Of a stretch of 64,000 bases of DNA, positions 1-64,000 are shown in pieces. Position numbers and translations under genes: made by a program. Numbering within the stretch: the first letter of the stretch is position 1; each line of letters starts with the position of its first letter. Origin of the DNA: Panopea generosa (Eukaryota > Mollusca > Bivalvia > Adapedonta > Hiatellidae); NCBI GenBank assembly GCA_029582155.1, contig CM055896.1:2839501-2903500 (forward strand). The letters are read 5' to 3'. The notes under the pieces are model-generated. The model saw only the letters and a list, made by a program, of their open reading frames with translations, had not been told where the DNA came from and ran no database searches.

Positions 1-185
1 ATAGTTGTCAGAATCGCACAACTGGTGTTCTTGGGTATGAATATGACCCAACCCTCTTAGGATTCATTTTGAGGATGAATTGTGATTATTATATTATTAT
101 CATATATAAGGTTTTATTTTTTAAACGAAACTATTTTGCATAAATTGTCATTGAAGCATTGTTGGGTCAACAGGATTCAACTTAA
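1..185. other. Unannotated AT-rich start of window
   Basis: No coding signal, RNA gene or element end is visible on either strand here. The sequence leads into the 62-bp repeat that follows. Confidence 0.4.
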
Positions 186-432
186 TTAAAACGACTGGGT
201 TCATTGTCTTGAGGGGTCCTAATAGACTAAAAATTGAGAATTTTCACAAAATAACTAGGGTTCCATTGTCTTGAGGGGTCCCAAAAGGGTAACAATTAAG
301 AATTTTCACAAATGACTGGGTTATATTGTATTGAGTGGTCTCAAAAGAGTAAAAAATTATATTTTTCATAAATTAATCGGATTCCATTGTCTTGAGCAGT
401 CCTTAAACCGTAAAAATTGGGAATTTTCAAAA
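186..432. repeat. ~62-bp tandem repeat, four degenerate units
   Basis: Four units share the core 'ccattgtcttgaggggtcc', followed by an A-rich stretch and 'gaattttcacaaa'. Units begin near 190, 255, 311 and 371 and have diverged by substitutions and small indels. The open frame that starts at 417 begins inside the last unit and resembles no protein I know. Confidence 0.75.
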
Positions 433-847
433 AAAAGAAAAACCTGCAGTCATACCCATTTTCTTCCTCTTATGTTAGAATGAATGTAAATCTCTCTTCA
501 ATGACTGGATATCTTTATTTTGCTATACATGATTATACTTTAGTTATTTCAGACTGTCTGCATGGTCTTTATAACGCCCAGGTGTATGAGTTTAACTATT
601 TTGCTTTACGTCATGTACTCGAGGAAGATTTGACTTCTTTGTTAAAATTGTTTGTATTTTAGTTTACACTTTGGTTTCTCTGGTGGATGTGTTGTTTCCG
701 TGGTGACCTGTCACTTTTTGTTAAGTCAGATGGGAATAAAGAATTGTTCTCTTTTGTGACAATAGTCACATGACAGACATGTCAAGGTCATATTGAAGGT
801 CATACTCGTGTTTTTTGTTGGCAAGTCTGGGGACATCTAAGCAAGAC

Positions 848-952
848 ACTGCTGATGACAGTCAGTGTCCTGGCTGATGACAGTCAGTGTCCTGGCTGAT
901 GACAGTCAGTGTCCTGGCTGATGACAGTCAGTGACATGGCTTGAGACAGTCA
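848..952. repeat. 22-bp minisatellite, ~4.5 units
   Basis: The unit 'gctgatgacagtcagtgtcc' plus two bases is repeated almost exactly four times, then decays ('gacatggcttgagacagtca'). The internal TGAC-GTCA symmetry makes each unit weakly palindromic. Confidence 0.85.
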
Positions 953-1138
953 GGCCTCATAACTTGTATTTTGTATTTCTTGACACATTAAGAAGTTGAC
1001 AGTATGTATATAACAAGAACATGTTCCTTGAACAAACAATGTACAGCATAACAATGTACATCACAGTATCTCTAACTTGCATGTTAATACACTCTGTCAA
1101 GTTAAGTGCATTCATATCTCTGCATTATATAGTTATAT

Positions 1139-1790
1139 ATGACTGGTCCAAGCTATCTCTACATTGCATGGCTATATACAATGGTCAAGCTATCTCTACT
1201 TTGCATGGCTATATACAATAGGTCAAGCTATCTCTGTATTCCATTGCTATATACAATGGTCAGGCTATCTCTACATTCCATGGCTATATACGATGGTCAA
1301 TCTATCCCTACATTACATGGCTATATACCATGGTCAAGCTATCTCTACATTCCATGGATATATACAATGGTCAAGCTATCTCTTCATTGCATGGCTATAT
1401 ACAATGGTCAAGCTATCTCTATATTCCATGGCTATATACAATGGTCAAGCTATCTCTACATTCCATGGCTATCTCTACATTGCATGGCTATATACAATGG
1501 TCAAGCTATTTCTACATTGCATGGCTATATACAATGGTTAAGCTATCTCTATATTCCATGGCTATATGCAATGGTCAAGCTATCTCTACATTCCATGGCC
1601 ATTTACAATGGTCAAGCTATCATCTAAATTCCATGGCTATATACAATGGTCAAGCTATCTCTACATTCCATGGCTACATACAATGGTCAAGTTATTTCTA
1701 CATTGCATGGCTATATACAATGGTCAAGCTATTTCTATTTTCCATGGCTATGTACAATGATCAAGCTATTTTTACATTGAACATGGCATG
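1139..1790. repeat. 37-bp minisatellite, ~17 units
   Basis: Repeats of 'ggctatatacaatggtcaag' followed by 'ctatctctacattccat'. The 37-bp period is not a multiple of three, so three overlapping plus-strand open frames exist here and all are repeat artefacts. Unit variants (ttcc/ttgc, small deletions near 1460 and 1600) point to slippage and unequal exchange. Confidence 0.92.
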
Positions 1791-1797
1791 TTCTTAG

Positions 1798-2672
1798 GAG
1801 GAATATAATACATGACATATTCATAGAGAAATATAATACATGGCATGATCATAGAGGAATATTATACATGGCATATTCAGAGAAATATAATACATGGCAT
1901 GTCCTTACATGATATGTTCATAGAGCAATATAATACATGACATGTCCATAGATGAATATAATACAGGACATGTTTATAGAGGAATATAATACATGACATG
2001 TCCATAGATGAATATAATACAGGACATGTTCATAGAGGAATATAAAACATGACATGTCTATAGATGAATATAATACAGGACATGTCCATAGATGAATATA
2101 ATACATGACATGTCCATAGAGGAATATAATACAAAACATATTCAAAGAGGAATATTATACATGACATGTCCATAGATGAATATAATACATGACATATTCA
2201 TAGAGGAATATAATACATGACATGTCCATAGATGAATATAATACACGACATGTTCATAGAAGAATATATTTCATGACATATTCATAGAGGAATATAATAC
2301 ATGACATATTCATAGAGGAATATAATACATGACATATTCATAGAGGAATATTATACACCAAATGTCAATAGAGGAATATAATACATGAAATGTCCATAGA
2401 GGTATATAATACATGACATGTCCATAGAGGAATATAATACATGACATATTCATAGAGGAATATATTACATGACATATTCATAGAGGATTATAATACATGA
2501 CATACTCACAGAGGAATATAATACATGACATATCCATAGAGGAATATAATACATGACATGTCCATAGAGGAATATAATACACGACATGTCCATAGAGGAA
2601 TATAATACACGACATGTTCATAGAGGAATAATTATACATGACATATTCATAGAGGAATATAGTACATGACAT
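1798..2672. repeat. 28-bp minisatellite, ~30 units
   Basis: Repeats of 'acatgacatgtccatagagg' followed by 'aatataat'. The array directly abuts the 37-bp array, and both have a GACATG/ATGGC-like theme. The minus-strand frames at 1918-2145 and 2478-2714 translate this repeat and are not genes. Confidence 0.92.
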
Positions 2673-2689
2673 GAAGAAAACTTTATGTA

Positions 2690-3625
2690 TTTGTTGCACC
2701 TTGAATGAACTCACTTTGGAATTTTGATGGTCTTGTGTATTTTCATTTGGTGATGTTTTTGTTTTTCAATCTGTAAACTGATTTGTTGTTTTTTGTACAT
2801 TTTCTTTCTGTTGATGTTATAATAGTATAACCATTATACATGTATGTTGATATTTCATATAACAAATATCTATCTCGTATATACTTCATTCTCAACGGTA
2901 TGGCAGTTTTAAAGAGAGCCATCGATCCATTTATTTGTCACTTGTCACGACTTTAGTAGTAATTAACGCAAGGCAATGTTTCTGTCCTACATTTATGGAC
3001 AGTTCTGCTTGTAGATTCAAACCTAACTTGTCAACCCTACTTTCCATTAATCTTGTTTCTTCATTATAAACATTCTGCTTCTTGTAATTATCACAATCAC
3101 TGTATTATACAATATTGTAGTTTGGACACTTTCTATGATCCTTTACAGTTAAATATATGTAATTAATTAAATATTTAAGTGCCTGTGAAAAAACATAATG
3201 CATTTACTAGTGTTGTAAATAACTAAAAGAAATACTACATTAATTTACGTCATTGGTAAAATAATGGAGGCATTATAAAAAACTTGCATAGACTGTCACT
3301 ATTACTGAAAGGCACGTAATGTCATTGTTACACATATTAACTTAATTTTTTCTCAAAGTTTCAATTCTTTTTATATATCTCTGTTCAACCATTTGGAATT
3401 TAATATATTTTTTTATGAAACAAGTCTTTTTTAATTAGTTTAAATTTTGTCGGATAAAAATGTTTCAGAGACAAAATAAATAATTTATAAAAATTTGTTA
3501 ACAAATAGATACAACATTGTCAGCTATGAAACTTTTAAAAAAGTATTTCAGCATTGGAAAAAAAGAGCAACTTATTGATTTAGAAACATTAAAACAATAT
3601 GTCAGAGTCACTTGGACATAATGTA
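2690..3625. other. AT-rich spacer, no feature seen
   Basis: I see no exon-like open frame, repeat array or element end in this stretch. It probably lies in an intron of the plus-strand gene whose last exon starts at 4451. Confidence 0.4.
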
Positions 3626-3630
3626 CACTA

Positions 3631-3911
3631 TGGGCCTGATAAGCTCAGTCGGTTACACGTCTGACTTTCAATTCAGGGGTTGCGAGTTCGAATCCTCGCT
3701 CGGCAACACTCTCTGTGATAATTGATATACGGCATTGTGTCTCATTATCGTTCATCTCAAAACGCTAATTAAAGTGGGAAAGTTATCAGCTACTTGCAGA
3801 GATGGGATGTGCTGGAGTACTGCTTAATCCCAGGAAAAAGTTGTTATGTTAACTGATTGTCTGTTAGCCCGCAATGGCATAAAAATGACACTAATGATTC
3901 AATCAATCAAC
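3631..3911 (+). mobile_element. tRNA-derived SINE, family S1 (full length)
   Basis: The head resembles a tRNA: A box 'taagctcagtcggtta' and B box 'gagttcgaatcc'. The body contains 'gtgggaaagttatcagctac' and 'atgggatgtgctggagta', and the tail ends in 'gcataaaaatgacactaa' plus 'caatcaatcaa'. At least seven further copies or pieces lie in this window, so it is a dispersed family and not a tRNA gene. Confidence 0.85.
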
Positions 3912-4130
3912 CGTGTATATATTTATTCTTTTTCATTAAAACTTTTTTAAATGTTACCAGTATACCAGAAAACCGACAATCTACAGTGTAAGTGTAGTTC
4001 TCGTAGGTTCAATACGACACTGTTCTATCTACATTTAAACTAATTAGGAAATAGAGCTGTGTTGCGTTTAATCATTTTTCTATTTACGAACATATTTGGA
4101 ATAAGCATTACATTCCTCATTATGTGGCAA

Positions 4131-4298
4131 TACAGTCAAGCCTATGTAAGCGATCACCTCTGTTAAGCAGCCACTTGTCTTAAGCAGCCATATTTGCCAG
4201 TTCCCATTTATATGCTTTTATAGCATATTAACCTGTATTAAGCAACAATCTGTTTTAAAGGCCAATTTTGCTCCTTGGTTTAGACAGGTTTGACTGTA
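4131..4298 (+). mobile_element. Tigger-like MITE (family T)
   Basis: Terminal inverted repeats start TACAGTCAAGCCTATGTAAG and end in ACAGGTTTGACTGTA. The ~168-bp body carries the hallmark 'ttaagcagcca' motifs seen in the other copies. It lies in the intron just before the exon at 4451. Confidence 0.8.
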
Positions 4299-4317
4299 TT
4301 GTAAAATAGTTTGTTTG

Positions 4318-4389
4318 AACTAGTGTGGATTGAACCTACAACCTCAGGCTTATAAGATAACACTTTACCACTGAACCACTGCTGTGGTT
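4318..4389 (-). mobile_element. tRNA-like SINE head fragment
   Basis: On the minus strand an A box ('gtggttcagtggtaaagtg') and a B box ('aggttcaatcc') are correctly spaced. I see no convincing clover-leaf with paired acceptor arms, so I call a SINE head rather than a tRNA gene. Confidence 0.5.
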
Positions 4390-4450
4390 TATATGAACCT
4401 TTAAAAACTGAACTTGTTTTTACAATTGTTTTGTTTTGTTTTCATTGCAG

Positions 4451-4589
4451 CTGGGAAACTCTAAGGGAGATGGTTCACTCCAGTGCTGGAGCAGGTGTGG
4501 CTGCATGCGAGATTTCCATGAAGACATTTAACATCCTGTGTACACAGTCAATGGAGAGTCTCAAAGAAGCCTGCCCGGTACCACAGTAA
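4451..4589 (+). CDS. Last exon of an unrecognised plus-strand gene
   Basis: A strong acceptor (pyrimidine tract then 'ttcattgcag') opens a frame of 45 residues to TAA at 4587-4589. The frame begins W-E-T-L-R-E-M-V-H-S-S-A-G-A-G-V and continues A-A-C-E-I-S-M-K-T-F-N-I-L-C, then Q-S-M-E-S-L-K-E-A-C-P. It reads as amphipathic helix, as at the end of a helical-repeat or coiled-coil protein. One base (C) completes a codon from the previous exon. I do not recognise the family. A shorter frame (CTG GGA...) is also open for 26 codons but looks less protein-like. Earlier exons were not found between 1 and 4450 and probably lie left of the window. The stop codon sits inside the first unit of the repeat that forms the 3' UTR. 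Confidence 0.6.
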
Positions 4590-4900
4590 CAAGTGCCATC
4601 TCAAATAAGCCTGCCAAGTAACAAGTGCTGTCTCAAACAAGCCTGCCCTGCATCACAGTAACAAGTGCCATTTCAAACAAGCCTGCCCAGTAACAAGTGA
4701 TGTCTTAAACAAGCCTGCCCAGTAACAAGTGATGTCTTAAACAAGCCTGCCCAGTAACAAGTGCTGCCTTAAACAAGCCTGCCCTGTACCACAGTAACAA
4801 ATGCCGTCTCAAACGAGTCTGCCTTTTGCCAGTTATAGTTGATATTTCAAACACGCCTGCCCTCTACCAAATTGCCAGTTCATAGTGATGTCAGCTTGGT
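4557..4900 (+). repeat. 32/40-bp minisatellite born from the coding 3' end
   Basis: About nine degenerate units of 'tctcaaacaagcctgccc' plus '(tgtaccac)agtaacaagtg'. Unit length alternates between about 32 and 40 bp, depending on whether the 'ggtaccac' block is present. The first unit is the coding sequence for L-K-E-A-C-P-V-P-Q plus stop, and the rest lie in the presumed 3' UTR. Confidence 0.8.
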
Positions 4901-6110
4901 TTCCCAATTATCACTTGGGTGACTGTGGTGCAAAAAATAAGCCCCGTCTTAACTAGTTTAAGAGTGCCATATCAAATTCCACTGATTAACGTCTACAGGG
5001 CGATGCATTTTTAAAAAGGGAACGTTTATTTGTGTCTGATATTTAGATTTTGAATTGTGTTACAAACAATCTTGTGTTTGATAATTGTTTCACAGACAAA
5101 TACACATTACAATGGGGTTTCTTTATACACGTAACACTTCAAGAAAGAAAAATCTGACCGAATTGTTGTGTATGCATTTATTAGGCGGAGCATTTATTTG
5201 AGAAAATCTGGTATATCGGAATTCAATGAAACGTCACACATCTGTGTGTGTTCAGCATTTAGTTACTATGGCACCTTAGACTAATCATTTTGGTGATGAC
5301 TAGTCTCTGGTTCTCACTACACAGTTGTGCCCCTTTTTTTGCAACAGTAACATGATTCTTGCAGTTAAAAAATTCTATGTAATTTGGTTTGAAATATTTT
5401 CAAAATGGTTCATAGGGACTCAGATTTCTTGCTGCAGAATGAGTAAAGCAAAGCTGTCTTAGCATAATGGAATGCAAGAAGACAGCACTGGTGTTAAAAA
5501 GATGCATATATGAAGGAGCATTTGAGGACTTCTTTTTGTCACCGCACTATTTTTTTTTAAAAAACTGGTCAACCTACCAATTATTGTCTATTTTATATGC
5601 GGATACATTCCTACTATGAAAATAAATATGAAAAAGTATGAAAACATGGAAATCCTAGACCTTATTTTATATAGAACTAAGAACAAAACTCAACTGTATA
5701 GTGAAACCTGTAGATTCCGATATCTATTCTAGTTCATAAACGTATAAACGCAAGTGAAATGGCCCGCTGGTTCCTTAAACTGCAAATCGAGTTTACTTAA
5801 CTTTGAGTCAGGGTCAAGGAAAATATATCTGATACTGTTAGCAACTGTATTCTGGCACTGGACGCAGCCTTGGATTGATTATGCTTCTTGTTGGTTTATT
5901 GGGCCACTTTATGTTTTCAGCATGTTGTGATATCAGTCAATATATAGTGCCTCTTTTGTGATAGTGTGCCATATGTTGTTTAATGTGATGTGGCATACTT
6001 AAGATTATTTATATACACTTCATTTGCAATTGTTTTGTCTCACCATTTGATAGAAGTATCAAGGCTTGTAATTACATGTATGTAACTTTTCTGGGAGCAC
6101 TTTCAACTGT
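4901..6110. other. Likely 3' UTR or intergenic, no gene seen
   Basis: The stretch is AT-rich with no exon-like frame. An 'aaaataaa' motif near 5618 could act as a distal poly(A) signal for the plus-strand gene, but nothing else supports it. Confidence 0.3.
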
Positions 6111-6127
6111 CAACTACTTAATTTTTG

Positions 6128-6430
6128 ATTTGTTTTTTTTAAAAACTATTTGTTCTGGAGTCACCAAATTTGGTCCATAGCTGTGTTCAGAGTTGTACAA
6201 CTCAAACCATGCAGTATTTTTCAGAATGACCATGACCTTAACTGAGAATTGACATAGCCTACAAAATATTATGATTATGAATTGACTTTGCCTGTAAAAT
6301 ATAAAGTTTTTGTGTTTATGTCCGGTTTTTTTTAAAACTATTTGGCATGTAGTCACCAAATTGGGTCCATAGTTGAATAGCCACAAGAAATGCATCATAC
6401 ATCCCATTATTCATCTGGATGACATTGACC
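6128..6430. repeat. Diverged ~200-bp tandem duplication
   Basis: 'ttaaaaactatttgttctgg' plus 'agtcaccaaatttggtccatag' near 6138 recurs as 'ttaaaactatttggcatgta' plus 'gtcaccaaattgggtccatag' near 6333. A similar 'tttttcagaatgaccatgacc' / 'tcatctggatgacattgacc' follows each copy. The minus-strand open frame here is only this repeat. Confidence 0.6.
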
Positions 6431-7020
6431 ACCACAGATTTCCACTCTAATTAATTTTTACCATAGTTATGTATTGAGTATACTACTCAGAAACAAGCAA
6501 CATTTTTTCCAGATAACCGTGGTCGCTGTGGAGATATTAGTATAAAAAATACCCTTTTTCTTCATTGGTTATCTTTATGGTAAAGAGACATAGGCTAGAT
6601 GTTTGATTCCGTGGAATTTTCTTGTGCTTTGTTTTGAATTGTTAAGTGTCAAATCTAACCTTGTAGCGTGGAATTGCTTATGGGACTCTTTATGATCTTG
6701 AGTGAAAATGTTCCAATAAAAGGTTTTCCATTTGTGTAATATTTTGTGATTCATTACAATCTTTATCGGGACCAATTTAACATGTGTAAAGTATATGTAC
6801 GCACAATGCTGAAGTTTTTAAGCCACTTTCAGGCAAAGGTTTTATGTGATATTTTATGAATAATTTTTCAGTTTAAAATTCTTTAAGTGCTGTCAGAATC
6901 AAAATACCTTATTTTTCAAACTTTGTTGAATGTTTTTGGAACTATTGCAAAAAGATTATTTTGACCTTGACCTACATAATGGACTTGGGTTCATATAATG
7001 CTTGAACTGTCCAATTATTT
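6431..7020. other. AT-rich spacer, no feature seen
   Basis: No coding or element signal was found. The short minus-strand open frame at 6575-6775 has no recognisable composition or domain. Confidence 0.3.
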
Positions 7021-7022
7021 AA

Positions 7023-7290
7023 GTTTTATGTTTCGCTCAGTCTTTGCTCTATTTCTCGACAAACAGCTTTTACCACTGTGACTAATTTCTATGAATATTT
7101 CCATATTATGTTATACATACAGTATATATATATAAGTTTACAAACAGTGTAAATATCTAAAATACCAAAGTTTTATGTTTAGCTCAGCTTTTTCACTTTT
7201 AAATTATCTGAATAAACTGCTTTTGCCATTAGGGCTAATTTCTATGAACATTTCCATATTATGTTGTGCAAATAATGTATACAGCTATGT
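7023..7290. repeat. ~145-bp tandem duplication
   Basis: 'aagttttatgtttcgctcag' ... 'ctaatttctatgaatatttcc' 'atattatgtt' is repeated as 'aagttttatgtttagctcag' ... 'ctaatttctatgaacatttcc' 'atattatgtt'. The two copies are clearly diverged. Confidence 0.6.
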
Positions 7291-7690
7291 TACCAAAATT
7301 TCCACATTTAGGCTTTGAAACCTTTGGCTAAAATTTTACAATCAACGCATCTTTTTCTCTATTTTTTTGCTCGGGTTAGAATGTTTTATAAAAAAGTTTT
7401 ATTGATATGTTTTTTCAGTAAAACTATTGATTCTGTACTAATCACTGTCATATTAAAAAAGTTTACATAGCTGACCTTGACATACTTAATGGATTTAATA
7501 GGTTAATAATTTGGGTTAAATAAAATCGTTAAGCTCATTCTCATTTTTTTAAAGTACCACTAAGCAAGTGTTGCTATAGTAACTTAGAACTTTGTGAAGA
7601 CTTCCAGATTAGTCAATTTTAACATACCAAATACATAATATACATAATAACATACCAAATACATAATAGTATTTGTTATTATCTTAGTTC
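7291..7690. other. AT-rich spacer, no feature seen
   Basis: No gene or element ends were recognised. A short local duplication of 'acataccaaatacataatat' occurs near 7623-7660. Confidence 0.3.
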
Positions 7691-7769
7691 AATGAAATCA
7701 ACCTAAATATGTGTTGTAAATCTAACGTTGACAAAATAACAATATTTTTATGAGATATAATTTGGTTCA

Positions 7770-7970
7770 AGGGTGCCAAAAGAGTGATGGCAGAAATAGG
7801 ACCGATGCAACCCATGCATGTTGAAAGAGGCGACAAATTGAGTATTAAATAAAATTTGCTGAAATAATTTTTGTACATGGAGAGTGAGTCTGGAATCTTC
7901 CTTCCTGTTGGCATTATTTGATCTTTATGTGTTGGTACATCGTAAAACCACAATTCATTCATTCAGCTCA
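7770..7970 (-). mobile_element. Dispersed repeat family R (copy 1)
   Basis: Read on the minus strand: 'tgaatgaattgtggttttac' then 'gatgtaccaacacataaaga' and 'atgccaacaggaaggaagat'. The same sequence recurs near 20110-20250 and 30700-30860. The origin is unknown; it may be part of a SINE or LINE tail. Confidence 0.5.
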
Positions 7971-7988
7971 GTGCTCAACATTCCTGAC

Positions 7989-8362
7989 TGCGGCGTGGTC
8001 TAGTGGTAGAGCATCAGCCTCACATGCAGAAGGTTGTGGGTTCGATCCCCAGCAGTGTCATACCAAAGACTTTAAAAATAGGTACTAGAGGCTTCCTCGC
8101 TTGACACTCAGCATTTAGAGGAGAGTTCTAGGTCTGGTCGGCCGGTGTCAGTATAATATGACTGGGTGGGGTATCATACCATGTGTCTGCGGCATGATAC
8201 TCCAGTGTAGCAGCGCTCTGAATACTGTCTCAGGTAGACACCGTCGCGATATGACTGAAAATTTTTTGAAAGTGACACTAAACACCATACAACAACAACT
8301 CAACATTCCTATTGTAAATGACCTGCCATGCGGCATTGTTTGTCATGTGGTGTTAAGTTAGA
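7989..8362 (+). mobile_element. tRNA-derived SINE, family S2
   Basis: The head resembles tRNA-Val: 'gcgtggtctagtggtagagc' A box, 'cctCACatg' anticodon region, and B box 'gggttcgatcccc'. The body contains 'gcatttagaggagagttcta' and 'ggtctggtcggcc'. A second copy without a head is at 14150-14350, which argues for a SINE rather than a tRNA gene. Confidence 0.75.
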
Positions 8363-8399
8363 CATTGTGTGTTTGTCTAAAGACCGCTGTAAATCGCTG

Positions 8400-10800
8400 A
8401 TTGGATTAATGACTTGTTTTATTGATTGCTCACGTCTGGTTAATTGATACATTGTGAGACTTCAATTTATTTACAGCAGTGAACTTATGAATAGGTATTA
8501 ATACTATTGTCATGATTAATTATTTTTTTTAAGGTTTTTCTAATACCAATGCATCTGTGTATATGTTAGGGCTTTTTTACCTTATTAAACAGAGGCCGAC
8601 ATTCAGTGGCTTCCCAATCCAAAAATCATGTTTTTCCCCAATTGAGGGAAAAAAAAGTTTTTAATTTTTCTTACATTAGGAGATAAAAAAATCAACAATT
8701 CGATATATATTGTATAAATGTAATATCTGATTGGTTAAAATATGATCTCAACAGTGAAATGCTTTTTCACTTTGCTACAGCCTTAAACAATTCCCAATTT
8801 CCCCTCAATCTTAATGGGTTTTTTTTTTTTTAATCTCGGAGGCCTGGGCCTCTTACCAATTCCAAGAAAAAAGGCTCTGAATGTACATGTATTCTGTTTT
8901 TGTAAACTACATGTACAAAAAATTTTCATTTTACATGTATTATTGATCTCTGACCTCCCAACAATCATTTTCAACCGAAATTTGAAAACACGACAAAGAA
9001 ATTGTTAAATTGACTTCCAACGATCTTAATCATAGTTATTTTTGTGAAATACAACTGAGGAACTTTTAGTGGTGGGTGTCCCAAACTCCCAACCCTTGCA
9101 TGGAGGATGGTTCTAAATGGGATTTTTCTTTGTTATTTTTTGATATAGACAAATTCAACTTATTCAATAATTACTTATTAGTATATAGGTTTTAGTGGGA
9201 TTATGGTGCAATACATATTTATATTAGTTATTTTCATTGTAAGCAGAGACCAGCTGCTGTTTGTACTTCCTGCAGTATGGCCTTATGGGAACTTGTCATT
9301 TTCCAAATCTTGTGTTAATGTCTGCTCTTGAACCCATTAAGAGTTTTTTTGTGATTTTGTACCACAAAGAAAAGGTTTGATCCTATCTGGAGGCAGTATT
9401 TAGTTCTCTTTATAAAAAATGTTTACCGTTTATACATAATGCGTTTGTTTTTTGTGCATTTTTTTAAATTAAGAAATGGAAAAATATATGTATAAATTTG
9501 TTTGTTATTTATAGATGAATTGTCTTTGTTAAATTGTCAACACAAAATTGATATTTCTGTGATTTGTGTTAAAAGAATTTTTTTTCAAACCATTAACAAC
9601 AATTCCAACTTTTTGTTTCACCCTGCGATACTTAATAAACTCGGATAAAAAATATTATGCAATAAATATTTAGAAATGGTCAACAATTTTGTCTACCCAT
9701 TCAGTTTTGTACCATCTTTATTGATATAGATATTGAACAAATACTTATGGCTCTACATGCTATTAAAGGGAGTGTATCAGGATAAAATGCTATTAATGTC
9801 TTAAAAAAAATAAATTACCAAAATGATTTAAAAGCATCTCATTTTCATTAATTAATATAAACTGACTAGTTAAGTATGTCAAATCCACCAAAACCTTACA
9901 AAATTGATATGTAGATTGGCGTGGTAAACTCGAAAAGAAATCGCCTTTCTAAAAATAGTCAGCACTAAATTCTGTTTGACAACCTTCACATCTTCATTCT
10001 GACTCTTTCTAAGAAAAATTTTTTTTTTACTATGTAAACCTGTATAACAGATGAAATTGAAATCAAAATAAAATCATGCGACTCATTTAATACATCACAA
10101 AATATGTAGTCACAAAATATGTTGACATTTTAAATGGGAAATCTATTTTAGTCTTATCTAGGTGCATAGCTAAAGTCAGAATAGCCCTTTTCAATATATT
10201 ATTTTGGCCTGTTTAAATAAATATCTTTTTTGCAATATGGGGTCAGTAAATACGATATATAAGCATAGTCAAGTTACAATTTTTTTATATATTTTGATAT
10301 GTTCCCTTAAAGCACCATAGTATACTTACTTTAGCCTAAAGGGTCCTTTTTTTACATCTCTGTTGTAATCAAAAGTTAATTTATTTTGTAGTTTTGTTGT
10401 ATGTGTCAAATATATATAAACCGAATTGTGGCAAGGTATGTGAGTGAATGCATAATGGGAAGTTGCTTTAATATGCAGTGTTTTGACTTACAGTTATATA
10501 TAAAAAAATTAGTTTAGAGTACAAATGTATTGCCAATGCCTTTTCTATCAAATTTAAGGGTCCATTCCAAAATTAAACATAGGTCTTCAATACCCAAGTG
10601 TTCATAACTTAACTTACCATTATACATGTATATGGAAAATGTAAACATTTAAAATGGATAAAAATAAAACAATTCACTGATGAATCATCAAATATTTTCC
10701 TAAGAACCGTGTTAAAATGCTGCAAATTTTGAGGCTGTATTTTGTTTTTATTTTGCCATAACAATGTATAAAAAAATAGACTTGAAATGCTTAGTTCAGT
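8400..10800. other. Long AT-rich intergenic stretch
   Basis: No exon-like sequence, array or clear element was seen on either strand over 2.4 kb. Near 8600-8660 and 8785-8800 there are remnants ('cccaattgaggg', 'cccaatttcccc') that resemble a degraded copy of the hAT-like MITE at 24182. Confidence 0.35.
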
Positions 10801-10809
10801 CAAGTTTTT

Positions 10810-11005
10810 CTCTTTGGAGTATGTGGTAGAGCATTGGACCCATGATCTGAGGGTCGTGGGTTTGATCCATCCACCACGGCTATGTGAGGTGTCCTTGAGC
10901 GAGACACTTTATCCACCTGTGCTTAGTACTGATTCTACCCAGGAAGTGTTCGAGTGTGATTTATTAGTTGTAATAACTTGTTTCACATTCAATGTAAAAT
11001 AAATA
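10810..11005 (+). mobile_element. tRNA-derived SINE, family S3
   Basis: Head 'tggtagagcattggacccat' and 'gatctgagggtcgtgggttt' plus 'gatcc'. The body has 'cttgagcgagacactttatc' and 'cttagtactgattctaccca'. The tail ends 'caatgtaaaataaataagtt'. Related copies are at 11466, 12905, 23551 (minus), 43361 and 48942, and a body fragment sits inside every 1.05-kb unit of the 38-52 kb array. Confidence 0.85.
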
Positions 11006-11009
11006 AGTT

Positions 11010-11465
11010 CAAAACCCAAAACATCTCAATCAAATTATACATACGAGGGGCCACAATATGTTAATGGAGTGAATGTACATTAGGGGTTGTGTAGTGTTGC
11101 TTTATACTTCAAACAGCCAATTTTGGCATGTAAGAATGCATCTGAAATTATATTTACAGAATTACAATTAATTTTTTGTGACTTTTAACATTTTTATTGG
11201 TAATGCATGGGTTGTTTCTTGTAGAAAGTAAATATGAATGTAAATCATTCAAGCTCAACAGCCCATACACAACACATCAGGTTCATTCCTTTGGTTGTAA
11301 TTCAGTTACCAATCGTGTTTGGTGAAATTGTTATTTTTAAAAAAAAAAAACTTGTAAGCAGATTGCATATAGACTGCAGTGATGTAACTGAAATTCCTAC
11401 TTCATTCAACAATTGAACGAGTTGTTAAAATGAATTTACCAATTAATGTGTTTTAAATGTAAAGT
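11010..11465. other. Spacer between two S3 SINE copies
   Basis: No supported gene. The 60-codon plus-strand frame at 11234 has no recognisable features. Confidence 0.3.
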
Positions 11466-11672
11466 GCTTAGTCTAGTGGCGAAGAATCATGCCCCAGGTC
11501 CATGTGGTTCTGGGTATTGCCCCAACCATGGCCATATGTTGTCGTGTCCTTGAGCAAGACACTTTATCCTTATAAATGTATGCTTAGTACTGGTTCTGCC
11601 CAGGAAGACATCGAGCGTAATTTGTTGCAAGAACTTGTTTTACAATCGATGTAAAATAAAACAAGTTTAAAC
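11466..11672 (+). mobile_element. tRNA-derived SINE, family S3
   Basis: Same body as the copy at 10810: 'gtccttgagcaagacacttt', 'gcttagtactggttctgccc' and 'aggaagacatcgagcg', with a more diverged head. Confidence 0.8.
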
Positions 11673-12084
11673 TAAACTGTAAAATGTATATATGTATAAA
11701 ATCTGACCAAGTCATAATTCATGTGCTTAAGAGTGAATGTTAAGTTTTGCAGATATTTTTGTTGCTCCATGATGGCTATAATATCTCGATGGTAATCTAT
11801 TTACTTTCAATTTATGTCGAAATGAAAACTATTTTGTGATACATTTTGTAGATTTTGTGAATTTGCGCTTTTGTGCTATTTTGAAAAGAGTAAATTTATT
11901 TATTTGTTATTTCCTTTGTTTGAGACTTGTTTTTCTTCCCCCCTTGGAAGCATAAAATGACCAATGTTTTTTAGCTCTATGGTGGTCAAAGACTAGCCGA
12001 AGCTTTTGTAATGGTATTTTCTTCCTCGTTAATGTTTGATGTCACATCCAGTTTTATTGGTGGAAGAAGACTCTAGAACAAATC

Positions 12085-12240
12085 TGAGTAGAACTACCGT
12101 CCTTATGCAAGTAACTTGGCAAACTTTCCCACAAATTTTTGGAGCGAGCGGGACTCAAACAAACGTACGACCTTAGCGGTGAGAGTAAGTGGTCTTTAGA
12201 AGGCACCTTAAACCATTTGGCCACAGAGGACCCTTTGACG
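12085..12240 (-). mobile_element. tRNA-derived SINE, family S4
   Basis: The minus strand reads 'gtcctctgtggccaaatggt' followed by an A/B-box-like head and a body with 'aagtttgccaagttacttgc'. Other copies are at 26139-26300 (plus) and 36842-36995 (minus). Confidence 0.7.
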
Positions 12241-12331
12241 ATATTTAAACCATTTGAAAAAATTCAAATCAATTATCGTATTATTCCATTATTCTTAATA
12301 AACTGCCTATCACCATTGAAACTGGCATCAC

Positions 12332-12337
12332 TTTATT
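12332..12337 (-). terminator. Candidate poly(A) signal of the Maf gene
   Basis: AATAAA on the minus strand about 145 nt downstream of the Maf-type stop codon at 12479. It is the first canonical hexamer in that direction that I noticed. Confidence 0.4.
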
Positions 12338-12478
12338 TAATACATTAAGATATAATTTTACATTATCAGTATTATTTTCTCAAAATATCAATTAATTTCA
12401 GTTTAACTAATATATGCTGCAGGGAAAGGTTTAAATTCCAATTAAAACCAAATTAAATTAAAAATCTATTTTATAATG

Positions 12479-15400
12479 TTATAAATTACATGGAAACAAT
12501 TTCAACATATGTTTTGAAAATGGATGAAGAGGAAATCCAATAACATTGAAGTAATCTCCCTTGACTCCCTCGATTAAAGTACTTCCAAGGGCCTGAATAC
12601 CGTAGCCACCAGCCTTGTCCCTGTAAAGAATAGATAACGTAATTTATTCATAAAAAAATGTGTGGTTTCCAGGGCTGGAAAATTTCACTTGTCAGCTCAC
12701 CATGATAAGTGAACATTTAGGTCAGGACAAATAAGATTAAAGGAACTGACCTTAATATTTCTTTGATTTTAAGAATTCAATTAAAAACGTTGGAAAGTGA
12801 GGAATGAGTAGCTTTTATCTGAAATTTCAAGCCCTGGTTTCTCGAACACTAAATTATAAGAGTCTTTTGCGATAGAAAATTCTGTTTCGAGGGTAAACTG
12901 TTTTGACAGATTCGGTTTAGTGGTAAAGTATCAGAGCCAGGATTTGGAAATAATAGGTTTAATCCTCCACCACAGCGATGTGTAGTGTCCTTGATGCTTT
13001 ATCAGGCATATGCTTAGTACTGGTTCTACCCAGGAAAACTTTGAATGTAATTTGCCATAGATGTAAAACTTGTTTCACAATCGATGTAAGAAAATAAGTT
13101 TAAACAACTGATTTGGCGGGAACCAAAATAACAGTCACCCTGAAAAACGGAATTTTCTATTCAAACCATAATTATTTTTTTTTGCTTGCATACCAAACAA
13201 ATTTAATATTTTAACTCATTATTATCTTATGCTTTTAAGACGTCGATTCGTATAACTTACATCATATATTCTTATTTTTTAGGTCACATCATAGATAGTT
13301 GCATTGTCATGGGAAGATTGTTTTATTTCGACACTAGGGCGATATTAATTATAATCCTTCATGGGTTTAAGGTGCAGATGCCAAAACAGATACTCTGAGG
13401 GATTGAGTTTTTAATTGGCACCAAGAAAGATACTTTTTCTTGAGTACAACCCTAGCTGTGTGATTTTCTAAAGATTTTTTATTCCGTTTTATATTTTATA
13501 GAAGCGCAAAATGAATGAATATGTAATAGCGCCAGGAATTTGTTGTAGCTTGAGGATATTATGAATGGCGCAACAAAGGTTGGATAAGTGCATGTAGGTA
13601 TCCATACCCTGTAAAATTATGCAAAAAATTTTGTCCGGTATGCAAGAAAAAATATCTTGCACCAGTACACTGAATAAGGATATATACAATTGTACTAGTA
13701 GGAGATACGATTCATCTGCTGCAATAATATGATGTCCAGCTATTCTTAAAATAGAATAAAAATCATTGCTTTTGCTAGAAATGTGACGAGGACACAGGAT
13801 GCCTTGCTAAATGTTAAATTATAACCCAAAATTAAATCGAAAATGGGTAAAAAATCTTAACTAATGTTAACAATACCAAACTTGACCTTAATCTTATAAA
13901 TAAACAGCTACTGCAAATAGCAATTAAAATACTCAGGATCTGTTTAGAAGTTATTCAATGGAAACCAAATAGAAGGATGGACAATCAAACGGTTGCATCA
14001 CTGAAGGAACTGACAGACAGGGGAAACACTGAATGCCCCGTCAACATTCACAGACAGACAGGGGCGTAAAAAAAAAGGATATTATTGACTCACAAGCTGT
14101 GAATTACATGACAACTATGACTGATTCAAGATGCAGCATGCTTGTTTTGGTTTATACTAAAGACTTGAAAAATGATACTAGAAGTTTTCTCGTTTGGCGC
14201 TCAGCATTTAGAGGATAGTTCTAGGTCTGGTCGGCCTAGTCAGTATAATGCGACTGGGTAGGATATAATACCATGTGTCTGCAACATGATACTCCAGTGT
14301 GGAAGTGCTTAGAATTCCTTCTCTGGTAGCCACCGTTGCCAAAAAAATTGTTGAAAGTAATGCTTAACACGAAACAAACAAAATTATTTGAACAGTTCGA
14401 TTGATTTTAACATTTGAATAGTACTGTAATATATTCTACCTATAACAGAACTGTTCAGTGATAAAGAAAAATGCATTCATGTACTTATGAAAGTAGGTCA
14501 ACATATCAATAACGTAACAGTTGAAATACGATCTGTTCTATATCAGCAGTTGTGGTATTAATAACTTAATTTCATTTTGTACAAAATTCTTGTCTGTACA
14601 ATCCTATTTTAGAAATTTATATCGAAGTAAAAATAATATAAGACAATCTAACATTGTATTAACTGGCGTTCAGGAAGGTTTGTTTACTAGTACTTATTTT
14701 TTACCAAATATCTTACATAGGTTCTCCTGTGTCAACATAGGTCTCTATAGTTTGCCGTGTTAGTTCTCCCATAAATACTTCCGTCTCCTGCATGAAACTC
14801 GACCAAATTGAATTTATTTGTCTCTGAAACGAAACAAATGTTGTTACTAGTTATTTTTAGAAAATTGGGTTATCAAAAAAGATTCACATATAAATTATTA
14901 TCTATCGAAGTATTGAATATTTAGCGTCATTTTTATGCCATCGAGGGCTAACAGACGATCAGTTAACCTAACCACTGTTTCCTGGGATTAACCAGTACTA
15001 GAGCACACCTCATCTTCGCAAGTAACTGATAACTTTCCCACTTGAATCAGTGGTGAGAGACGAATGATAATGAGACACAATGTCGTATATCAATCATCAC
15101 CGAGACTGTTGCCGGGTGGGGAATTCGAACTCACGACCCCTGGATTGATAGTCAGACACGTAACCGACTGAGCTAATCGGGCCCGACTATCAAAGTAAAA
15201 TTATATGTTTAATGAAAATAGTTTTCGTTTGAATATGAAAAAACGATATGAAATTGAAACGTTTGTTTGAATGTTTAGTGACATTTTGTGCCATTGAAGG
15301 CTAAGAGATGATCAGTTAACCTAACCACTCTTTCCTGGGATCCTGGAAGGTTAACCAGTACTTGAGCAAACCCATCTCTCTAAGTAACAAATAAATTACT

Positions 15401-18400
15401 CACTTGAATCAGTGGTGAGAGACATATGATAATGAGACACAATGTTGTATATTATTTATCACGGAGACTGGTCGGTGGGGATTCAAACTCATGACCACTG
15501 TATAGACAGTCAGACATGCTAACAACCTTGCTAATCAAGGCTGAATATTGAAATGCAACTTCTATTGAAATGTAATATTTTGCTAAGAGAAAACACTACG
15601 TTTGATACCTTCTGTTCTGGTGCTTTTTCTTAACATGCATGTCAACAAGCTGTACAAGTACAACTGTTCATAGGCAAATGTTTTAAACACAAATTTCTAT
15701 TCAGCTGACAAAGCAAGCTGACCTCATCTTTGAGATTTCTCTATTCTATACGTATGTTACCATTACACAAGACTATTTTTTACACATCATCCATTGCACA
15801 TATGGTGTTGTACTCACCAGATATGGTTGGTGTTACCAACACCACTGCTGTATAAACAGTATGGGAGGATCCACTCAATCTGAACAAATAAACAACAGCA
15901 ATAAACATTTGTTAACAAGACATTATCTGTGAGTCAGATATGTTTAATATAAAATATTCATACATGTTATTATTAAAATGCAATGCTATAATTAAGGCCA
16001 TAATAAGTAAATTGCTAGATTATCATCCCTGCTCGTCCCCTAATTTTGATGCCGCCCCAATCCTTTTGATTTTCATAAAAAAAAAATTTTTTTTTAAAAA
16101 ACAACAAATAATTTAAAAAAATAAATGAAAAATAAAGACCTTACCTCCTTCCTCTTTTTTAAGAAAATTTTGGATGATAATCTAGCAATTCATTTACAAT
16201 GTCCTAAAGCTATTATTAACTATTTGTTATGAAACATGCTTTTTTTCTCCCCTTGTACAGTTATATGGATTTTGCAGTTAGAATGTGAATTGTTGGTGTG
16301 GCTAACTTTACTGTACCATGTCATTAAGTCTACAACAATGATAAAAAAAAAAAATTCAGAAAATCATTTTCAACTAAATGGGCAAATATTAATCAGTAAC
16401 CTTGAGATTTCCAATGATTGGACTTTAATCACAAATTATATAAAACTGTTTATAACTGACTTTTTTAAAAACAAATTTCTAATAAAAAATATAACAAGTG
16501 CTGCTTCAAAGAATTAAAATGATTTCTACAAGTTACATATTTAACTTAAATTTTTCTTTCAATTCACAGGTGAGACCTCTTAACCCTTTACTTCATATAA
16601 ACGCCTTTTGACACCTCTTATATAGACGCCTTTTGACACCTCTTATATAGACGCCTTTGGACACCTCTAATATAGAAGGCTTTGGAATTATTGGGTGAAT
16701 TATGTTTATATTAACTGAAAGAGTGGAAAACAGTGCAGGAAATGTTCAGATTGCTTGTTAACCCTAACTCTTCCTGCACTGTTTTCAAAGGCCTTCTGTG
16801 ATTGGTGCAGGAAAAACGCATACTTATGGAGTAAAGGGTTAAGGTGCAGTGCAATACACCCAAACCTGTCTTAAGCAGCCACTCAAGAGAAAGAGCAAAA
16901 ATGGCCTCTTAAGGCAGATAGCTGCTTAATACAGATCGATTGACAACTAAAATTATAAAAATTGTAAAAAAAAAATGTGGCAGGTGGTTCCTTAATAGAG
17001 GTGACCACTAACACAGATTAGACTGTATATAAATGAGAGTTTTATTCACAAATTAATCAAAATTAAGAGTAACTTCAAATAGATGTATTTTTAATCTCTT
17101 TCTGAAATTTTTAAAGTTAAAAAGTTAAATTACCCTGATAAAATTCTAATGGCATCATCCCTGGACTTTGGTTTCTCAAATATTTCATTATTCTTCGTCA
17201 CTATTGTATCTGCCCCTATGATGAGGTCTGGGGGTGGGGCTGAGGTCTGTAATAAAGAAAATATAACAAATCGCTAGTGTCCAGCAGAATATAGATATAT
17301 AATATGATTGTCAGTAACAATTTACAGATAAGTATATAATAATACACCAGTACATGACTTGCCAGTGACCTGCATTAGGGAATACCAGTTATATCCTAGT
17401 ATTCACTTGTGAGAAATTGCTTATCACATACCATATATTGAGCACTCACTGATCCCAACAGGGTTTGAAATTTGTCATCGGAGCTACTTGTCCTTACTTC
17501 CCAAATATGTTTTGGACTTTAAAATCATAGAATGTGTAAAATCAAATAAATTTTTGTGTAGTTGTTTAAATCCTTCTGGTCCTGGACAAATGTTTACACA
17601 TCATGGGGAGTGGATGCGTGTTATTGACCCGACACAAAAGCAACTATCGGTCCACCCATTGGACACGTGGCATTGTTTGTCCAGTTAATACAATATAATA
17701 CAATGTAGTGTTTAGTTAGAGACTATTTCTTTGTCTAAGGAAAATGGCAGTACTGGAAAAATTATCTATCGCTGAGTAGCTTATCTACTTGTTCGAATAA
17801 CAGTCCACGTCTGGTCAATTGTCCAACACTGCACAACCCGCATATATAGCACTAATGACCACGTACCAAAATATATTTATTGATTGCATACTACAGAATA
17901 TAATATTGCTGAAAATCATGATAGTCCGACTACTTAGTTATTAGCGACATACCAGAACATGTGTGCATTGCATTCTTTGGTCACATACAACAGAATGCTC
18001 ATTTATTAAATGTCTTATTTAAAATCTGTTTAAAACTTGTTATGATCACATTGTGACATACCTCAGAATATAATCTATCTACAACATCTAATGTTTTCTG
18101 TTTGGCGGTCTCCTTGACATAGTCCAGAGGAGAAGCAAAACTCTCTTTTTTTAAGTCTTCCTCAAAGTTTGAAGGAACAATCTGAAACTTTAAACCCTGA
18201 AAAGAAATTAAAATTATTAATTATATTTGAGGAGACTGACTCCGGAATGATATACGTTAAGCTCAGAAGCATCATAAGTTATTGGCACACTTTCTCTTTG
18301 AGTCACATTAGAGTGTATGGACTAAAATGGAATGCATAGCACTCACTACCTGCACTGTGAGAAACAAGTGATCATAATATAGCTCATTAGACCACTTACT

Positions 18401-19719
18401 GGTAGTCTATTTTCTTAACTTGATGTCATGAGAAGTTTCTGGAAGAGATGTTGATGCGAGAAGTACTTTTAGATTCTGGTTAGTCCTGGTGCCAGTTCAT
18501 ATGAAAGTTCCTTCAGGAGTCTAACTGGGATTGAGTCTGGTCCAGCTGCCTTTTGAGGGATGATTGGAATGCCTGGTCCAGTCTTAGAGCATAAAACTTA
18601 GGATCAGAGGGTTGTGGGTTTGATCCTCTGCCAAAGCACAGGGGCTAATGTCAATATACATTTTATATCTATATCCCTATCATAAATATAATAAAATACT
18701 TTATACTACCAAGGACTTATATAGAGAAGGATAGGAAACTTGCATTTCTCTACTAGATTATGATAAAATAGCATGAGAAGGATTAACATGTCGGTGAATT
18801 AATCATTCAACTTTCACAGGCAACTAACTCTTTTACAAATAAAGCGAGGTGTATGTAACCATAGAAGTTTTATAATGTTAAATCACACAAAATTAATCTT
18901 GTATCTAAAATATTGCAGTTTGAAGTTAAATTTCAAGTACTTCTATTGATTTTTTAGTTGCAGTTTACAAATTTAGTAATTGTCAGTACTATAACAATTC
19001 TAAACACAATTTGCTGGGAATGGTCTCGTTTTGTTGAGAATTGCACTGTGAAAAGAAAGAATTTTGAATTGCATTTCTGAGATGAATGGAAGTTAAGATA
19101 TGTGAAAACGAGATTTTGCATGAATACACAAGTGTTCATTACACCTCAATCAGTTGCTTTTCCTTTTCTATAAGTCCTTGATTCTACTTTGTATGGGAAT
19201 CATGTTGATATAAAATGTATAATTGACATTAGCCCCTGTGGTCAGAACTCCATGAATGGCATTCAGATGTTGTCATTTCTGAAAGTGGTGTAATTGCTTG
19301 AGAGAACCTATGTTGAGTGGACTCCCTCATGCAGTCAGTGACTGTGATAATACCAAGATTGGTATTATTAATGAGAACATGGGACTTCAGGAATTTAACA
19401 TCAGTATTAAATCCACGTTTAGATTGAACCGATTCGAATCAGATTTATGTCTGAAATCATCATTTGCAGTATTTCTTATTATTAACAGTTTTCAACCGAT
19501 TGTAACAGACAGTATTTATTATAAAACAAAAATAAATTTCGAGATTGCACATAATGTCCCAAAACTGTTCACTGCTATCATTCATTGCAACGCGAAACAC
19601 TAATTAATTAGGATAATTACAAACCGTACAATATTTTCCAACAGTAATTTTCTTCTCGGCGAAGTGCTAGCAAGAATAATTTTCTTGCGAGCTAGTGTGT
19701 TTAAAATGGGTTGAAGCAT
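12479..19719 (-). CDS. Maf-type nucleoside triphosphate pyrophosphatase, six exons
   Basis: Exons in transcription order: 19630-19719, 18062-18196, 17134-17246, 15818-15879, 14717-14823, 12479-12620. Apart from one extra base in exon 5, all have GT-AG borders and matching phases. The protein would be about 215 residues. Family signatures: [10 protein letters not shown] near residue 14 (substrate loop), [10 protein letters not shown] (catalytic), E-K-P-K, T-G-E-P-M, and [12 protein letters not shown]. Maf enzymes cleave dTTP, UTP and modified NTPs to monophosphate and pyrophosphate, a house-cleaning role in the cytosol. It resembles the N-terminal Maf half of vertebrate ASMTL, but the frame stops right after the Maf domain, so no methyltransferase half is attached. 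Exon 5 is 107 nt where phase demands 106: the frame changes after E-F-H near 14788-14794, giving a premature TGA at 14732-14734 if the sequence is right. Confidence 0.88.
12670..12836. mobile_element. hAT-like MITE in Maf intron 5
   Basis: Imperfect terminal inverted repeats 'cagggctggaaaatttc' and 'gaaatttcaagccctg' bound a 167-bp non-coding body. The CAGGG...CCCTG ends are typical of hAT-type elements. Confidence 0.65.
12905..13105 (+). mobile_element. tRNA-derived SINE, family S3 (in Maf intron 5)
   Basis: It contains 'gcttagtactggttctaccc' and 'aggaaaactttgaatg', and a tail 'acttgtttcacaatcgatgt'. Its orientation is opposite to the host gene. Confidence 0.75.
13110..14145. other. Maf intron 5, unassigned part
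   Basis: No additional exon was needed or found here. It is AT-rich intron sequence without recognisable elements. Confidence 0.4.
14150..14350 (+). mobile_element. SINE family S2, headless copy
   Basis: It shares 'gcatttagaggatagttcta', 'ggtctggtcggcc' and 'catgatactccagtgt' with the S2 copy at 7989. The tRNA-like head is missing, consistent with a 5'-truncated retrocopy. Confidence 0.7.
14717..14823 (-). CDS. Maf-type gene, exon 5 with +1 frameshift
   Basis: From the acceptor, the frame fixed by exon 4 reads [11 protein letters not shown]. The next frame reads [20 protein letters not shown] and ends G-E-P-M at a GTAAGA donor. Both halves match the family, so one surplus base lies around 14788-14794. 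Confidence 0.8.
14921..15184 (-). mobile_element. SINE family S1 (in Maf intron 4)
   Basis: Minus-strand copy with the head 'gcccgattagctcagtcggt' and B box 'gagttcgaattccccaccc'. It contains all S1 body blocks and has the same orientation as the Maf gene. Confidence 0.85.
15273..15545 (-). mobile_element. SINE family S1, diverged copy (in Maf intron 4)
   Basis: A second S1 copy 90 bp from the first and in the same orientation. Its head is decayed ('gattagcaaggttgttagca'), so it looks older. Confidence 0.8.
15880..17133. other. Maf intron 3: local repeats and MITE
   Basis: Near 16600-16680 a 29-bp unit containing 'cgccttttgacacctctta' occurs three times. A T-family MITE lies at 16856-17027. 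The plus-strand frame at 16236-16517 is not supported by any domain or splice context. Confidence 0.5.
16856..17027 (+). mobile_element. Tigger-like MITE (family T)
   Basis: It contains 'caaacctgtcttaagcagcc' at one end and a decayed 'cagattagactgta' at the other. The size and inner motifs are as in the other T copies. Confidence 0.7.
18575..18642 (+). mobile_element. SINE head fragment (S3-like)
   Basis: 'gtcttagagcataaaactta' then 'ggatcagagggttgtgggtt' plus 'tgatcc' resembles the S3 head without its body. It lies in Maf intron 1. Confidence 0.5.
19630..19719 (-). CDS. Maf-type gene, exon 1
   Basis: Thirty codons from ATG at 19719, carrying the Maf signature A-S-T-S-P-R-R. The donor is GTACGG. 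It joins in phase 0 to exon 2 (G-L-K-F-Q-I-V-P-S). The start is chosen because it is the only ATG that gives the family's usual short leader before the signature. Confidence 0.85.
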
Positions 19720-20099
19720 TTTTGGTGGAGAATATTAAAATTAAGTTGCATTAAACTGAAAGCAGGCCAGAAAACAGCGGTGTATTTGTGAGAATCACAT
19801 TATCGTATAAAATGAACATCATAAAACACAGGCGCTTAAAATTTTATCCATAAATAACCAATAAGTATAGTTATGCCATATATATATCGAGTCTTTTTGG
19901 TTATTTATGGATACATTTCAAGCCCCTGTGCTCAAAATAGCTGTGTTAAAAATAAAGTTATTTAGAGCAACTATTTTTTTCTTCTATTTAATGTTTACTA
20001 GACAAAAAGCAGTATTTTTCGCAACCATGTCCATTCTGCCGGGTCAATAACTCATAGAAACTTCCATGGTTATTAAGACTTCAATTTAGTCTTATATGG

Positions 20100-20260
20100 T
20101 CAGAATCAATGAATAGGGTTTTACGGTGTACCAATACATTTAAGGTTATTCGATGCCAACAGGAACGAAGATTCCAGGTTCACTCTACATGTCTAAAACA
20201 ACAAATTAATATACAGATTGAAAACAAACACATCAACAAATGAATATGCACGTCTCACAC
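20100..20260 (+). mobile_element. Dispersed repeat family R (copy 2)
   Basis: Contains 'tagggttttacggtgtacca', 'atgccaacaggaacgaagat' and 'acaacaaattaatatacaga', as in the copy at 30700. Confidence 0.55.
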
Positions 20261-21585
20261 CACTATTAGATTTCCCATAGGGCTCCATTGTAATTTTTAT
20301 GTCAAAAACAGTGAAAAATCAAATTCTGCAGCAAGTGTCTGGTCTCAAATTCTTCACTGGTTCAAGATATGCAATTATAAAGGAAAAAAAGCAGATTGAC
20401 CAGATTGTTGTTGTTTTTATTCAATGCTTTTGTGAGACCTATCAATTTCCAGAGTAATAATATGTCAACTATTCACCATAGATGCGGTTCGATAACAATT
20501 TTGAAATGACACAGAATTGTCCAGAAAGCTGGTATCAGCATCAAATTTCAGTGGTGATTTGTAAAATACTCATGCTAGCAGAAAACAAACCATTGCAGTA
20601 CAAAGCCCTGAAAAAAGAAGAAAAAGAGAACTAAAGTTTTATTTTTACTGCCTTCATCTGTAGGTCAGGAGTCCGAGTACTCAAGGGGCGCGAGTCCTGC
20701 AGAATGAACCTAGAACCTTGATACCTGCAGAGTTTCAGCAAATTCTATAGTATTACTCAAATTGTCGCATCCTACAACATGCATGAGCCAGTGATCCTTT
20801 TCTTGCCATCACTCACTGATATGGTCAGTAACACTGACATGATCAGTCATGATCGATAGAGATCAGATCTTCTATAGTTCCTTGTCACGATCTAATGAAA
20901 ACGAAAAACTGAGCTTCAAGAACACATCCAATCTTTCAAAACTAAAGATTTTTTGTTTTAAATTTGTACTTCAGTTTAAGATCAATAACTGTTCACGTTT
21001 ACATTTCTAAATAAAAAGATATACAGGAGTTTGTAACACTTTTTGAGTGTCCCTTTTCAATGAATAACTTTACGTGTTTTGTAGCACTTTTTTACTCCAA
21101 TATTTGACAAAAAAAGGATACAGGTTAATGTTACATTTTTGTGCTACACTATTACATGAATTATAGTTGATCAGTTGAATGCAACACACTTTGTGTCTTG
21201 AATTAGAACGAATGGTTGATCAGGTGTTGTAATATATACAAGTGTTCCCGTATTACATAAATATCATAACAGGTGTATTTTACATGTACATTAATTTTTT
21301 ACATTTCGGTGCTCTTATGTAAGATGAAAATGTGTTTATATGTGTGTTACAGATTAGAATTACCACAACCATATTATTCTCAGAAAAAGAAGCAGATGAG
21401 ACAACAAACCCAATGATGTGTAACTGAATCCTGGAATAGCTGTGCTCAGACAAGCTTATAACCAGATTCAGTTGCAACAATATGAATTGCCGTGAACATG
21501 ACATTATATACTGGAAGGTTATTTCAGTAATGAACAAAATATCTCACCCAATGCACTTAACCAGAGAAGACCCATACACATTTAA

Positions 21586-21736
21586 ACCTGTGTATGAGGT
21601 CACTTCTATTAAGCAGCCACATTTGCAATTTCCCATTTCTATGCTTTCAGAGAAAATTAACCTGTAATAAGTAACAATTTGTCTTAAAAGGCCACCTTTG
21701 TCTTTTCCCTTGACTTGCTGCTCAAGGCAGGTTTTA
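21586..21736 (+). mobile_element. Tigger-like MITE (family T), partial
   Basis: Contains 'attaagcagccacatttgc', 'taacaatttgtcttaaaagg' and 'gctcaaggcaggttt'. The outermost terminal bases are lost. Confidence 0.65.
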
Positions 21737-22054
21737 TAAAGGACTAGCAACAGAAACTGAGGAGTGGTAGTCAGGAAAAAACAAGAGCGAGGTTAAAAAA
21801 GGACCAAACCTGTGGAAGAAATCTGTGGAAGAAATCATCAAACTAGAACAGGGAAGCAACATTTGCATATCATCTTCATATTTGCAGAGACATATTCAAA
21901 TCACTGATATATTATATAATGTAGTTTCTACTACTCAAATTTCATCTCATTCTGATAAGAATAGTAACAGAGGTTGCAAAAGCATAACAAATGGACAGAC
22001 AAACGAAATTATAGAGTATTGCAAGCAGTACACAAACCCCCTGCCGGTGTTCAG

Positions 22055-22335
22055 GTAGTATCTGTAATTTTATCTATTTTGTTGCCATAGAAATCACATT
22101 TTTGTCTAGACTGAAAAAAATAAAATGACCTGTATTACCTTCTTATTGCCATCTATTCACATTCAAAGTTTTACAAATGTAATTTGGATTTTTTTTGTGT
22201 TATCACAGGATCCAGGTTGTTTCTGTTATTTTACCATTTTTTTGCCATATCAATAGCAATTTTTGTCCTGACTGAAATAACCTGCATTATCTCCTTATTA
22301 CCATCTATCCACATGCAAAGTTGCACAAATGTAGC
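22055..22335. repeat. Diverged ~140-bp tandem duplication
   Basis: 'gttgccatagaaatcacatt' ... 'ccatctattcacattcaaag' is repeated as 'ttgccatatcaatagcaatt' ... 'ccatctatccacatgcaaag'. Confidence 0.6.
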
Positions 22336-23550
22336 TACAGTACATTTAAAGTAATCTTTCCATCCGGTTGGCTGGACATACAGATGGAGGAAACTGGTTG
22401 GCCCATGGGACTATAATCAATGTCTCCTCAATTTGGTCAGTTAAATACATGACTATGAATAAGTGCATTACCAGTACAAAATATAGTACATTCAACAAGA
22501 ATAAGCATAGCTCATACTTTTTTTATTTTCTGTTTACATGACATGTATAAACAAAATTATAAACAACATAAAAATTGCACAATGAATGATAAATATAATG
22601 GAAAATATGAATCAGAATATGTATGGTATATATACCACTTCCCATCACCCCCACCCCATGTATCCTTGGTATAGTTGCCCATTTTGTGTAGTATAAGTTC
22701 AACTGATTTTCCCATCTTTTCCCACCTGTTGTGTTGATCATTCAATATGTAGTCGCTGCTCCTCTCACTTAAGTACACGTAGTGTTTCTCTTATGTGCTT
22801 CAAAGTACGTCCCATGCCACATGTACATGTGGTTGCTTTCATATCTTTAGTTCTTACTTTCTATGTTAATTGTTGTACCTCCAGGCTTCTCCACAGGCCT
22901 ATTTAAGCATAAGGGCACTCCAGCACTTGACTATCAGAAATGGTATTCCCCAAGCGCTTGAATTCTTTAACAAAATTTTACTTAAGCTTACTTTCCTCTA
23001 AATCATTATTTTTCTTTGCATATCTTTTCCCATTTTAGTGCCTAAAATGAAATATACTAAATATGTTGACTTTAACTGATTAATACAATATTTCAATGAG
23101 TGCCTTACACAACGCTTGAAAATGTGTTGAAGGTGTTTATGCACTCATACCCTAGCGCTTGCATTCCTACCTGTGGAGAATCCCATGTGTCCATTTGTGT
23201 TACTATGTGTAACATTGTTTCTCCCCATGTGGACTGTTGCCTTTGTGTGGTGTGTCTTATTACACGTGTGTGTCTGTATATATCTATTGTTGTTCAACAC
23301 CATGTTTAGTTTCTCCACTTCTGGTTGTACTTTTCATTCAAATGAGTGTCATCCCACGATGCAAATAGTTACCCCTAAAATATGTTTCATTAATTCTTCT
23401 GTACATATCGTTGCTAAGCATATGTGTATAGTTGTTCATCTCCACTATGATGTTAATCCTCCCCTGTGTATTGTCCTTCCCTTCTATGCTTTGCTTCTCC
23501 AGAGTGTGTTGTTGCTCCTCTCCTCTCAAGACATGCGTTGTTAGTTTAAA

Positions 23551-23755
23551 CTTATTTATTTTACTTCGATTGTGAAACAAGTTCTTACAACTTTGACAAA
23601 TCACACTCAAAGTCTTCCTTGGTAGAACCAGTACAAAGCATATGCGAAAAAAAGTGTCTTGCTCAAGAACACCACACATAGCCGTAGTGGAGAATCGAAC
23701 CCACGACCCTCCGATCATGTGTTCGGTGCTCTACCACTGGACCACGCACTCCACA
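23551..23755 (-). mobile_element. tRNA-derived SINE, family S3 (minus)
   Basis: The minus strand carries 'gtggtccagtggtagagcac' as A box, 'gggtcgtgggttcgattctc' as B box, and the S3 body. It lies just downstream of EMC6 in the same orientation. Its tail contains a minus-strand AATAAA that could serve as poly(A) signal. Confidence 0.85.
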
Positions 23756-23960
23756 TGTGTGTTGTTGCTTCCCCTACCCCTTTGTTTTGTGTTGTTGCTG
23801 CCCCCTTCCCGTGTGTGTTGCAGCACCTCTCCCCTCAATTGTGTTGTTGCTTCCCCCACCTCTTTGTTGTGTGTTGTCGTCCTTCCTGAGTATGTTGTTG
23901 TTGTCCCCCCCCCCCCACCTCCCCCGCAGTATGTTGTAGTCCATCCGGAGTGTGCTGTTT
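23755..23960 (-). repeat. Strand-asymmetric G-rich tract behind EMC6
   Basis: On the minus (EMC6 sense) strand this is a run of G clusters (including 12 consecutive G) separated by 'acaacaacac'-like spacers. On the plus strand it reads as degenerate 'tgttgttgcttcccc' units. It begins 17 bp after the EMC6 stop, so it would form much of the 3' UTR and could fold into G-quadruplexes. Four overlapping open frames here are composition artefacts. Confidence 0.7.
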
Positions 23961-23976
23961 CTCGTCCTCTCCATCA

Positions 23977-24027
23977 TTAGTACACATGCACCATGCCATA
24001 TAAAAATGTCCAGCATAATACATATGT
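23977..24027 (-). CDS. EMC6: EMC6 exon 4 (51 nt)
   Basis: Codes for [16 protein letters not shown] and stop, the conserved EMC6 C terminus, after the acceptor CTGTCCTAG. Confidence 0.93.
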   Translation of the reverse strand, partial: TYVLCWTFLYGMVHVY

Positions 24028-27000
24028 CTAGGACAGCTGTTAAGGTTAAATAGTGTTTGTGTATTCTGTAAAAGCAAGAAAAACAAAAAACAATTCACTG
24101 ACATACCTGAAGCAAAAAATGACTTTAAAATTTAAGATATTTCCAAGAAAAAATTTGTGATTTTAAAAAAATTATATTGATCAGTGTTTTTTTCCACCAT
24201 TTTGGGAAGATGACCCATACCCTTGGACTTGGGAATTTTAGCGGCATTTTCATTAACATTGGGAAATTTTTTTGCATTAAATATATTTATATATTTATAA
24301 AAAGTGTACACTTGCCTATCAGGCCATTTAATTAAATAATCAATGTCATACTAAATTCAGAATGGGGAAAACTTTCTTTATTTTATCAAGGAAGTATGGC
24401 AAGTTTCAATTTACATTTTTGAAGCTTTCAATTGGGAATTTTTACCATTCAATTGGGAAAAAAGATACTATTTGCCATTGGGAATATGACCCAATAACGG
24501 CTATAAAAATGGCCGAAAAAAAACACTGTTGATATTATCAAAATTTAACAAGTAGTCCCTATGGCAAAGCTTGACCACTACGACATAAGTAGGGTTAGAA
24601 ATGCCTTTGGCAAAAAGTCCGGCTAAAAATGTCAACTCAATGTTTCACATTTTATGATAATAAATACCATGCATTCAATATTCCACATGCTTTAAATGCA
24701 TGTAAACTAAAACGAAAATAATTATACAATAAAACTACAACAATGGAATATTCAATTCAAGGATACAAATAATCCTCCGAACAAGCCTTTAGTAATTAGT
24801 TCATTCCTTGACATGAAGTATTTATTCCATCCTGTCCCTGCTTTTGTCAGAAGCAAAAACTGGAAAAGAAAAGTCTAGTTACAGCCAATACAGTTTATAA
24901 AGTGGTACAGGTTACAGGAGTCACTCTTGAGTTGTTTCTGTCTGTTTCAAAGAGTTAAACCAGTACTGATTTGTAAAACCATTGTCCATCAGGTTGAGCC
25001 TCAGGGATTGAACCTGGAACGACGGTTACGTCCGTCTTGAGTGACCAGCACTCAATCCATTACACTACCAGCCTGCATTTTTACATGTGTTGACATAGGA
25101 TAATAGAAATTAATTTTATCATTATTTTTAATAATCATAATTATGTCCTTAATTTTAATGCAATTATCTGAACACTATATCTTTTAAGTTAATTAATGAA
25201 ACAAATTTATACTACAATGCAAATTATGCTTGAAATTTATTGTGAGAAGAACCAATACCAAGTAATCGTGGATTAAGTGCTTTGCTTGTAGCACCAATCA
25301 GTTAATGCTTTTCCTTATAATATATAAATTTAAAAAAAGCAGAATTATCAAAACTTACAGAAAGCACAAAAGCCATAATAAAGTAAAAGGCAAATCCATA
25401 AAGTGCGGTCAATCCCAGAATGCCTGCAGCTGCTCCGGACAATGATGACATGGAAGTACGACAATACTCCAGGATTCCATTGTTTTGACGAACTGCAAGT
25501 TCATTGTATGCTGTTGTATCTGAAATTAAAATGAATCAAAATTTAGTTGAACCAAAAAAAGTAAGAAAAAGTCTCTTATTAATAATTATAATAGGTGGCC
25601 AATAATAAGAAGAACGTTCATTTCCCCCCCTCTTAATAATTTGATTCATACCATTTTTATTGGTTAATAACATATGTGAGGGCTATCAAAGGTAACTGGG
25701 CCTGGCTCCAAAAGTATTTAAGGCTAAATAAAGAACTTGACCTAAAATGTACACAGTACTGGCATATATTATGTACTATTTAAAGTAATCATAAATTATG
25801 CATTCATCATATTTGTCTTTTCCTTAAAACTGGATTTAGATGCATTGTGTTTGGGGTTTTGGATCTCCCTCTGGGATATTTAATATTCATATGGCGGTGT
25901 TTTATAGTAAATGTTATCGTGACATATGTACTAATGTGAATATGGTCATCATGGTTTGTTTGTATGGTTGTTTTTGCCTTTTTTCAACAGTGTTTCAGTT
26001 ATTTAACGGCAACCAGTGTACCTAATTTTTATTCCTGGGATCCACTTTGTGGCTAACCAGCACTTAACACATCTTTTCAAGTCCCTCACTAATTCCCAAC
26101 ATATTCAGAGGTGGGACTCATGACAGTAGAACTATGTCATGGATCCTCCATGGCAGAATGGTCTAAGGCACCATCTCAAGATCATAGGTTATAGTCACGC
26201 TCTCTCCAAAAACTTCAAGCTAGAAAGTTTGCCAGTTACTTGCAAGAGGACAGTGGTCCTACTCAGATTCATTCTGAGGCCTTCCTTCACCAATAGAACT
26301 GGAGATGACATGTATAACCTGAAATTTGTTAAAAATGGCATGAAAAAAAAAAAGAAATAAGCTCATGACCAATCAGAGGATGTCGCTGGGCGGGGAATCA
26401 ACCTTATGACCCCTGAATTGACAGTCATATATTTTACAGACTGAGTTAGCTAGCCCTGGCACTAAATTTGCTGCAGAGCAGCCTGATTAGGCAAAGGGGA
26501 CTACAGTCTACATGCATGCATACAGAGCTGTTTAATCTGTTTTAGATCTGCACTTTTTCACAACTAGCATTCACGTGATAACAAAATGACCAATTCAAAG
26601 CGCGAAGGTAAATAAAAACTTAAACTTGAACTATTGTTTAATTTATTATTTTTTTTGAGTATTTGCTACGCTGTGTCACTGTGATTTATAGTAGTACAAG
26701 TGGTTTTTGTGGTGAAATTATCATAAAAAGACTTCTGTATATTGATATACCATTTATAATTCGAATAATTTTATTTCGTGGACAATTGCAACATGTGTCA
26801 AATCAGTGAGACACCTTAGACGGATAGTACAGCTGTTTGTTTGAGATATAATTAAAATATGATTATTACAGAACATAAATGAGTGAGTACTGAAACTCGA
26901 AGAAGAAGTCTAATTCAGTTTTAATTAACCGGTGTCAAATCAGTGAGACACCTTAGACGGATAGTACAGCTGTTTGTTTGAGATATAATTAAAATATGAT

Positions 27001-27293
27001 TATTACAGAACATAAATGAGTGAGTACTGAAACTCGAAGAAGAAGTCTAATTCAGTTTTAATTAACCGGTTTTCATGGCGTCAGACATTTATTTGAACGA
27101 TATATTTTTACTCCCTTATTATCGACAAATAAAGTCATTTGTAAAGTAATAACCTAACATAAATACAAAATAGAAGTGTTAAGATATATATCATGTACGT
27201 TTTGAATATAATTTACAGTATCAAATCGGCAACAAACGGGAATATACCTCGTTTAGTCCGCTGCTTCGTTTTTACTGCAATGGTAGTCGCCAT
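23977..27293 (-). CDS. EMC6: ER membrane protein complex subunit 6 (EMC6), four exons
   Basis: Exons in order: 27248-27293, 25359-25519, 24767-24859, 23977-24027. All introns are GT-AG and all phases agree (15 codons+1, 2+53 codons, 31 codons, 17 codons with stop), giving 116 residues; human EMC6 has 110. Diagnostic stretches: [50 protein letters not shown] and [11 protein letters not shown] at the C terminus. Three membrane segments are apparent. EMC6 is a core subunit of the ER membrane complex, which inserts tail-anchored and multipass proteins. The charged leader (V-K-T-K-Q-R-T-K-R) differs from the vertebrate one, as usual for this tail. No frameshift was found. Confidence 0.94.
24182..24528. 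mobile_element. hAT-like MITE (copy 1), EMC6 intron 3
   Basis: Ends are 'cagtgtttttttccaccatt' and 'aaatggccgaaaaaaaacac' plus TG, forming terminal inverted repeats with CAGTG tips. The body is non-coding. A second copy is at 37501-37852. Confidence 0.75.
24767..24859 (-). CDS. EMC6: EMC6 exon 3
   Basis: Thirty-one codons from F-L-L-L-T-K-A-G to G-L-F-G-G-L-F. The donor GTATCC is weak. If it is not used, the frame stops within four codons (V-S-L-N), removing the last membrane segment. Confidence 0.92.
24998..25075 (-). mobile_element. tRNA-like SINE head in EMC6 intron 2
   Basis: Minus strand: A box 'gctggtagtgtaatggattg' and B box 'aggttcaatccctgagg'. The family differs from S1-S4. A real tRNA is not excluded, but the acceptor arms do not pair well. 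Confidence 0.5.
25359..25519 (-). CDS. EMC6: EMC6 exon 2
   Basis: Codes for [11 protein letters not shown] through F-I-M-A-F-V-L-S, including the first hydrophobic hairpin. Acceptor TTTCAG, donor GTAAGT. Confidence 0.94.
25995..26462 (-). mobile_element. SINE S1 interrupted by SINE S4
   Basis: S1 body pieces (minus) at about 25995-26135 and S1 head at 26360-26462 flank a plus-strand S4 copy at 26139-26300. This is a nested insertion inside EMC6 intron 1. Confidence 0.65.
26795..27068. repeat. Perfect 137-bp tandem duplication in EMC6 intron 1
   Basis: The 137 bases from 26795 to 26931 ('gtgtcaaatcagtgagacac' ... 'ttaattaaccg') recur from 26932 to 27068 with no difference that I can see. Confidence 0.9.
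27248..27293 (-). CDS. EMC6: EMC6 exon 1
   Basis: [15 protein letters not shown], with the donor GTATAT after one base of the next codon. The start context AAAATGGCGAC is favourable and is the only upstream ATG that splices in frame to exon 2. Confidence 0.88.
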
Positions 27294-28930
27294 TTTGAAT
27301 TTAATATCAAACACGAATGCTTTCTGTCACTATCGTCTTTATATACTACCCCCGATACTAATGTAGTTATAGTCATTGGCAAATTTGATATCTATATTCA
27401 TTTAAAATAAGAAACACAGCTTATAAAACAAGTTGTAGAGAGAAGCTAAAAAATTACTAATACGTCAGATGTGCAAAAAAAGCTGAGACAGTGCCAAATG
27501 AGGCAATACTTGATAATGCAAGTACCATACCTCTGGTCAGTTGAGATATTATACATATAACTACTGTGAATGTTTGGTGAAGATCCAATGAAAAGTGCAT
27601 GTGCCAGAGTGCACAATACACCAAATCAAGGACTTAAATAAGTTCTTGACCAAACACACACAAGTTATTTTACAATTCAAGGGCCATAACTCCAACAATA
27701 TTTATCCGATTTGGACTGTTTAATTATGAACTTGTTCAAGATATCATGGTAAGATATATAACAAATGTGTCAGGCAAATATCAAATTAAAATCCCAGGTG
27801 CTTAAGTGTATATGTCAAATCAAGGACCTGTCTGAGGTATATACCAATTAGGTTTTTTTTGCTTAAGGACATCACAGCCACATGGACAACGAAACAAAAA
27901 CAACAAAAAACAATAATATTATGTCATGATGTTTAATGTAAATAAACAATAAATTACAGGCATTCAGTTTCAAACATATATGTTAGTGTTATATATGTCA
28001 GTGACTCAGTGCATGCAAATGATCATCCAATACACAGTGATGCAAACTTTTTTTAACAGTTTACAGAATCAATACCTATTACTGAAAAACAAAATAGGTT
28101 TTAAACAAAATAAATTCGAGCTAAACAAAAAAAATTAATCTAAGGTTTTAGATCCTTAAGTATGGAAACTTAGTTAACTTAGCTATATACATTGTTTGTA
28201 TTTCCAGCTTCAGATTGAAACACATTTTGTGACATGATTTAATTTTACTATCAATTTGTTGAATTCTGTCAAAATAGTTACATATTTTAAAATTTGTTTA
28301 ATTTTAGAAAGAGCCTGAATGTGTGCTATCTATTATTAGAATGGGGATTTCGTTTAAATGTCCCTTCCCTGATTAAAATATCATTTTTTGGTCACGTTTT
28401 GGCAGATGTGTAAAACCCAAATATATCATATTTTATTTCTTTATGTAAATGAGACATTCACAGCAATTTTTCCTGATATACTGCCTATAACATCTGTTAC
28501 ATCCAATGAAATGTTTTTCATGTAAACAACAAGGATTAATGATGATGGACACTGGGCAATCAAAAACAGCTCACCTTAACCTTTTGGCTTAGAAGAAAGG
28601 TAACTGACTGATATTTTGTGAACGCTTGCATATTCACACAAAATCTAGCAATATCTCATTTTCAATTATCTTAACTTCCATTCATCTCAGGAACACAAAT
28701 CAAAACTCTTACATTGCAGAATGAATTTCTCATCAAAACAATACCATTCCCAGCATTTTGTGCTTAAAATTGTTTAAGTACTCCTGATTTCAAAATTTAT
28801 ATCCTGCCGCTAAAATAACAACAATTTGATAGTCTCCTCTTACAAATATTTACTACCCTGGCAGTAAATGTTGGGGGTTTAAACAGTTTACTAGTTTATT
28901 GGCAAATCGGCATTTATGGCCATTTACAAT
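27294..28930. other. Region upstream of EMC6, no gene seen
   Basis: The EMC6 promoter should lie directly above 27293; the start codon region AAAATGGCGAC resembles a YY1-type initiator site. Beyond it I see AT-rich sequence without exons or arrays. Confidence 0.4.
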
Positions 28931-29872
28931 ACAGTCAAACCTGTACTAACGGTCACCTGTTATAAGCAGCCACCTGCCTTATGCGGCCAGTTTCAGACCC
29001 TCCCGTCGAAATTTACTATATAATTTAACTGCAATAGGCGGTCACCTGGCCGACGCGGCCAGCGGCCAACATTTTTGGTCCCAAATGCATTAAAAACCTC
29101 CTAAAACGGCCACCAAATGAACAAATTTAACCGTTAAATATCGATTTTGGCATATAAAAATTTCATTACGGCCACAGAATTAATATTTAATTAAAGTACT
29201 AAAAACCAAATAAATCAAATAATTATAATAAATCTTTAATTTAAATTAAGTTTCTTTTAGTTTAAACTTTCTTAATTGGCCGTAAACAAACCAAACAAAG
29301 CTGTTATTGTGTTCTACATATTCGCCATTTTTCTGACTCAAACCAAACAAAGATGTTTTTGTGTTCTACATAATCGCAATTTTTTCGACTCAAACACGAG
29401 TGTAGTGCGTGATAATTTTCACGTCTCTATTTTTAGCTCGCGTCAGATCAAAGTGTTTTGTGTAAACACGTTAACTGTGAAAAAGTCGGCATATAAAAAG
29501 ACTAAAGAAGCTAACGTTTTTGAGACGATAATTAGAATGGCAGTTTGTTCGTGCTTTTAACGAACGATAAGGAATTAACTCATTAAGTTCACACTTGTAA
29601 AAAGCGCTAATTGTGGAAAATATAAAATTTGAAAATGATTTATTGTGACTTAAATCATAAACGTTTTGATTGTCAGCGTGTAAACAATGCCACCAAAACG
29701 GAAGTGTTTCACTTTGGATGAACGTGTTGAGGTTGTGAAATTGTGCCAATATACAAAAATACTTCGCTAATCTGGGTGAAAATTGATGACCCTGTAGTAG
29801 GCAGCCACCTGTCTTAAGCGGCCAATTTGGCCCTTTCCCTTGGCTGGCTGCTTAAGACAGGTTTGACTGTAC
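28931..29872 (+). mobile_element. Tigger/pogo-type element with transposase start
   Basis: It is bounded by the same ends as the T MITEs ('acagtcaaacctgtactaac' and 'gacaggtttgactgta') but is ~940 bp long. At 29687 an ATG opens M-P-P-K-R-K-C-F-T-L-D-E-R-V-E-V-V-K-L-C-Q, the typical start of a CENP-B-like N-terminal helix-turn-helix in Tigger/pogo transposases. The frame stops after 27 codons and the rest of the transposase is absent. This is an internally deleted, non-autonomous relative of the parent of the T MITEs. The larger open frames in the region are not transposase. Confidence 0.75.
29687..29770 (+). pseudogene. Transposase N-terminal remnant (27 codons)
   Basis: M-P-P-K-R-K...F-T-L-D-E-R-V-E-V-V-K is the beginning of a Tigger/pogo (Tc1-mariner superfamily) transposase DNA-binding domain. 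The next residues (Y-T-K-I-L-R, stop) show the deletion junction. It has no catalytic D residues. Confidence 0.6.
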
Positions 29873-30263
29873 AAAATCAATTAAATATGAAATAGACATA
29901 TATAAATATAAATTACAAAACACATTTAAATACACATATATGTATATCATATATTCAAACTGAAGCAGTCATGGTATTTTCATAACATTCATTTTTGGAA
30001 ATATTCAATATTGCAAATTGATATTTTCTATGATTTTTTTAGATATATCATTTTCAAAATCGGTGTCGACTGTGAAAATTTATCAAAATTGTTGTGTTTC
30101 TTGGAAGAATTTAATTTTTAGAAAACTAAAGGTGGAAAGTCTTAAAAAACTTAAAATTTAATTGATCTTTTTTGCATTTCTTTTAGCTAAAAAATTGACA
30201 AATACACTTTTTTTCAAAATTGACCATAAATATTTGAAACTCTAAGGATGCCTCTCAAATAAG

Positions 30264-30473
30264 TACAGTAGAACTTCGATGGCTCAAACACGACGCGACT
30301 GGACAAAATAGTTCCGAGTTAAAAGTTGTTTGAGCCAAGTATTTTTCAACATCATACTATACTATGTATATGTATACATAATGAAATAGGAATTCAGCTG
30401 GGACAAGATAAGTGGCTCAAGCTTGATGTGGTGTTCCAGCAATCCATGTTTGAGCCAACGAAGTTCTATTGTA
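30264..30473. mobile_element. Second MITE family with 'tacagtagaacttcg' ends
   Basis: Ends 'tacagtagaacttcgatggc' and 'gccaacgaagttctattgta' are inverted repeats, with 'tggctcaa/ttgagcca' motifs inside. It has TA at both borders, as expected for the Tc1-mariner superfamily. Length 210 bp, non-coding. Confidence 0.75.
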
Positions 30474-30697
30474 AAAATCTATGCCCGTTTCCAAAGTAGT
30501 AATAAAATATTTGTCTGCATTAGGTTTTAATTTTGTATTAAGTAAAAATATATATGTTATTCAGATATTGCTTTTTGTAAAATATCAGCAGTTTCTATGA
30601 CAACATCATTTTTGAGAATTTAGAGGTGGAAAAACAATGAGTTGAAGTAATATCAACATCATATAAACCATATATTTTGATATGCATTGAATGAATG

Positions 30698-30905
30698 AAT
30701 GATTAATTGAATTAGGGTTTTATTGTATACCCAAATGAAAGGAAGATTCCAGTCTCATTCCACGTGAACAAAAACAACAAATTATCATACAGATGGAAAA
30801 AGCAACACATTAACAAAATAATACATATGCAGAATAAACTTAAAACTTTTATACCTGCAAAAATGCAGTTTGATCAAATTCTATAAAAGCATTCAAAAGT
30901 CATGA
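30698..30905 (+). mobile_element. Dispersed repeat family R (copy 3)
   Basis: Contains 'gaattagggttttattgtat', 'gaaaggaagattccagtctc' and 'aacaacaaattatcatacag', matching the copies at 7770 and 20100. Confidence 0.6.
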
Positions 30906-30943
30906 CTTTCTTATCATTGGATATCAATAAATCATAAACACAA

Positions 30944-31129
30944 ACAGTCAAACCTGTGTAAGTGGTCACCTCTAATGACCAGCCACGTGTCTTAAGCAGC
31001 CACACTTATATAACTACTTCCCATTTCTATGTTTTCAGAGCAAATTAATCTGTATTAAGCAACAACCTGTCTTAAAAAGCCACTTTTTCTCCTTTCTTTG
31101 ATTGGCTGCTTAAGACAGGTTTGACCGTA
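30944..31129 (+). mobile_element. Tigger-like MITE (family T), complete
   Basis: Begins 'acagtcaaacctgtgtaagt' and ends 'taagacaggtttgaccgta', with the family's internal 'attaagcaacaacctgtctt'. Confidence 0.85.
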
Positions 31130-31498
31130 AATGAAAATATGCAGTTCATGTTTCCAAGTATAAACACAGTGTACTCTTGGACTCATTATAATAATTTACA
31201 ATAAACATTTTTTGCAAACCAAACAATAAATACAAGTATATACATAAATTTCAAAATGTAACATGCCATTATATATAACAAATACTATTATTTAAAACTA
31301 CGACAAAACTGAATAAAATACAAATTTCTGTCTACTTTATTTCACATCTTAATAAAAATAAATAAAATGATATATCTATGTTAATGTTTATGCTCAACTG
31401 GGTTCATTTTCAATCCAACCAATGGAAGCCTTGCTTTCATTGTAACAAGGTTTTTGATTGGTTGGTTTGAGTAGAACTCAGTTAGGTGTTTATCACTT

Positions 31499-31775
31499 AT
31501 GGGGCCTGGCAAAATTTTGTATTATGCGAGATGGAAACGGTTAGGTCAGTTGGCAACTGGTCTGAAAATAAATCCAGGAATCGTGAGTTTAAATTGCCAC
31601 CTGGCCAAAATCTGATTATTATAAAAATGATATATATACATATATATATATATGACATTTCATCTCTCACTGCAGATTCAAGTGGGACAGTTATCAGTTC
31701 CTTCAGGAAGTGGTTAAGTTAACTGATCGTTTGTTAGCCCTCAATTGCATAAAAATGAAACTAAATATTCAAACA
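31499..31775 (+). mobile_element. SINE family S1, diverged
   Basis: Decayed head ('ggttaggtcagttggcaact', 'cgtgagtttaaattgccacc') and a typical tail 'gcataaaaatgaaactaaat'. A dinucleotide expansion (tatata) lies inside. Confidence 0.7.
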
Positions 31776-31870
31776 AACAAAACATTTGAACCATACGGGA
31801 AGCTTGAAGTTTATTTTAAGAAAACTGGATTGAGTTTCATCACCATTAACTTAGCTAAGTAAATTAGTCA

Positions 31871-32172
31871 GAATATTTAGCGTAATTTTTATGCTATCGA
31901 GGGCTAATACAGGATCAGTTAACTTAACCACTCTTTCCAGGAAGGTTAACATGTACTCGAGCACACCCATCTATAAATATCTATCTTCCATTTAGCCAAA
32001 CATAGTCTCCAAAGTAACTGATAACTTTCCCACTTATATCAGCGAAGAGAGATGAATGAGACGCAACATTAATATCAATCACCACAAAAACTGAGGCCTG
32101 GCTGAGACTAAAAGTCACAACACCTAGATTGACAGTCTGAGAGGTGCTACTTGCTGAGTTAAGCGGGACAAG
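31871..32172 (-). mobile_element. SINE family S1 (minus)
   Basis: Starts with the tail 'tatttagcgtaatttttatg' and runs to a decayed head 'ttgctgagttaagcgggaca'. It is in opposite orientation to the copy at 31499, 100 bp away, so the two form a potential hairpin. Confidence 0.75.
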
Positions 32173-33085
32173 CCTACAGCAGACAAACATATTCAAATGA
32201 TGTCTAACAAATATTCTTTACATCCTGTACACCTGTATATTAAATATTATTTTATTTTTCAATAAAAAGGTCGACTAGAGCTAATGAAGATGTATCCATT
32301 TTATTCTGGAAATTGTTTTATTTGTAAGTTTATGAAAGCCCTCAATCACTTATTTTTCAAATTGCAAAAAAAATCAAAATGTTTTTTTATGATTTGGTTT
32401 AAAAAAATCGTAGAATTTATGTTATACATTTGTATTTGATAAACTTTTTAAAGGGAATATATAAGGATTTTTCTAAATTGGCTAAAAACATTTTGAATGA
32501 ATACTTGGATAGGAATCCGCAATATTATTCTGTCATTCGCTGCAATCATGCCACAGAAGAAATCATGAGATAGCAATGTAATTTTGTCAGAAGATGACCA
32601 GATGCATGATGGACATGACTGGTAAATGTCAAAACCACACATCATTCTACCGGTGTACATTAAAAACTTTTCAGTGTTGTTTTCATTTTATAATTAAAGG
32701 TGTATGTAATACTGAATGTTACCAGTTAGTCCATCGTCAGATACCCACGTGTAATCCATTCCGAATACTCTCCATTGAACACCCGTGGGATATTACACTA
32801 GCTTTGCATCGTTTTTACCAAGTCACAATGCAACCATATGATTTCATGAATGGAACGTTATCCAATTGCAATTCTAGTTTCATGCAAACGCCATTTTGAT
32901 AAGACGTTGTTAACGTTAGCTGTATTTTGTTCTGTTCAAATTAAACGATGCAGAGCTAGCGTAATTTCCCACGGGTGATGGATGGAGAGTATCGGAATTG
33001 ACACCCGTCGGTATCTGATGATGCAGTTAGTCATAAATAATCAACGTGAGGTCGATGACTCAACTTCCACACAGCTACTAGGTCC
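32173..33085. other. Spacer, no gene supported
   Basis: Two overlapping open frames (minus 32448-32660, plus 32594-32899) have no recognisable domain. A partly palindromic stretch near 32735-33010 ('cagatacccacgtgtaatcc' versus 'gacacccgtcggtatctgat', 'ttccattc' with 'gatggatgg') suggests a decayed inverted-repeat element. Confidence 0.35.
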
Positions 33086-33738
33086 ATACTCTGTACCAAT
33101 CACACACAATGTCTGCCAATATTTTACATTTCATGTGGATAGATTCAGTCCAAAACTCTACCATTCACAGCTAATGTCTTTCAGTCCATAACTCTACCAT
33201 TCACAGCTAATGTCTGCCAATATTTTACATTCCATGTGGATAGATTCAGTCCATAACTCTACCATTCACAGCTAATGTCTGCCAATATTTTACATTTCAT
33301 GTGGATAGATTCAGTCAATAACTCTACCATTCACAGCTAATGTCTGCCAATATTTTACATTCCATGTGGATAGATTCAGTCCATAACTCTACCATTCACA
33401 GCTAATGTCTGCTAATATTTTACATTCCATGTGGATAGATTCAGTCCATAACTCTACCATTCACAGCTAATGTCTGCCAATATTTTACATTTCATGTGGA
33501 TAGATTCAGTCCATAACTCTACCATTCACAGATAATGTCTGCCAATATTTTACATTCCATGTGGATAGATTCAGTCCATAACTCTACCATTCACAGCTAA
33601 TGTCTGCCAAAATTTTACATTTCATGTGGATAGATTCAGTTCATAACTCTACCATTCACAGCTAATGTCTGCCAATATTTTACATTTCATGTGGAAAAAC
33701 TCAGTCCATAGTTCTGTACCATTCACACACAATGTCAA
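33086..33738. repeat. 65-bp minisatellite, ~10 units
   Basis: The unit is 'attcagtccataactctacc' + 'attcacagctaatgtctgcc' + 'aatattttacattccatgtg' + 'gatag'. Units differ mainly at tttcat/ttccat. The array is downstream of the ROC-COR-Death stop codon. Confidence 0.92.
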
Positions 33739-34555
33739 TGTTTTACTTTCATGCTTACAGCAAGTTCTTTAATTTGTACAATTCATATTTTATGTCTTCT
33801 GGCAACGTTGATAATAAAGTCCCAATTAAACCGAGTGTTATTCATTATATTATTAAGTCTACAAGATTTTCACATCCCATGTGGTAATAATCCAATCTGT
33901 CAATATCATATAAACACACCCTTTTAAAAAGAGAGACGACACACGAACATGCTATAATGCCAGTACACTTGTTATGGCACTACTTATGACATCACCATCA
34001 TAACTCCTGATATTTACTGCTGAGTGAGTCACTCCCATATATGATGGCAGCAATTAAAAAAATACATCCTACTGCATGGCATATGAAATTCCATATCCAC
34101 AGCATTAATGTTATTAGGTTATTTTAGCTTGATTCCAAAGAAAGCTGAAAGCTTATATGAAATGCTCTTGTGTTCGCTTCGTGTGCAGAATTAGAACTGA
34201 ATGTTGTACTTTTAAGAGGCCACAAGGTCAGGATGTGGATCGATACCCGGATGTCTAGTTTGAGCAGCCAACACCTCCACTGCACTATCGTCCCACTTCA
34301 TCTTCAATTCAGAAAAGCAATTCTGAAACAATCAGGATCTCACTTAACGTTATTATTAATAACTATTTCCTCATCTTCTGCAGGAAATATATGGAAAAAA
34401 ACACTTGGAATCAGCCGTACCTCAAACACAGTCCCTTTTGTGTCATCACCATTCAAAATTATCCAAGAAGTTCTTTATCAGGTCCCAGTCAACTGTGACA
34501 CTAGTGGTAATCTCTAGTACAACTAGTAAGGTCTTCAATATGGCATTTTCTCCAT
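33739..34555. other. 3' flank of the ROC-COR-Death gene
   Basis: No further exon was seen. The plus-strand frame at 34170-34517 overlaps a tRNA-like B box on the minus strand near 34230-34260 ('gggtatcgatccacatcct'), so it is probably a decayed SINE. Confidence 0.4.
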
Positions 34556-36805
34556 TTATAGTTTTTCCATTTCCACCAGCATGCTATATATCTGAAGCAC
34601 AGACGAATATGGATAATCCATCTTAATTCGGTCACAGGCAGCTAAGGAGATCCCCAGAGAAGATGCCAATAATTCCCAGCTGAATCCAATCGCCTTAGAT
34701 ATTTTGTTCAGGTCTTTTTTAGTTACTTTGCGATTAAGTTGGCTAGAATCGTAGCAAGCCAAAATTGATGTTGGACTGGACATGTTTTGTTCACCCTGTT
34801 CTTCAAAGGCACTTGGACAAGGATGCTTGAACTCACAACACTCCGAATTTGAAATTTGGGTTGACAACCTCTCTTGTGTATACCATTCTCTCATCGTTGT
34901 CTGAACATTTATTTCATGACCTTGGGTTAAAGCAGGACAGGGAACAATTTCATGGCTTTTAATTTCATCTAAATCTATAACAGACTCACTATTTTCGTTC
35001 TCTTCAACTGGACAACGAGTACAACGAATGCCCAATTTGTAATGTTCTTGTTGTGACCGAAACCTTCCAAGTTCATGCTTCAAAACCATTTCGAGAAATC
35101 GACGAAGTCTGTCACTTTGCTCACTGATGACAGCCTTTTTACCGAGGTTCACAACTCTGATTTCGATAGTCTGATTTGTCACTTCAATAATGCCCGCATG
35201 CAGCATGTCAAGTCTGTATATTCCCACATCTTCAAACAACAGACATTTTCCTTCGTATTTAACGACTGGCCACATGGCAAGGGCAGCTGCCGTAGTACGG
35301 TGGTACAAAGTCTGTGAAACGGAATCATTCTCAAGCTTGAACACCAGAGATGTTGAGGTTGAAGGTCTTCCTCGAACAAAATCATGTACATAGTCCATAC
35401 TGTGGTTTCTTAACAGACTCGGGACAACGTAGAAGTCCATTTTTATTGGTGTGTAAGTTTCCTCATCGTAGCATTGTTGTTTAGCAACAATACCAAACTT
35501 TGTCATATATTGAAGCAGTACGTCCACGTGATCACTGAAATCATTCTCTTCATCATTCCTCCAGACCTCTTTAATGAGAGTTGAACGAAGCACTGCTGTA
35601 TTCATCAGTTCATCCCAAAACTGACGAAGTGATGGTGTCTTCTTGCAAAATTTTCCAGATGTGATGATACATTTCAGTGCATCTATAATCCATTGCGAGT
35701 CCAGTATCACGTATTCTGACAAGCCAGGTTCATCAAAGTAGAATAAGGTACCCTGTGAATTGTGATATGCCAGAAATGCCAGGAGCTCAGTCTTGGTGAT
35801 TTTATGTTCAGAAGCAATCTTGCAAGCCTCGTTGAAAGTTATATGTTTTCTAGACTGTATCCTGGTAAGACTTGCTTCTAGTGGGATCCATTTTGCAGGG
35901 TTCTCCTTTGCCATTTAGATCTCCAATACTTACTATATAGTCTCTGAGTTGTTTAAGATTATCTTCTGTTGTCAGATTGTCTACTATGAATTCTCGATTG
36001 TTGGAAATGTTGTAGCATTGGCGTTTCATTGAAAATATCTCTCACTTTATCGAAATATTGGTCAGCATATTTTGCCTTCTCTGTTTCATTTCCAGGCACC
36101 ATGTCCAAGTGGGTACCTACAAGTATGACCGGGGGATTTCCATCCAACGTGCCGACAAATGAATGGATGGAATGGATCCAAAACTTGCAATAGGACCTGA
36201 CATCTCTATCACTGACCTACGTTTTCGTAGACTTCTTCGTGTATTATTCCATCGAGACCCTTGGACAAATCCAGAACTAGAAGATATATTGCGTTTGGAC
36301 TGTGGAATAATTGATGTGTTGCATAGAAAACTAGTTGCCCTCCAAAATCCCAAATGTTAAAGCATTTAGATTTGTCAGCAATCAAACCCTTTGATGATTT
36401 TTTTACTTCTAATGCCGTAGCAAATTTTCTTATGCTTTCGTCTTCGTATGTGGAGCCTTTGGTTGGATATCTGTGACGTATTTTTCCACCTGGCTCTTGG
36501 GGTTGTTTCATAAGCTGTGCGACAGTTACTAAACGCTCAATGTGTTCCTTCTCAACATCTACTTGTTCTTTTTCCCATGTCCCTTCGTCTGAAATTTTGC
36601 ATTTATGCACATGTATATCTATGCCATTTGTGCTCTCTACGCCTTCAACAGGTATACCCAGCAGCCGTCTTGTTACAGGTACTTTTCCCCACACCATAAT
36701 GACCCACCAACATGACTCGCAAGGATGCACTCTTCTCACTACCTTCAGCTAAAGCTTTCACACAGGTTTCTATGACGGATGGATCAATATCCCTAATCCT
36801 GCTAC
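34556..36805 (-). CDS. ROC-COR-Death protein, large 3' exon, four frameshifts
   Basis: After the acceptor TTATTACAG the exon enters in phase 1 (G|GT) with S-R-I-R-D-I-D-P-S-V-I-E-T-C. The ROC GTPase follows: P-loop G-H-Y-G-V-G-K-S-T, G3 D-F-G-G-Q, G4 G-T-H-L-D. Next comes the COR domain (A-K-W-I-P-L-E-A-S-L ... V-I-L-D-S-Q-W-I-I-D-A-L-K), then a C-terminal death-fold domain (W-E-L-L-A-S-S-L-G-I-S) ending at 34556. ROC-COR units are dimeric GTPases; with a Death domain, as in DAPK1, they act in death or immune signalling. Four reading-frame changes are needed: near 36677 (right after the P-loop), 36205-36222, 35992-35996 and 35905. Each is cured by removing one base. The 452-codon frame from 35914 holds only COR plus Death and its first ATG is not a genuine start. 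Either a decaying copy or assembly errors. Confidence 0.85.
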
Positions 36806-36841
36806 CTGTAATAATTAAAGGAAGTATTTTAAGATTGAATG

Positions 36842-36995
36842 AATGAATCCGAGTAGAACCAGCGTACTTCTGCAAGCAACCAGCAAACTTTCTCACATAA
36901 AGTTTCTGGAGCAAGCAGGACTCTAAACTATGACCTTAGTGGTGAGAGGTAAGTGATCTTGAGACGGCATTGTAGACCACTCTGCCACGGAGGAC
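36842..36995 (-). mobile_element. SINE family S4 (minus)
   Basis: Contains 'gagtagaaccagcgtacttc' to 'tgccacggaggaccc' as in the copy at 12085. It lies directly upstream of the ROC exon acceptor. Confidence 0.7.
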
Positions 36996-37011
36996 CCTAT
37001 TTAATCTTTAC

Positions 37012-37230
37012 TGTCATGGCTAATACACCACACTTTCCTGTGATCCTGCAAGGTTAACCCGTACTTGAGTACACCCCTATCCACAACTAACTGAATCAGC
37101 TGTGAGAGACAAATGACAATTAAGCACAATGTCGTATATTAATCATCACAGAGACTGGCTGATCAATGATTCAAACGACTCCTTGATTACTAGTCAGATG
37201 TGCTACCAACTGAGCTAACTGGACCCACCT
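37012..37230 (-). mobile_element. SINE family S1 (minus)
   Basis: Head on the minus strand 'ggtccagttagctcagttgg' and body 'gtcatttgtctctcacagct'. It is inserted next to the S4 copy in the same intron. Confidence 0.75.
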
Positions 37231-37500
37231 GCATCCATGGATGTACAATCATATGAAAATATAAATATCATTGTAAATTAGTGAAGATGCGCTAGTTTTT
37301 AAAAACATGTGTAAAATTTCTTAAAAAATACAAATTTAATTTAATTCATCATGCCGATAAATACGGATGAAAATAAAATATGTGTTACACTTTTAATCAT
37401 AATAATTATGTAACAGCAAATAAGTGAAATTTACACGAATCATGTCCCTTTCCAAAACAGAAACACAACTAAGGTTCTTCACACACGTTGCATACAGTAG

Positions 37501-37852
37501 CAGTGTTTTACTCTCACTTTATTTTGGAGATGACCCATGCCCTTAGAATTAGAAATTTTTGTGGAATTTTTATTAACACTTGGAAAACTCCTGCATTATA
37601 TATATTTGTTCAACTTCATAAATATGTTTAAACTTTCTTTCTCTGGTCATTTAATTACAGAATCAATGTTATACTCAATTCAGAATGGGGAAAACTTTGT
37701 TTATTTTATCAAGGAATAATAGCAAGTTTTAATTTACAATTATTGAAGCTTTCAATTGGGAATTTTTACCACTCATTTGGGAATAAAAAATACTATCTAC
37801 CATCTGGAATATGACCCAATAACAGCTATAAAAATGGCTAAAAAAAGCACTG
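37501..37852. mobile_element. hAT-like MITE (copy 2)
   Basis: 'cagtgttttactctcacttt' to 'aaatggctaaaaaaagcact' plus G. The interior matches the copy at 24182 ('gatgacccatgcccttagaa', 'aatatgacccaataacagct'). Confidence 0.75.
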
Positions 37853-37860
37853 AGTAAGTG

Positions 37861-38042
37861 ACAGTCAAACCTGTGTAAGCGGTCACCTCTATTAAGCAGC
37901 TTACTTGCCTTAAGCAGCCACATTTGATGTTTCCTATTTCTATGCTTTCTGAGCAAATTAACCTTTATTAAGCAATAACTTGTCTTAAAGGGCCATCTTT
38001 GCTCATTCCATTGACAGGCTGTTTAAGACAGGTTTGACTGTA
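37861..38042 (+). mobile_element. Tigger-like MITE (family T), complete
   Basis: Begins 'acagtcaaacctgtgtaagc' and ends 'gacaggtttgactgta'. It lies back to back with the hAT-like MITE. Confidence 0.88.
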
Positions 38043-38177
38043 TATAATTTTCAAAAATAGAGTTAAATGAAACTTTATCAAAATTGGTGTGTGCCCCTTT
38101 AAACAGTATGTGTATGAAATACGAGGGTTTAGAATACTCAGGACTTTAAACACAATGTTACTGTTTGTATTAATAAC

Positions 38178-38350
38178 ACAGTTAAACCTGTGTAAGCGGT
38201 CACCTCTATAAAGTAGCCACCTGTCTTAAGCCACCATGTTCTCTATTTCCCATTTCTATGCTGTCAGAGTAAATTGACCATTATTAAGCAACAACCTGTC
38301 TTAAAATAACAATTTCCCTAGACTGGCTGCTTAAGACAGGTTTGACTGTA
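38178..38350 (+). mobile_element. Tigger-like MITE (family T) that seeds the array
   Basis: A complete T element whose right half ('attaagcaacaacctgtctt' to 'gacaggtttgactgta') is the same segment found at the start of every ~1.05-kb unit. The other units keep only this right half, so this copy marks the ancestral end of the array. Confidence 0.85.
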
Positions 38351-38469
38351 CAATAAATATGTGTTATCAAGCTATAAATGTACATTTTTTTTAATGTTTG
38401 GTACAAATGTATTAAGAAAATAAAAATATGCCAAAAACAAAATACAAAATAGAATATAGAACAACTCAC

Positions 38470-38490
38470 CAAAAGTTGTCTCAAGAGACT
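38470..38490 (-). CDS. Micro-exon B (21 nt), phase 1-1
   Basis: Acceptor TATTTTACACATTTTCAG and donor GTGAGTTG bound 21 nt encoding (x)-S-L-E-T-T-F with one base carried over. It would splice directly to the ROC exon, giving T-T-F-G-S-R-I-R-D-I-D-P. In the eight other units the same site has lost its donor (GTGAGT has become TTTTTAATGAG), so only this last copy looks usable. Confidence 0.55.
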
Positions 38491-38997
38491 CTGAAAATGT
38501 GTAAAATACAAACAGATCTTAATACATTGTATAATCAATATCAAATCTTTTTCTTTTATTCTTAAATGCATCTTTCTAAAGCGTTCTTGAGTAAAATATA
38601 CAATGAAATAAAAGAGCTATCAAATATCATTAAATACTGTAAATATAAAGAAAAATATGGATTTTGTCAAACTTGGCAAGCTTTTTCGTGGCCATCTAGG
38701 TTTTTTTCCCCCCGCCATTTTGAAATTGTCACAGTGGTTTCTGTGTTAAAATAATCAGTTGGCCTTGTTCAATGTCTGTGCCAAGTTTGGTGCTTTTCTA
38801 TCAGTCAAAGGTAGTAATATTATTTCTAGTTTATGTGTACACGCCTTGAGGAAGACACGTTATCCACATAATTATGTAGTGCTGGTTCTACCTAGGAAGG
38901 CTTCGAGCAGCATTTGTCATAGTTGTAAGAACTTGTTTGACAATCGATGTAAAAATAGATTTATGTTGTTGCTATGACAACCTACAAATAAACTTAC

Positions 38998-39018
38998 TTC
39001 CATATATCTTCTGAATCT
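38998..39018 (-). CDS. Micro-exon A1 (21 nt)
   Basis: Acceptor TTTCCATTTTAG, donor GTAAGTTTA. Reads (x)-I-Q-K-I-Y-G with an A carried over, which with the next exon's AG makes K. It is the most diverged A exon towards the ROC end. Confidence 0.6.
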
Positions 39019-40054
39019 CTAAAATGGAAAATAATGAAAAGTTTTTAGTATATGTCATAGAACTGCATGAAACTACTCATATATACACAAATTTAATAAT
39101 GTTTATATGATAATATTAAACAGGAGAGCTATGATGGCTCAAAAGCTGATTTGTTCAAACATGTCAGTATTCGTCTACTTCCTTATTGAAAATTCATGTG
39201 GGTTTTTTTTCAGACCTTTTCTTACATTTAGAGGGTAAAAAACCCTTGGATGTAACATCTGATAACTGATGTTATAAATTATCTTAACAGTGTTTTATTT
39301 TCCAGTTTGATACAGCCTTTAAAAAACGCATTAAAAAATGTATTAAGCAACAACCTGTCTTAAAATAACACTTTCTCTAGACTGGCTGCTTAAGACAGGT
39401 TTGACTGTACAATAAATATGTGTTATCAAGCTATAAATGTACAAGTTTTTTTTAATGTTTCGTACAAATGTATTAAGAAAAATAAATGTGCCAAAAACAA
39501 AATACAAAATAAAAACTCATTAAAAACAGTATTTGTCCTAAGAAACTCTGAAAATGTGTAAAATACAAACAGATCTTAATACATTGTATAATCAATATCA
39601 AATCTTTTTCTTTTATTCTTAAATGCATCTTTCTAAAGCGTTCTTGAGTAAAATATACAATGAAATAAAAGAGCTATCAAATATCATTAAGTACTGTAAA
39701 TATAAAGAAAAATATGGATTTTGTCAAACTTGGCAAGCTTTTTAGTGGCTATCTAGGTTTTTTCCCCCCCGCCATTTTGAAATTGTCACAGTGGTTTCTG
39801 TGTTAAAATAATCAGTTGGCCTTGTTCAATGTCTGTGCCAAGTTTGGTGCTTTTCTATCAGTCAAAGGTAGTAATATTATTTCTAGTTTATGTGTACACG
39901 CCTTGAGGAAGACACGTTATCCACATAATTAAGTAGTGCTGGTTCTACCTAGGAACGCTTCGAGCAGCATTTGTCATAGTTGTAAGAACTTGTTTGACAA
40001 TCGATGAAAAAATAGATTTATGTTGTTGCTATGACAACCTACAAATAAACTTAC

Positions 40055-40075
40055 TTTCAATTGACTTCTGAAGCT
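40055..40075 (-). CDS. Micro-exon A2 (21 nt, heptad L-Q-K-S-I-E)
   Basis: Acceptor CCATTTTAG, donor GTAAGTTTA, phase 1 to 1. It encodes one full heptad, (E)-L-Q-K-S-I-E, with hydrophobic residues four apart within the exon and three apart across the junction. Confidence 0.65.
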
Positions 40076-41100
40076 CTAAAATGGAAAATAATGTAATGTT
40101 TTGAGTATATGTCATAGAACTGCACGAAACTACTCATATATACACAAATTTAATAATGTTTATATGATAGTATTAAACAGGAGAGCTATGATGGCCCAAA
40201 GGCTGATTTGTTCAAACATGTCAGTATTCGTCTTCTTCCTTATTGAAAATTCATGTGTTTTTTCAAACTTTTTCTTACATTTAGAGGGTAAAAAACCCTT
40301 GGATGTAACATCTGATAACTGATGTTAGAAATTATCTTAACAGTGTTTTATTTTCCAGTTTGATACAGCCTTTAAAAAATGCATTAAAAAATGTATTAAG
40401 CAACAACCTGTCTTAAAATAACACTTTCTCTAGACTGGCTGCTTAAGACAGGTTTGACTGTACAATAAATATGTGTTATCAAGCTATAAATGTACAATTT
40501 TTTTTTAATGTTTGGTACAAATGAATTAAGAAAAATAAAATATGCCAAAAACAAAATAAAAACTCATTAAAAACAGTATTTGTCCTAAGAAACTCTGAAA
40601 ATGTTTAAATACAAACAGATCTTAATACATTGTATAATCAATATCAAATCTTTTTCTTTTATTCTTAAATGCATCTTTCTAAAGCGTTCTTGAGTAAAAT
40701 ATACAACGAAATAAAAGAGCTATCAAATATCATTAAATACTGTAAATATAAAGAAAAATATGGATTTTGTCAAACTTGGCAAGCTTTTTAGTGGCCATCT
40801 AGGTTTTTTTTCCCCCGCCATTTTGAAATTGTCACAGTGGTTTCTGTGTTAAAATAATCAGTTGGCCTTGTTCAATGTCTGTGCCAAGTTTGGTGCTTTT
40901 CTATCAGTCAAAGGTAGTAATATTATTTCTAGTTTATGTGTACACGCCTTGAGGAAGACACGTTATCCACATAATTAAGTAGTGCTGGTTCTACCTAGGA
41001 ACGCTTCGAGCAGCATTTGTCATAGTTGTAAGAACTTGTTTGACAATCGATGAAAAAATAGATTTATGTTGTTGCTATGACAACCTACAAATAAACTTAC

Positions 41101-41121
41101 CTTCAAATGACTTCTGAAGCT
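41101..41121 (-). CDS. Micro-exon A3 (21 nt, heptad L-Q-K-S-F-E)
   Basis: Same splice sites as A2. It differs from A2 by I to F and by the last base, which sets the next codon to GAG (E) instead of AAG (K). Confidence 0.65.
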
Positions 41122-42154
41122 CTAAAATGTAAAATAATGTAATGTTTTGAGTATATGTCATAGAACTGCACGAAACTACTCATATATACACAAATTTAAT
41201 AATGTTTATATGATAGTATTAAACAGGAGAGGTATGATGGCTCAAAGGCTGATTTGTTCAAACATGTCAGTATTCATCTTCTTCCTTGTTGAAAATTCAT
41301 GTGGGTTTTTTCAAACTTTTTCTTACATTTAGAGGGTAAAAACCCTCGGATGTAACATCTGATAACTGATGTTAGAAATTATCTTAACAGTGTTTTATAT
41401 TCCAGTTTGATACAGCCTTTAAAAAATGCATTAAAAAATGTATTAAGCAACAACCTGTCTTAAAATAACACTTTCTCTAGACTGGCTGCTTAAGACAGGT
41501 TTGACTGTACAATAAATATGTGTTATCAAGCTATAAATGTACAATTTTTTTTTAATGTTTGGTACAAATGTATTAAGAAAAATTAAATATGCCAAAAACA
41601 AAATACAAAATAAAAACTCATTAAAAACAGTATTTGTCCTAAGAAACTCTGAAAATGTTTAAAATACAAACAGATCTTAATACATTGTATAATCAATATC
41701 AAATCTTTTTCTTTTATTCTTAAATGCATCTTTCTAAAGCGTTCTTGAGTAAAATATACAATGAAATAAAAGAGCTATCAAATATCATTAAATACTGTAA
41801 ATATAAAGAAAAATATGGATTTTGTCAAACTTTGCAAGCTTTTTAGTGGCCATCTAGGTTTTTTTCCCCCGCCATTTTGAAATTGTCACAGTGGTTTCTG
41901 TGTTAAAATAATCAGTTGGCCTTGTTCAATGTCTGTGCCAAGTTTGGTGCTTTTCTATCAGTCAAAGGTAGTAATATTATTTCTAGTTTATGTGTACACG
42001 CCTTGAGGAAGACACGTTATCCACATAATTAAGTAGTGCTGGTTCTACCTAGGAACGCTTCGAGCAGCATTTGTCATAGTTGTAAGAACTTGTTTGACAA
42101 TCAATGTAAAAATAGATTTATGTTGTTGCTATGACAACCTACAAATAAACTTAC

Positions 42155-42175
42155 CTTTTAATCTCTTCTGAATCT
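42155..42175 (-). CDS. Micro-exon A4 (21 nt, heptad I-Q-K-R-L-K)
   Basis: Same splice sites. It encodes (E)-I-Q-K-R-L-K, a heptad whose last residues are basic. Five of 21 bases differ from A3, against about two differences in the neighbouring ~110 bp. Confidence 0.65.
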
Positions 42176-43360
42176 CTAAAATGGAAAATAATGTAAAGTT
42201 TTGAGTATATGTCATAGAACTGCACGAAACTACTCATATATACACAAATTTAATAATGTTTATATGATAGTATTAAACAGGAGAGGTATGATGGCCCAAA
42301 GGCTGATTTGTTCAAACATGTCAGTATTCATCTTCTTCCTTGTTGAAAATTCATGTGGGTTTTTTCAAACTTTTTCTTACATTTAGAGGGTAAAAAACCC
42401 TTGGATGTAACATCTGATAACTGATGTTAGAAATTATCTTAACAGTGTTTTATATTCCAGTTTGATACAGCCTTTAAAAAATGCATTAAAAAATGTATTA
42501 AGCAACAACCTGTCTTAAAATAACATAAAATATACAGGTTTGACTGTACAATAAATATGTGTTATCAAGCTATAAATGTACAAGTATTTTTTTTTAATGT
42601 TTGGTTCAAATGTATTAAGAAAAATAAAATATGCCTAAAACAAAATACAAAATAAAAACTCATTAAAAACAGTATTTGTCCTAAGAAACTCTGAAAATGT
42701 GTAAAATACAAACAGATCTTAAAGCATTGTATAATCAATATCAAATCTTTTTCTTTTATTCTTAAATGAATTTTTCTAAAGCGTTCTTGAGTAAAATATA
42801 CAATGAAATAAAAGAGCTATCAAATATCATTAAATACAAAGGGCTATGTAAAGGGCTATGTGCATGCTAGCTTACATTGGTAATTCTTGTATTTGGGAAC
42901 AAGATTTGAGCTCTTGGCATTGACAAATGTTTCGTTTAAGCATATTTTATTTCGAATATCTTACACTATTACATATTTACAAACAATTTTGTCAAAAGAA
43001 TTGGAATAAAAGACAAGCTTATGGAATTCCTCTCCTAAAATGTTTGTGTCATTCAAATAATGGCAATAGTATTTCATGATTCAAATCATTCCCTAAAACA
43101 GCAATAATTAGCTAACTGGGTCTGTTAAATAAATTGAAATCTTATAATATTTCGTTGAAATTTGAGATCTTAAATAATTGTATTAAAATTTGAGATATTG
43201 TATAATTTAAGATCTTATATAATTTTGTTATATTACTATAGATGGTCAGGTTTGACCAATCCAAGAACTTTTTAATGATTTTATGATTAACTACAATGTT
43301 AACTATTGTGTAAGTTTTCCAATTAACAATCTATTCACTCTAGCACACAACCTACAAGTT

Positions 43361-43565
43361 ATGTGGAGCGCGTGGTCCAATGGTACAGCATCGGACCCAA
43401 GACTGATGGGTCATGGGTTCTATATATCCCACCACAGCTATGTGTGGTGTCCTTCTGCAAGACACTTTTTCTGCATATGCTTAGTACTGGTTCTACCATG
43501 GAAGACTTGGAGAGTGATTTATCTAAGTTATAATAACTTGTTTCATAATCAATATAAATAAGTCA
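43361..43565 (+). mobile_element. SINE family S3 inside block 1
   Basis: Head 'gcgcgtggtccaatggtaca' and body 'ctgcaagacactttttctgc'. The duplicated copy at 48942-49146 is nearly identical, so the SINE predates the block duplication. Confidence 0.8.
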
Positions 43566-43679
43566 GTTTAAAACTAGAGCTAACGGAAGGAAGTGGAGCA
43601 CTTTGAATAGAGAAACACTTCAGCAAGATAATAAATACTATTTCATTATATACAAATAAATCTTATATTCATTTATTTT

Positions 43680-43905
43680 TATCATTTTCAGCCATAAACT
43701 ACATTCATCAATCTTTTTCACTTTCAGCTATAAACTACATTATTTTCAGCCATTAACTACATTCTTCAATCTTATTCATTTTCAGCTATAAACTACATTC
43801 TTCAATCTTTTTCATTTTCAGCTATAAACTACATTCTTTAATCTTTTTCATTTTCAGTCATAAACTACATTCTTCTATCTTTTCCATTTTCATCTATAAA
43901 CTAAC
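43680..43905. repeat. ~36-bp tandem repeat, about six units
   Basis: Units of 'cattttcagctataaactac' + 'attcttcaatcttttt'. They are repeated in block 2 at 49260-49485. Confidence 0.85.
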
Positions 43906-44296
43906 TTCTTTTTAAAATTTTCTAAACCTGTCACAGTCAACACTAGAAGCAGGTTGATAAAGAAAAGAAGAAAATGGCAGGAATTTACCTTCAAGATTCC
44001 CGGGTTTTCCAGCAATAAGATTACAAAACAACATTATCACCTTATCAATTGTACACTAAAATATGTAAAGTGCTCCTAAACTTCCAAAAAAACATTTTTT
44101 TTCATAACACTAGCAGAGTTTGTCAAGTTCTCTGCCTGTAGCACAAGGACTATCAAATTTGGATGATGGGCTACCAAAAAAATCATAAGCAATTCTTGTT
44201 AGAACAGCCAGGTAAAACTTCAACTCTATTTTAACTTTAGATTTAACTTTTAGTCTTTAAAATATTATATGATTCATACAAAATAAAATAAAATAC

Positions 44297-44312
44297 CTTT
44301 ATCATCAGGTTC
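44297..44312 (-). CDS. Candidate micro-exon C in block 1 (16 nt)
   Basis: Acceptor GTTTTAATTTCAG, donor GTATTTTA. The content suggests E-P-D-D-K, but the length is 16 nt, one base more than the 15-nt homologue in block 2. That would break the frame unless the extra G at the acceptor is an error or is skipped. Confidence 0.3.
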
Positions 44313-45629
44313 CTGAAATTAAAACAAAACTATTTTATGTATGTGAATACATGTATTACATATATAATTTATTACATCATGTATTTTGTTTTATAGAAAA
44401 ATTATATCATATGTCCTGTGACAATTCAAATAAATTTGATACTTCAAGCAAACAGGAGGACTATGTTGACACTAAATTGTTCGCCTTTGGCATATAACCA
44501 GACTTTCATAAGGATTTCTTGCATTCTGGGTAAGGAAATCTGCATTTTCACCGGGATTAGTATTTCTTTCTCACCCCAGGGCCAAGATAGAATTCTTGTG
44601 CTGTGATGTTGGAACCATTTATGATGTAAAGCATAAAATATATATATGACACAAACCATACACCTGTAATTAAACGTCTTAATGCAAAAGTGATTGTTGT
44701 AAAAAATACAATAATGAATTAAGGTAAAATTATTATTCAATGCATTTGGCATGCAAAGAAAAGTCTGAGATAGTCTGAGATATATAACATTCTTATTTAT
44801 TAATGAATTTAAAAAAAAATCATTTATTTTGGTTAAAATCTTTACATGCTTACATAATATTATTTAAATTATCATAATTAATTTACAATTTCATTTGCTA
44901 TCTAGGCACACAGGTCTGTCATACATAAAGTCATATATTTTAAACATGGTTTTTCGTATTTCTGTATAGAAGTTTTGTTTCTGAGAACTAACTATAAAAG
45001 TAAGGGATCAATTTACCTCTATTTATTTTAGATAAACGAGGAGGTATTGAGTTTAACAATGAGGGTGAAATAATCTTATTTGGGCCACTGTAATAACTCT
45101 GTCCTGTCTAACAAGAACAAAAATTAAATTGTCTCAAAGTTTTGATGGTTATGAACATTTTAACCAAACATAATCAAGATTGGACAAAAACTGAAGATAC
45201 AAGTGTTAACTAGGACACAATCAGCAATTTTCAATCAATCAAGTCCTTCAGTGTGGTACAGGTTCTTGTAAAATTGATGATTAATCTTGAAATAACAGCA
45301 GAGTACAGGAAAGTTTAACTGTTCCATCTTATTAACAACCTTGTTGTTCGATCCTTCGCCATGTTTATGTGTAGTTTCAATACAGAAACGCACATTCCCA
45401 TCTCATTCCCAGTTAACGTGACAAGAGGGGTATCAGTCAAAGGTAGTAATATTATTTCTAGTTTATGTGTACACGCCTTGAGGAAGACACGTTATCCACA
45501 TAATTAAGTAGTGCTGGTTCTACCTAGGAATGCTTCGAGCAGCATTTGTCATAGTTGTAAGAACTTGTTTGACAATCGATGTAAAAATAGATTTATGTTG
45601 TTGCTATGACAACCTACAAATAAACTTAC

Positions 45630-45653
45630 CTTTTAATCTCTTCTGAATCATCT
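45630..45653 (-). CDS. Micro-exon A5 (24 nt, eight residues)
   Basis: Same splice sites as A4 and the same sequence plus one inserted in-frame codon (ATG), giving (E)-M-I-Q-K-R-L-K. One extra residue would put a skip into the predicted coiled coil. The change keeps the reading frame. Confidence 0.62.
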
Positions 45654-46688
45654 CTAAAATGGAAAATAATGTAAAGTTTTGAGTATATGTCATAGAACTG
45701 CACGAAACTACTCATATATACACAAATTTAATAATGTTTATATGATAGTATTAAACAGGAGAGCTATAATGGCCCGAAGGCTGATTTGTTCAAACATGTC
45801 AGTATTCATCTTCTTCCTTATTGAAAATTCATGTGGGTTTTTTCAAACTTTTTCTTACATTCAGAGGGTAAAAAACCCTCGGATGTAACATCTGATAACT
45901 GATGTTAGAAATTATCTTAACAGTGTTTTATATTCCAGTTTGATACAGCCTTTAAAAAATGCATTAAAAAATGTATTAAGCAAAAACCTGTCTTAAAATA
46001 ACACTTTCTCTAGACTGGCTGCTTAAGACAGGTTTGACTGTACAATAAATATGTGTTATCAAGCTATAAATGTACAATTTTTTTTTAATGTTTGGTACAA
46101 ATGTATTTAGAAAAATAAAATATGCCAAAAACAAAATACAAAATAAAAACTCATTAAAAACAGTATTTGTCCTAAGAAACTCTGAAAATGTTTAAAATAC
46201 AAACAGATCTTAATACATTGTATAATCAATATCAAATCTTTTTCTTTTATTCTTAAATGCATCTTTCTAAAGTGTTCTTGAGTAAAATATACAATGAAAT
46301 AAAAGAGCTATCAAATATCATTAAATACTGTAAATATAAAGAAAAATATGGATTTTGTCAAACTTTGCAAGCTTTTTAGTGGCTATCTAGGTTTTTTTTC
46401 CCCCGCCATTTTGAAATTGTCACAGTGGTTTCTGTGTTAAAATAATCAGTTGGCCTTGTTCAATGTCTGTGCCAGGTTTGGTGCTTTTCTATCAGTCAAA
46501 GGTAGTAATATTATTTCTAGTTTATGTGTACACGCCTTGAGGAAGACACGTTATCCACATAATTAAGTAGTGCTGGTTCTACCTAGGAACGCTTCGAGCA
46601 GCATTTGTCATAGTTGTAAGAACTTGTTTGACAATCGATGTAAAAATAGATTTATGTTGTTGCTATGACAACCTACAAATAAACTTAC

Positions 46689-46709
46689 CTTCAATTGACT
46701 TCTGAAGCT
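46689..46709 (-). CDS. Micro-exon A6 (21 nt, heptad L-Q-K-S-I-E)
   Basis: Same splice sites. It is identical to A2 except for the final base (G, making the following codon GAG). Confidence 0.65.
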
Positions 46710-47737
46710 CTAAAATGGAAAATAATGTAATGTTTTGAGTATATGTCATAGAACTGCACGAAACTACTCATATATACACAAATTTAATAATGTTTATATG
46801 ATAGTATTAAACAGGAGAGGTATGATGGCTCAAAGGCTGATTTGTTCAAACATGTCAGTATTCATCTTCTTCCTTGTTGAAAATTCATGTGGGTTTTTTC
46901 AAACTTTTTCTTACATTTAGAGGGTAAAAAACCCTCGGATGTAACATCTGATAACTGATGTTAGAAATTATCTTAACAGTGTTTTATATTCCAGTTTGAT
47001 ACAGCCTTTAAAAAATGCATTAAAAAATGTATTAAGCAACAACCTGTCTTAAAATAACACTTTCTCTAGACTGGCTGCTTAAGACAGGTTTGACTGTACA
47101 ATAAATATGTGTTATCAAGCTATAAATGTACAATTTTTTTTTAATGTTTGGTACAAATGAATTAAGAAAAATAAAATATGCCAAAAACAAAATAAAAACT
47201 CATTAAAAACAGTATTTGTCCTAAGAAACTCTGAAAATGTTTAAATACAAACAGATCTTAATACATTGTATAATCAATATCAAATCTTTTTCTTTTATTC
47301 TTAAATGCATCTTTCTAAAGCGTTCTTGAGTAAAATATACAACGAAATAAAAGAGCTATCAAATATCATTAAATACTGTAAATATAAAGAAAAATATGGA
47401 TTTTGTCAAACTTGGCAAGCTTTTTAGTGGCCATCTAGGTTTTTTTTTCCCCCGCCATTTTGAAATTGTCACAGTGGTTTCTGTGTTAAAATAATCAGTT
47501 GGCCTTGTTCAATGTCTGTGCCAAGTTTGGTGCTTTTCTATCAGTCAAAGGTAGTAATATTATTTCTAGTTTATGTGTACACGCCTTGAGGAAGACACGT
47601 TATCCACATAATTAAGTAGTGCTGGTTCTACCTAGGAACGCTTCGAGCAGCATTTGTCATAGTTGTAAGAACTTGTTTGACAATCGATGAAAAAATAGAT
47701 TTATGTTGTTGCTATGACAACCTACAAATAAACTTAC

Positions 47738-47758
47738 CTTCAAATGACTTCTGAAGCT
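47738..47758 (-). CDS. Micro-exon A7 (21 nt, heptad L-Q-K-S-F-E)
   Basis: Same splice sites and the same 21 bases as A3. It is directly followed (downstream) by A6 in the transcription direction. Confidence 0.65.
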
Positions 47759-48941
47759 CTAAAATGGAAAATAATGTAATGTTTTGAGTATATGTCATAG
47801 AACTGCACGAAACTACTCATATATACACAAATTTAATAATGTTTATATGATAGTATTAAACAGGAGAGGTATGATGGCTCAAAGGCTGATTTGTTCAAAC
47901 ATGTCAGTATTCATCTTCTTCCTTGTTGAAAATTCATGTGGGTTTTTTCAAACTTTTTCTTACATTTAGAGGGTAAAAACCCTCGGATGTAACATCTGAT
48001 AACTGATGTTAGAAATTATCTTAACAGTGTTTTATATTCCAGTTTGATACAGCCTTTAAAAAATGCATTAAAAAATGTATTAAGCAACAACCTGTCTTAA
48101 AATAACATAAAATATACAGGTTTGACTGTACAATAAATATGTGTTATCAAGCTATAAATGTACAAGTATTTTTTTTTAATGTTTGGTACAAATGTATTAA
48201 GAAAAATAAAATATGCCTAAAACAAAATTCAAAATAAAAACTCATTAAAAACAGTATTTGTCCTAAGAAACTCTGAAAATGTGTAAAATACAAACAGATC
48301 TTAAAGCATTGTATAATCAATATCAAATCTTTTTCTTTTATTCTTAAATGAATTTTTCTAAAGCGTTCTTGAGTAAAATATACAATGAAATAAAAGAGCT
48401 ATCAAATATCATTAAATACAAAGGGCTATGTAAAGGGCTATGTGCATGCTAGCTTACATTGGTAATTCTTGTATTTGGGAACAAGATTTGAGCTCTTGGC
48501 ATTGACAAATGTTTCGTTTAAGCATATTTTATTTCGAATATCTTACACTATTACATATTTACAAACAATTTTGTCAAAAAATTGGAATAAAAGACAAGCT
48601 TATGGAATTCCTCTCCTAAAATGTTTGTGTCATTCAAATAATGGCAATAGTATTTCATGATTCAAATCATTCCCTAAAACAGCAATAATTAGCTAACTGG
48701 GTCTGTTAAATAAATTGAAATCTTATAATATTTCGTTGAAATTTGAGATCTTAAATAATTGTATTAAAATTTGAGATATTGTATAATTTAAGATCTTATA
48801 AAATTATGTTATATTACTATAGATGGTCAGGTTTGACCAATCCAAGAACTTTTTAATGATTTTATGATTAACTACAATGTTAACTATTGTGTAAGTTTTC
48901 CAATTAACAATCTATTCACTCTAGCACACAACCTACAAGTT

Positions 48942-49146
48942 ATGTGGAGCGCGTGGTCCAATGGTACAGCATCGGACCCAAGACTGATGGGTCATGGGTT
49001 CTATATATCCCACCACAGCTATGTGTGGTGTCCTTCTGCAAGACACTTTTTCTGCATATGCTTAGTACTGGTTCTACCATGGAAGACTTGGAGAGTGATT
49101 TATCTAAGTTATAATAACTTGTTTCATAATCAATATAAATAAGTCA
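48942..49146 (+). mobile_element. SINE family S3 inside block 2
   Basis: Duplicated copy of the SINE at 43361, with the same head and tail. Confidence 0.8.
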
Positions 49147-49259
49147 GTTTAAAACTAGAGCTAACGGAAGGAAGTGGAGCACTTTGAATAGAGAAACACT
49201 TCAGCAAGATAATAAATACTATTTCATTATATACAAATAAATCTTGTATTCATTTATTT

Positions 49260-49485
49260 TTACCATTTTCAGCCATAAACTACATTCATCAATCTTTTTC
49301 ACTTTCAGCTATAAACTACATTATTTTCAGCCATAAACTACATTCTTCAATCTTATTCATTTTCAGCTATAAACTACATTCTTCAATCTTTTCATTTTCA
49401 GCTATAAACTACATTCTTTAATCTTTTTCATTTTCAGTCATAAACTACATTCTTCTATCTTTTCCATTTTCATCTATAAACTAAC
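49260..49485. repeat. ~36-bp tandem repeat, block 2 copy
   Basis: Same 'cagctataaactacattctt' units as at 43680, with small differences. Confidence 0.85.
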
Positions 49486-49875
49486 TTCTTTTTAAAATGT
49501 TCGAACCTGTCACAGTCAACACTAGAAGCAGGTTGATAAAGAAAAGAAGAAAATGGCAGGGATTTACCTTCAAGATTCCCGGGTTTTCCAACAATAAGAT
49601 TACAAAACAACATTATCACCTTATCAATTGTACATTAAAATATGTAAAGTGCTCCTAAACTTCCAAAAAAACATTTTTTTTCATAACACTAGCAGAGTTT
49701 GTCAAGTCCTCTGCCTGTAGCACAAGGACTATCAAATTTGGATGATGGGCTACCAAAAAAATCATAAGCAATTCTTGTTAGAACAGCCAGGTAAAACTTC
49801 AACTCTATTTTAACTTTAGATTTAACTTTTAGTCTTTAAAATATTATATGATTAATACAAAATAAAATAAAATAC

Positions 49876-49890
49876 CTTTATAATCAGGTT
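49876..49890 (-). CDS. Candidate micro-exon C' in block 2 (15 nt)
   Basis: Acceptor GTTTTAATTTCAG, donor GTATTTTA. In phase 1 it reads (G)AA-CCT-GAT-TAT-AAA-G, that is E-P-D-Y-K, phase 1 out, compatible with A7 downstream and A8 upstream. Confidence 0.4.
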
Positions 49891-51008
49891 CTGAAATTAA
49901 AACAAAACTATTTTATGCATGTGAATACATGTATTACATATATAATTTATTACATCATGTATTTTGTTTTATAGAAAAATTATATCATATGTCCTGTGAC
50001 AATTCAAATAAATTTGATACTTCAAGCAAACAGAAGGACTATGTTGACACTAAATTGTTCGCCTTTGGCATATAACCAGACTTTCATAAGGATTTCTTGC
50101 ATTCTGGGTAAGGAAATCTGCATTTTCACCGGGATTAGTATTTCTTTCTCACCCCAGGGCCAAGATAGAATTCTTGTGCTGTGATGTTGGAACCATTTAT
50201 GATGTAAAGCATAAAATATATATATGACACAAACCATACACCTGTAATTAAACGTCTTAATGCAAAAGTGATTGTTGTAAAAAATACAATAATGAATTAA
50301 GGTAAAATTATTATTCAATGCATTTGGCATGCAAGGAAAAGTCTGAGATAGTCTGAGATATATAACATTCTTATTTATTAATGAATTTAAAAAAATTTCA
50401 TTTATTTTGGTTAAAATCTTTACATGCTTACATAATATTATTTAAATTATCATAATTAATTTACAATTTCATTTGCTATCTAGGCACACAGGTCTGTTAT
50501 ACATAAAGTCATATATTTTAAACATGGTTTTTCGTATTTCTGTATAGAAGTTTTGTTTCTGAGAACTAACTATAAAAGTAAGGGATCAATTTACCTCTAT
50601 TTATTTTAGATAAACGAGGAGGTATTGAGTTTAACAATGAGGGTGAAATAATCTTATTTCGGCCACTGTAATAACTCTGTCCTGTCTAACAAGAACAAAA
50701 ATTAAATTGTCTCAAAGTTTTGATGGTTATGAACATTTTAACCAAACATAATCAAGATTGGACAAAAACTGAAGATACAAGTGTTAACTAGGACACAATC
50801 AGCAATTTTCAATCAATCAAGTCCTTCAGTGTGGTACAGGTTCTTGTAAAATTGATGATTAATCTTGAAATAACAGCAGAGTACAGGAAAGTTTAACTGT
50901 TCCATCTTATTAACAACCTTGTTGTTTGATCCTTCGCCATGTTTATGTGTAGTTTCAATACAGAAACGCACATTCCCATTTCATTCCCAGTTAACGTGAC
51001 AAGAGGGG

Positions 51009-51955
51009 TATCAGTCAAAGGTAGTAATATTATTTCTAGTTTATGTGTACACGCCTTGAGGAAAAACTTTGCAAGCTTTTTAGTGGCTATCTAGGTTTTT
51101 TTCCCCCCGCCATTTTGAATTGTCACAGTGGTTTCTGTGTTAAAATAATCAGTTGGCCTTGTTCAATGTCTGTGCCAAGTTTGGTGCTTTTCTATCAGTC
51201 AAAGGTAGTAATATTATTTCTAGTTTATGTGTACACGCCTTGAGGAAGACACGTTATCCACATAATTAAGTAGTGCTGGTTCTACCTAGGAACGCTTCGA
51301 GCAGCATTTGTCATAGTTGTAAGAACTTGTTTGACAATCGATGTAAAAATAGATTTATGTTGTTGCTATGACAACCTACAAATAAACTTACCTCCAAGTC
51401 TCAAATGAATCTCTAAAATGGAAAATAATGTAAAGTTTTGAGTATATGTCATAGAACTGCACGAAACTACTCATATATACACAAATTTAATAATGTTTAT
51501 ATGATAGTATTAAACAGGAGAGCTATGATGGCCCGAAGGCTGATTTGTTCAAACATGTCAGTATTCATCTTCTTCCTTATTGAAAATTCATGTGGGTTTT
51601 TTCAAACTTTTTCTTACATTTAGAGGGTAAAAAACCCTCGGATGTAACATCGATGATGTTAGAAATTATCTTAACAGTGTTTTATATTCCAGTTTGATAC
51701 AGCCTTTAATAAATGCATTAAAAAATGTATTAAGCAACAACCTGTCTTAAAATAACACTTTCTCTAGACTGGCTGCTTAAGACAGGTTTGACTGTACAAT
51801 AAATATGTGTTATCAAGCTATAAATGTACAATTTTTTTTTAATGTTTGGTACAAATGTATTAAGAAAAATAAAATATGCCAAAAACAAAATACAAAATAA
51901 AAACTCATTAAAAACAGTATTTGTCCTAAGAAACTCTGAAAATGTGTAAAATGTC
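51009..51955. repeat. Array section 3, rearranged end unit
   Basis: It starts at 'tatcagtcaaagg', is cut at 51063 and restarts with 'aaactttgcaagctttttag', so part of the unit is present twice. The unit ends abruptly at 51955, where the 2.1-kb duplication begins. Confidence 0.85.
51392..51412 (-). CDS. Micro-exon A8 (21 nt, most upstream and most diverged)
   Basis: Acceptor CCATTTTAG, donor GTAAGTTTA. Reads (x)-I-H-L-R-L-G. Seven of 21 bases differ from A4, while the adjoining 40 bp on the donor side and ~100 bp on the acceptor side look identical to those of A4. Confidence 0.6.
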
Positions 51956-52106
51956 CGAAAATCAGGGCCTGGGGTCCATTATGAATCCCCAATTTTCATG
52001 AGCTGGGATTCTCTTGAAAATCTGGGATCCTAGGAATCCGAGGACACTGTTATAGTCAAGCCCCCGAGTGTAACAGTTGATAACACTATATAATATACTG
52101 ACTCAC

Positions 52107-52119
52107 CTTCAATCTAAAC
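52107..52119 (-). CDS. Candidate micro-exon E1 (13 nt)
   Basis: Acceptor TTTTATTGCAG and donor GTGAGTCAG bound 13 nt. One base longer than its duplicate E2, it would shift the frame or read a stop, so this copy is probably not used or contains an error. Confidence 0.2.
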
Positions 52120-52736
52120 CTGCAATAAAAGAAATACAAGTTAATATCAAAGCATAATTATAATCATATCAAACATCACGGAGATTGTGGCCAACAAGAT
52201 TCAAACTCACGACCCATGGATTGACAGTCAGATGCGCTAACGACTGGGCTTATCAGGTTCGGCCAACTTAACATTTCACCACTCCACTGACATGAGCTAC
52301 ACAAGCATCGCAATATGACAACTGACCTGACACAAGCTGTCAATCAAACAAGTCGATAATCCGACCAATGATCAATATTGTTTTCAGAGCCACCATTTTT
52401 CTTAGACAAGCGAACTGTCTCTAAGTAAACACTACATTGTATTACACTGTATTTACTTGGACTAAACAACACCAGTGACCAGTGGGCGGAGCTGACAGTC
52501 AGGTCAGTTAGATGACAACTCCACTAACATGAGATACTGATGTATAGAAAGAAGACATTTACATTCTTCATGAATTGAAGAACTATAAATCTAGTACAAC
52601 AACACAATTTGGTCTGTATTGGTATAAAATAATATGAAACATACCTGTCAACCTCATGTTCAATAATGAAATATAAATGTATATCATTAAAAACGCATTT
52701 GTATAGATGTGTAAACTTATCTACTACAGGTACAGT

Positions 52737-53023
52737 GAAACCTGTTTTAGCTCCGCCGGTAGAGCGTCTAACTACAAATCCAGGGGTTGTGAGTTCGAAT
52801 CCCCACCCAGCCACAGTATCTGTGATGATTTATATATGGTAATGCATCTCATTGACATTCATCTCTCACTGCTAATTCAAGTGATAGAGCTATCAGTTAC
52901 TTGCGGAGATGGGTGTGCTTGACTACTGGTTAACCTTTCAGGATTTCAGGAAAGAGTGGTTAGTAAAACTGTTTGTGTTAGCATTCGATGGAATAAAAAT
53001 GATGCTAAATATTTATTCAATCA
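52737..53023 (+). mobile_element. SINE family S1 in duplication copy 1
   Basis: Head 'ttttagctccgccggtagag' + 'cgtctaac', B box 'gagttcgaatccccaccc', tail 'ataaaaatgatgctaaatat'. Confidence 0.85.
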
Positions 53024-53338
53024 AAATTCAATTTCAAAAGCAAATTTATTTCATCATTCAGTATGTGGTACCCATGACAAACATCCTTGTCACTTGACAA
53101 CCTATCCAGAAAATTTCATCAAAACGTCTTACAAGACAGAAGATATTTTAATGAAAATTATTTTATTATATTTATTCTTAATGCTATGGACTATACCTTC
53201 TCACTAAGAAATGATAATATACATGTATATTTGTGATAATCCTGCCCTGAGTGCCTTTTTACCCTGGGGATCCCTTAGGAGTCCCTATTTTTTAAAATCT
53301 CAAAATCAGTGATCTGGTCTCAGTTATATAAACATAAT

Positions 53339-53519
53339 ACAATCAAACCTGTACAGGCAGTCACCTCTATTAAGCAGCCATCTGTCTTAGGTAACCATAT
53401 TTTCTATTTCATATTTCTAAGCTTCTGGAGTAGATAAAACTGTATTAAGCAACAACCTGTCTTAAAAGGCCACCTTTGCTCCTTACATTGACTGGTTGCA
53501 TAAGACAGGTTTGACTGTA
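53339..53519 (+). mobile_element. Tigger-like MITE (family T) in duplication copy 1
   Basis: 'aatcaaacctgtacaggcag' to 'aagacaggtttgactgta', with the internal 'ttaagcaacaacctgtctta'. Confidence 0.85.
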
Positions 53520-54227
53520 GTATCAATTAACATTCGCATAAAATATTTCATTAAAATATCTAGCAAGATATTTCAATAAATATTACTGTAAATTAATCTT
53601 TTAATTCTTAATGATATGGACAATACCTTCTCACTAATAAATGATAATATGTATTTGTGAATCCTGACCTGAGTGCCTTTTGTATCTCAGGAATACCTAC
53701 TGTTTATAACTGGGCACCCTTCTCAAAATCAGTGATCCTGTCTGAGTTATATAATCAGAGTGGATTATCAATTTGTAAACACTTTGTACAATACAGGTGC
53801 ATCCCTTGACTAATTATTTGAACAGGCGTATGGGTTATTTAATGATACCAATGACATTTGCAGGTTCTCTCGCCTCTTTGTTGAGTTGTCATGGTGATAT
53901 AAGGTCACTTCCAAGATGCTTAACATATGCAAATATGCCAGGGCACCCAGGTGTAGCATATTTTTTTTTAATGTTACATCTGCTTAAATATAATTAAATT
54001 GTAGATGTCATTATCTGAAAAGAAAATGTGACCGCAAACAAAATTTTGCCAATTTTTCAGAAGATAAAACTTGACCAAAAATCAGGGCCTGGGGTCCATT
54101 ATGAATCCCCAATTTTCATGAGCTGGGATTCTCTTGAAAATCTGGGATCCTAGGAATCCGAGGACACTGTTATAGTCAAGCCCCCGAAGTGTAACAGTTG
54201 ATAACACTATATAATATACTGACTCAC

Positions 54228-54239
54228 CTTCATATAAAC
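54228..54239 (-). CDS. Candidate micro-exon E2 (12 nt)
   Basis: Acceptor TTTTATTGCAG, donor GTGAGTCAG. Twelve nt keep the frame; in phase 1 it reads (x)-L-Y-E, in phase 0 V-Y-M-K. It lies between the 56.6-kb exon and the heptad array on the same strand, but the phase link to either side is unresolved. Confidence 0.3.
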
Positions 54240-54861
54240 CTGCAATAAAAGAAATACAAGTTAATATCAAAGCATAATTATAATCATATCAAACATCACG
54301 GAGATTGTGGCCGACAAGATTCAAACTCACGACCCATGGATTGACAGTCAGATGCGCTAACGACTGGGCTTATCGGGTTCGGCCAACTTAACATTTCACC
54401 ACTCCACTGACATGAGCTACACAAGCATCGCAATATGACAACTGACCTGACACAAGCTGTCAATCAAACAAGTCGATAATCCGACCAATGATCAATATTG
54501 TTTTCAGAGCCACCATTTTTCTTAGACAAGCGAACTGTCTCTAAGTAAACACTACATTGTATTACATTGTATTTACTTGGACAAACAACACCAGTGACCA
54601 GTGGGCGGAGTGACAGTCAGGTCAGTTAGATGACAACTCCACTAACATGAGACATGAGACACTGATGTATAGAAAGAAGACATTTACATTCTTCATGAAT
54701 TGAAGAACTATAAATCTAGTACAACAACACAATTTGGTCTGTATTGGTATAAAATAATATGAAACATACCTGTCAACCTCATGTTCAATAATGAAATATA
54801 AATGTATATCATTAAAAACGCATTTGTATAGATGTGTAAACTTATCTACTACAGGTACAGT

Positions 54862-55146
54862 GAAACCTGTTTTAGCTCCGCCGGTAGAGCGTCTAACTAC
54901 AAATCCAGGGGTTGTGAGTTCGAATCCCCACTCAGCCACAGTATCTGTGATGATTTATATATGGTAATGCGTCTCATTGACATTCATCTCTCACTGCTAA
55001 TTCAAGTGAGAGAGCTATCAGTTACTTGTGGAGATGGGTGTGCTTGACTACTGGTTAACCTTCCAGGATTTCAGGAAAGAGTGGTTAGTAAAACTGTTTG
55101 TGTTAGCATTCAATGGAATAAAAATGATGCTAAATATTTATTCAAT
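54862..55146 (+). mobile_element. SINE family S1 in duplication copy 2
   Basis: Duplicate of the SINE at 52737 with a few base changes ('cactcagcc' for 'cacccagcc'). Confidence 0.85.
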
Positions 55147-55434
55147 CAAAATTCAATTTCAAAAGCAAATTTATTTCATCATTCAGTATGTGGTACCCAT
55201 GACAAACATCCTTGTCACTTTGACAACCTGTCCAGAAAATTTCATCAAAACGTCTTACAAGACAGAAGATATTTTAATGAAAATTATTTTAAATTGTAAT
55301 TACTATACCTTCTCACTAAGAAATGATAATATACATCCTGCCCTGAGTGCCTTTTTACCCTGGGGATCCCTTAGGAGTCCCTATTTTTTAAAACCTCAAA
55401 ATCAGTGATCTGGTCTCAGTTATATAAACATAAT

Positions 55435-55614
55435 ACAATCAAACCTGTACAGGCAGTCACCTCTATTAAGCAGCCATCTGTCTTAAGTAACCATATTTTC
55501 TATTTCACATTTCTATGCTTCTCGAGTAGATAAAACTGTATTAAGCAACAACCTGTCTTAAAAGGCCATCTTTGCTCCTTACATTGACTGGTTGCATAAG
55601 ACAGGTTTGACTTT
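55435..55614 (+). mobile_element. Tigger-like MITE (family T) in duplication copy 2
   Basis: Duplicate of the MITE at 53339. Its right end is altered ('gtttgactttaa'). Confidence 0.8.
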
Positions 55615-56225
55615 AATATCAATTAACATTTCCATAAAATATTTCATAAAAATATCTAGCAAGATTTTTCAATAAATATTACTGTAAATTATTTGTTTTA
55701 TTCTTAATGATATGGACAATACCTTCTCACTAATAAATGATAATATGTATTTGTGAATCCTGACCTGAGTGCCTTTTGTATCTCAGGAATACCTACTTTT
55801 TATAACTGGGCACCCTTCTCAAAATCAGTGATCCTGTCTGAGTTATATAAACAGAGTGGATTATCAATTTGTAAACACTTTGTGCAATACAGGTGCATCC
55901 CTTGATTAATTATTTGAACAGGCGTATGGGTTATTCAATGATACCAATAACATTAGCAGGTTCTCTCGCCTACTTTGTTGAGTTGTCATGGTGATATAAG
56001 GTCACTTCCAAGATGCTTAACATATCCAAACATGCCAGGGCACCCAGGTGTAGCATAATTTTTTTTAATGTTACATCTGCTTAAATATAATTAAATTGTA
56101 GATGTCATTATCTGAAAAGAAAATGTGACCGCAAACAAATTTTTGCCAATTTTCAAAAGATAAAACGTAACCAAAAATCAGGGCCTGGGGTCCATTATGA
56201 ATCCCCAATTTCCATGAGCTGGGAT

Positions 56226-56515
56226 TCTCTATTAATCCAGGGGTATTGAATTTGAATCCCCACCCTGCCACAGTCTTCGTGATTTATTTATATACAACAT
56301 TTCATCTCATTGTCATTTGTCTCTCACTGCTGATTCATGTGGGAAAGTTATCAGTTACTTGTAGAGATGTGTATGCTTGAGTACAGGTTAATTTTCCAGG
56401 ATCGCAGGAAAGAGTGGTTAGGTTAACTTATCAATGGCATAAAAATGATGCTTAATATTCAATCAATCAATCAATCAATCAATTAATCAACCAATCAATC
56501 AATTAATCATTTAAG
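56226..56515 (+). mobile_element. SINE family S1 with (aatc)n tail
   Basis: B box region 'attgaatttgaatccccacc', body 'gtgggaaagttatcagttac', tail 'gcataaaaatgatgcttaat' followed by about a dozen aatc repeats. The head is missing, replaced by the broken third copy of the 2.1-kb unit. Confidence 0.8.
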
Positions 56516-56568
56516 TTTAAATCTTCCTACCTAAAACCATATAATATAATAAACAATTTAACCTTTAC

Positions 56569-56674
56569 CTGCCATTGTAACAGTTTATTTATACTGGCTG
56601 CCACAGAGGTAGACACAATTAATGGTGTCCTTATATACACTACTTTCTTTGCACCTTCTTCTTCAGTAATGCAC
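56569..56674 (-). CDS. Internal exon, 35 codons, likely same gene as the array
   Basis: Acceptor TTATCTTGCAG and donor GTAAAGG bound 106 nt. Only one frame is open: C-I-T-E-E-E-G-A-K-K-V-V-Y-I-R-T, then P-L-I-V-S-T-S-V-A-A-S-I-N-K-L-L-Q-W-Q. It enters in phase 2 and leaves in phase 0. The content looks like real protein. I do not recognise a domain. Strand and position make it a candidate upstream exon of the ROC-COR-Death gene, but the phase-0 exit does not fit the phase-1 entry of A8 directly, so at least one linking exon is missing. Confidence 0.6.
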
Positions 56675-56679
56675 CTGCA

Positions 56680-57420
56680 AGATAAAACCTATGAGATAAA
56701 TTAACAGTAATGAAGTTGGCAACTAAATAAAAAATTTAACATTAGTTCAAAATCCAAAAGGCATCTAAAACAAGGTAAGAAAATTAGTTATCTTCACGCA
56801 GTTACTTTGAAAAAAACAGCAAATAATTATCATAAATAATTCACATATTATTAATGCATGAACAACAGTGACTGTCTATTCTTTTAAAATTATTATTCCT
56901 TACAGTATCAAGAGCTTTTCTGCATAACCACAGAAACAACGCGCCACAAAAGGATGCAAAAATTCCCCCCTCAGAGAGCCTCAAAGTGAAGCCTTAAAAG
57001 GGAAGGCCCTGTCAAGATGCATGGACAGAATTTCTGGACAGATAGGACCAAAACAATATGAAAGTGGGAGACATAATAACCAGTTTAGTTTAAGTGTGTT
57101 TATAATTTTATACAGAGAATTGTGCATTGAATTTTTGAAAAGAGAGAAATAGCAATATATATGTATTAAAATACATGTATCTCCAAGCATAAAAGTCCCT
57201 GTATCAACTTACAGTTGAGTTGAGAATCTAGGATTCATAAAAGAAGATTCATGTAGATCACTTGGAGATGGTAGGCTACAAAGCTAGATGCTTCCTTTGT
57301 AATAAACCATAGATGCTTCCTTTGTAATAAACCATAGATGCTTCCTTTGTAATAAACCATTAATAACAATTATCATTCCGGTGTCGGGACAATGATCAAC
57401 GGTGTCAAGTTGGTGAGCTT
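56680..57420. other. Intron-like spacer with a short triple repeat
   Basis: A 25-bp unit 'agatgcttcctttgtaataa' + 'accat' occurs three times at about 57287-57361. On the minus strand a 15-nt interval at 57193-57222 lies between CCTAG and GTAAGTTG, which is a possible micro-exon but has no support from a second copy. Confidence 0.4.
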
Positions 57421-57432
57421 GGATAACCAACG

Positions 57433-57656
57433 GGGCCCAGTTGTTCAAAGCTTGGTTACTTTTAACTCTGGGTTAAATGAAATTTTGTAACTTCACTATT
57501 TTTCCATACTTAATGATCTAATGGCAATTTAAATGCATTTCAGAAACAAAATGGCATCTTTCCATAATGTTCAAAGTTGTGCATGTAAAAATATTGTAAA
57601 TAGAAAATTTCATTTAACCCAGGGTTAAGCTAACCAAGCTTTGAACAACTGGGCCC
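57433..57656. mobile_element. MITE with long inverted repeats ('gggcccagttgttcaaagc')
   Basis: 'gggcccagttgttcaaagct' + 'tggtta' at the left is mirrored by 'taaccaagctttgaacaact' + 'gggccc' at the right, followed inwards by 'ggttaaatgaaattt' / 'aaatttcatttaacc'. The inverted repeats cover ~55 bp per side of a 224-bp element. Confidence 0.85.
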
Positions 57657-57925
57657 AGAAGGTTAATGCTACCAGACTGTAGTTTGTCCCTAATTTGAGT
57701 ATGCCTAACACATATAAAATTAAACTGGTACATAGAACAGCAGCTAGATGTATACATAGGAGATGGCATATATAGCAACAGTCATTTTGTTTGGAGAATA
57801 TGGATGACGAATTGCGCTAGTCAACTCTGGGGCAAAGATGTACCAATGCAAACTTGATTTTTTTCTATAAAATACATAATAGACTGGTTGATAAATACTT
57901 TACCAGTAACACAGTGACTAGATAT

Positions 57926-58345
57926 TCAAGAACTTCTCATGAACAACTTGACTGACTTCTCATGAACAACTTGACTGACTTCGCATGAACAACTTGACTG
58001 ACTTCTCATGAACAACATGACTGACTTCTGACTGACTTCTGACTGACTTTTAATGAACAACTTGACTGACTTCTCATGAACAATGAACAACTTGACTGAC
58101 TTCTCATGAACAACTTGACTGACTTCTGACTGGCTTCTAATGAACAACTTGACTGACTTCTCATGAACAACTTGGCTGACTTCTCATGGACAACTTGACT
58201 GACTTCTAATGAACAACTTGACTGACTTCTCATGAACAACTTGACTGACTTTTCATGAACAACTTGACTGACTTCTCATGAACAACTTGGTTGACTTCTC
58301 ACGGACAACTTGACTGACTTCTCATGAACAACTTGACTGACTTTT
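57926..58345. repeat. 23-bp minisatellite, left part
   Basis: About 17 units of 'tgaacaacttgactgacttc' + 'tca', with occasional deletions. Minus-strand frames (M-R-S-Q-S-S-C-S...) are artefacts of the repeat. Confidence 0.92.
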
Positions 58346-60130
58346 TTTTCTCTTCAACTATCATATGATAGCCCATTTATTAAACAATTTTCACATAGTG
58401 ATACATAAAGCGAATAACATATTTTAACATACAAATGTAAACAGATAAAGACAAAATTAAACAGGCCATAATCTATACAAAAGTATGAAATTTAGTTTGA
58501 ACTTGTGAATAGTTGAGTATAAAAGTTTATTTTTAATTCAATAATTTCTTCAGAATTAAGATTAAATATGATCAATTGATTATGTTATTTTAATTTGTTT
58601 GCTGCTCAATGTAGGGATCTAAACATAGATAATATACCGGTATTCAAAGAGATAGAGAAAAAAACACATACAAACCCCCCCCCCCCCCCCCCCCTGTTTC
58701 ACACAAATTTCTCCATCAAAACTGCAACTTAAGATAACAACTTCAAAACAATTTAACTCCAAACGAACATTTCAATTCTGGCAATAAGTTACAGCAACTT
58801 GAAACTTAGTAGTTGTTTTTATGATTTTGTCCCTTTGGTCGTGAACTTTTCAAATGTTATGGCCACAGCTCAATCACCAAGGCCCTAACTATTTTTAATG
58901 AAAAACACTAAAATTCTTTCAATATTTTATATTTGCTGAGCTACATGTTTAGCATTATACTCTTTGGAAAACAAACTTTGTTTTTGTTTTCTTTTTTCCA
59001 AAAGCATTTCTCCTCAAAGCTAGACTCATTTTAGAGAAATTTTATCTTAAAAAAAAAAAAAATAATAATATAAAATACATTTTAATGGTAACTTCACAAA
59101 AATTAATTAAATTTTTGAAATTAAGTTATCATTTTTCAAAATAAAATTAATTTCTTTTTTCAACAACCTTTTAATCGTCAGTTACAGAAACATAAACGGC
59201 GCCGGGAATACTGCCGTAAAACTTGGAAAGGCCGATGTTTAAACTGGTATTAAAATGTCGCTCATGCGCGTCTCGATACCTTATAGAAAACAAAATAAAA
59301 AGTTTTTTCAGATAGAGTATCGTTTGTACATTTCAACAACTTTAATGAAAAGTTTCACGCTTCCACATTTCATCTTCATATACAAACAACCTAAAACTGG
59401 GTAAATGTCAGTACTTTTGTTGCAGGGTACGTTTGTTTTCACAGATGTTGTCTTCAAACTACACTATTGCTTCGCGGAAAATTATGTATGTGATCATAAT
59501 CGTCTATGCGATTGCATCAATAAAGCGTTCGTAACCAATTAAAGCGTTTATTTAACTTGGTAGAATCGCATGACTGGGATTGCCCAATCGTGAAACATCG
59601 GGTATTTCCGTATCCTCCGTAGAATACACCTCGTGTATAGCTCTAGAATACACCAACGCGAATTGCCTGTATTACAAGTGATTAAAATGACTATATATGG
59701 CGTTGTTATATCGATTTTTTTATTTATACACTCGACATGGGTCATTTTTACTAGGTAAATTTGAAATATCAGTCTTGATTAACAAACGTTTATTTTCAAT
59801 GTACATGTATATAAGGGGGCCGCCATTTTATTTTATCATGTGACTGAAAGTATTTCCAAAATGGCGCCTTATTATGTCAGAGGTCTATTGCGTAGCATAA
59901 AGGCCGAGGTGATCAGATTGTGGGATTGCCCTGAATCAGACCACGTGATTTGTCAAATCGGCTGGCATTGTAAAAATAACTCTGAAACCAGCTTGCCGAA
60001 ACAAATATGCTTAATTTGAATTTCTGTGTTTTTAAGGTTGCGTCATAGTGGACGCACTGAACAAAGTTGATTGCGTCAGATGAGAATTTATTGCGTCAAA
60101 AACGCAAGAAACGCACTCTGGAGAAAACAC
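58346..60130. other. 1.8-kb segment splitting the 23-bp minisatellite
   Basis: The array stops at a poly-T ('gactttttttt') and resumes at 60130. The segment carries an 18-bp C run at ~58676-58694, an A run and CpG-containing stretches around 59190-59280 and 59815-59900. It could be an inserted element or the original flank between two expansions. Confidence 0.55.
59861..60019 (+). CDS. Short plus-strand frame from an ATGGCGCC start
   Basis: ATG at 59861 (aaaATGGCGCC) opens about 52 codons beginning M-A-P-Y-Y-V-R-G-L-L-R-S-I-K-A-E-V-I-R-L and then W-D-C-P-E-S-D-H-V-I-C-Q. The start context and local CpG content resemble a promoter and first exon, and GAG|GTGATC inside the frame could be a donor. 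On the opposite strand AAAATGGCGGCCC at ~59818-59830 gives a second, mirrored start-like motif. No family was recognised. Confidence 0.2.
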   Translation: MAPYYVRGLLRSIKAEVIRLWDCPESDHVICQIGWHCKNNSETSLPKQICLI

Positions 60131-60322
60131 TGTTCTCATGAACAACTGGACTGACTTTTCATGACAACTTGACTAACTTCTCATGAACAACTTGACTGAC
60201 TTCTCATGAACAACTGGACTGACTTTTCATGACAACTTGACTGACTTCTCATGAACAATTTGACTGACTTCTCATGAACAACTAGCCTGACTTTTCATGA
60301 CAACCTGACTGACTTCTCAACG
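60131..60322. repeat. 23-bp minisatellite, right part
   Basis: Same unit as at 57926 with a shared variant ('catgacaacttgactgactt') that alternates with the main type, giving a ~45-bp higher-order repeat. Confidence 0.88.
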
Positions 60323-60578
60323 CGGATAGCCCTAAAGGACTGTTAAAAGTTTACTTGTACTTAGTTTTAATTTTACTTTAAAGAGGCCTCACCTATATCG
60401 CCGATATTCGATCTCGTTATGAATATTCTTTTCAATAACTTACATTGTATTTTGTCTCTGTAGTGTAAATTTCTTTAATTTGGTTGACCAGATACTAAAT
60501 TGGCTCCATGATAAAGTCACTCATTGGTCAGTATCGGGATATGTTAAAATAAAAGCGAATTAAATAGAAAATGCCAAC

Positions 60579-60734
60579 CTGTGTATTAATGAATTTCTCA
60601 TAAATAATATAAACCACAAGGACGGAATCAGCCATTATCTTCAAATAGGACCTTCCTCTTTGTGAATCAATAAACTTTCCATCATTTACTGAACAGGAAG
60701 TAACAAAATTAGTTGTCATTTTTAATAATTCCAT
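60579..60734 (-). CDS. Candidate first coding exon (52 codons)
   Basis: From ATG at 60734 (gcaATGG, favourable context) the frame reads M-E-L-L-K-M-T-T-N-F-V-T-S-C-S-V, then N-D-G-K-F-I-D-S-Q-R-G-R-S-Y-L-K-I-M-A-D and S-V-L-V-V-Y-I-I-Y-E-K-F-I-N-T-Q. It ends at a CAG|GTTGGC donor in phase 0. I do not recognise the sequence; the hydrophobic run V-L-V-V-Y-I-I-Y could be a core strand or helix. It is the first exon-like frame above 56.7 kb on the minus strand, so it is a candidate N terminus for the ROC-COR-Death gene. Its phase does not match the 56.6-kb exon directly. A 14-nt interval near 57874-57922 (CTAG ... GTAAAG) would bridge the phases, but is unproven. Confidence 0.45.
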
Positions 60735-60769
60735 TGCACTATTAGACACTGTACTTACTTTTTATAATA

Positions 60770-61490
60770 TAAACAGTTTCTGATATATGCTTCCACCCGA
60801 CCTTTATGGTCAAAATTGTTTTTTGACAGTTATATTATCTGAGGGAGGAAAGAAACCAGACTAGTTATTGCGTTTTTTACAAAATTGATCATGCTCAGGT
60901 TGCTATAGCAAGTGCACATAGCTAAATCCGTTGCCCCTTTGGAATATATCATTATTCCACAAACTATTTGAAAATAATGAATATACATACTTTTTATTAT
61001 GCTCTTTCATCATACAAATATGGACCTTGCAACTTGGGGGGAAAAAAACATAAACTATTTATAGAAATGCGTACATTCCCCGTCATATTTCGGTTTCATT
61101 TCTATTAAATCTTTTTACCAAATATCGAGATTTGTATAACTCATAATAATTGAATGCTATTCCTAGAACTGGATAAAATGTCACTGTACATATGCGCTTA
61201 CTTCACAATGAAATAGAATAAATATATCTCAAGTAAATAATGTTGCGGTAAGCACACCATTTTAATAATATCTACCACGAATGTAGTTTGGGTACTACTA
61301 AAACCCGGTCAAATTCCGGCCGATCCGGTCACTTTTCCGGCCGTAGGGAAAAGGCAAATGTGGCGTATATATTAGTGATTATGATGTTAAACTGCCCTAA
61401 TCCCATTAATTATGTAATGCCCTTGACATATATATCAAGAAAATATATGAAAAAAAAATAAAATAATGCCTTAAATTTGGTCTTGAAGTT
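60770..61490. other. Spacer upstream of the 60.6-kb exon
   Basis: No gene or array was recognised. A short GC-rich patch near 61300-61345 ('aacccggtcaaattccggcc', 'cacttttccggccg') contains repeated CCGG sites. Confidence 0.35.
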
Positions 61491-61494
61491 TACC

Positions 61495-61812
61495 CTTTTC
61501 AATGTAGACTCAGGTCCGAGATCGTAGATCAACATTCAAAATAAAAATCGGAATTTGAATAACGACCAAAGTCTGCAATCGTAGATCGACATTCAATGTA
61601 GACCAAGGTCTGAGACCGTAGATCGACCATCATTCAAAATAAAAGTTAAAAGACGGACTGAACTTGAGTAACGAGCCAGGTCTGTGATCGTAGATCAACA
61701 TTCAAAATAAAAGTCGGAATATGAATAACGAGTCAGGTCTGTAATCGTAGATCGACATTCAAAATAAAAGTTATTTGAATAACGACCCATGTCTGCAATC
61801 GTAGATCGGATT
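61495..61812. repeat. 60-80-bp degenerate tandem repeat, five units
   Basis: Units contain 'gtctgagatcgtagatcgac' + 'attcaaaataaaagtcgg' + 'aatttgaataacga'. Length varies through internal deletions. Confidence 0.8.
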
Positions 61813-61870
61813 AGTGATCCAGTGATTAACGAATTCGGGGGTCGCATGTTCGATCCCCCGCTCCTCTAAA
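61808..61870 (+). mobile_element. tRNA-like head fragment
   Basis: 'ggattagtgatccagtgatt' and 'gggtcgcatgttcgatcccc' + 'cgc' resemble A and B boxes. The D-arm is aberrant and no paired acceptor stem is visible, so this is more likely a SINE relic than a tRNA gene. Confidence 0.4.
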
Positions 61871-62280
61871 TCAAATACAAATCAGTCATTCGGATGAGAG
61901 GTAAATGTAAAGCTACATCTTACTTCTTCGTGAACGGATACATGTCCTATTATTGTGAAGTGAACGTCGCTCACAAAGTCATTACTTTTTTCAGAGGGCA
62001 AATATCGGCTGTACCGTTATATTTGATGCCTGGTTCTATTAAAGTATCCTTTACTGCGTGCTAATTTGAGGCTGAGCAAGTGTCCAGGGTAATTTAGCAA
62101 AAAATTAAACGAACTGAACGCAGCCATGGTGGTGGTGTCATTTTGGACAAGTGAGACGAGCCATACGCATATTTCAAAGACACAGAAATGGAATGTCCAT
62201 GACCAGCAACCCAAAGGTTTTTAATTTGTAACATACTTTTTAATACGGTGTTTCATTATCGTATCATTATTCATTAATTC
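61871..62280. other. Spacer, no gene supported
   Basis: The short minus-strand frame at 62017-62214 has no recognisable features. Confidence 0.3.
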
Positions 62281-62299
62281 ATTGATTTCATTATTTCCT

Positions 62300-62840
62300 T
62301 CCTTCCTTCGTCCGTCCGTACGTACGTCTGGAGCAGCAGTTGTGGGTTGCGTTGCCAGTACAGAATGGCATTATGTTTTTTTTTTGGTACTTGTGGGGTG
62401 CAATGTTAACCCCATAAGTGCGAAAACCCGTCCAAATGGCATTGTGGGGTTAATTTCATTTTTTTTCACATTTTTCTTTTACTTTTTTTCACCTTTTTTC
62501 ATTCTTTTCTAGTGTCATTAGGGTTGGATCTCAAGGTTTGTGACATTAGGGTTAGAAAGAAAATAGGTTTTGTTTTGTTTTATGAAAAAAAGATGTTTTA
62601 TAACATATAAAAATCGCACCCCACAACATCACTTCCACTAGAACGTCCGTCCGTCCGTCCGTCCGTCCGTCCGTCCGTCCGTCCATCCATCCATCCATCC
62701 ATCCATCCATCCATCCATCCATTTATTTATTGATTTCAATATTTCCTTCCTTCCTCCTTCCTTCCTTTCTTTTCTTTCCTTCTTTCCTCCCTTCATCCTT
62801 CCTGTCTACCTTCCTTCCTCTCTTCTTTCCTTTCTTTTTT
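62300..62840. repeat. Tetranucleotide and pyrimidine-rich tracts
   Basis: (ccgt)n runs at ~62645-62680 into (ccat)n to 62720, flanked by 'ccttccttcc'-type polypyrimidine before and after. The open frames here are low-complexity artefacts. Confidence 0.92.
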
Positions 62841-62864
62841 CCTTCAAAAGGAATTGTTCGTACG

Positions 62865-63285
62865 TTCACTCACTCACTCACTCACTCACTCACTCACTCA
62901 CTCACTCACTCACTCACTCACTCACTCACTCACTCACAATCACTCACTCACTCAAGCGCTCATTCACTCACAATCACTCACTCATTCACTCACTCTCTCA
63001 CTCACTCACTCAAGCCCTCATTCACTCACAATCACTCACCTATTCATCCATCCATCCATCCATTTACCCATCCACCATATCATAAATCAAACCATCCATC
63101 CATCCAATCACAAACACACTCACACAACCAACCATCAATCCATCCATTAATGCATCTGTCCATGCATTCAACCGCCCATCCGTCCGTCCATCCATCCGTC
63201 CGTCCGTCCGTCCGTCCGTCCGTCCATCCATCCGTCCGTCCATCCATCCTTCCATCCATCCATCCATCCATCCATCCATCCAGTG
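62865..63285. repeat. (cact)n, (ccat)n and (ccgt)n microsatellite cluster
   Basis: About 17 exact cact units from 62865, then mixed 'actcaatcactc', then 'ccatccatcc' and 'ccgtccgtcc' blocks to 63285. The 186-codon frame (T-H-S-L repeats) is not a gene. Confidence 0.95.
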
Positions 63286-63611
63286 CCTAAGATTTATTTC
63301 ATATTTGCTAATATATGTACATGTATACTGAACAAAAATAAAAAAACTTAGGCTATGTTTAAGTGCAGATACATCTAAATAAAGTTCCATTCTGCTCATC
63401 TTCAGGGTATTTTCACTTATTGTTTAACGTTCGCCTTATTTTATTTCAACCTACGCATGTTCCCACCAACACAATATTTTTCAACATTATTTGGTTTTAT
63501 TACGTCTCGGACATTACAGTGCACTGTTCCAGCACCCATATCCAAGGGCAATATTTAATGGCTATTTTGCTCATTCAACGGCCCTTCTGAGCGGGGGAGA
63601 TGCATTCACTG

Positions 63612-63617
63612 GATTTC

Positions 63618-63662
<45 letters not shown>
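63612..63662. repeat. (att)n microsatellite
   Basis: About 15 uninterrupted att units. Confidence 0.95.
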
Positions 63663-63664
<2 letters not shown>

Positions 63665-63719
63665 TTGCTTGTCCGGAGCACATTTTCAAAATATGCAAGG
63701 GAATCTAACAAATAATATA

Positions 63720-64000
63720 CGAGTTACAAGAGAAGATATGCTAGTTACAAGAGAGGACATACGAGTCACAAGTTACTAGATGATACACGCGAGTTACAGG
63801 TTAATGGTTGCGAGCTGGGAGATGAGAGAGAAGAGACGAGGATTATGAGATCAAATATGCGAGTTGCTAGATGAGAGATGAGAGTTACGATATGAGAATG
63901 TGAGATGCGTGTAACGGGATGGTAATTGTGAGATAAGATATGAGAATTGTGAAATGCGTGTAACGGGATGATAACTGTGAGATGAGAGATGAGAATTGTG
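63720..64000. repeat. Degenerate purine-rich repeat ('gagatgagagttacgag')
   Basis: Short imperfect units of 'gagttacaagagaagatatg' type change into a clearer ~40-bp unit 'gtgagatgagagatgagaat' + 'tgtgaaatgcgtgtaacggg' near the end. It runs off the window. Confidence 0.8.

Follow-up and report, generated by a model that had tools for sequence, protein, structure and literature searches.

On the minus strand of the window, the 64,000-nt stretch of DNA analyzed, a series of very short candidate exons precedes an exon with ROC, COR and Death domains. We consider it reasonably probable, from the sequence, that these are duplicated and diversified micro-exons of one heptad each, which together encode an N-terminal coiled coil of a ROC-COR-Death protein. 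The locus would be the 5′ half of a mollusc, probably bivalve, ROC-COR-Death (ROCO) gene, in which a row of 21-nt (once 24-nt) phase-1 micro-exons would specify an N-terminal coiled coil some nine heptads long.

A preliminary description of this locus had listed nine minus-strand intervals, and all were recovered at their coordinates. Eight span 21 nt and one spans 24 nt, and each lies between a TTTTAG or TTTTCAG acceptor and a GTAAGT or GTGAGT donor. Read in phase 1, they give back the heptads then reported; from the 5′ end, the nine read E-I-H-L-R-L-G (51392..51412), E-L-Q-K-S-F-E (47738..47758), E-L-Q-K-S-I-E (46689..46709), the 24-nt E-M-I-Q-K-R-L-K (45630..45653), E-I-Q-K-R-L-K (42155..42175), E-L-Q-K-S-F-E again (41101..41121), E-L-Q-K-S-I-E with a last base A (40055..40075), K-I-Q-K-I-Y-G, also ending in A (38998..39018), and K-S-L-E-T-T-F (38470..38490). 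The ROC exon at 36805 is likewise entered in phase 1, as had been stated. Three further minus-strand elements had been overlooked: a candidate start of the coding sequence (ATGGCAG, 56569..56575) at the end of exon 1 before gtaaag, with an in-frame TAA upstream and three codons between; a candidate 12-nt phase-1 micro-exon, GTTTATATGAAG, encoding L-Y-E (54228..54239); and a 13-nt, out-of-frame copy of the latter (52107..52119) within a 2.1-kb duplicate.

Joining the ATG exon and the 12-nt exon to the nine intervals, and these to the ROC exon, all in phase 1, gives a single open frame, the two remaining frames of the part ahead of the ROC exon containing four and six stops. Another long open frame of exon 1 was rejected, as by eye its phase is interrupted by stops both within the array and within the ROC exon. 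Also by eye, the N-terminal sequence MAGLYEEIHLRLG is without the hydrophobic core of a signal peptide. With phase 1 at both ends, the candidate exons are symmetric, and the frame from the ATG to the P-loop is kept whichever of them are included, so that phase would allow variable exon inclusion. It is likely that the nine intervals are coding micro-exons.

The splice-site consensus was weighed by scanning both strands with a strict rule, TTTT(C/A)(C/T)AG-[9..45 nt]-GTRAGT. This returned exactly the nine intervals on the minus strand and two matches on the plus strand, both copies of one 38-nt stretch, against a first-order Markov null with a mean of 1.78 and a maximum of 7 matches per strand (100 simulations). 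Counting the intervals as nine independent findings against this null was rejected, as eight belong to copies of a tandemly duplicated unit of ~1.05 kb. The ninth (38470) is the second site of that unit, at which five other full units keep the acceptor and have no donor, leaving two independent site types. A looser rule gave 16 minus-strand and 7 plus-strand matches, where 15 simulations of the null averaged 10.5 (range 5-21), and the intervals 38998 and 38470 fell under its donor threshold. Because the intervals derive from one unit, the splice consensus does not by itself exceed chance; what speaks for micro-exons is the common open frame together with exon-specific divergence. Scans of the window for Rfam families and tRNAs returned nothing, and the exact acceptor-plus-exon pattern had no match in viral_contigs or genome_contigs, which are described as containing viral, bacterial and archaeal DNA and in which mollusc sequence is not expected.

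The array of micro-exons first described thus keeps its sites and heptads and becomes the product of tandem duplication of one unit. A downstream group of ~1.05-kb units spans 38282..42837, and a 5.58-kb block is present twice (39856..45485 and 45431..51063; 98.35% identity, with 62 mismatches in 5,647 columns and 16 gaps), several 1.05-kb units lying inside each copy. A further tandem pair consists of two 2.1-kb blocks at 95.9% identity. The array would have grown by tandem duplication of the exon-plus-intron unit together with duplication of the 5.58-kb block. Such nearly identical tandem blocks would also be expected if the copy number were an assembly effect, with alleles of a very heterozygous genome placed in tandem and a shorter true array, and divergence of this order is possible between bivalve alleles. 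We regard this as quite unlikely: each 5.58-kb block has several units of its own, so that no more than part of the array could stem from false duplication, and exons that are twins by position in the block pair differ at 7, 1 and 5 of 21 columns.

Divergence between the units was compared in a 758-column core of eight units and in an alignment of six full units. A first eight-unit alignment of ~1.1 kb was dropped, two units leaving the repeat so that their tails misalign; the 13-16% flank differences that it gave for these two are artefacts. Within the core, 12 of 21 exon columns are variable, compared with 44 of 716 flank columns (Fisher 2e-9, an optimistic value as columns are not truly independent). 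The exon is also the densest 21-column window there, with 12 variable columns against 6 in the next non-overlapping window; with the six full units aligned, the second site is the densest window (11/21, owing to one unit), ahead of the exon (9/21). Difference is greater in the exon than in the flank at p<0.001 for 21 of 28 unit pairs, a p-value likewise optimistic because pairs are not independent. This exon-specific diversification, which had gone unmentioned in the preliminary description, is the most telling feature of the array, and it implies that the array varies in sequence as well as, possibly, in length.

The nature of the changes bears on whether the intervals are exons. They could be splice-site lookalikes that occur by chance within a duplicated intron, in keeping with two independent site types where 1.78 strict matches per strand are expected. 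We hold this to be very improbable, as the changes end at the proposed splice borders and nearly all alter an amino acid in phase 1 (pooled pN 0.296, pS 0.034 over the 15 pairs of six exons), the sole exon indel is of 3 nt, and no stop interrupts the joined frame between the ATG and the ROC exon. For coding micro-exons, this is a pattern that diversifying selection on the repeat would give, with exchange between units and shared descent precluding a formal test. Exons would have been kept or made different, and introns would have stayed or been made alike.

The same contrast would arise if the exon differences were old variants that survived while conversion homogenized the introns, with neither fast evolution nor current selection for diversity, the coiled coil then being fixed and constitutive. 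A flank marker at -22 goes with the exon class, and units appear to have exchanged exons, the same exon standing on different flank haplotypes in 47738 and 41101. Old haplotypes should nevertheless also carry old flanks, and within ~50 nt of the exon only 6 of ~100 columns are variable, no more than in the flanks overall, which counts against old variants; moreover, just one of 17 informative flank columns tracks the exon class. Survival of old variants is rather unlikely in our view.

That each exon encodes one coiled-coil heptad, as initially proposed, was borne out in part. The joined peptide is coiled-coil-like, its best PDB sequence matches being a designed coiled coil (8qae, 1.1e-6) together with chemotaxis receptors, in a comparison uncontrolled for low complexity, and its hydrophobic power at 3.5 residues is reached by only 14 of 20,000 shuffles. 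The power at 3.6 residues is however higher, which weakens the strictly heptad reading. No homologue of residues 1-95 was found at E<=0.1 among 1,932 candidates, and LRR families are absent among 25 of the 153 weak Pfam matches of the N-terminal 113 residues.

The array leads into the ROC-COR-Death exon (34453..36805, minus strand, phase-1 entry), in which Pfam matches to Roc (1.1e-7) and COR-A (8.9e-17) lie on two ORFs of the window, followed C-terminally to COR by a Death domain (8.1e-5; 23.1 bits for a cut-off of 22.6). Its open pieces contain GHYGVGKST and WDFGGQ, which we take to be Roc motifs. The Roc domain with its P-loop followed by COR is the arrangement of a ROCO (Roc-COR) GTPase, although the window sequence does not hold it in one intact reading frame. 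Between tblastn pieces there are four frame changes, or five if a short piece at ~35975-35910 is coding; the earlier reading had passed over them, and they would allow either a pseudogene or an assembly error. Together with the 13-nt, out-of-frame copy of the 12-nt exon, they are what a dying or dead gene would show, in which the micro-exons were formerly used and the ROC-COR-Death part no longer yields a full protein. This seems unlikely given that the pieces are open, retain the Roc and COR motifs and share 31-50% identity with relatives (P0001-P0005) on all sides of the frame changes, and that the array is in frame throughout. Such indels also arise from uncorrected long-read assembly, and 16 gaps separate the 5.6-kb blocks.

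The named relatives are bivalve ROCO proteins, for example P0003 and P0006 from Mercenaria mercenaria and P0004 and P0011 from Ruditapes philippinarum. They share the ROC-COR-Death order with the locus, P0003 and P0004 having all three domains. Unlike the locus, P0003 and P0009 have hardly any lead before ROC, and others have different leads (PF02176 in P0006, a kinase and SH2 in P0010, a Ras-like domain in P0012); by eye, no heptad lead before ROC was seen in any of the 15 relatives retrieved whose sequence extends to the beginning of ROC.

In the reading that we favor, the coiled coil would most likely determine which partners the ROC-COR-Death protein binds, in what stoichiometry or at what spacing. 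Unit duplication and exchange, and perhaps the skipping of exons, would alter it by whole heptads. The modular ruler suggested at the outset is possible as one of several functions. A far more speculative and improbable extension is a heptad code. The coiled-coil N-terminus of an animal ROCO-Death protein would then be made from symmetric one-heptad micro-exons that diversify at core and neighboring positions, swap short tracts between units and are put together by splicing, yielding a repertoire of coiled coils with different partners that gate death-domain signaling, possibly in immunity. If the exons are spliced, the length and partner specificity of an oligomerizing GTPase could be edited heptad by heptad, and the locus would offer a clear natural example of exons far more different than their near-identical introns. 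Exons of such shortness can escape annotation.

Among known systems, Dscam-type arrays, whose exons encode parts of Ig domains and are selected singly, resemble the locus in having tandemly duplicated exons of diversified sequence. Such arrays are mentioned in PMC11378527. Schistosome micro-exon genes, according to PMC10526429, encode secreted proteins with a signal peptide, vary through duplication and splicing, and share with the locus very short exons (mostly 15 bp in schistosomes), mostly multiples of three, with long introns between. Here, in contrast, a large GTPase exon follows the micro-exons, so that the coding sequence does not consist mostly of micro-exons, the ROC-COR-Death part of ~2.35 kb being without a short-exon array. 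A one-heptad-per-exon array was not found in the titles and abstract openings of literature on mollusc micro-exons, heptad exons and introns more conserved than exons. The nearest precedent is provided by the LRR-ROC-COR genes of brown algae, in which each 72-bp phase-2 exon encodes one LRR of 23 residues, the repeat is under diversifying selection and splice variants carry different exon sets (PMC11378527, citing Zambounis et al. 2012). As exon-per-repeat ROCO arrays are already known from these algae, the novelty first claimed narrows to the one-heptad micro-exons. Both systems place tandem in-phase exons, each encoding one structural repeat, on a ROC-COR gene; they differ in their exons (72-bp phase-2 LRR exons versus 21/24-nt phase-1 heptad exons), and the present gene is from an animal and carries a Death domain. 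Provided that its exons are spliced, the locus would be the animal equivalent of these algal arrays, with the smallest unit of a coiled coil as its repeat.

Nine minus-strand intervals, eight being 21 nt and one 24 nt long (named by window start: 38470, 38998, 40055, 41101, 42155, 45630, 46689, 47738 and 51392), have been confirmed upstream of the ROC-COR-Death exon (34453-36805), each with the TTTTAG or TTTTCAG border on its 5' side and the GTAAGT or GTGAGT border on its 3' side that the preliminary description had reported. When the 64 kb was scanned in both directions with a strict splice pattern, the minus strand gave these nine intervals and the plus strand a 38-nt stretch present in two copies; under a first-order Markov null the mean is 1.78 matches per strand (maximum 7, 100 simulations). 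A looser rule, whose donor threshold two of the nine intervals (38998 and 38470) do not reach, gave 16 minus-strand and 7 plus-strand matches versus a null mean of 10.5 (range 5-21, 15 simulations). Eight of the nine intervals occupy the identical place in a ~1.05-kb exon-plus-intron unit repeated in direct orientation, and are thus not independent. Given this dependence and the null-model counts, splice consensus by itself is no proof of exons. Judged on the DNA, the observation holds, its interpretation as heptad micro-exons is partly supported, and the intervals are candidate, putatively spliced exons.

The ninth interval, 38470, is a second site within the unit which, in five other full units, has retained its acceptor and has no donor. 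A 5.58-kb block of three units plus filler is duplicated (39856-45485 and 45431-51063), the copies being 98.35% identical over 5,647 columns (62 mismatches, 16 gaps). The near-identical fillers inside the array (43640-43960 and 49220-49510) each contain a 36-bp minisatellite whose unit includes TTTTCAG on the plus strand. A dispersed element whose ends resemble CAGTCAAACCTGTCTTAAGC (37861-38361, 30934-31141, 53328-53519, 55424-55624 and 4128-4276; ~78-82% similarity among places) is also present, in part, in the array units. Elsewhere, a 137 bp tandem pair with 100% matches lies at 26795-27070.

Divergence among the units is concentrated in the exons. In the eight-unit core alignment, counting columns with six or more letters, 12 of 21 exon columns are variable versus 44 of 716 flank columns (Fisher 2e-9), and exon divergence exceeds flank divergence at p<0.001 in 21 of 28 unit pairs, p-values which are optimistic since neither columns nor pairs are independent; in the remaining seven pairs, the exons differ by only 0 to 2 positions. 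Taken in 21-column windows, this alignment has its greatest density of variable columns at the exon (12, versus 6 for the next non-overlapping window). Among the six full units, 9 of 21 exon columns and 66 further columns are variable, and the densest window is not the exon but the second exon site (11/21), where all 25 densest non-exon windows fall; this density is due to the single unit ending at 38470, close to the alignment end. Pooled pS and pN were 0.034 and 0.296 (15 pairs from six of the eight exons, omitting 45630, with its 24 nt, and 41101, whose sequence equals that of 47738; last base unscored, first base of the first codon set to G). A single in-frame triplet distinguishes exon 45630 from 42155.

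Only one of 17 informative flank columns, at -22, tracks the two main exon classes. Positional twins such as 42155 and 47738 have a common flank haplotype and exons differing at 5 of 21 columns, and the identical exons 47738 and 41101 have different flank haplotypes, a mismatch that would fit short-tract exchange between units. The ~50 nt on either side of the exon vary at the same level as other flanks (6 of ~100 columns, hand count). The exon variants are either fast-evolving or old and shielded from homogenisation, and under either history their differences may be read as a sign that differing exons have been favoured.

Upstream, a candidate exon 1 ends in ATGGCAG before gtaaag (56569-56575, minus strand), its ATG preceded by an in-frame TAA with three codons intervening. 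It is followed by a 12-nt micro-exon (54228-54239, minus strand) with 10 of 12 pyrimidines ahead of its acceptor and a donor matching at 9 of 9 positions. A 2.1-kb tandem duplicate adjoins the array upstream (51947-54134 and 54065-56230, 95.9%) and holds a frame-breaking 13-nt copy of the 12-nt exon (52107-52119, minus strand). Spliced in silico in their order along the strand, the nine intervals, preceded by the ATG piece and the 12-nt exon, form a single open frame, MAGLYEEIHLRLGELQKSFEELQKSIEEMIQKRLKEIQKRLKELQKSFEELQKSIEKIQKIYGKSLETTF, which reads on as GSRIRDIDPSVIETCVKALAEGSEKSASLRVMLVGHYGVGKST within the ROC exon; the alternative frames of the joined 211 nt contain 4 and 6 stops. Every junction from the ATG piece through the ROC exon is in phase 1, so that exons could be omitted singly or in any combination without frame loss, as had been proposed.

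Inspected by eye, most exons follow the proposed one-heptad pattern in the register c-d-e-f-g-a-b, positions d and a being hydrophobic. The 24-nt exon is one residue longer, and in K-S-L-E-T-T-F, the last exon, the register is offset by one. Substitutions occur at all heptad positions, with the greatest variety at g, a and b, positions which influence the choice of a coiled-coil partner. At a period of 3.5 residues, 14 of 20,000 shuffles reached the observed hydrophobic power (75, versus 148 at 3.6 residues, unshuffled). Searched with no low-complexity control, the PDB gave as top sequence matches 8qae, a designed coiled coil (1.1e-6), and a set of methyl-accepting chemotaxis proteins, among 44 distinct sequences at E<=1, some not coiled coils by name. 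Pfam gave 153 weak matches to the N-terminal part, none of the 25 listed reaching the cut-off.

Three Pfam domains are matched by the downstream exon, namely Roc (1.1e-7), COR-A (8.9e-17) and Death (8.1e-5), and a 65-bp satellite (33180-33727, 8.4 copies, 95% matches) lies shortly beyond its downstream end. Four frame changes separate its tblastn pieces, or five if a short piece at ~35975-35910 is coding, located at 36700-35900 and near 34560 on the minus strand. Since the pieces are internally open and 31-50% identical to relatives on every side of these changes in an exon that is conserved apart from them, the changes may reflect either recent inactivation, making the gene a pseudogene, or uncorrected assembly indels. 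The COR-Death ORF retrieved 5 relatives from 3,625 candidates and a search with residues 1-230 of the joined model 12 from 5,867, those named all being bivalve (Mercenaria mercenaria, Ruditapes philippinarum and Sinanodonta woodiana); on these grounds the window is probably of bivalve or other molluscan origin. Two of these 17 (P0001 and P0002) start within COR or ROC; by eye, none of the 15 others has a heptad lead ahead of ROC, and residues 1-95 of the joined model found no homologue among 1,932 candidates (E<=0.1). Five of the relatives with ROC-COR(-Death) (P0006, P0007, P0010, P0011 and P0012; those with names are mostly from bivalves) have highly dissimilar leads ahead of ROC, which suggests that the N-terminus has been swapped repeatedly.

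ROC-COR modules dimerise mainly via COR, and a monomer-dimer cycle has been proposed (PMC6337361). Placed immediately ahead of ROC, a variable coiled coil would plausibly determine the partner, the stoichiometry or the spacing. Since in Aplysia, a mollusc, ROC-COR domains are present in proteins of the Toll-like receptor and MyD88-like kinds (PMC9334734), an immune role of the array gene is thinkable.

The portions of the open-licence PMC literature retrieved yielded no one-heptad-per-exon array. Exon-per-repeat arrays are known from brown-algal ROCO genes, where every LRR is encoded by a separate phase-2 exon of 72 bp, selection is diversifying and splice variants occur (PMC11378527). The plan is similar, one exon per repeat in a ROCO gene, whereas here the repeats are heptads instead of LRRs, the phase differs and the host is an animal; the array is not within the brown-algal set. 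With schistosome micro-exon genes, which encode secreted proteins (PMC10526429), it has exon size in common, the secreted products being those of the schistosome system.
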